Source: Chloroflexota bacterium (GTDB taxonomy: Bacteria; Chloroflexota; UBA6077; JACCZL01). From it: a DNA stretch of 30,706 nucleotides. The position numbers were made by a program, and so were the translations under genes. The notes under the pieces were generated by a model. That model was not told the DNA's origin. It saw nothing but the letters and a program-made list of their open reading frames with translations, and did no database searches. The stretch lies in NCBI GenBank assembly GCA_020845495.1, contig JADLFM010000164.1:1-30706 (forward strand), read 5' to 3'. Below are positions 1-30,706 of the stretch, in pieces (the stretch's first letter is position 1; each line of letters starts with the position of its first letter).

Positions 1-53
1 GCCAGCGCGGGTGTTGCTATGGCCCCCTTCAGGTCGGATAGAATTCGTGGCGC

Positions 54-125
54 GGCGAGGTAGCTCAGCGGTAGAGCAGGGGACTCATAAGCCCTTGGTC
101 GGGAGTTCGAATCTCCCCCTCGCCA
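54..125 (+). tRNA. tRNA-Met (anticodon CAU)
   Basis: A complete cloverleaf can be folded. The acceptor strand GGCGAGG (54-60) pairs with CCTCGCC (118-124), followed by discriminator A125. The D arm is GCTC/GAGC and the T arm GGGAG-TTCGAAT-CTCCC. The anticodon loop CTCATAA carries CAT at 86-88. CCA is not encoded, since the following bases are CCG. The anticodon stem has one A-G mismatch next to the loop (A83 opposite G91). CAU could also mark tRNA-Ile2 after lysidine modification, but the arm sequences look like an elongator tRNA-Met. An integrase gene lies about 120 bp from its 3' end, the usual arrangement of a tRNA used as an attachment site. Confidence 0.93.
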
Positions 126-127
126 CC

Positions 128-245
128 GCCTCTCCTGGTCGAGACCAAAAGCCCCTGGTCTCCCAAAGTACCTTTGGTCTCAGTGCCCAAGTAATTCTTT
201 CTCGAGTGACCAGGGGACTGTTTTTCCCTTTGGTCCGGTTGCGCT
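128..245. other. Putative att / integrase arm-site region
   Basis: This short non-coding stretch between the tRNA 3' end and the integrase stop codon is dense in GACC/GGTC repeats. GACCAAAAGCCCCTGGTC (143-160) is nearly the inverse of GACCAGGGG...TTTGGTC (208-235), and another TTTGGTCTC lies near 173-181. The segment CAGGGGACT at 211-219, followed by CCTTTGGTC, copies the tRNA anticodon arm (CAGGGGACT at 77-85, then CCTTGGTC). This suggests integrase binding sites or an old attachment-site duplication. The exact att core cannot be fixed without the other end of the element. Confidence 0.5.
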
Positions 246-1241
246 TCAAATCGGCGCGTACCGGGGCATCCGCTTTGCCGCCTCGGACTGCCGCACCTGG
301 CCCGCGTACCGTCGAGTCATGGTGTTCGATGCGTGCCCGAGCATTTCCTGCACGGTCCCGATCTCGGCGCCTCGCTTCAGAGCCGTCTGGGCGAATCCAT
401 GACGGAACAGATGCCAGTGCATCCGGACGATGCCACAGCGCACCCGTAGGCGCTTCATGATCGAATGGGCGCCCCAGTACGTCAGCGGCCGGCCGTTCGA
501 TTGAAGCCACAGAGGAGCATCCTCGGGATACTTCCTGCGATACGACAGGTACGCCCTGACGTACTTCATTCCTCCCTCTGAGATCCAGGCCTCACGCTCC
601 TTGTTGCCCTTCGCTCGGATGCCCCGAATCTGCCCGGTCCGGATGTTGAGGCTCGAGAACGGCAGTTCAAGCACTTCGCGAAGCCTCAATCCCGTCGAGA
701 TGTAGACCGCCACCAGGGCGCGGTTGCGGGCGTCCTCCCAGTTCGGGAGGTCGAAACAGTTCAACACTGTCTCGATCTCCTCCTCGGTGAGCACCTGGGC
801 CGGCTTTTCTGGCGGGATGATGCGAGGAATCTTGAGCAGCAGGTCCCGCGTCGTCAGCTCAGCGTGCTTGTAGATGAATCTATTGGTGAAGACCTTCACC
901 GCGCCGAGTCTGGAAGCGATGCCGTCCTCGGCTCGACCCATCTTCCTCTGCTCCTGAATCCAGGTGTTGATGGCCTGGGGAGTCACGGACTCCAGAATCA
1001 GTGGTAGCGTCTGTCGTTCCAGGCTCCGTGTCATCGAGAGCAGCGCCTTCCGGTACTTGTCGATGGTGTGCTGCGACACCGGCTGTGAGCGGCCGCTCAG
1101 ATGGTCCATGTACTCAGCGATCAGCTGGGACAATGACTCCTGAGCGAATGATGGATCGACCCAGGTGTGTGCCGGATGCTTCACCTCCATGCCTTTCGTG
1201 GCAGGAACCGCCTGTTCCGCACTCAGTCTACGGCGAACCAT
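246..1241 (-). CDS. Tyrosine site-specific recombinase (integrase)
   Basis: The 331-aa protein belongs to the phage-integrase/XerCD family, which cuts and rejoins DNA through a covalent 3'-phosphotyrosine. An N-terminal SAM-like core-binding domain spans about residues 35-130. The catalytic domain shows the full set R186 (STGLR), K211 (AKGN), H277-x-x-R280 (HLFRH), H303 (LGH) and Y312 (RRYAG). The start at 1241 was chosen because GGGAGG lies just upstream. The reading frame is open further upstream but would run into the 3' end of the neighbouring gene. Its C-terminus faces the tRNA-Met gene, so it probably integrates and excises this element there. It is separated from the transfer operon by about 145 bp and may have its own promoter. 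Confidence 0.93.
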   Translation of the reverse strand: MVRRRLSAEQAVPATKGMEVKHPAHTWVDPSFAQESLSQLIAEYMDHLSGRSQPVSQHTIDKYRKALLSMTRSLERQTLPLILESVTPQAINTWIQEQRKMGRAEDGIASRLGAVKVFTNRFIYKHAELTTRDLLLKIPRIIPPEKPAQVLTEEEIETVLNCFDLPNWEDARNRALVAVYISTGLRLREVLELPFSSLNIRTGQIRGIRAKGNKEREAWISEGGMKYVRAYLSYRRKYPEDAPLWLQSNGRPLTYWGAHSIMKRLRVRCGIVRMHWHLFRHGFAQTALKRGAEIGTVQEMLGHASNTMTRRYAGQVRQSEAAKRMPRYAPI

Positions 1242-1386
1242 GCTGCCTCCCACAAGGCCAGGAAGGTGAGCCTTCCGATCATTGATGTCGAGCGCGGTGG
1301 TCGCGTTGTCATGACGTACGCCCCCTTGATGACCTTGGGATTGGTGCCGGAATGGACGTGTGGCCGCAGAGGTGGCCCGCTCCGCG

Positions 1387-3183
1387 TCATACCCTCGACG
1401 CACCAGGTGGCCACCGTCGTCGCGCCGCGTAGGCATCGTGAGGCTCTCGCCAGATCGGGCCAAATAGGCCATCAGGGTTGGTGGGATCACCAGTGATCCG
1501 CCACTCGCAGGTGAGGAGCAGCGGCAACACGAGAGCACGCCCTACGGATGCAGCACGAGCAGATCGCGCGATCCGCTCCTCACTCTTGCTGTCGGTCGTC
1601 ACGACCAGGATGGTCGGGAAGCCGTCGTAGTCCTGCTCGAAAGCGCGGCTGTCACGGTAGTCGTAAAAGCCGGCCCACTTCTCGGCGTAGTCGCGGGCGC
1701 TCATCGTGCCGCGGTCGTACTCCAGGAAGAACCCATGCAGCTCCCCGTGATGACGGACCATGCCATACCCATCCGGCCGCACCCGCCGCCGACTGCACGC
1801 CGAGGTGCTCCGCCACTCTAGGATGGCGTCGCTACCCGCTCCGGGCATGGCGCCGTATCTACGGAACAGGCCCACGAAGTGCGCATCCGCGCCAAGCGTG
1901 TGAGCCAGATCTCGCAGCAGCAGGCGGCGGATTCCGGTCGGATGTTCGGGGCCGCCGCCAGCCAGCCCGTTGAAATGGACGGCACGGGCGAGGCTGAGGC
2001 CCTGTTGACCCGCGACGATCTCCAGGCCGGCTTCGGTCAGCTCCGTCAGGTCATCCGGTGTCGACCAATGACGCTCGTCGACACGCAGAAGTCGCATAAG
2101 GCCAAGCCGGATCAGTCGAGCACGTCGCTCCCGGACGCGACGGACGTCCCACCCGAGCACGTCGGCCAGACTGTCCGCGGGCAGGAACGGATGGCGCCCG
2201 ACCAGGTCGAGCAGGAGTCGCTCCACAGGTTTCACCTCCAGCACCAGGCTCGCCGTGCCCCCATCGGACGAGCCGCGCTGGAAGACCGTCCCAACCGGTC
2301 GGGGAATCCGGCTGCCGGGTTGCCTCTCACCAAGCGGCCGAAGTCTCGGATCGCGGATGCCGAGTGTCGATGCCGGTCGCGTGGCGCTGGCCGCGTCGCT
2401 GAGCGCGCGGCAGTCGACGAGCAGGTCGCGCCAGGTCGCGAGGTGAACGACCAGCGGCGCACTGCCACGGGACCGCGCCACGTCATCGAGCAGCCGAACC
2501 CAGGCGGACCGCCGGGTATCGGTGGTGGCGACGATGAGCGTCGGCAGGGTGCTGCCACTGACTCGGCTGAGTGCCTGCAAGTGTCCGATGGCCGGACGGT
2601 AGGCGCGCAGCGGGAAGGTCGCCAGATCCGGCACCAGGACGAGCTCGGCAGCCTGCTCCGCCCAGGTCAGGGCAGCATAAGCCGGCAACTCGATCGAGAT
2701 CGGCGCCTTGCGGGTCGGGCGACGAAGCCGTCCCCGCCACGGCTGTTCCCAGGCGATGAGCCTGGCTCGCCCCGTCCGTACGCCCGCGACCGCGACGAGG
2801 AGCTGATATGCTGCGAGCAGGTGCGGTAGGCCGGGCAGGCGCGCCAGGAGATCGGGGCCACGCAGACGCGCTCGTCGGGCCAGGTACGCTGCATCGACCT
2901 GTCGGTCGACGGCTATCGTCGCGATGCCCAGGTCGGTCAGGTAGAGCAGGCCGGGATTTCGTCCAACTCTGAATGCCAAATGGATCTCATCGACCAGTCC
3001 CATGGCACGGAGCCGGGCCAGGCGGCGGTAGACTGGGGCGCCGGCCCGAGCTCCGTCCAGCCGCTCAATGGCTCCTTCCCAGAGGAGCGGGAGATGCGTC
3101 AGCAGTCGGAGCGTGCGTCGGTCTCCGTCGGTCAGGCGCTCGGCGGCTCCCACGGCGTCTCGCCAGCGAACCTGTTCGGTCAT
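1387..3183 (-). CDS. Replication-relaxation (Replic_Relax) family protein
   Basis: This 598-aa protein has two winged-helix-like segments, one near residues 20-100 and one near 325-395 (LLLDLVGRHPFLPADSLADVLG). They are followed by a C-terminal region of the Replic_Relax type containing RPDGYGMVR, FFLEYDRGTM and KWAGFYDYRD. Family members occur on plasmids and conjugative elements of Gram-positive-type bacteria, usually beside the coupling ATPase. They are thought to act in DNA processing, but the biochemistry is poorly established. The ATG overlaps the stop of the upstream ATPase gene (ATGA at 3180-3183), so the pair is translationally coupled. As no classical relaxase gene is visible, this protein is the best candidate for a DNA-recognition or relaxase-like role, which is inference. 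Confidence 0.75.
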   Translation of the reverse strand: MTEQVRWRDAVGAAERLTDGDRRTLRLLTHLPLLWEGAIERLDGARAGAPVYRRLARLRAMGLVDEIHLAFRVGRNPGLLYLTDLGIATIAVDRQVDAAYLARRARLRGPDLLARLPGLPHLLAAYQLLVAVAGVRTGRARLIAWEQPWRGRLRRPTRKAPISIELPAYAALTWAEQAAELVLVPDLATFPLRAYRPAIGHLQALSRVSGSTLPTLIVATTDTRRSAWVRLLDDVARSRGSAPLVVHLATWRDLLVDCRALSDAASATRPASTLGIRDPRLRPLGERQPGSRIPRPVGTVFQRGSSDGGTASLVLEVKPVERLLLDLVGRHPFLPADSLADVLGWDVRRVRERRARLIRLGLMRLLRVDERHWSTPDDLTELTEAGLEIVAGQQGLSLARAVHFNGLAGGGPEHPTGIRRLLLRDLAHTLGADAHFVGLFRRYGAMPGAGSDAILEWRSTSACSRRRVRPDGYGMVRHHGELHGFFLEYDRGTMSARDYAEKWAGFYDYRDSRAFEQDYDGFPTILVVTTDSKSEERIARSARAASVGRALVLPLLLTCEWRITGDPTNPDGLFGPIWREPHDAYAARRRWPPGASRV

Positions 3184-5915
3184 GACGCCGTCTCCGCCAG
3201 ATCTTCCGAGGGCGGGTCGAGAGGTAATGGCCGCTGGATCATTTCGGGTGCCTCGCCGGTCACGACGCCCGCCGATCGCATGCCGGACGTCGTGGTGGGT
3301 GGCTCTCCTCGTCGGTGCTTCTCATTGCGATGTTGATTCCGAGCATTCTGGCGCTCGGTCGAGGCGACCGTATCGGTGGGTGCTTGACTGGGTTCGTTGA
3401 CACGACCTCCCCGTCCGGTCTGATCCCGCTTCTGAACCATGGCGCGGCTCGCGTCGATCCTGGCCAGGGCCGATCGAAGGTCGTTGTCGACGGCGCTTGA
3501 CTCGCGGCCATGTCGAGCCGCCGAGAGCTCGGCGAGCGTGTCGCGCGCGACCGGGTCACTTCTCGGCGGCCGATCGAGCGACAGCGAGAACGTCGGCAGC
3601 CGCTCCCCGCCGGCCGAGAGTCTAGCGTAGCACTGGTGCTCACCGAGCTCGATCAGGTCGCCTTCGTCGATCTCGCCGCCCAGTTCACGCACCAGGTAGC
3701 GGGCGTCCTCGGCGCTGGTGTGGAAGGCGAACAGGCCGTCGAGGTTGGCGAAGACGGTCGCTCGCAGCGAGCGTCCCTGGTCGCGGTCGAGCGACTCGAG
3801 GCGGGCCAAGCTCTGGGTGGCCAGGATCAGGTTGGCGCCGTACTTCGCCAGCTCGGAGAGGATCGCCTCGTAGTCGGCGCCTGGCATGGTGTGGAACTCG
3901 TCGACGATCAGCGTCACCGGGCGCCGTCGCGATTCCGGGAACTGGGCCTGCTCGCCGACCAGCAGGCCAACGAGATTGACCAGGGTGCCGCCGATCAGCG
4001 CGGCCGTGTCCTCGCCGATCGTCCCCTTGGCCGTGTTGACGACGACGATGGCACCGGTCCTCAGCCAACCGGACGGATCGATGGTCGAACGGGGCTGGCC
4101 GACGATCGAACGCGCCGCCCTGCTTCCGGCATATTTATGCACCTTCGTTTGTACAGGATTAGAAACTTCGACCTGGAGCCGACGATCGAGGTGCTCGAAG
4201 TAGCCGGACCACCAGTCCGTTATGATCGGATCGGAGACCAGCTTGAGGACGCTTTTCCGGAACGCGTCGTCGGCGAGCAGGGTTGGCACCTGGAGGATGG
4301 TGTGCTGGCGGCCTCGGCCGATGGGGCCTTCCGCGCAGATCGCCTGATTCACTTCGAACAGGGTGAGCAGTGCGAAGCGGAAGGCGTCCTCCATCCTCGG
4401 CCCCCAGAAGCGGTCGAACTCGCGCCGAAAGATCGCCAGGGCATTCGAGACCGCCTTGTCGCGATCCCAGCCCAGCCCCACGTCGAGCAGGTTCAGGCCG
4501 AACGGGCGAGCCCGCTGCGACACGTCGAGATAGACGACGTTGTCGCGTCGGCTCGGGGGCACCAGCCCGAGCGTGGCCTCGGCGAGGTCGCGGTGCGGAT
4601 CGACGAGGACGAGCGCCGGTGGCCGGCCGTCGGTCGCCACGGACCCCATCAGATAGCTGGCGATGCGGAGCAACAGGGACGACTTCCCGCGACGGGTCTT
4701 GGCGACGAGCAGCAGGTGCCGACGGAGCAGCTCGTCAGGTAGCGAGACCGGTACCGATCGTCCCAGATGGGCCGAGACACCGACACGACACCCGTGCGTA
4801 ACCGAGAACGGCCTGGGCAGGCGGCGCCGAGCGCCGGTCCGCTCGAGCAGCGGGACATCGGCCTGGGCCTGCGGCAGATGCCACAGGCCGGCAAGCTCGC
4901 GCGTGTTGAGGATCGGTGTTGACCTCGCAGGAGCCAGCGGACGCAGCTCGCGCAGGTCGAGATCATCCTTTCGGAGACGTCGCGGCTCCAGGCCATTACC
5001 GGCCGCCAGGTTGAACTGGCGATAGGCCCTTGCCAGCCGGTCCAGCCGCTCATCCATCGCCGGTGGTGGTGTATTGGCTGGCGCGAAGACGGCCAGCCGG
5101 ATTTCGGTCCGATAGGCGATGCGGCTGACCTTCTCCTGAACCAGGCGCATGTCGTAGATGGTTCGCTTCAGCAGTCGTCGTACGAGAAGCAGGGCCGCTG
5201 GCACTCCGACTCCGATGCCGGCGGCCAGGAGTGCCAGCTGGAGCCACTGGCCCGCGCTGTACCACTGGTACCCCTGGTAGGCCAGACAGCCGGCCGCCAG
5301 AAGTCCCGCCCACATGAAGACCGGCGCGAGTGAAGTATCTGCCTGTGCATTGGCGCGCTCCGATGCCAGTGGATGCTCGACGGTGAGACGCAAGTACTCC
5401 TTGCACCAGTCGTCCGGTGCCGGTGCGAGGACCAGCTGGCTCAGCGACCTCCAGCCGGGCGGCAGGTCGCTGAGCGCCCCGAGGAGCCCGAGGATCGGGT
5501 CGGCCTGGGCGGCGCGATCGGCTGCCACGTCGTTGTCGCGGAAGGTGCGAAGCGGCAGGTAGCCGGGACCGCGCAGGACGAGCGAACGAGCCACAACCCG
5601 CTCGTCCGGCTGGCACCAGGACGGGTCCAGACCTGGATGCCTATCGACGTCGAGGCGGCGAAGCTCGGCCTGTGGATATGCCACCCCGAGCTGGTCTTCG
5701 AGGTGCTGTCGCATGGCGACGGTACCAGCGCGGGCCACGAAGCGGCGTGCCTCGGAGGTGGCCGTCATCTCCAGGCCGAATGGCTCGGCAAGAGAGATCG
5801 CCGCCAGGAGGTTCTCAGCCGGGGTGATGACCGCCGCGTTCGTGCGCGGCGTGACGATCTCGACAAGCTCGTGATGCATGGCGGGGCGCGGTCGACGCCT
5901 AATTCTGAGCGGCAT
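3180..5915 (-). CDS. Membrane-anchored coupling-type ATPase (VirD4/TraG/HerA-like)
   Basis: The 911-aa protein probably acts as the coupling ATPase that feeds DNA to the secretion channel. Residues 198-217 and 224-246 form two membrane segments. The RecA-like motor has Walker A AKTRRGKSS (405-413), VDPHRDL (438-444), Walker B LIVDEF (669-674) and a LATQS sensor motif (698-702). The long N-terminal region (about 1-190) and the low-complexity C-terminal tail (about 790-911) resemble those of coupling proteins in PrgI/VirB4-type systems. The start is uncertain: ATG 5915 overlaps the upstream gene by 17 bp, while an alternative ATG lies at 5879, and neither has a strong ribosome binding site. It is coupled to the Replic_Relax gene downstream. 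Confidence 0.82.
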   Translation of the reverse strand: MPLRIRRRPRPAMHHELVEIVTPRTNAAVITPAENLLAAISLAEPFGLEMTATSEARRFVARAGTVAMRQHLEDQLGVAYPQAELRRLDVDRHPGLDPSWCQPDERVVARSLVLRGPGYLPLRTFRDNDVAADRAAQADPILGLLGALSDLPPGWRSLSQLVLAPAPDDWCKEYLRLTVEHPLASERANAQADTSLAPVFMWAGLLAAGCLAYQGYQWYSAGQWLQLALLAAGIGVGVPAALLLVRRLLKRTIYDMRLVQEKVSRIAYRTEIRLAVFAPANTPPPAMDERLDRLARAYRQFNLAAGNGLEPRRLRKDDLDLRELRPLAPARSTPILNTRELAGLWHLPQAQADVPLLERTGARRRLPRPFSVTHGCRVGVSAHLGRSVPVSLPDELLRRHLLLVAKTRRGKSSLLLRIASYLMGSVATDGRPPALVLVDPHRDLAEATLGLVPPSRRDNVVYLDVSQRARPFGLNLLDVGLGWDRDKAVSNALAIFRREFDRFWGPRMEDAFRFALLTLFEVNQAICAEGPIGRGRQHTILQVPTLLADDAFRKSVLKLVSDPIITDWWSGYFEHLDRRLQVEVSNPVQTKVHKYAGSRAARSIVGQPRSTIDPSGWLRTGAIVVVNTAKGTIGEDTAALIGGTLVNLVGLLVGEQAQFPESRRRPVTLIVDEFHTMPGADYEAILSELAKYGANLILATQSLARLESLDRDQGRSLRATVFANLDGLFAFHTSAEDARYLVRELGGEIDEGDLIELGEHQCYARLSAGGERLPTFSLSLDRPPRSDPVARDTLAELSAARHGRESSAVDNDLRSALARIDASRAMVQKRDQTGRGGRVNEPSQAPTDTVASTERQNARNQHRNEKHRRGEPPTTTSGMRSAGVVTGEAPEMIQRPLPLDPPSEDLAETAS

Positions 5916-6198
5916 GACGGTAATCCGTGCTCACGTGGGCGGATGGCGTCGGTGGGCATGCGAATCGGCGCCCCGCCTTGCGCCGGATCACCCAACGGAG
6001 GGCCAGAAACTCGTCTCGAACCACCTCGAGGTCGGTCCGGCCGCAGCGCTGCCAGGAGTGGCCTGTCAGCGACTCGGCGAAGCCGATAACGTCGCGTGGC
6101 CCCCAACCCAGCAGGCCGCCAAGCCGCAGCACGACTAGGCGGAGCCGGGCTCGCTCTCTCCGACGGAATCGCACCGCATGCCTACTGCGCGTAGCCAC
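5899..6198 (-). CDS. Small basic protein of the transfer operon (unknown)
   Basis: This 99-aa arginine-rich protein starts at GTG 6198, preceded by GGAGGAG at good spacing. It overlaps the primase 3' end by 17 bp and the ATPase 5' end by 17 bp. Recognisable sequence runs from VRFRRRERARLRL to DLEVVRDEFLALR; the last 20 residues read less like conserved protein. No domain is recognised. The strong ribosome binding site and the tight packing between two transfer genes argue that it is expressed. A helical, basic character would suit a nucleic-acid or membrane-surface accessory role, but that is speculation. Confidence 0.55.
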   Translation of the reverse strand: MATRSRHAVRFRRRERARLRLVVLRLGGLLGWGPRDVIGFAESLTGHSWQRCGRTDLEVVRDEFLALRWVIRRKAGRRFACPPTPSAHVSTDYRHAAQN

Positions 6199-7297
6199 GG
6201 TGCTCCTCCGTCCTGGCACTTCCCATGCGGGCAGCGCTGAGCAGGCGATAGAACCAGTCGCGTCCGTGGGGACGGAGGCCGAGCTCATTGAGATCGGTCC
6301 CATCCGGCAGGCGGAGCGGCCGCCAGCGATCGCCGAGCTGCACGCCGAAGCGCGCGGCCGCCTCGTCGCCGGCGGCGTCGCCGTCGAAGACACCGAAGAC
6401 GCGCTCAGCTCGAGCCAGGAAGCCGAGCCGCTCAGCCGGGATGTGTGTCCCGCACGGGCTGAAGGCCGGCAGTCCCCAGCCCACTGCCGTCAGGTAGTCG
6501 AAGACCCCTTCGCAGAGCACGGCCTCCTTCCGCCCGACCGCCCGCTCGAATCCCAAGACCGGCCGCTCACCCCCAAGGGCCAAGTACTTCGGACGGTCGG
6601 AGCCGTCATCGAGACTTCGGCCGATCATCCAGATGGTCTGGCCGCCACGAAGCTCCGGCACGACGATCCTGCCGACCAGGACGTCACGAAGGGCCGAATC
6701 CGGTCCTCGACGTCCAGTTCGCTGGATCAGTCCAAGCTCCTGAGCGACTTCCAGGCCGCGCCGGGTCCGAAGGAACTGGGAGAGGGAGTCGCCATCGGCG
6801 TAACCAAGCCAGCAGCGCCGTATGACCCAGTCCGGGATGCCACGATCTCGCAGGTAGGCCAGGGCGCGCGGCTCGCGCCAGAGCGTGTGGTGGTAGACGG
6901 CGCCGGCCATGTTCATGGCCACCTGCTCCGTCAGCGTGAGGCGATCCCACCGTCGGACCCGCTCAGATCTCTGCGGCGCTGACACTCGGGCCGCCGGTCG
7001 GGTGGACCGTGGAAGCCCGATCAACAGGTCGCAGGCGGCGGAGAAGCTGAGGCCGTCGCGGCGCATCACCCAACTGATGACGTCGCCGTGCGCCCGACAG
7101 CCGTAGCAGTGGAAATGCTCGTCCCGCTCGTCGACGACGAGCGACGGCCGGCGATCATCATGGAAGGGGCACAGACCTTTGAGGCTGCTCGGGCCGGCTC
7201 GGACCAGCCGCACCCCGCTCATCGCGACCACCTGGGCGAGCGGATGGGCCCGCTTGAGCGCCTCGACGTCATGGCGGCGGTGGAAGACGGTGGCCAT
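6182..7297 (-). CDS. DnaG-type primase with CHC2 zinc finger and Toprim domain
   Basis: This 371-aa protein is a compact DnaG-like primase. The CHC2 zinc-binding domain shows C43-x2-H46 and C64-x2-C67 (CPFHDD, CYGCRAHGD). The Toprim domain has the catalytic E263 (CEGVFD) and the acidic pair D305/D307 (FDGDAAGDEAA). It lacks the C-terminal helicase-interaction domain of chromosomal DnaG and is shorter than the roughly 600-aa housekeeping enzyme. ATG 7297 overlaps the VirB4 stop codon in TGATG and is preceded by GGGAGGAG. On conjugative elements such primases prime complementary-strand synthesis of the transferred single strand; that role here is inferred from context. Confidence 0.9.
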   Translation of the reverse strand: MATVFHRRHDVEALKRAHPLAQVVAMSGVRLVRAGPSSLKGLCPFHDDRRPSLVVDERDEHFHCYGCRAHGDVISWVMRRDGLSFSAACDLLIGLPRSTRPAARVSAPQRSERVRRWDRLTLTEQVAMNMAGAVYHHTLWREPRALAYLRDRGIPDWVIRRCWLGYADGDSLSQFLRTRRGLEVAQELGLIQRTGRRGPDSALRDVLVGRIVVPELRGGQTIWMIGRSLDDGSDRPKYLALGGERPVLGFERAVGRKEAVLCEGVFDYLTAVGWGLPAFSPCGTHIPAERLGFLARAERVFGVFDGDAAGDEAAARFGVQLGDRWRPLRLPDGTDLNELGLRPHGRDWFYRLLSAARMGSARTEEHRGYAQ

Positions 7298-9186
7298 CAG
7301 ACTCCTCCCGGAGAACCGAGCCGTCGGCGCGGCGCGGCCGATCGAAACCTCGACTCGCCCATCGCTGCGCTCCCTCCCGTTGCCTCGGCTGACCGTTCGG
7401 CGAGCTCGCGCGGCGCGGTTGTGACAAGGCGGTGCTCGGCCGGGCTCGCCTCGATCTTCAGCGCGACGTGGCTGCCACGCGCGAAGAACAACCCCTCCCC
7501 TTTGGCAGCGGCCAGCAGGAACTGCCGCTCGTCGTCCGAGAGCTGGAAGGCGCCGATGACCGGCTGGATCGTGGCCGCGTCCTGCTTCATGAGCAGCTTG
7601 ATCGCGGCGTTCGCCAGCACCGTTCGCCCGTGCTCGGCGTCGAGGAAGTCGGCCACGTCCTGAGTGATGGTGACGAGACCCAGGTAGTACTTGCGCGCGC
7701 GCCGGGCCATCCCGGCGAGGAAGGCCCCTCCTTCCGCGTACTGCATCAGCGACCAGGCCTCGTCGATGATCAGCAGCCGCGGCCGACGCGAGCGACGCAC
7801 CTGGTTCCAGACGAAGGTCGTGATCAGGTGGATGCCGAGCGGTCGCAGCTCCGGCTCCAGGGCCTGGACGTTGAAGACGACGAACCGCCGGTCGAGAGCG
7901 ACATCGGTTGGCGCGGCGAAGAGGCCGGCCAGGGAGCCGCCGACGTAGCGCTCCAGGCGGGTGGCGAGGTCGGCTGCCGTCTCGCCCGACTCGCCCGTGA
8001 GCATGGCCAGAAGGTCGCGCATCAACGGAACGGGTCGACTGTGGGTGGCCGGGTCCGCGTCGATGCCCTTCGCGGCGTAGGTGCGGTACAGGGCACGGTC
8101 GAGGAGCGCCCGCTCGTAGGAGCCGAGCGGCCGGCCTTGCTCTGCCAGCATGATCTCCAGCAGCCCGAGCAAGGCGGCCACCTGCTCCGCCAGCGGGTCG
8201 CGGCCCTCCCAGTCGTCGTCGGGAGGCGACAGGTCGAACGGGTTCAGGTGCTGGGCCGACGAACTGGCGAGGCGGACGTACTGGCCGCCAACGGCGTCGC
8301 AGAGCGTCCGGTACTCGTCCTCCGGGTCGATCACCAGGAAGTCGATGCCGAATAGCAGGTTCCGCAGCGCCATCAGCTTGGTGAAGTACGACTTGCCGGC
8401 GCCCGACTTGGCGAAGACGACGGCGTTGGCGTTCTCCAGGCTCGGGTCGAAGGGATCGAAGATGACTGGCGATGCGTTGTGCCTGGCGATCCCGTAGAGC
8501 ACCCCGCACTCCATTGTCAGCGTGCTGGAGGAGAAGGGGAACGTCGTCGCGAGCGAGGAGGTATCGAGGTTGCGGGAGACCAGCAGATAGTCTTGTCCCT
8601 CCGGCAGGCAGGAGCGGAAGCCGGCATCCTGCTCGAGGATCGACACCCGCGAGTGCGCGAGCATACCGTCGAGCGTGACCTCGACGCGGCGCGTCAGATC
8701 GTCGAGGGTGGCCAGCGACCTGGCGCGCAGCAGGACGTATAATCCCACCGAGAAGACCTTCTCTTCGCCCCGCTGGAGGGCGTCGCGTAGCCTCTCGGCA
8801 TCCTCGTAGGCAACCTCGCGCTCCGGGTCGGCCAAGCGGCCACCGCGCGCCTCAAGCAGACGCGAAGAATGCAATTGCACCATCTTGTGGGTGAGTGTCG
8901 TGACCATCTGTCCCGTCTCGAGTGGGAGCAGGTGGAGGCTCAATTCGAGTGGCTCTTCGAAGTCGATCAGCGGCTGGAGCCAGCCCGGACCGACGGTGCG
9001 CGGGTAGCCCGTCACGGCAAGCGTTCGGGCGTACTGGTAGTCGAGGCGGACGTGGTCGCGGGCGACTTCGAGGACGGCGGGCGCGACCAGATCGGCAAGC
9101 GAGCGCGTGCCGAGGGCGAAGCGCCGCTCGTCGGCGCTCAGTCCGTGCTGAGGTGCTCCATTGCGTCGGATCTTCAGGAGCGGCAT
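7297..9186 (-). CDS. VirB4-family conjugation ATPase
   Basis: The 629-aa protein is the VirB4/TraC-type ATPase that powers assembly of the type IV secretion channel at the inner face of the membrane. Its N-terminal domain (about 1-230) carries the family pattern around the VGLYVLLRA segment. The motor domain has Walker A AKSGAGKS (259-266), the VIDPEDEY motif (285-292), Walker B LLIIDEAWSLM (471-481) and the TQD sensor (508-510). ATG 9186 overlaps the preceding stop (TGATG), with AAGGG upstream. Its position between the TraC-like gene and the primase is typical of PrgI/VirB4 modules in Gram-positive-type elements. Confidence 0.93.
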   Translation of the reverse strand: MPLLKIRRNGAPQHGLSADERRFALGTRSLADLVAPAVLEVARDHVRLDYQYARTLAVTGYPRTVGPGWLQPLIDFEEPLELSLHLLPLETGQMVTTLTHKMVQLHSSRLLEARGGRLADPEREVAYEDAERLRDALQRGEEKVFSVGLYVLLRARSLATLDDLTRRVEVTLDGMLAHSRVSILEQDAGFRSCLPEGQDYLLVSRNLDTSSLATTFPFSSSTLTMECGVLYGIARHNASPVIFDPFDPSLENANAVVFAKSGAGKSYFTKLMALRNLLFGIDFLVIDPEDEYRTLCDAVGGQYVRLASSSAQHLNPFDLSPPDDDWEGRDPLAEQVAALLGLLEIMLAEQGRPLGSYERALLDRALYRTYAAKGIDADPATHSRPVPLMRDLLAMLTGESGETAADLATRLERYVGGSLAGLFAAPTDVALDRRFVVFNVQALEPELRPLGIHLITTFVWNQVRRSRRPRLLIIDEAWSLMQYAEGGAFLAGMARRARKYYLGLVTITQDVADFLDAEHGRTVLANAAIKLLMKQDAATIQPVIGAFQLSDDERQFLLAAAKGEGLFFARGSHVALKIEASPAEHRLVTTAPRELAERSAEATGGSAAMGESRFRSAAPRRRLGSPGGV

Positions 9187-9854
9187 CAGGAGCCCTTTCC
9201 ATTGGTTGTCCCGGCCTGGACGACCAGGGTGGTGTACTCGGCGAGATCGCGCCGCAGGCGCTGGACGCGCGACAGCTCGGGGCACCAGCAGGCGTAGTAG
9301 AGCTGCGCCAGCTCGTTGCTGCTGAGGCGGCGTGCGGCGAGCCCGCAGCGGCCGATCTGGCGTTCGACCTCCTCGCAGCGGATGACGAGCTGCTTGCGAG
9401 CGGCGGCGGTGTCGCGACCGATACGTCCGCGACCGAATGTCCAGCCCCGACGCGAGCGAGTCGCCTCGGTCTCGGCCGGCACGACGAGGTAGAAGTGGCG
9501 CTCGAGCAGAGTGCGGTTGCGGGCGAGTCGGCGGACGAAGGCGACGTGATCGCGTGCGAGCGCGGCCAGGTTCTCGGGCAGCTCGTTGCGGGCGCGCCGC
9601 TCCAGATCGCCGATGTAGCCGTCGACGTCGACCGGGAGCACTCGCACCAGGATCTGGATCGGGAAGCTCAGGCTGTTCAGGAAGGCCGCGAAGCCCCCCA
9701 CTAGCGACTCCTGATCAGTTTCGCCCTGGAGCCCGAAGTGGACGCCATTGACTTCGAGCACGGCGCGGTACTGGCCTCGGGCCAGAAGCACGACGTCGTC
9801 CGCGATCTCTTCCAGGCTCAGGCGGCTGGTCTGCACCGAAGCACGACGGCTCAT
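9186..9854 (-). CDS. TraC-like conjugation protein
   Basis: This 222-aa soluble protein matches the small TraC-like protein that regularly sits between PrgI and VirB4. The diagnostic stretch is the N-terminal part, with a YRAVLEVNG strand followed by FAAFLNSLSFPIQI and a VDVDGY element (about residues 30-85). Comparable sequence forms the N-terminus of fused VirB4/TraC proteins. The rest (about 95-220) is helical and arginine-rich. ATG 9854 overlaps the PrgI stop (ATGA) and is preceded by GGAGGAG. It probably works as a partner or detached N-terminal domain of the VirB4 ATPase; the exact role is not established. Confidence 0.75.
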   Translation of the reverse strand: MSRRASVQTSRLSLEEIADDVVLLARGQYRAVLEVNGVHFGLQGETDQESLVGGFAAFLNSLSFPIQILVRVLPVDVDGYIGDLERRARNELPENLAALARDHVAFVRRLARNRTLLERHFYLVVPAETEATRSRRGWTFGRGRIGRDTAAARKQLVIRCEEVERQIGRCGLAARRLSSNELAQLYYACWCPELSRVQRLRRDLAEYTTLVVQAGTTNGKGS

Positions 9855-10255
9855 GGCTCCTCCTTCTCGTCCGAGGCAGGCGCGGTCTGTTGCCAGGACA
9901 GGCGGGGGTCCAGCTTCTCCCAGCCACCGTGGCCCGGCCGCCAATCGGCAACGTCGGGCTCGCGCGGGCGCCAGACGCTTCGCTTGGGCGTCGCGAGGTA
10001 ATGCAGTCCGACGAAGGCCCATTGCTCGAGTGGTCGACCGCCCGGCCGGACCAGGGTGAACACGATGGCGACGATCAGACAGGTACCGGCGAGCCCAGCT
10101 CGCACGGCGATCGGCAGTCCGGACCAGTCGTTCCAGATGGCGTAGGCCGTCGAGAGGCCGACGATCAGGTTCATGAGCTGTCGCGCCGACAGGCCGACAA
10201 ACGCCTTGTCTTCGACATTCAGGTGGGTGGGGATCTCGTGGCGTCGGCGTGGCAT
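9851..10255 (-). CDS. PrgI-family membrane protein of the secretion channel
   Basis: The 134-aa protein has the PrgI-family layout (comparable to VirB3). A short N-terminus containing PTHLNVEDKAFVGLSARQL leads into two closely spaced membrane helices at about residues 29-46 and 50-67, then a cytoplasmic tail with the family-typical YLATPKRSVWRP segment. ATG 10255 is supported by AGGAGG seven bases upstream. The gene lies directly ahead of the TraC-like and VirB4 genes, as in other Gram-positive-type systems, where PrgI is thought to anchor VirB4 at the membrane. Confidence 0.85.
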   Translation of the reverse strand: MPRRRHEIPTHLNVEDKAFVGLSARQLMNLIVGLSTAYAIWNDWSGLPIAVRAGLAGTCLIVAIVFTLVRPGGRPLEQWAFVGLHYLATPKRSVWRPREPDVADWRPGHGGWEKLDPRLSWQQTAPASDEKEEP

Positions 10256-10269
10256 GACGGTTCCTCCTG

Positions 10270-10509
10270 TCATCCACCGCCACCGAGCGCCGACTGGATC
10301 ATCCCGGCGATGACGCGGGCCGACAGGACGATCGCCAGGCCGGCCAGGGCGTTGATCATCGCCGCCTTGCCGGTCTCCATCTGGCGCGGGCTGCCGGAGG
10401 CCGACATATACATGAAGGCGCCCCACATCAGGAAGAAGGCGGAGACGGTGACGCCGACTCCGACGCCGACGTTGAGCAGACTCGTGAAGAGGGCGTTGAT
10501 CTGCTGCAC
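10270..10509 (-). CDS. VirB2/TrbC-like small membrane protein (pilin-like)
   Basis: This 79-aa protein has two hydrophobic helices (about residues 10-32 and 49-70) separated by a short polar loop, SASGSPRQMETGKAAM. That loop pattern is typical of VirB2/TrbC-type pilins and the T4SS pilin-like family. No cleavable signal is obvious beyond the first helix. GTG 10509 was chosen because AAGGAG lies eight bases upstream; a longer ATG frame reaching 10545 has no such support. The position between the cell-wall hydrolase and PrgI fits a channel or pilus subunit. Confidence 0.72.
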   Translation of the reverse strand: MQQINALFTSLLNVGVGVGVTVSAFFLMWGAFMYMSASGSPRQMETGKAAMINALAGLAIVLSARVIAGMIQSALGGGG

Positions 10510-10581
10510 GTGGTCACTCCTTACGGGGGCTCTAGCCCACCACAACCGAGCTGAGATCGGACAGCTGTGGACAGGCCATCG

Positions 10582-11517
10582 CTAGCTCCCGACTCGGCCG
10601 CCGCCGGCGAATCGCGGGCCCCAGTAGCCGGTGAAGACATCCATCTCGCGGATCACATCGCCGGTGGTCGGGGCGTTGATCATCCGGCCGTCGCCGACGT
10701 AGATCCCGACGTGCGTGATCCGCTCGTGGGACGGGTACGTGCGCTCGAAGAAGACAAGGTCGCCCGGCTCGAGGTCGTTGGGTGCTACCCGCCGAGTCGC
10801 GTCGTACTGCTGCTGCGCCGTCCGAGGGAGCCGGGCGCCGAACTGGCTGAACGCCCACTGCACCAGCCCTGAGCAATCGAAGCTCGTCGCCGGGCTGGCG
10901 CCGCCCCAGACATACGGTCGGCCGATCTGGGTGCGGGCGAGTATGACGACAGCGGCGAGCGCCGCGGAGCCTTCCGGGAGGTGAGGCTCGGGTGCGCCGA
11001 AGCCATACCGGACAGCGATCGCCAGGACCATGTCGACGTACGAGTCGAGGTGGTTGTAGGCCCAGACGGCGCGGCGCAGGTCGTCCGGCGCCCCGTGGGC
11101 ACACAGGTAGCGCGCGATCGCCGGGATGGCTTCGCGGTAGTCATACGGGTCGCCGCCGTCGCCAAAGGCGGCCCAGGACGACGGCAGGAACTGGCCGTAG
11201 CCGATCGCGCCGGCCGAGGACGTCGCCATATTGCTGCCGAAGTTCGACTCGACCTTCGCAATGGCCGCGATCACCTGCCACGGCACGCCACAGGTCTCTG
11301 TCGAGGCGGACCTCATGACGGCCAGGTGCTCGGGCGGGATCTCCTCCGTGTTCGCGTCGGCTACCTCATGGCCGGGCGCGGCGGCGCCGAGCGCGGTCAT
11401 CAGGGTCGAAACCGAAAAGGCGAGCGCCAGGAAGACGGCAAGCGACAGCGCGGTGACGAACTTGAGCGCGTCGCGGCCGAGACCGGAGAGGGCGAGCGCG
11501 ACGAGGACGCGTGCCAT
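10582..11517 (-). CDS. Bifunctional lytic transglycosylase / NlpC-P60 cell-wall hydrolase
   Basis: The 311-aa protein is a VirB1-type hydrolase that opens peptidoglycan for the transfer channel. A membrane anchor lies at about residues 20-45. The SLT transglycosylase domain (about 70-170) has catalytic E90 in AKVESNFG and the GAIGYGQFLPSSW motif. The NlpC/P60 domain (about 185-300) has nucleophile C215 (FDCSGL) and H269 (THVGIYVGDG). ATG 11517 overlaps the stop of a short chimeric reading frame (ATGA). The same two-domain architecture is common in Gram-positive conjugation systems. Part of a second, degraded copy of its 5' end is visible at 14645-14707. Confidence 0.93.
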   Translation of the reverse strand: MARVLVALALSGLGRDALKFVTALSLAVFLALAFSVSTLMTALGAAAPGHEVADANTEEIPPEHLAVMRSASTETCGVPWQVIAAIAKVESNFGSNMATSSAGAIGYGQFLPSSWAAFGDGGDPYDYREAIPAIARYLCAHGAPDDLRRAVWAYNHLDSYVDMVLAIAVRYGFGAPEPHLPEGSAALAAVVILARTQIGRPYVWGGASPATSFDCSGLVQWAFSQFGARLPRTAQQQYDATRRVAPNDLEPGDLVFFERTYPSHERITHVGIYVGDGRMINAPTTGDVIREMDVFTGYWGPRFAGGGRVGS

Positions 11518-11675
11518 CAGCGTCCTCCCGTCGATCGGCCACGGTTGCCGGCGAGGACACGGACTCCTTTTCGTGAGGCGTCATGGTGGACGAGGCCAAG
11601 GCCGCCGCTGAGACCGTGCAGCAGCGGTTCGGATCGAACGCGAGCTCCCACGACGCTCGTGAACGGTAGCTGCAT
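11517..11675 (-). pseudogene. Chimeric remnant: start of propeller gene joined to end of TrbL-like gene
   Basis: This 52-codon frame begins MQLPF, exactly as the propeller protein at 17210, with the same GGAGGGTCAC ribosome binding site. It ends GRSTGGR, matching the TrbL-like C-terminus GRSTGGS. Just upstream, GLGLVHHDASRKGVRVL aligns with GLGFVRYYVYRQGARAL. The simplest reading is a duplicated propeller-TrbL pair that lost everything between the first five codons and roughly the last thirty. Its stop overlaps the hydrolase ATG, so it may survive as a translated leader that couples hydrolase translation. DNA around the two stop codons is also alike (26 of 30 bases by eye). Confidence 0.72.
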
Positions 11676-11764
11676 AGATGTGACCCTCCATGGCTGAGAT
11701 CGACGTCAGTGCGCCGAGGCCAGCCTACGGAGGCCCGGTTTCACGACAGCTACTTGGCGGCTAC
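11660..11764. repeat. Leader repeat, copy A (105 bp)
   Basis: This block matches 17195-17321 at 99 of 105 aligned bases by eye; the other copy has one extra 22-bp unit. It spans the first codons and ribosome binding site of the chimeric frame and continues upstream through GGTTTCACGACAGCTACTTG. It probably carries the promoter or leader of both operons. The repeated unit, read on the minus strand as TGTCGTGAAACCGCCAAGTA, also resembles the multiple terminal repeats of IS21-family elements, so part of the block could be an IS end. Confidence 0.85.
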
Positions 11765-12007
11765 ACGGGAGCTACTTTTCGGCAACTTGGCAAAGCGGTG
11801 GTGTTTCGCACCGACCGGCGTCCATGCCATACGGTCGACCGATACCGAGTAACCAGGAGCCAGCTGCGAGGCCACACGTTTGCACTGTCGGTGAAAGACC
11901 GGGAACTCTGGCGAGGTTTGGGCCACAATCGGGGATTGTTCTCATCGCCTCGCCAGGTAGCGAATGAAGGATGGCCTCTATCAGGTGAAGGAAGTGGCAA
12001 CGCAGGC

Positions 12008-13358
12008 CCGCTGCTCGGGACCAAGCTCTACGTCCCCCGGTGGCGTCGCAGCCTCGTGCAGCGTCCGAGGCTGAGCGAGCGCCTCAACCGTGGGGCCGAG
12101 TCGAAGTTGGCGCTGGTCTTGACGCCGGCGGGCTTCGGCAAGACGACGCGGCTGGCCGAGTGGCTCGCAGCCGCTCCGGCCGGTGAGCGGCTGTGGCCTA
12201 GCTCTCGCTCGAGCCCGGCGACAGCCAGCCCGCATCCTCCTGGACTTATCTGACCACCTCGTTGCGGACGGTGGCGCCCGAGATCGGCGCGGGCGCGCTC
12301 TCGCTCTTCCAGTTGCCTCAGCCACCACCGATCGAAACGACCCTCGCCACGCTTCTCAACGAGCTCGGCGCCATCCCCAATCACATCGTGCTGGTGCTGG
12401 ACGACTACCACGCCATCGACGCGCGCGGCGTCCAGGACGGGATGGCGTTCCTGCTCGACCATCTGCCCCCACGGGTGCACCTGGTGATCGCCTGCCGGGC
12501 TGCCCCGGCGTTACCGCTGGCTCGCCTGCGAGCGCGTGGCGAACTCTCCGAGATCCGCGCCGCCGACCTGCGCTTCACGCCGGATGAGGCCGCCGCGTAC
12601 CTCAATGCGGTGATGGGGTTGGATCTGGCCGCGCGGGACATCGCAGCGTTGGAGAGGCGCACCGAGGGGTGGATCGCCGCGCTTCGGCTGGCGGCGCTCT
12701 CGATGCAGGGACGAGACGACATCGCCGGCTTCATCGCCGGCTTCGCGTGGGGCGACCGCTACATCGTCGACTACCTGGTCGAGGAGGTCTTGCAGCGTCA
12801 GCCCGAACGGGTCAGGAGCTTCCTGGTGCAGACCTCCATCCTGGATCGGCTGAGCGGTCCGCTGTGCGATGCCGTCACCGGCCATGGCGGCGGGAAGGCC
12901 ATGCTGGAGACGCTGGATCGCGGCAACCTGTTCATGGTCGCGCTCGACGACCGCCGTCGGTGGTATCGGTATCACCACCTCTTTGCCGACATGCTGCAGG
13001 CGCGCCTGATGGACGAGCAGCGCGAGCACGTTCCTGACCTCCACCGGCGGGCGAGCGGGTGGTACGAGCAGAACGGCGAGCGGCCCGAGGCGATCCGCCA
13101 CACGCTGACCGCCGGGGACTTTCCAGAGCGGCGGACCTGGTCGAGCTGGCCGTGCCCGCACTGTGCAGGAGTCGGCAGGAGGCCACGCTGTTGGGCTGGC
13201 TCCAGGCGCTCCCCGCGCTGATCTCCGTCAGGCCGGTGCTCAGCGCGGTGTATGGCGGGGCGTTGTTGGCGACCGGCCAGCTCGACGGCGTCGAGGCCCG
13301 CCTGTGGGACGCCGAACGGTGGCTGAATCCGACGGCCAACAGCGCAGACATGCGTTAG
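12008..13358 (+). pseudogene. Broken MalT-like (LuxR family) ATP-dependent regulator
   Basis: On the plus strand, opposite to its neighbours, lies the remains of a MalT-type STAND regulator. LLGTKLYVPR and QRPRLSERL open the NB-ARC-like domain, Walker A is PAGFGKTT near 12125-12150, and LVLDDYHAID near 12390-12420 is the Walker B region. The GWIAALRLAALS and YRYHHLFADMLQARL motifs follow. The frame is lost near 12190, with a TAG at 12199-12201 where a tryptophan codon is expected (A-W-LSLEPGD). It shifts again near 13100-13130, after which RAADLVELAVPALC continues to a stop at 13358. No start codon and no C-terminal HTH are present. Intact relatives are roughly 900 aa, so this is a decayed fragment. 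Confidence 0.85.
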
Positions 13359-13516
13359 CGGCCGGACGCCCTGTCTGCCGGGCAGGTCATCATGTCCGGT
13401 CATCGCGCCGCACCCGGCTACTGTAGGGAGGACCACAATCGAGCGCGCTCATCGTACGCAGCGTATCGCCCGCGGCTTCCCAGTTGCCAGTTACCGTGTC
13501 GATGAGCGCCGTGGCA

Positions 13517-13582
13517 GTGCCCGCGCGGGCACATGCTGTCGACGTGAGCGAGTCGCTTTCTGGCGACGGCTATCGCCGTCGC
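13517..13582. repeat. Two perfect palindromes in a non-coding gap
   Basis: The 339-bp gap 13359-13697 has no convincing gene but holds two strong inverted repeats. GTGCCCGCGCGGGCAC (13517-13532) is a perfect 16-bp palindrome. GCGACGGC-TATC-GCCGTCGC (13563-13582) is a hairpin with perfect 8-bp arms. Neither is followed by a T tract, so classical terminator function is not supported. They may be protein-binding sites or remnants of mobile DNA next to the transposase fragment. Confidence 0.5.
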
Positions 13583-13697
13583 GACAAGTGCGACACAGGT
13601 TCTACATGATACGTCTGGGCTACCCTGTCGTCCTGGGGTCTCCTACAGTGCCACTCATGTCCGGCGTGGCCTACCCTACCGGCCTGGGGTAGGAGGC

Positions 13698-13967
13698 GTG
13701 GACGTGTTCGTGGGGCGAGTGGCACTGTCGTGCCGTGGGATCGGTCAGTGTGCGGATGCGGTCGCGCAACTGCATGGACGGATCGCCTACCGCTTCGCGC
13801 GGTCAGAAGTTCCCGAGCGTGCCCGACGCTATCTGGTCGGCTTGCTCGATCGGGTCGAGAGTAAGAACGACTGGCAGCTGGCCGAGGCGATCGGCGAGGC
13901 TGGGCCTCGGGGTGTGCAGCGCCTGCTCACCGTCCTGGTCAACGACCCCAACGAGGAATCGCGCTAA
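13698..13967 (+). pseudogene. Truncated IS701-family transposase (N-terminal fragment)
   Basis: The 89-codon frame contains [27 protein letters not shown] and then [14 protein letters not shown], the N-terminal signature of IS701/IS4-type DDE transposases. Full proteins are about 400 aa and carry the DDE residues further on; none are present here. The similarity stops just before TAA at 13965-13967. Together with the MalT relic on the same strand it marks this interval as an insertion and decay zone. Confidence 0.78.
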
Positions 13968-14296
13968 GTGACGCTGTAGGGGTGGTTCCGGGAACCGCTG
14001 GCTCTGGTCATGGGCTCGTATTGGAATGAGAATGGTGATCAGAGACTTGGAAGGAGACGCGAAACGACCCAGGAAGCTCGCGCCCCCTGGGTCATCGGTC
14101 AGTCGAAAACGAGGCGTTGACCGTCGCCCGTCCTACCTGCCGCGGCATCATCCCGAAGGACCGGTCTGCCACGGCTGTCGGCGCTCCCGTGAGGGGCGCC
14201 ACACCTGACATATCCAGCGTACCGTGCCCCGGCCGATCAATCCAGCCAATTTCGCCTCGTCAGTATCACGACTGCATCACGTCTACGCCGATGCCG
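13968..14296. other. Non-coding gap with no recognisable gene
   Basis: Short open frames exist here on the plus strand, but none has a ribosome binding site or recognisable protein sequence. The stretch follows the IS701 fragment and is probably degraded insertion-flanking DNA. Confidence 0.5.
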
Positions 14297-14515
14297 CTAG
14301 AGAAGGCCAAACGGTCGTAGCGTGACGCTCAGCCAGCGTCTGCCTTCGGCCTCGAGGCGTGCACACCGCAGCACCTCGTACGAGCCGAGCGCTGCCGGCT
14401 CGAGGCGCCTGTCACCGGAACGCGCGGCCTCGAAGAAGTCGACGCGCGAACCGCGCTCGAACCATTGGCCTTCGTCGGGGACACGTTCGACGAGATCCGC
14501 CTTCACAGGGGGCAT
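14297..14515 (-). CDS. Small hypothetical protein (72 aa)
   Basis: The ATG at 14515 is preceded by GGAGGTGGTCA, an excellent ribosome binding site, and opens a 72-aa frame starting MPPVKADLVERVPDEG. The protein is charged, with no membrane segment, cysteines or recognised motif. The repeated alternation of polar and hydrophobic residues (GSYEVLRCARLEAEGRRWLSV) suggests a small beta-rich fold. It lies in the scrambled interval between the IS relic and the TrbL-like gene. It could be a surviving accessory gene of the transfer operon; no function can be assigned. Confidence 0.5.
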   Translation of the reverse strand: MPPVKADLVERVPDEGQWFERGSRVDFFEAARSGDRRLEPAALGSYEVLRCARLEAEGRRWLSVTLRPFGLL

Positions 14516-14644
14516 TGACCACCTCCGCACACCTCTTCAGTGACGTAACGACCGGCGAGCTCTGGCGACTCAGGCGCCACCCGCCGAGAGTGGAGCAGGT
14601 CTGTTGCGGAAAAGATCCTCAGTCGTGGGGCCGACGCCCATGAT

Positions 14645-14707
14645 CTCGACTCGGAGAAGGCGGCAACCGGGGAAGGTGAGAGCGAACGCGAGGATGACGC
14701 GCGCCGT
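14645..14707 (-). pseudogene. Relic of a second cell-wall hydrolase gene (5' end)
   Basis: Directly after the TrbL-like stop codon, where the other copy of the block has the hydrolase ATG, the sequence reads ACG and continues as T-ARVILAFAL. This aligns with M-ARVLVALAL at the start of the intact hydrolase at 11517. The flanking DNA is also similar. Similarity fades within about 20 codons, so only the 5' tip of a lost hydrolase gene remains. It is one of two clues to a duplicated propeller-TrbL-hydrolase block. Confidence 0.6.
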
Positions 14708-15759
14708 CAGCTTCCTCCCGTCGATCGTCCTCCCTCTCCTTCGAGGGCACGCGCACCCTGTCGATAGACGTAGTAGCGGACGAAGCCAAGGCCGTCGCCG
14801 ACGTGGTTGCGCATCAGGCTGGGGATCTTGAGCGTCAGGGCGAGGACGGCCACGCCGAGAAAGACGCTGAGTAGCGCGGCATCAGGTGACATCGGCGCCA
14901 GCTCCGTCAGAAGCGAGCCCCCAAGCTTCAGCGCGAGCACCTGGACGAACTGGGTGAAGACTACCCCAAAGAACGTGCCCGACCAGAGGCGTGCCCAGCC
15001 CTGCGTCTGCGGGAGCACCCAGCAGAGCAGGCCGAGCGGCGCGGCGACCAGGAGAACGTCGATCAAGGCAAGTCGCATCAACATCTGCAGAAGGAGCATC
15101 AGCCCGGTGACGAGGTAGATGAGGATCGCGATGACGTCGACCAGCAGCTGGGTTGTGCTGTCGACACGCTCCCAGGCCGGAAGCGCGACCTCGCCGATCC
15201 CCTGGCAGAGCGCGTTGTTGACGTCGATCGCGAGCTGCGCCCAGCTCAGACTGGTGTTCGCGAGCAGCGCCCCGATGACCAGCCGCGGTACCAGCTCCAT
15301 CGCCTCGTGGTAGGGCGCGCCGATCTGCTCTCGGACGATCAAGTTGAAGCCGCCCCAAAGTGCCACGATCGCCAGGCCGGCGTTCATGACGGTACGAACG
15401 GCCTCCCAGAGCGTCTTGACCGTCGGACTGTCATAGGTACCGGCCGGTGGGGTCTGGGTGATGAAGTTGAGCGAGCTGCCCATGACGCCGTCGACGACGC
15501 CACGGATTGCGTCCGAGATGCCCTGGAGCAGGGAGACAAGCACCTGATTGAAGACATCGGAAGCCCAGGCCTTCGGGTCGGGCAGGAAGCCGGAAAATGG
15601 GCCGGGTGCACCGGCCGGTGGGTTACCTTCCGGCTCGGGTGTCGCCGTTGGTGTTGCCGTTGGAGGCGTCTCCTGGGCGTGCGCTGGCAACGGGATAGTC
15701 GCTGTGAAGCTCAAGACGAGCATGAAGATCAGCAGGACGAGCGCACAGGCGGTCCTCAT
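14707..15759 (-). CDS. VirB6/TrbL-like polytopic channel protein
   Basis: The 350-aa protein starts with a signal-peptide-like segment ending near AHAQ (residues 1-30). A Pro/Thr-rich stretch follows, then about six hydrophobic helices between residues 105 and 320, including the paired helices around LLLQMLMRLALIDVLLVAAP. This is the VirB6/TrbL layout of the inner-membrane channel. The C-terminus GLGFVRYYVYRQGAR to GRSTGGS is repeated in the chimeric frame at 11517-11675. ATG 15759 overlaps the stop of the propeller gene (ATGA) and has GGAGG upstream. It normally works with PrgI and VirB4, here encoded about 5 kb away across the scrambled interval. Confidence 0.82.
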   Translation of the reverse strand: MRTACALVLLIFMLVLSFTATIPLPAHAQETPPTATPTATPEPEGNPPAGAPGPFSGFLPDPKAWASDVFNQVLVSLLQGISDAIRGVVDGVMGSSLNFITQTPPAGTYDSPTVKTLWEAVRTVMNAGLAIVALWGGFNLIVREQIGAPYHEAMELVPRLVIGALLANTSLSWAQLAIDVNNALCQGIGEVALPAWERVDSTTQLLVDVIAILIYLVTGLMLLLQMLMRLALIDVLLVAAPLGLLCWVLPQTQGWARLWSGTFFGVVFTQFVQVLALKLGGSLLTELAPMSPDAALLSVFLGVAVLALTLKIPSLMRNHVGDGLGFVRYYVYRQGARALEGEGGRSTGGS

Positions 15760-17210
15760 CGGTCGGCCTCCGGTCGATAGCGGACGAGCCAGTACTCAGG
15801 CTTGTTCGCTCCCGTGCTCGCGGCACCGCGCACGGCCACGATCGCCTGAGCGTGGGCGACGTCCCAGCGGGCAGCGTAGGTCGGGCCGGCCTTGAACGGC
15901 AGGTCACCGAGGTCACGGATGCTGCCGTCGGCCTCGACCGATCTCAGGGCGAGCGGGCCACCGAGCTTCGGGCGCGCCAGCATGACGATGCTGCCGTCCT
16001 CTCGCCATGACGGTGACTGTCCTTCGGCAGTCCCGACTCGCTGCTCCTGCGGCCGACTCACTCGCACCTCGAAGAGCGCCGGGGCTGATTGGACTCCCCA
16101 CAGCCAGCCACTCTGGTTGGCTCCCTGGTTTTGGGTCGGCGCGGCGTAGAGCATCCGCGAGCCGTCCGATGACCAGGCCACCGGCGGGAAGGCCAGCGGG
16201 TTCGAGTCGTCCTGGTACAGGTCGGTCAGATAGCGGAGCTCGCTGCCGTCGGTCCTGACCAGACAGAGCGAGGTCGTCTGCCCGGACTGAGCCAGGAACG
16301 ACACGTGCTCGCCAGTGGGACTCCAGCTGTAGCTACCCGGCACGACCTCGCTAGGGATGTTGGCAATCTTGTCGACCGCGCCGTGGGCCGTGTCGAGCCA
16401 CAGGAGACGGGTGCGATAGCCGCCGCCGACGAGCTGATACCGGGTGACGAGGAATAGGTGTTGTCCATCGGGCGCCCAGCTCAGGTCGACGAGACGCTCG
16501 TCGCGCATCTCGGTCGTCAGGACGTAGCTGCGAGTGCCACGCTCACGCTCAGACGGAGCGACCCACACTTCGTCGGGCTGTACTCCACTTGTGTTCGCGT
16601 CATCGCCCTGCCCGCGCGCTACGTAGGCGATCCGACGTCCGTCGGGCGTGACGGCGAGAGCGCCGCGCGCCTCGGTCGGTCCGAGGCGACGCATCCCGCC
16701 GTCTTCATCCAGCAGCCAGGTCTGGCGCTCGTCGTCAGGCGGCAGAGCTATGGCTAGCGCGATCCGTCCGTCAGCGAGGAAATCCGCGCCGGCGATCGTC
16801 GCGCCGGGAAACGTCGGGCGGAGCTGTTGAACCTCGGGTGTCCACCGCCAGAGGTCGGCGTGAAGTTCAGACTCCCCGCCAAAGGTGAGCGAGACTGACC
16901 TGATGGCGTCCTCGTAGCCATCGCGATGCAGCGTGACCCGGTGGTCGGCGGCGCCGAGCCGAAGCGCGGCAGGCGTCCGGCCGAGCTTACGGTCACCGAT
17001 GTCAACGGACGCGCCGCTGGGATCGCTGGTCACCCGAAGCGTCGCCTCGCCGACCGCCTCGGTGCGCCGAAACTGCACGTAGGCGGCGACGGCAACGGCG
17101 ACGCCCGCGATCACGACGATGCCCGCGATCCACACCCACGGCTTTCGCGCGGCACGCCGAAGCTGCGCGCGGCCGGGCGCCTCGACGGCGATGCTGAACG
17201 GTAGCTGCAT
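15756..17210 (-). CDS. Membrane-anchored PEGA / TolB-like beta-propeller protein
   Basis: The 484-aa protein has a short cytoplasmic N-terminus and one membrane helix (about 27-47). A PEGA domain spans about 55-120 (LRVTSDPSGASVDIGDRKLGRTPAAL). A WD40/TolB-type propeller follows to the C-terminus, with repeated blades such as LSWAPDGQHLFLVT, YSWSPTGEHVSFLA and VAWSSDGSRMLYAA. It is exported and probably displays the propeller outside the membrane for protein contacts. Co-transcription with the TrbL-like gene suggests a structural role in the transfer apparatus. ATG 17210 has GGAGGG upstream and lies inside the leader repeat. Confidence 0.82.
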   Translation of the reverse strand: MQLPFSIAVEAPGRAQLRRAARKPWVWIAGIVVIAGVAVAVAAYVQFRRTEAVGEATLRVTSDPSGASVDIGDRKLGRTPAALRLGAADHRVTLHRDGYEDAIRSVSLTFGGESELHADLWRWTPEVQQLRPTFPGATIAGADFLADGRIALAIALPPDDERQTWLLDEDGGMRRLGPTEARGALAVTPDGRRIAYVARGQGDDANTSGVQPDEVWVAPSERERGTRSYVLTTEMRDERLVDLSWAPDGQHLFLVTRYQLVGGGYRTRLLWLDTAHGAVDKIANIPSEVVPGSYSWSPTGEHVSFLAQSGQTTSLCLVRTDGSELRYLTDLYQDDSNPLAFPPVAWSSDGSRMLYAAPTQNQGANQSGWLWGVQSAPALFEVRVSRPQEQRVGTAEGQSPSWREDGSIVMLARPKLGGPLALRSVEADGSIRDLGDLPFKAGPTYAARWDVAHAQAIVAVRGAASTGANKPEYWLVRYRPEADR

Positions 17211-17321
17211 AGACGTGACCCTCCGTGGTTGAGATCGGCGTCAGTGCGCCGAAGCCAGCCTACGGAGGGCCGGTTTCACGACAGCTACTTGGCGGTTTCA
17301 CGACAGCTACTTGGCGGCTAC
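17195..17321. repeat. Leader repeat, copy B, with a 22-bp tandem duplication
   Basis: This is the partner of 11660-11764, differing at six positions. It carries a tandem duplication of a 22-bp unit containing GTTTCACGACAGCTACTTGG (17271-17292 and 17293-17314). It covers the start codon and ribosome binding site of the propeller gene and extends about 110 bp upstream, so it may hold that operon's promoter. The flanking interval 17322-17511, up to the metallopeptidase stop, has no recognisable gene. Confidence 0.9.
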
Positions 17322-17511
17322 ATGAGAGATGCTTTCAGGCAGGAACAAAATCGCTCAGTGAAATGCAGTCATCTCCGACCTCACGACACCGAACAACCGA
17401 TTTCCGGTGATCGGACGGTGAGGGGCCAGCCTCGGCTCATCTCGGAAGGTGGGGCAGAGTTCTGTGGCCGACAGTAGGCGACGCGATCGCTGCTACCGGC
17501 CACGGCCCAGA

Positions 17512-18678
17512 CTAACTTCGCAGTTGCCGAGCCTCGAGCTGTCGGAGCTGCTCCGTCTCCCATGTTGCATACGTCGTCGGATCTGAATCGTACGCTTGCC
17601 AGGCGGCTGCGCAAAGAGCGACAGGCGACTCGAAGTTGCGCCAGGCGTCACCCTCGCACGATTCATCTTCGGAGAATCGCCGCGGGTCCACTTCAGTCAC
17701 CATGTCTTCGATGAGGAGCGCTACCGCCTCCTCGAGACTATCATCGTAGAAGCCGTGGAAGTCGGTTGTGACTCCGAGTGCCTGGGCAACTGACTCCCAC
17801 TCCGACCTAACGCGGGCTGCAAGCTCGTCGAACCCTGCAGCCTCAGCTCGCCGCGCCAGGAAGTGCACGCGCAACGCGGTCACTGGATGATGGCTGCCAG
17901 CCATCTGTTCCGCCGACTGAGAGAAATCATTTGCGTCGAACCTACTCAGGAACGTCGTGAACGCGAGGAGGAACGACGGTCCTCCGATGTCGAAGCCGAC
18001 GGCATCGCAGAACAGCTCCTGGGCCCAGCGGTACCAGACGCGAACGATTAGTCTCCGGCGCGCCGCCTGCCGTTGGGCATAGCGGTCATTCCGCTGCGAG
18101 GCGGGGAGCAGGGTGTCCTCCACCTCTCGTTGAAGCTCACCGACCAGATCGTCCAGTTCTGGCTTATGCTTCGCATACAAGAGGTGGCCAAACTCGTGAA
18201 AGAGGAGCGGCTGAAAGAGGAGTCCGCGCTGTTCGATCGATGGGAAGAAATAGACTGGAACCAGGTCGACGAGCGGCAACATCGCTACGTCGCCGTCACA
18301 CATCGCCGGGGCATACGCGCCGGTCTGTAGATGGGACGTGTGCAGCCATCCAAGTATCCAGAGGCAAACAAAGTCTGAGGACTTTGCCCGCAACACGGGG
18401 GTGGCGAGCTGGGAGCTCAAGAAGCCGACCAGATCGACCGCGAGATTCGTGTCGCTCAAGATGTCGGGCAGGATCGAGCTCGTGCCGAGTTGAAGATATT
18501 GCAGGTTCCGCTCGATCCTGACCTGCTGCTCGTGGCAGAGTTCTGCGATGCGATCACGGTAGAGACTGAGCGCGGAGGGTACCCGAGCGGCGCTGATCAG
18601 GTCAATCAGCGTCCGGACGTCGGCCAGCAGGCCAATGTTCCGACGCTCAAGAACCGCCCGAACACGCGTCCAGGTCAC
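17512..18678 (-). CDS. HEXXH zinc metallopeptidase of the Argonaute operon
   Basis: The 388-aa protein carries H161EFGH165, the zinc-binding and catalytic motif. About 55 residues later comes E221LFCD225 with GFDIGGPSFLLAF, the likely third zinc ligand in a gluzincin-type arrangement, and then HHPVTALR near 263-270. This order (HEXXH, ExxxD, GP, HP...R) recurs in an uncharacterised group of bacterial metallopeptidases. There is no signal peptide and no clear membrane helix, so it should act in the cytoplasm. Its ATG overlaps the stop of the 148-aa gene (ATGA at 18675-18678), making it the last gene of the Argonaute operon. It may be a proteolytic effector or may process another member; the substrate is unknown. 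Confidence 0.78.
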   Translation of the reverse strand: MTWTRVRAVLERRNIGLLADVRTLIDLISAARVPSALSLYRDRIAELCHEQQVRIERNLQYLQLGTSSILPDILSDTNLAVDLVGFLSSQLATPVLRAKSSDFVCLWILGWLHTSHLQTGAYAPAMCDGDVAMLPLVDLVPVYFFPSIEQRGLLFQPLLFHEFGHLLYAKHKPELDDLVGELQREVEDTLLPASQRNDRYAQRQAARRRLIVRVWYRWAQELFCDAVGFDIGGPSFLLAFTTFLSRFDANDFSQSAEQMAGSHHPVTALRVHFLARRAEAAGFDELAARVRSEWESVAQALGVTTDFHGFYDDSLEEAVALLIEDMVTEVDPRRFSEDESCEGDAWRNFESPVALCAAAWQAYDSDPTTYATWETEQLRQLEARQLRS

Positions 18679-19121
18679 CGTCCGCCAATCTGGATCGGTG
18701 TGGACGGCGCAGGCACGGTCACCAACGTGCGCAGCTCCTGTAGGCCGGCAACAAGGCGAGGGAGATCCTCCTCGCGATCCGATTCGATCAACGTGGGGAG
18801 CTCGGTAAGGAGCCGAGGGGCCTCGCGCCTGCCATGCTCACGGACCTGACGAGATAGGAACCGGCCTGCTACGTCACCCAGTTGTGGGTCGGCCCCGATC
18901 ACGACCCCGGTGCTCCCGGTCTCCCCAAGGACAGCCTGGAGCCGCCCCAGGAAGCTCGACAAACGGCGACGCGCCTTCTGAACGTCGTCGATCGGCGTCG
19001 GGTCGTCGACGCCATCCAGCAGGAGCTTGGCATGGATCGACAACGTGTTGATCGCCGAGGCTACCTCGTGCGCCTGCTCGAAGGTAGAGGCTGCGAGCCA
19101 GTCATTTCTTGTTGCCATCAT
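18675..19121 (-). CDS. Uncharacterised helical protein of the Argonaute operon (148 aa)
   Basis: No known domain is recognised. The sequence looks mostly helical: HEVASAINTLSIHAKLLLDG and DVQKARRRLSSFLGRLQAVL are amphipathic, and a second helical part covers about residues 85-135. A central glycine-rich GSTGVVIGAD separates them. AAAGGAG precedes two consecutive ATG codons (19121 and 19118); the second has the better spacing. It lies 33 bp after the Argonaute stop and overlaps the metallopeptidase start. Its position suggests an adaptor between the Argonaute and the peptidase, or an inhibitor of the latter; both are inference. Confidence 0.75.
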   Translation of the reverse strand: MMATRNDWLAASTFEQAHEVASAINTLSIHAKLLLDGVDDPTPIDDVQKARRRLSSFLGRLQAVLGETGSTGVVIGADPQLGDVAGRFLSRQVREHGRREAPRLLTELPTLIESDREEDLPRLVAGLQELRTLVTVPAPSTPIQIGGR

Positions 19122-19154
19122 CGACTCCTTTCGCGCGATCCGCGCCCGAACGGG

Positions 19155-21464
19155 CTAGCGAAGCCGCCGAATATCCCGGGCGGCGTGGGCCTTCAGGTCT
19201 TCGTCCGTCCGCTTCAGAGCGATGTGCATGCGTTGGGCGACGCGGGGATTCGACCAGTTCAATTGGGCGCCGAGGTGCGTCGCTCGTGCCGCATCGACCA
19301 CCGATCGACATCGACCGTTGCCCTCGATGAGGTACGGCTCTGCGGTACCTTGTCGTAGGGTCGCTGCCCCAGTGCTGGTGACGAGCACGCTCCGATCGTT
19401 CAGGAGGATCGCCTGGCCCTCCAACGCGTTATCAACGCTCCCGTCAGCGTAGGTCTCCCAGAGGCGCAGGGACTTCAGCGTATCCTTGTGGATCTCGACC
19501 ACATCGACTCTGGCATCAGGAGAAAGCTTTCCACGATCTTGCAGTCGCACGACGGCCTCGTCGATGGCAGGTCCCTCCTGTCCGCAGAGTCGTCCATCCC
19601 GCAGGACCAGGAGCGATGTGAGCGCCTGTGCCGGTCGTCGCACAACTTGATCGATGATGTCGAAGATCCGATCTCTGAGCATCACCTGGTTGACCGACTC
19701 GTGCTGGTGGTCGGCTTTCGGGTAGACCTCGGTCCTAAGACAAAATGGCGGCGCCTGGCCTTCGCCGCGAGAGACGAGCAACGACAGAGCGAAATGACGT
19801 CGGTTGTACCCCACGTCGATGACGAGGTGGGCTTCGTACGGTCCCAGATCGGTCGCTCGGAAGGGCACTGCGTCAATGAGCTGCAGCACCTCCAGCGCAT
19901 TCTGGGTCACAAATCCTCGCCAGCGTGAGGAGCCCAGAGTTTTGCTGTGTTCGCGGCGACGATGATCCCAGGCACCCTCGCGGAGCTGCTTGTAATGGCG
20001 GCAGAGCACTCGTTCGGTGATGCGCTTGACACGCCAGTCGTCGAGTTGGAAGGCGACTTCGTGATAAGCCGTAGGCTCGTCGTTCAGCACGAAGACGAGC
20101 ATGCCTCCCTGGTCTCGCTCACGGAGCTGGGCAATCGCATCTGTGACGTCGTCATAGGGAACCGTGACGGCTTCGATTGGATGTCGCGTCCAGGTTGACA
20201 ACGCTTGAGCTAGATCGCCCGCCAGATTGTTTGCTACCGGTTCGCCGATGTGGCGTGGGTAGGCACAGTAGAGCGTGCGCGGCATTGACGGCGGAGCGGC
20301 ATGGCAGCCGGCAACCTCGATCGTCTGGGCACGGCGACGATAGTGCTCTCGATATGCTTCAATCGTCTCGCGCTCTGGTGGGTCGAGGCGACGTCCGCGA
20401 CCGAACAGGAGTGGCGGCGGAGCCAATCGTATCACTCGCTCCGGCGGTGGGCACCAGAACCCTTCGGCCAGGCCCGGCGCGATATGGCCGAAGGGCCGAC
20501 GGCCGAGCCGGTCCCAGAAAGCCTCAATCAGGTCGCGGCGCTCGGCCGGCGCGATCTTATCGATCTCTCCGAGCTCGTGGGGGACATTGTCGTTCATGAC
20601 CCGCACTCGAACGCGATTGGCTGCGACAGGCTGGGGAAACCTGATGCTAGGGAAGGAGACCCGTACGACAGCCATCTCGGGGGAAACTACCAGATCGGGA
20701 TTGTCGGCTCGATAGTAAGCGATGAGCGAGGGGTAGCTTCTCCCTCGGACGCGGATCGAACCTGTGGTCGCGCAGGTGAGACCTGGTGCGGGGGCCTCGA
20801 AATAACACTTCACCCGGGACCGACCGTTGTCGTAGAGCAGCGTGCCCTTTTGACCCTCCTGCCGACCAAGCAGCTCCTCGAGCCACCTCTCGCGCCGCTG
20901 CCGCTCATTGGTGTGGACGCGCTCGTCCAGGAAGTAGCTCAACGGCCGTGAAGTGAAGAATGCGGTGCCGATGTCAACCGCAACGCCCACACCTACGTCT
21001 TGGACGAGCACGGTCGAGAGCTCAAAGCGGCGATACGCGGCGATTCCGGCCTCCTCGCAGAAGGGCTCGGCTTCGTACCAGATTCTTGGACTGTCGAGGG
21101 TCCAGAGGTCGGTTCGCCGAGCGACCTGAGCGAGGAGCGCTCGTTCGACCAGGGGAAGTAGGACGGCCTCCGATTCGGGCTCGTCAAGCGTCAGCCGGCG
21201 AGTCGGGTCGCCAGCATCCGCCACGTCGAGCTCCCAGTCTTCGGCAGCGAGGTGGAGTCGTTCCGCTGGCTGCGTGCCCGCGATGATCAACGACGGAGCG
21301 GCGTCCGGGGCCGGCGTCGCCGCAATTCCATGCCGGTGGCGCAGCGTGTTGCACACCCTCTGGAGAAGATCCGGCGTGATGTTTGGCCCTTCGACTCGCG
21401 CACGGCGCGTCGAGATGTACAGTGAGGAACCAGGAGCGACGACCCGGATGTTTGTCTCAAGCAT
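19155..21464 (-). CDS. Long prokaryotic Argonaute (pAgo)
   Basis: The 769-aa protein has full-length Argonaute architecture. An N region (1-190) is followed by a PAZ-like region (about 200-275, with SYPSLIAYYRADNPDLVVSP), MID (about 395-540) and PIWI (about 545-769). PIWI shows D550 (LVIDVG), a candidate glutamate finger E589 (HES) and D623 (LRDGRL), so slicing is plausible. The fourth ligand cannot be fixed; D754/D756 are candidates. In MID, alignment by eye gives Y467, A471, K480 and L529 at the positions of the usual Tyr-Lys-Gln-Lys 5'-phosphate pocket, so only the tyrosine remains. The start overlaps the nuclease gene by 8 bp. pAgos use short guides against invading DNA or RNA; this one is probably plasmid- or phage-directed cargo. 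Confidence 0.9.
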   Translation of the reverse strand: MLETNIRVVAPGSSLYISTRRARVEGPNITPDLLQRVCNTLRHRHGIAATPAPDAAPSLIIAGTQPAERLHLAAEDWELDVADAGDPTRRLTLDEPESEAVLLPLVERALLAQVARRTDLWTLDSPRIWYEAEPFCEEAGIAAYRRFELSTVLVQDVGVGVAVDIGTAFFTSRPLSYFLDERVHTNERQRRERWLEELLGRQEGQKGTLLYDNGRSRVKCYFEAPAPGLTCATTGSIRVRGRSYPSLIAYYRADNPDLVVSPEMAVVRVSFPSIRFPQPVAANRVRVRVMNDNVPHELGEIDKIAPAERRDLIEAFWDRLGRRPFGHIAPGLAEGFWCPPPERVIRLAPPPLLFGRGRRLDPPERETIEAYREHYRRRAQTIEVAGCHAAPPSMPRTLYCAYPRHIGEPVANNLAGDLAQALSTWTRHPIEAVTVPYDDVTDAIAQLRERDQGGMLVFVLNDEPTAYHEVAFQLDDWRVKRITERVLCRHYKQLREGAWDHRRREHSKTLGSSRWRGFVTQNALEVLQLIDAVPFRATDLGPYEAHLVIDVGYNRRHFALSLLVSRGEGQAPPFCLRTEVYPKADHQHESVNQVMLRDRIFDIIDQVVRRPAQALTSLLVLRDGRLCGQEGPAIDEAVVRLQDRGKLSPDARVDVVEIHKDTLKSLRLWETYADGSVDNALEGQAILLNDRSVLVTSTGAATLRQGTAEPYLIEGNGRCRSVVDAARATHLGAQLNWSNPRVAQRMHIALKRTDEDLKAHAARDIRRLR

Positions 21465-22464
21465 CAGCGACCTGGCTCCCTTCTGGACAGGCCCGTTGGA
21501 ATCGGCAGCCGTTGCAGATCGCCGCCTTCAAGCACGGCGAAAAGGCCTCGACGACGCCGCGCTGACCGTAATCATGAAGTGTTGCCATGCGCTCGGCATC
21601 CTGCACGATGAGCGCGCGAGCGGCTCTGAGCACTGGTGCGTCCGCCCGGAAATCGACGACTTCTCGCGAACCTAGCTGCGCCTTACACACACGCAGGTTG
21701 TCCGGGTCGCAGGCGAACTGCTCGAGCGCCCATAGAGCGTATACGGCCAACTGGAGACTGTCATCACCTGATCCGTCGCTGCTGCCCATCTTCCAATCGA
21801 CGACGGTGACGCCCTGTTCGTCTCGGAAGGCGAAATCAACTCTCCCTTCGACACGGCAGGGGAGCTGGCCCACCAGACGCATCGATGTCTCGATAGTTGC
21901 CTCACTGTCAGCGGCGGCCCGGCGAAACTTCGCGAACGATCCGTCCAGGGCGAATGTTGTGAGCGCGGCCATCATCCGCTCTTCGGTCTCCTCGCAGAGG
22001 TCCTCGGCCCGTGGATCGCGGTAGTGAAACTCACGCAGGAGAACCGGTGGGTAACGGACGGCGGGGTCGGTGTGCGCGCCGTCGGGATGAGCGCGCGAAA
22101 ATGCGCAATCTGCGTCGAAGAGCCGGTGTGCCCACCCTTTGAGGCGTTCCAAGCCCGGCTCGGCACCCCTTTGTACCTCCCGAAGGTACCAACTAATGGC
22201 GAGGTGGAGAATGCTCCCGGCCCGCTCGTGGCGCGTCGAGACGCCCTTAAGAAAGTGGAGATCGTCCTTGTTGGCGACGATCTTGGCGGTACGGCGATTG
22301 GCGCCGTAGTAGGTGTAGTAGTAGCGTCGAGCGCACTGTTCGAGGGTCGATCTGCGGCTATGGGACCAGATGATCCTGGTCAATCGCTCGCGAAGCGGAA
22401 CCATCGGCGAAGGTGTTTCGTCAGGAGCAAACAACTCCAACTGGAAGGGAGCACCTTTAGTCAT
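21457..22464 (-). CDS. Cas4/AddB-like PD-(D/E)XK nuclease with Fe-S cluster motif
   Basis: The 335-aa protein contains the complete RecB-family nuclease set: H87 (GSILHLAI), D210 (GRVDFAF), D223-W-K225 (VVDWKMG) and Q238...Y242 (QLAVYALW). A lone C44 (LEQCARRYYY) pairs with C317-x2-C320-x5-C326 (CNGCRFQRAC), the four-cysteine Fe-S pattern of Cas4 and AddB. Such enzymes degrade or trim single-stranded DNA ends. Its ATG overlaps the regulator stop (ATGA at 22461-22464), and its 3' end overlaps the Argonaute start, so the two are probably made together. It could generate or trim guides, or destroy targets the Argonaute marks. No cas1 or cas2 is present, so CRISPR adaptation is unlikely. Confidence 0.88.
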   Translation of the reverse strand: MTKGAPFQLELFAPDETPSPMVPLRERLTRIIWSHSRRSTLEQCARRYYYTYYGANRRTAKIVANKDDLHFLKGVSTRHERAGSILHLAISWYLREVQRGAEPGLERLKGWAHRLFDADCAFSRAHPDGAHTDPAVRYPPVLLREFHYRDPRAEDLCEETEERMMAALTTFALDGSFAKFRRAAADSEATIETSMRLVGQLPCRVEGRVDFAFRDEQGVTVVDWKMGSSDGSGDDSLQLAVYALWALEQFACDPDNLRVCKAQLGSREVVDFRADAPVLRAARALIVQDAERMATLHDYGQRGVVEAFSPCLKAAICNGCRFQRACPEGSQVADA

Positions 22465-22808
22465 CGGTCCCCTCCCCGTAGCCTGCCGAGCGTGCGTGCG
22501 AGGTCAGACCACTCATCCTCAGAGAGGCCCATCCTTTGGGCCTCACGCAGAAACTTTTGCGCGCTGGGGCTCGTGCTCACCGTCGCCTGAACCTCAGAGG
22601 GTATCTTGCCGGTAAGGGCGAGGAGCTCCTCAGGTGGGACGCCGAGGATGCTCGACAGCACGACCACCGTATCGGCGGCTGGCGGGGGGAGCCGATTGTT
22701 CTCGAGCTTGGAGATGTAGGAGAAGTCCAAGCTTGATCGCTCAGCCAGGTCTCGCTGTGTCAAGCCAGCGGCCCGGCGACGATCGCGTAGAACGGCTCCG
22801 AACGTCAT
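22461..22808 (-). CDS. XRE-family transcriptional regulator of the Argonaute operon
   Basis: The 115-aa protein has an N-terminal Cro/CI-type helix-turn-helix (LRDRRRAAGLTQRDLAERSSLDFSYISKLENNR, about residues 7-40) and a short C-terminal helical part. The ATG at 22808 gives this form. An in-frame GTG at 22817 lies at the expected transcription start and would give a leaderless message. It is the first gene of the five-gene operon, and an inverted repeat overlaps the promoter, so autorepression and control of the Argonaute operon are likely. Confidence 0.88.
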   Translation of the reverse strand: MTFGAVLRDRRRAAGLTQRDLAERSSLDFSYISKLENNRLPPPAADTVVVLSSILGVPPEELLALTGKIPSEVQATVSTSPSAQKFLREAQRMGLSEDEWSDLARTLGRLRGGDR

Positions 22809-22823
22809 TTCACTCACATCGTC

Positions 22824-22858
22824 ACCATAGCACGATGTTGAGTGGATAGTCAACTCAA
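22824..22858 (-). promoter_or_regulatory. Promoter and operator of the Argonaute operon
   Basis: On the minus strand TTGACT (22853-22848) and TATGGT (22829-22824) form a -35/-10 pair with an 18-bp spacer. The region is AT-richer than its surroundings. GTTGA...TCAAC (22837-22841 and 22850-22854) and the overlapping TTGAGT/ACTCAA repeat straddle the -35 box, a natural binding site for the XRE regulator. Confidence 0.6.
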
Positions 22859-23305
22859 GCTCACCTAAACCAAGTCCAAGGTGGAACCCGCAGACGCCTC
22901 ACAATAGCGGAATGTAGTTTTCACCGTGGCTTTGGTCTAGTCCGCGAGAAGGCTCTCGTCGTCAGGAGGGGAAGCCGGGTCTGGGCATACGTGGACTCGC
23001 CTGCTAGCCCGTCTATGTTCGACTGAACAAGCTGTCAGACCTATACACCAGTCGGCAGCGATCTCACTCCTCGAGTCGGTGATCTCGCCGATGAGCATCC
23101 AGGCACGCCTGAGTGTAAGGTCGAAGCCGACCAGCCAGGGGCAGCCGAGACGGACTACCAGTGTCGAGCGCAGCGACACCGGCACGAGTATGTTCCGTAC
23201 GATGTCGCCGACACAGCGGGCAATGGACCGAGCGGTATGGCAACCTACTGAAGTACGGAGTTGGGTGCTCGCCGGGGGTTGGCTGATCGGGAACGGCCTA
23301 CAGAG
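22859..23305. other. Intergenic region between Argonaute operon and pilus module
   Basis: No convincing gene is seen. An 82-codon minus-strand frame (22937-23185) has no ribosome binding site and no recognisable motif. The region probably holds the 3' end of the pilus transcript and the upstream part of the Argonaute promoter. No clear terminator hairpin with a T tract was found. Confidence 0.45.
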
Positions 23306-23719
23306 CTATTGGATAGTCAGGGCCATCGCTGAGCCGATGGCGATGGCAGGAACATATGGAAACGCTGGCTGTCCTCGATACCAGGCAACAATGGCGAGGA
23401 CAGCGCCGGCGAGTGATGTCCACCAAGCTGTCCATAGGACGAACATCGGACCCTTCCATGCGCCGATTGCCGCAAGCAGCAGTGCGTCTGCTGCGCCGAA
23501 TGCGCCGATGAGGACAAATGGAAGTACGATCAGTCCGCCGACGGTCGTCCCGAGCAGGCTCAGGAGCATCGCACTCTCCCCATTCGTCGACGCGACGAGG
23601 ATGCCCGCCGCGATGCCTCCGAACGTGAGCCAGCCCGGGACCTCGCGGCGGCGAACATCAGTGAAGGTGGCCATCAGCAGCATCACGCCGAGGAAGAGCG
23701 TGTCGAGGGACGACGGCAT
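23306..23719 (-). CDS. Prepilin peptidase (A24 family, TadV/CpaA-like)
   Basis: The 137-aa protein is almost entirely membrane-embedded, with about four or five helices. The two aspartates of the aspartic prepilin peptidase family are present: D21 in FTDVRRREVPG and D78 in FGAADALLLAAIG, where the usual GxGD reads GAAD. The length fits the minimal TadV type without an N-methylase domain. ATG 23719 was chosen by alignment with the family start; its ribosome binding site is weak. It lies 28 bp after the giant fusion gene and is the last gene of the pilus module, where it would cleave Flp-type prepilins. Confidence 0.85.
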   Translation of the reverse strand: MPSSLDTLFLGVMLLMATFTDVRRREVPGWLTFGGIAAGILVASTNGESAMLLSLLGTTVGGLIVLPFVLIGAFGAADALLLAAIGAWKGPMFVLWTAWWTSLAGAVLAIVAWYRGQPAFPYVPAIAIGSAMALTIQ

Positions 23720-23747
23720 CAACTCGTTCCCAAACCCCGCCAGACAG

Positions 23748-26700
23748 TCATGACGGCCCCACGGTCGCCCGAGACTCGAGAGCAGCGAGTGCCTCCTCGT
23801 ACAGGGCAACGGTCTCGCTCTCCGGCTCGTACAGCTCCGGATAGTCGTCGGGATCATCCGACGATTTGAGTAACTGCCGAAGGGCATCCTGCAACCGGCG
23901 GTGCTCGCGAAGAAGCGCACCTCGGTCGCCAAGCTCCTGGTAGCAGCGATAGAGGCTTCGGACGACGTCCTCGAGCGTCGGCTCCAGCTTGAGGATGTCC
24001 CGGTAGAGTGCTACCGCACGAGCAGGCTGTCCTTGCTGGCGGTGTAGCTCCGCCAACCGCTGCGTCACACGGAAGTACTCCTCGCGATACAACTCGCGAA
24101 GAGTGAGCCCATCATCCCCACGGGTATGAACCCATTCGTAGTACGGCTCCGTGAGGAGGTCGCCTCGGTAGAGCGCGCGGGCTTCCTCAAGCGCTTCCAT
24201 GGCTTCGGCCGATTGCCGCTTTGAGGCCGATTTGCAGAGCTCCATGAAACGATGGACATCCGACGAGATGCAATCGGCGTCGAGATGGCAGACCCCGTTT
24301 CGCTCGACGCGCACCACCTCACCGGTCAGACCAGAGACTTGCTTTCTGAGCGTACTCCTCAGGCGAACGAGCGAAACTTTGAGCCGGTTGGCTGCCTTCT
24401 TTGAAACCACCTCCGGCCAGAGCGCTGCTACCAGCCGTTCGCGTGAGACGGTGCCACCTGGCTGAGCACAAAGGAACGCAAGAATGTCCCAGGCCTTATA
24501 ATGCGCCCCGTCGGATCCATTGGCCGACAGATCGTGGTCGCCCGACGTGACACGGAACGACCCGAAGCATCTGACCTGAATCGGCAACGAGCAGTCGGTA
24601 GCGCCAGCAACCACGTCGCCAGGCCTGCTCGCCGAACCCGGCAAATCTGACACCACAGGTTCGGCGTGCGATCCGTTGACCCAGCTGTCGGTCTTGAGAC
24701 CAACGCCACTGGCGGGCAGTCCGTTCTTGACCTTCCGGCCATGTCGTACGGGCACCAGTTCGGCGGCCGCGACGGGATCGTCCTGATCGTCCGTTCCACG
24801 CGAAGCCTCGGGCGGATCGTCGTGCCGTGAGCCATCCTCGCGCGGTGCGACATCATCCCGCGACGTGCTCTCGGCTTCCACCGTTGGGTCAGTAGATCCG
24901 GCATACGCCTCTCGCATCACCCTGACGAGTTGATCGAGATGCTCAGGTGACAGTCGGAAGCCGCGAGCCCGCAGCGGCACCCGTCCGTCGATGCGAATGA
25001 GAAGATCGCCTCCTCCGCCCAGATCCGCAGCGTCCGGGCGGCCGATGAGCCGAATGCTTGCGTCCTCGTCAAGAGACTGGAGGGCAACGCGGGTGGCGAA
25101 GTGCGCCAGCACCTCGTCTCCGATGGCCTCCGGGCGGGTGCTGGCCGAGAGGAGGCGAATGCCATTCGCCGCCCCGTGGACGCCGAGGAGCTCGAACGTG
25201 GTCGCGTCTCCCGCGATGTCGGCGAGCTCGCCGATCACCACGATGATCTCTGGCTGGCGTTCAGCGTCGAGCTCGTCAGCTTGAGCTTCGTGACTAAGTC
25301 TCTGCATCCGACGATCAAGCTCCGTTCGCAGCTCCTGGAGGATCTCGGTCACGGCATCTTCGTCCGTCGGGTCGATCGGACCACGCGACTGGTGCGGCAG
25401 ACCGAGAACCGCGGACGGCAGTGAACGGCGGCTGGCGATTGTCACCAGGCGCACGTCCTCCGGTCGGCAGCGCGCAGTGAGGGCGCCAATCAGGCTCGTC
25501 AAGACGATCTCGGCGCCGCCACCAGGCAGCCCGGCCACCAGCACGTGTCCGAACTCGCGCCAGTTCGCGTAGAGCGTCTCACGACCGGGCAGGACGCCAA
25601 TGGGCAATAGGATGGGCGCGCCAGCCGGCCGGCCTGTAGCCAGTCGAGAGAGGCCAGCGACCTTCAGACCAGAAACCCGAACCATGACGTCGTGATCCGT
25701 GGTGCGCCAGGCGTCACCTGATCCACCGAGCCGTTGGCCCAGGTCCGGAGTGATCTCCAACAGCCGCGGCTGGGCCGCGAGACCGGCGTTGAGAGTCAAC
25801 GACACGGCGGTCCGGCGTTGGCCGACGGTCACCACGTCGATCTGGCCGAGGTCGTGTCCTTCGAAGAATCGGACTGCCTGGTCGGCGACGATAACTGCTG
25901 GTTCGACCTCTCCACCGTGAAGCCGATGCTCGAGGACACGGGCCAACTCGGGCTCGGCGAAGCCTTCATTACTCTCCGGGCCTTCCTCTGGCACGTCGGG
26001 CAACCACGGCTCGACGAGTCGTCGCCGAGCTCGTCGCAGGGCCACGAGTACCGCGCCGCCCGCTGCTGCAAAGGCTGCGAGAGCAGCGGCACCGTACTTC
26101 AGTGGCGTGACATCAGCGTCAGACGGAGATTCGGTCGGCGCGACTCCAACCGCCTCGGCCGGAACGTTAGTTGTGGCCGGGATTGCAGTTGCCGACGGCT
26201 CAGCCGGAGGCAGGGTATCTGTCGGTACCGGGGTGACCGTGGGTGGCGTCGATGGTTGAGTGATCGCCGCCTCCGGAGAAGGCGAGGGCTCTGGCGTGGG
26301 TGGGGTGGGCTCTGGTGATGGCTCTGCGATGGCGGGTGTGCCCGGCTCCATCGACGGAGACGGCGGGGCCTCCGCTATGACCGTGGGAGCCGGGGACGGG
26401 GCCGGTGGCGCATCGTCTGCCGCGACGATTGGGATAAGCAGACGCAAGCCCGGCCAGATGAGGTCCGGCCGGGTGAGGGCACGACCGTCCGGGAGTCTGG
26501 CAGTCTCGCGGTTCGCCTCGAAGATCTGGCACCAGGCTGCCTCGTTACCGAGCAGGCGAGCGGCGACGCCACGCAGGGTATCTTCGTCATCGACTACGTA
26601 ATAGGTACGGCCGTCCACATCCTCGATCGCCCGGCTGGGTAACGGCACATCAATGGTCCAGCCCTGCTGGATGACCCCTGTCCGCGTGAAGCGGCTGCCG

Positions 26701-27347
26701 TCCACCATTGGACGCCCGGAATTCGCGTGGACCAGCCTGCCGTACTCGAAGCCCGTACCGTAAAACCGCTCAGAGATGGTCCAGAGCGTATCGCCCGGCT
26801 GAACGGTGTACCGAATCGTCCGTCTCGACGATTCCCGCGACGGTTCGTTTGGCGACAACTCTGGCGCACCCCCATCAGACCGGGTGAGCATCACGGTTGA
26901 ATAAGAGATCGGCGCCGCCGATGCCGGCGCTGCCCGAGCCATCAGGTTGACGACCAGCACCGTGACGACGGCGCCGTCAACCAGGCGGCGGACAACCGGG
27001 AGCGTCACACGATCCGAAATCAGGCGCAACGCCCGGACCCAGGCGGCTCCATAGGCAATCGCCTCTGCACCGAGCACGATCAGGCGCAGAGCGAGTGACA
27101 GGGTCAACCAACCCCAGATCATCCAGGCGGCCGTCGTCACGACGTAGGCAACTGCCTCGGGCGGCAGGTAAGAACCGTTCAGCGTGCTCGCGATGATGAC
27201 TCTGTTGGGCAACTCGGCCGGCAGTCTCGGTGGGCCGGCCACGGCGAGCAGGGTTGTTCCCCCGATCGCCAACCCCACGACGAGCCCGAGTAGTCCAAGA
27301 CGGTGGTGCCGGCGCTCATCGCCGGCCAGCTGTGCAGAGACGTGCAC
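23748..27347 (-). CDS. Giant membrane protein: LysM repeats, FtsK-like domain and BTAD regulator
   Basis: The 1199-aa protein opens with about three membrane helices (18-38, 68-98, 120-140). Two LysM-type domains follow (about 178-235, YTVQPGDTLWTISERFYG; about 248-306), then a Pro/Thr/Glu-rich linker (about 312-410) and a further helix (about 425-445). A central FtsK/HerA-like domain (about 560-880) has a degenerate P-loop, GLPGGGAE, lacking the lysine. The C-terminal part (about 935-1190) has an OmpR-like winged helix and a BTAD tetratricopeptide-like domain, as in SARP regulators. Start GTG 27347 has GGGAGAGG upstream. The layout implies cell-wall sensing by LysM coupled to a cytoplasmic DNA-binding end. 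LysM-BTAD fusions occur near Tad loci in other bacteria; the role is unproven. Confidence 0.82.
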   Translation of the reverse strand: MHVSAQLAGDERRHHRLGLLGLVVGLAIGGTTLLAVAGPPRLPAELPNRVIIASTLNGSYLPPEAVAYVVTTAAWMIWGWLTLSLALRLIVLGAEAIAYGAAWVRALRLISDRVTLPVVRRLVDGAVVTVLVVNLMARAAPASAAPISYSTVMLTRSDGGAPELSPNEPSRESSRRTIRYTVQPGDTLWTISERFYGTGFEYGRLVHANSGRPMVDGSRFTRTGVIQQGWTIDVPLPSRAIEDVDGRTYYVVDDEDTLRGVAARLLGNEAAWCQIFEANRETARLPDGRALTRPDLIWPGLRLLIPIVAADDAPPAPSPAPTVIAEAPPSPSMEPGTPAIAEPSPEPTPPTPEPSPSPEAAITQPSTPPTVTPVPTDTLPPAEPSATAIPATTNVPAEAVGVAPTESPSDADVTPLKYGAAALAAFAAAGGAVLVALRRARRRLVEPWLPDVPEEGPESNEGFAEPELARVLEHRLHGGEVEPAVIVADQAVRFFEGHDLGQIDVVTVGQRRTAVSLTLNAGLAAQPRLLEITPDLGQRLGGSGDAWRTTDHDVMVRVSGLKVAGLSRLATGRPAGAPILLPIGVLPGRETLYANWREFGHVLVAGLPGGGAEIVLTSLIGALTARCRPEDVRLVTIASRRSLPSAVLGLPHQSRGPIDPTDEDAVTEILQELRTELDRRMQRLSHEAQADELDAERQPEIIVVIGELADIAGDATTFELLGVHGAANGIRLLSASTRPEAIGDEVLAHFATRVALQSLDEDASIRLIGRPDAADLGGGGDLLIRIDGRVPLRARGFRLSPEHLDQLVRVMREAYAGSTDPTVEAESTSRDDVAPREDGSRHDDPPEASRGTDDQDDPVAAAELVPVRHGRKVKNGLPASGVGLKTDSWVNGSHAEPVVSDLPGSASRPGDVVAGATDCSLPIQVRCFGSFRVTSGDHDLSANGSDGAHYKAWDILAFLCAQPGGTVSRERLVAALWPEVVSKKAANRLKVSLVRLRSTLRKQVSGLTGEVVRVERNGVCHLDADCISSDVHRFMELCKSASKRQSAEAMEALEEARALYRGDLLTEPYYEWVHTRGDDGLTLRELYREEYFRVTQRLAELHRQQGQPARAVALYRDILKLEPTLEDVVRSLYRCYQELGDRGALLREHRRLQDALRQLLKSSDDPDDYPELYEPESETVALYEEALAALESRATVGPS

Positions 27348-27365
27348 GATCCTCTCCCGCGCGAG

Positions 27366-28619
27366 CTACCTGGACGTCAGGACTGGCTGGATCTCCTGAA
27401 CGCGGTAACTGCTCTCGTAGCTCCGACGGATCGGCGGCAGGGCTTGCGCGGCGCCGCCGTTGATGTGGTACTCAGCGGTAAACTCGATCGTCAGGCTCAC
27501 CGTGAATCCGCTCGGGGATCGAAGAGATGAGTGCTCGTAGGTGTGCTTCACGTCCGACGCTTGCGGATACGGCTTGCCAAGTGATGTCGTCACGAGCTTC
27601 ATCCCGTCGCCGAAGGTCCATTCGTAGCGGCTCGGGCGCACGGTGACGACGATCGTCATCGACGTTGGGCGGCGGCGCGGATCGTCTCGCGAAACGTCGT
27701 CGGCTGGTACGTCGTCGCCGATCTCGGCCGGGATGTTGACGCGCCGGGTGACTCCGAACGCGCGGCCGTCGTACCCCTCGACCCAGAACCAGGTCGGTAC
27801 GGCGACCAGGCCAATGTCCGGGTTCATGCGAACCTTCGCCACCGGCAGCGGCACGTCTTCGAGGACGTCAGCGACGAAGAGCCGCGGAGTGATGGCCGCG
27901 CGGCTCGCCGATGGCGGCAGCGTAACCGCCGGCAGCTCGATGAATGGCGGATCGGTGGGGAATAGCGCCGGCGGCGCCTCGGCAACAGGAGCCAGGTCGG
28001 CAGGCGAGTCGGGGACCGGCGCTTCGGCCGGCGCTGGCTCCGTGGAAGCAACTTCAAGAGCTGACGGGTCGGTCGGAGGCGCTTCACCTATCGGCGCTTC
28101 GACAGATGGTTCGTCGGCGACCGACGGGCTGAACAACGGCGCGGCGGACGCGGCTGGAGCGTCGGTCGCTACCACATCCTCCAACAGTATGTCTGTCGCT
28201 GTGGCCTCGTCGGTTGGTGCCTCCGCGGACGGGACATCGGGCACTGGCGGATCGGCCGTCGGCGGCGGCTCGGGCGCCGGGACCGGAGCCTCGGCCGTCA
28301 GTTCGGGAATTGGGGCGTCGGGAACGGCCACGGGAGGCGGCTGGCTGGGCCGCCGCTCCCGCTCCTGGTTTCGTTCAGATGAAGCTTCCCTGCCTTCCGT
28401 TTCCTGGCGGACGGAAATGCGGATTCGCACCCCGTCCGGCCGGGTCTTCACTTCGTGCTTGATCTCTGTCTTGCTCCGTGGCGCCTTGTCGTCGGGCCGT
28501 TGGGACTCGCCGCGCGACTCCCCAAGCACCGTGGACACCCACAAGCAAAGAAGGGCGATCCCGGTGATGGCGCTAAGAAGGATCAGGCCAGGGCGTGGGG
28601 CGCTAGCTGTGGCGTTCAC
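27366..28619 (-). CDS. Membrane-anchored protein with Pro/Ala/Glu-rich stalk and PKD-like domain
   Basis: The 417-aa protein has one N-terminal membrane helix (about 11-33), a charged segment, and a long low-complexity stalk of P, A, E, V and D (about 90-245). A globular C-terminal domain contains RYEWTFGDGMKL and KHTYEHSS, the pattern of PKD-type beta-sandwiches. It is presumably exported, with the stalk lifting the PKD-like domain off the membrane. It overlaps the preceding gene by 17 bp and precedes the LysM/BTAD gene by 18 bp, so it belongs to the pilus operon. A surface or pilus-anchoring role is likely but unproven. Confidence 0.7.
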   Translation of the reverse strand: MNATASAPRPGLILLSAITGIALLCLWVSTVLGESRGESQRPDDKAPRSKTEIKHEVKTRPDGVRIRISVRQETEGREASSERNQERERRPSQPPPVAVPDAPIPELTAEAPVPAPEPPPTADPPVPDVPSAEAPTDEATATDILLEDVVATDAPAASAAPLFSPSVADEPSVEAPIGEAPPTDPSALEVASTEPAPAEAPVPDSPADLAPVAEAPPALFPTDPPFIELPAVTLPPSASRAAITPRLFVADVLEDVPLPVAKVRMNPDIGLVAVPTWFWVEGYDGRAFGVTRRVNIPAEIGDDVPADDVSRDDPRRRPTSMTIVVTVRPSRYEWTFGDGMKLVTTSLGKPYPQASDVKHTYEHSSLRSPSGFTVSLTIEFTAEYHINGGAAQALPPIRRSYESSYRVQEIQPVLTSR

Positions 28620-29289
28620 TGTCCACCACCTTCCAGATGCCGTCGATCTTCCTCAGCCGAAACGAGACCTTGACGACCTCCTCGGGCTCAGGTGCCCCAA
28701 CCGGTTCCTTGGTCGTGGGATCCACCAGGTAGCTTCGGTTGAGGTACTCGTCGTACAGCTCGGCCTCTTCCGAGGACAGGCTCAGGAGCCCAACCTCGTG
28801 CTCCGCTTCGATCACGGCGGCCACGCCTCTGGCTTGGAGGTCGGCGATCTGCTCACGCTCGCGTTCGAGCGCCGGACCGTCCAGCACCTCGGGCAATCGA
28901 CTGACGTCGAGGTTGAAGGCGGCTTCGGCCCGAATCTCCCAGAACGTCGAGTAGGCGGCCTGGATCTCTTCAAGGAGCGCCAGGTCGATCTCGATGGCGT
29001 CTATTCCGGTCTCTGGACTGGGCGCGGCAACAGGGTCAGCGTCGCCGAGTTCATCCTGAAGTGCCAGGCGCCCCAGGATGAATCCGAGACTTGTCTCCTG
29101 TGCATGCGCCGTGGTCGTCGCCTGGAGCTCGACCTTCGGCCGAAGGCGTTGATTCAGTACGGTTGCTCCCCCGAGCAGGAGCAGCACAGCGATAAGCAGT
29201 GCCAGCCCGATCGGCCAGTAGGAGCGACGTGTCGGCGCATGCTGTTCTTGTCGCGCGCCGAAGTCATCACTCAGGTCATGTACGGTCAT
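28603..29289 (-). CDS. Membrane-anchored protein of the pilus operon
   Basis: The 228-aa protein has a short cytoplasmic N-terminus, one membrane helix (about 26-45) and an extracytoplasmic part with helices such as ALEREREQIADLQARGVAAVIE. It ends in VVKVSFRLRKIDGIWKVVDS, a strand pattern seen in NTF2-like and ARC6/IMS-like domains. ATG 29289 is preferred because GGAGAG lies just upstream; a GTG 12 bp earlier is possible. It sits between the TadG-like gene and the stalk protein gene. No specific function is known. Confidence 0.7.
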   Translation of the reverse strand: MTVHDLSDDFGARQEQHAPTRRSYWPIGLALLIAVLLLLGGATVLNQRLRPKVELQATTTAHAQETSLGFILGRLALQDELGDADPVAAPSPETGIDAIEIDLALLEEIQAAYSTFWEIRAEAAFNLDVSRLPEVLDGPALEREREQIADLQARGVAAVIEAEHEVGLLSLSSEEAELYDEYLNRSYLVDPTTKEPVGAPEPEEVVKVSFRLRKIDGIWKVVDSERHS

Positions 29290-29303
29290 CTTTCTCTCCA
29301 CAG

Positions 29304-29768
29304 TTACGGCTCTCCCCGCTCGATTCCATGCCGTACTTCCGCAGTGGCGGCCGCCGTGACTCGGACTGTTCCTATGCCGATGAGGCGAAGGAAACTGGTC
29401 GGTGCATCGCGGCTGAGCCCAACCTGGACGCGGCTCGGTTCAACATCAATGCGGATGTCACGGCTTGCGTCCTGACCAACTGCGGACCTGGCGACCCGGC
29501 GGGCCGACGGCTGGTCGAGCACGACGGTGCGCCCGCGGCTCTCGCGGTACACCAGGATGTCGATCTGCTGGGCCCCGGCCCGCGCAGCCGAATCGGCAGC
29601 GTTTTGAAGCTCGCGCTGAGCACTGAAAACCAGTCCACCGTCTGCCGCGAGGCCGACGATCGCAAGGAACAGCGGCAGCATGACCGCCGTCCAGACGATC
29701 GCCTGACCACGATGGGCGGACCGGAGCAGGCCAGCCGTTCCGATCAATGCCTGTCGTTGTGGCCTCAT
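29304..29768 (-). CDS. TadG-like pilus assembly protein
   Basis: The 154-aa protein has the Tad signature: RGQAIVWTAVMLPLFLAIVGLAADGG (about 20-45), a membrane helix, then QRELQNAADSAARAGAQQ, the conserved segment after it. The remaining hundred residues are a periplasmic or extracellular beta-rich part. It is much shorter than TadG proteins carrying a VWA domain. ATG 29768 overlaps the preceding stop (ATGA). It acts with the two TadE-like proteins as minor pseudopilins in Flp pilus biogenesis. Confidence 0.85.
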   Translation of the reverse strand: MRPQRQALIGTAGLLRSAHRGQAIVWTAVMLPLFLAIVGLAADGGLVFSAQRELQNAADSAARAGAQQIDILVYRESRGRTVVLDQPSARRVARSAVGQDASRDIRIDVEPSRVQVGLSRDAPTSFLRLIGIGTVRVTAAATAEVRHGIERGEP

Positions 29769-30235
29769 CGATCGCGCTCACTTCGCCAGCGACTACGGTG
29801 AGTGTCGATTCGTTCGACGTGTTCGCTGGAGACGGGCACACGAGCCCAGCTCAGCAGCGGCAGATCTTCGAGCGACACGTCGCAGCGGACCGAGGCGCGG
29901 ACCTCACCTCCTCGGCTGAACGCTCCGGGCTCGACCCGCACGTCGAGCGGTCCGTCGCCAAGCCCGTAGCCGGCGGCCACCTCCCGACCACGCGAGACAC
30001 CGCGACTGCCTGCATCGGCTGCCGAGTCGGCCAGGGCAGCTGCGCGGGCAGCCTCTCGGGCGACGGCGCTAACCGCCATCTGCCCGTGCGCCACCCGGCC
30101 GGCCGCCACCACGCCGAAGGCCAACGTCAGGAGCAGGGGCACGACCAGGGCAGTCTCGACCAGCGCCTGGCCCCTGCGGAGAGCCGGCCGAGAACAGGTC
30201 ACGGCGTCCATCCAACTAGCGACTCGGCCCGGCAC
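29765..30235 (-). CDS. TadE-like pseudopilin
   Basis: The 156-aa protein carries the TadE motif RRGQALVETALVVPLLLTLAFGVV (about 20-43), with the glutamate of the prepilin-like helix, followed by AVAREAARAAALA. GTG 30235 has AAGGAG seven bases upstream, a stronger signal than the internal ATG at 30211. It overlaps the previous gene by 20 bp. TadE and TadF are processed by the A24 peptidase encoded at the other end of the cluster. Confidence 0.85.
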   Translation of the reverse strand: MPGRVASWMDAVTCSRPALRRGQALVETALVVPLLLTLAFGVVAAGRVAHGQMAVSAVAREAARAAALADSAADAGSRGVSRGREVAAGYGLGDGPLDVRVEPGAFSRGGEVRASVRCDVSLEDLPLLSWARVPVSSEHVERIDTHRSRWRSERDR

Positions 30236-30641
30236 GGAACCGCTCCTTGGTCACGGCCGACCGTGCCGCCAATGGCAAGGTCGCATCGGCCGCCCACGGG
30301 ATGATCAAGCGCAGTCGACCCCGCGCCTCGACTCTCACCGTGTCTGCCCCGTCCGTCCCGCTGACAGCCACGCCCTCGACGGATCGGCCCAGCCCGGCCT
30401 CGAGCAGGGCACGGGCGTGACTCACCCCGTCAGCGAGAGATCGATCCTCGCTCGCTGCGACCCGAGCGCCATCCTGGACCGCCCCGGTGACCACGTTCTG
30501 GGCGTGGGCAAACAGGGCGAACTGGACCAGCCCGATCGCCGTCAGGAGCAGAAGCGGAAAGGTGATCGCCGCCTCTACCATGCCCTGACCCCGCTGCCGG
30601 GAGAGGCGCCCGACGGTCAGGCGAGCGAGGTTCATCCTCAC
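30216..30641 (-). CDS. TadE-like pseudopilin
   Basis: The 141-aa protein has the TadE signature RQRGQGMVEAAITFPLLLLTAIGLVQF (about 19-45) and then AVQDGARVAA. The GTG at 30641 overlaps the stop of the upstream gene (GTGA); an ATG six bases further in (30635) is the alternative start. It is the first complete gene of the pilus module in this window. Confidence 0.85.
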   Translation of the reverse strand: MRMNLARLTVGRLSRQRGQGMVEAAITFPLLLLTAIGLVQFALFAHAQNVVTGAVQDGARVAASEDRSLADGVSHARALLEAGLGRSVEGVAVSGTDGADTVRVEARGRLRLIIPWAADATLPLAARSAVTKERFRAGPSR

Positions 30642-30706
30642 CGCCCGCCCCCACCGAGTCCCGATAGTCGTCCAAGGATGTTCTGGAAGACCGTAACGAT
30701 TCCGCC
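30638..30706 (-). CDS. C-terminus of a further pilus gene (partial)
   Basis: The last 22 codons of a frame that continues beyond the window end in VTVFQNILGRLSGLGGGGR and TGA at 30638-30640. The hydrophobic, glycine-rich tail would suit a Flp-type pilin, but there is too little to be sure. Its stop overlaps the TadE start, so it belongs to the same operon. Confidence 0.5.
   Translation of the reverse strand, partial: GGIVTVFQNILGRLSGLGGGGR

What the first reader, a model, noticed from the sequence alone, without database searches (positions are those of the whole stretch)
17512..22858. Five-gene Argonaute operon with Cas4-like nuclease and metallopeptidase
XRE regulator, Fe-S PD-(D/E)XK nuclease, long pAgo, a 148-aa unknown and an HEXXH peptidase are arranged head to tail. 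The first three genes and the last two overlap, and one promoter precedes the set. pAgo-nuclease pairs are known. A combination with a cytoplasmic metallopeptidase and a small partner, carried as cargo on a conjugative-type element, is not one I recognise as a described system. It could couple nucleic-acid sensing to proteolysis.
Basis: partly seen in the sequence, partly recalled or inferred. Interest (0 to 1): 0.93.

Follow-up and report, generated by a model that had tools for sequence, protein, structure and literature searches.

The report
Protease-armed Argonaute operon on mobile elements
Five neighbouring genes (a DNA-binding regulator, a Cas4-like nuclease, an Argonaute, a small protein and an unclassified HEXXH-motif protein predicted to be a protease) keep company in bacteria of at least eight phyla, and together they are likely an invader-sensing defence system that the protease would help to switch on.

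Summary
The five genes are in the window, head to tail, and are not a chance neighbourhood: the set, mostly in the same order, recurs in eight named phyla, and without the regulator in a ninth. One relative is the plasmid operon of Runella slithyformis, whose Argonaute is RslAgo, a characterised DNA-guided RNA slicer (D-R pAgo, PMC9360449). That paper describes the nuclease and the HTH or sigma-70 regulator; the parts I read do not mention the two downstream genes, which follow 5 of 5 full-length matches in 697 genomes and 5 of 5 plasmid relatives. The HEXXH protein matches no known family, yet keeps H161/E162/H165/E221/D225 in 85 of 85 aligned rows. New here: a palindrome over the -35 box of the predicted promoter, conserved in six phyla and found as an exact copy once per genome in 13 of 16 genomes, so the XRE protein very likely represses its own operon. 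I favour a CapH/CapP-like switch: the HEXXH protease relieves repression and releases a Cas4-like nuclease and a D-R-type Argonaute. Cleavage is untested, and an effector-protease reading is almost as likely. Novelty: a new variant of a known kind, with an unrecognised protease arm.

The parts
22824..22853 (-). predicted promoter: -35 TTGACT, 18 bp, -10 TATGGT; the -35 lies in the palindrome
   Evidence: Consensus scan finds 1 where 1.1 is expected by chance; conservation upstream of 16 of 16 window-type XRE genes gives it weight; located
22837..22854 (-). operator-like palindrome GTTGACTATCCACTCAAC
   Evidence: 1 mismatch to GTTGACNNNCAACTCAAC; GTTGA-N8-TCAAC in 14 of 16 upstream regions, at most 2 in 200 shuffled sets; exact copy once per genome in 13 of 16 genomes
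22461..22808 (-). XRE/HTH_31 regulator, 115 aa (reader: TTG start 22853)
   Evidence: Pfam HTH_31 1e-14, PADLOC capH 9.4e-10, PDB phage immunity repressor 8bny 1.1e-8 with the A7 profile; start
21457..22464 (-). Cas4-like PD-(D/E)XK nuclease, 335 aa; D210, D223, K225, Q238, and C44/C317/C320/C326 as in Fe-S members
   Evidence: Pfam PDDEXK_1 9.5e-17; PADLOC Aga_Cas4-like_Nuc 1.5e-18; residue counts
19155..21464 (-). long pAgo, 769 aa; tetrad D550/E589/D623/D754
   Evidence: PADLOC pAgo_II 4.7e-25; profile to VbAgo 1.2e-39 and PliAgo 7r8f 5.1e-29; tetrad 30 of 30
18675..19121 (-). 148-aa protein, predicted all-helical
   Evidence: No family; AlphaFold2 pLDDT 75, pTM 0.69, five helices; adjacent to the HEXXH gene in relatives
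17512..18678 (-). HEXXH protein, predicted metallopeptidase, 388 aa; H161 E162 H165 E221 D225, P265, R270
   Evidence: 85 of 85 rows keep these residues, 30 of 30 in the wider set; no Pfam, PADLOC or NCBIfam match, PDB nothing below E 0.16
54..1538 (.). mobile-element end: tRNA-Met 54-127 (+) and integrase 246-1538 (-)
   Evidence: ARAGORN; Pfam Phage_integrase 5.1e-28
7297..9285 (-). VirB4/TraG-like ATPase of the carrier element
   Evidence: Pfam P-loop_TraG 8.1e-21
14707..15759 (-). TrbL/VirB6-like transfer protein near the cargo
   Evidence: Pfam TrbL_4 1.1e-13

Best explanation
The window carries a five-gene operon (XRE regulator, Cas4-like nuclease, long Argonaute with an intact DEDD tetrad, 148-aa protein, HEXXH protein) that is likely a DNA-guided, RNA-targeting defence cassette in which the HEXXH protein is predicted to be a protease that would relieve repression by the XRE protein. 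Shown: the five-gene unit recurs across phyla with its active-site residues kept; a conserved palindrome covers the -35 box of the predicted promoter. Inferred, strong: the XRE protein binds that palindrome and holds the operon down. Inferred, moderate: the Argonaute, like its characterised relatives PliAgo and RslAgo, takes DNA guides and cuts RNA, with the Cas4-like nuclease making guides or cutting the invader. Inferred, weak: on infection or DNA damage the HEXXH protease, with the small protein as activator or brake, cuts the repressor (in sigma-70-type operons, perhaps the sigma partner), so that the set is made only when needed.
For: Same five genes in eight named phyla. Palindrome over the -35 in 16 of 16 window-type loci (14 strict), exact copy once per genome in 13 of 16, each by its coordinates at the cassette; a perfect palindrome at the same place in the divergent L022, and by eye GCTTGACATATCAAGC in L062 and GCTTGACA sites in L019, L028 and L063. 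XRE resembles CapH, ImmR and phage repressors; CapH and ImmR are switched by HEXXH proteases (PMC13373217, PMC10904395, PMC10233336; passages). XRE, small gene and HEXXH gene form one block in the permuted L028 and stay together where nuclease and Argonaute are absent (L019, L030, L034). Some relatives lie beside other defence-type genes.
Against: The HEXXH protein is not shown to be M78: hhalign 64-66%, resting on the HEXXH stretch. Regulator and protease are not always paired: L065 and L066 have sigma-70, in L064 none was found, in L031 and L036 the HEXXH gene is convergent with a pAgo and no XRE was found. In L019 and L030 a switch without nuclease and Argonaute would control nothing nearby. 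At one mismatch the operator pattern is not specific: a reversed control also hits 6 of 16 genomes. No cleavage, expression or defence was measured.
Confidence: 0.4

Rival explanations
1. Effector protease. Target RNA bound by the guide-loaded Argonaute activates the HEXXH protein through the small protein, and the protease destroys host or invader proteins (abortive infection or dormancy), analogous to RNA-triggered Craspase (recalled).
For: The HEXXH gene accompanies the Argonaute with XRE, with sigma-70, or with no such regulator found, and even convergent with it, so its commonest partner is the Argonaute. XRE, small gene and HEXXH gene persist as intact ORFs without nuclease and Argonaute, as a self-sufficient unit would.
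Against: The Argonautes keep a cutting tetrad (17 of 19) and most travel with a nuclease, so an extra killer is not needed; persistence after loss of the Argonaute suggests that it is not toxic unchecked.
Confidence: 0.35
2. Processing enzyme: the HEXXH protein matures or recycles the nuclease or Argonaute (activation cut, release of spent complexes).
For: Present beside 5 of 5 full-length Argonaute matches in 697 genomes and on 5 of 5 plasmids.
Against: Retained where both supposed substrates are gone (L019, L030, L034).
Confidence: 0.1
3. A previously described system, fully covered by the D-R pAgo paper, the two tail genes being unrelated passengers.
For: Core genes and regulator types match PMC9360449.
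Against: The HEXXH gene recurs in the same place down to about 20% identity and keeps its motif.
Confidence: 0.05
4. Non-catalytic scaffold: the HEXXH fold serves as a DNA or protein binding platform.
For: No activity data exist.
Against: H161/E162/H165/E221/D225 in 30 of 30 highly divergent proteins.
Confidence: 0.1

Closest known systems
D-R pAgo operons (PliAgo/RslAgo and PnyAgo/HpeAgo groups; Lisitskaya et al. 2022, PMC9360449; section 6 whole, other passages)
   Same: Long pAgo with DEDD tetrad, preceded by a Cas4-like PD-(D/E)XK nuclease, with an HTH regulator or sigma-70 factor; RslAgo's own plasmid locus has five genes in the window's order, the small one identified by position.
   Different: The window pAgo is 19% identical to RslAgo. 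The text read names no downstream genes and 'peptidase' occurs 0 times in the main text; I could not see its figures or supplements.
CapH/CapP switch of immune operons; ImmR/ImmA; DdrO/PprI (PMC13373217, PMC10233336, PMC10904395; passages)
   Same: XRE-type regulator at the head of the operon and a HEXXH protein in the same operon; a conserved palindrome over the promoter.
   Different: The HEXXH protein is not shown to be M78, and in most loci sits last with a small partner; cleavage is unknown.
Peptidase families M48 and M78
   Same: HEXXH, then E221xxxD225 and HPxxxxR laid out like M48 (register recalled, and seen in the hhalign alignment).
   Different: hhalign 1-5% to M48 and 64-66% to M78 on 12-51 columns; six weak Pfam hits among 20 members (best 0.0014), none to a peptidase.
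Long-B and short pAgo systems with toxic effectors (PMC10620215, passages)
   Same: pAgo with a co-encoded partner.
   Different: Those pAgos lack the catalytic tetrad; this one keeps it.

Membership tests
D-R pAgo operon | long pAgo related to PliAgo/PnyAgo | tested here: met
   Profile A1 hits PliAgo 7r8f at 5.1e-29, VbAgo 1.2e-39, 8xih 6.3e-24; other pAgos only at E 0.18 and above
D-R pAgo operon | DEDD tetrad | tested here: met
   D550/E589/D623/D754, 30 of 30, aligned with RslAgo
D-R pAgo operon | Cas4-like nuclease gene before the pAgo | tested here: met
D-R pAgo operon | HTH regulator or sigma-70 factor | tested here: met
   XRE
D-R pAgo operon | inside one of the two published groups | tested here: inconclusive
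   19% identity to RslAgo; no Argonaute tree was built
D-R pAgo operon | DNA guide, RNA target | not testable with these tools
   Needs biochemistry
CapH/CapP (ImmR/ImmA) switch | XRE-type regulator with a conserved palindrome over the operon promoter | tested here: met
   binding and repression not measured
CapH/CapP (ImmR/ImmA) switch | protease of the M78 (ImmA/IrrE) family | tested here: inconclusive
   No M78 hit in Pfam; hhalign 64-66% on the HEXXH stretch; no model obtained
CapH/CapP (ImmR/ImmA) switch | protease cuts the repressor, ssDNA stimulates | not testable with these tools
   Needs biochemistry
Peptidase_M48 | profile match | tested here: not met
   No M48 hit in Pfam; hhalign 1-5%
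abortive-infection pAgo (short, long-B) | catalytically inactive PIWI | tested here: not met
   Tetrad intact

The most novel reading that the evidence does not exclude
A protease-coupled Argonaute immune system: recognition of invader RNA by a DNA-guided Argonaute turns on a new family of metalloprotease through a small adaptor, so that guided nucleic-acid sensing is converted into protein cleavage, of its own repressor or of cell proteins, as a prokaryotic Argonaute counterpart of Craspase (recalled).
Probability: 0.3. Interest if true: 0.92.

Novelty: new variant of a known kind. Interest (0 to 1): 0.72.

Why it matters
The natural role of D-R pAgos, the DNA-guided RNA slicers, is left open in the 2022 paper (discussion passage). 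This work finds that operons of this type, RslAgo's among them, carry a small-protein and HEXXH-protein pair annotated as hypothetical, and in XRE-type loci a likely repressor site at the promoter. Both make the question testable in sequenced strains such as Runella slithyformis, Emticicia oligotrophica and Spirosoma oryzicola. If the protease acts, it would be a new family and perhaps the first protease arm of an Argonaute system.

Tried and rejected
The fold question was put instead to hhalign with M48 and M78 sequences from the genomes; the first run missed several frames and was redone, and one M78 locus (L052) still gave no sequence.

M48 membership was considered from the ExxxD and HPxxxxR layout and rejected on score. 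Chance neighbourhood was rejected. No sign of phage carriage: no relative in IMG/VR (two-pattern scans) or phage records. The window's own HEXXH protein and pAgo find no plasmid; the plasmids came from divergent queries. The TTG 22853 start was rejected.

Results against the reading: distant HEXXH relatives exist with no pAgo in the stretch fetched (G012, G074, G382, G494, G658, G1011). Two pAgos convergent with a HEXXH gene have lost a tetrad residue (L031, L036). The small proteins of the divergent loci are joined to the window's mainly by position: their profile comparison scored 12%, against 1% for a reversed control. The promoter scan alone is no better than chance. The operator pattern at one mismatch is unspecific.

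Full report
What is there. Five genes lie head to tail on the minus strand at 22853-17512. Consecutive gaps are -4, -8, +33 and -4 bp in the window and -19 to +43 bp in the ten further loci tabulated. The XRE start is better placed at ATG 22808: most homologues begin there, and the TTG at 22853 is part of the predicted promoter.

Proteins. XRE: HTH_31 1e-14; the best PADLOC family is capH, 9.4e-10 over most of its length; the A7 profile finds a phage immunity repressor, the CapH-type entry 7t5u (name recalled) and ICEBs1 ImmR among 13 structures. Nuclease: PDDEXK_1 9.5e-17 and Aga_Cas4-like_Nuc 1.5e-18. D210, D223, K225, Q238 and three cysteines are kept in 11 of 11 aligned rows and the fourth cysteine in 10 of 11. 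Argonaute: no Pfam hit, pAgo_II 4.7e-25. Its profile finds VbAgo (1.2e-39), PliAgo (5.1e-29), 8xih (6.3e-24) and 9wmd (6.8e-24), and nothing else below E 0.1. The tetrad D550/E589/D623/D754 is kept in 30 of 30 near relatives and 17 of 19 across the wide set. The 148-aa protein has no family; its model is five helices at pLDDT 75. The HEXXH protein has no match in Pfam, PADLOC or NCBIfam and no PDB match below E 0.16; six weak Pfam hits among 20 members are none of them peptidases.

Relatives. A scan of the 84,980-species genome collection with the Argonaute profile (two peptide patterns, so not exhaustive) gave 11 loci. 11 of 11 have the nuclease (L008 only a fragment, beside a transposase-like ORF, recalled); 10 of 11 have XRE (not L008); 10 of 11 have both tail genes on the contig. 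In the 11th, L009, the end of the small gene and the HEXXH gene open another contig of the same genome. The record titles name Desulfobacterales, Chloroflexi and Anaerolineales, Bacillota, Acidobacteria, KSB1 and Poribacteria. The L001 Argonaute has an in-frame stop. Flanking genes differ from locus to locus. Of 10 flank proteins that I chose from five loci, 9 had a PADLOC family at 1e-5 (Type III restriction-modification, Druantia-like, MkoA-like and others, some through widespread helicase or methylase domains) and 1 had none.

HEXXH searches by genome: Chloroflexota 5 of 400 (E up to 1e-5), then with the wider profile and E up to 1e-6 Acidobacteriota 5 of 297, KSB1 phylum 2 of 82, Desulfobacterales phylum 3 of 247, Poribacteria 8 of 84; also 1 of 29 in the family of G127 (the same genome again). 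Of these 23 genomes, 13 have nuclease and Argonaute beside the HEXXH gene (G001, G003, G005-G010, G127, G551, G613, G1077, G1082; order permuted in G613, nuclease a fragment in G008, two contigs in G009), 2 have only XRE, small gene and HEXXH gene (G770, G1062), 2 have a convergent divergent Argonaute (G923, G1052), and 6 have no Argonaute found in the stretch fetched. G006 has a second copy, of three genes (L019). In the reverse direction, the wide Argonaute profile finds 5 full-length matches among 697 genomes and all 5 have the tail genes; 3 further matches lie within the PIWI part, and their genomes had no HEXXH hit (against 42, 52).

Plasmids. The window's own HEXXH protein and pAgo find none. 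Divergent HEXXH queries find five plasmids (a further query finds four of them), and all five carry nuclease, Argonaute, small gene and HEXXH gene in the same order (the Emticicia nuclease is annotated hypothetical and was recognised by alignment; most small genes by position). Runella and Rhizobium have an XRE gene first; Spirosoma and Emticicia have a sigma-70 gene and a 180-aa protein; in the cyanobacterium no regulator was found. Argonaute queries return the same five, with three haloarchaeal partial hits. The Runella Argonaute, RUNSL_RS28805, is WP_013921749.1, the accession given for RslAgo in PMC9360449.

Operator. Upstream of XRE in 16 of 16 window-type loci (window, L001-L007, L009-L011, L027, L030, L033-L035) lies GAGTTGAC-NNN-CAACTCAACAT or a near variant, holding a TTGACA-like -35, followed by a TATAAT-like -10 (read by eye). 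The pair GTTGA-N8-TCAAC occurs in 14 of 16 and TTGA-N8-TCAA in 15 of 16; in 200 sets of Markov shuffles no pair of arms reaches more than 2 (five bases) or 4 (four bases) loci (related loci are not independent). In 16 genomes searched with up to one mismatch there are 27 sites; 13 genomes have an exact copy, one each, and by its coordinates each lies at the cassette promoter. The pattern read backwards gives 18 sites in 6 of 16 genomes, so inexact sites mean little; in G008 and G1062 the only sites lie elsewhere. L022 has a perfect palindrome of 10-bp arms at the same place; by eye L062 has GCTTGACATATCAAGC, and L019, L028 and L063 have GCTTGACA with weaker symmetry; in L064-L066 I saw no clear palindrome. 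This is the best evidence that the XRE protein represses its own operon; binding is not shown.

Evolution. In the HEXXH tree the two sigma-70 loci form one supported clade (100/99), and the three loci without nuclease and Argonaute fall in three places, each next to five-gene loci (L030 with L006, 96/89; L034 with L026 and L035, 99/98; L019 with L063, 98/90). They are thus likely losses. L034 still holds the start of the nuclease, with stop codons by eye. Long branches (L031, L032, L036, L028, L013, L066) make deeper parts unsure.

Mechanism. Shown by calls: gene set, order, residues, palindrome. From the literature: PliAgo, RslAgo, PnyAgo and HpeAgo use DNA guides to cut RNA in vitro (PMC9360449, section 6 read whole); CapP, ImmA and PprI cut XRE-type repressors, with ssDNA as signal for CapP and PprI (PMC13373217, PMC10233336, PMC10904395, passages). 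Inferred: the window Argonaute shares that specificity (19% identity to RslAgo), XRE represses, and the HEXXH protein relieves. The rival, an effector protease triggered by the Argonaute, is almost as likely, because the HEXXH gene follows the Argonaute under different regulators. E162A with and without forced expression separates the two.

Literature. Searches for pAgo with peptidase, protease, XRE or Cas4 and for the named Argonautes listed no paper whose title or abstract start describes this combination. Within papers, 'peptidase' and 'protease' occur 0 times in PMC6299218, PMC2743648 and PMC11442185; in PMC10620215 'protease' occurs once, in a reagent name; 'peptidase' occurs 0 times in PMC9360449. 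A passage of PMC2743648 reports Cas4-related nucleases beside three long pAgos. The library lacks most subscription papers, and figures and supplements were not seen, so Fig. 1b of PMC9360449 may draw the tail genes.

Setting. The window has a tRNA-Met beside an integrase, a VirB4/TraG-like ATPase, a replication-relaxation protein, TrbL, NlpC/P60 and a type IV prepilin peptidase, and G+C falls from about 0.67 to 0.62 over the cassette, as fits cargo on a conjugative-type element.

Noticed in passing
window 54-127 and 246-1538: A tRNA-Met gene lies beside an integrase gene at the window's edge, a likely integration site of the carrier element.
   Followed up: partly
window 11639-11789 and 17174-17324: A 151-nt direct repeat, 85% identical, the second copy about 190 bp past the end of the HEXXH gene; it may mark insertion points or shared leader regions.
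   Followed up: no
window 11690-13221 (+): ORF pieces in two frames read like a broken LuxR/MalT-type regulator (recalled, not searched).
   Followed up: no
L001 9585-9587: In-frame TGA inside the Argonaute gene of the Desulfobacterales genome, so that copy is broken or a sequencing error.
   Followed up: partly
L034 1934-2370: A nuclease remnant with stops runs into what looks by eye like the Argonaute's last residues, while XRE, small gene and HEXXH gene stay open.
   Followed up: partly
L032 4906-7258: A 150-aa gene and a distant HEXXH gene followed by a 210-aa protein that looks like a dCTP deaminase (recalled), no Argonaute found in the stretch; another possible use of the pair.
   Followed up: no
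L031 and L036: HEXXH genes convergent with divergent Argonautes whose tetrads lack E or the last D, hinting at inactive Argonautes with the same partner.
   Followed up: partly
L062 8450-10629 and L065 1-1605: Two of the plasmid cassettes lie next to multiubiquitin/ThiF genes, a bacterial ubiquitin-like operon.
   Followed up: no
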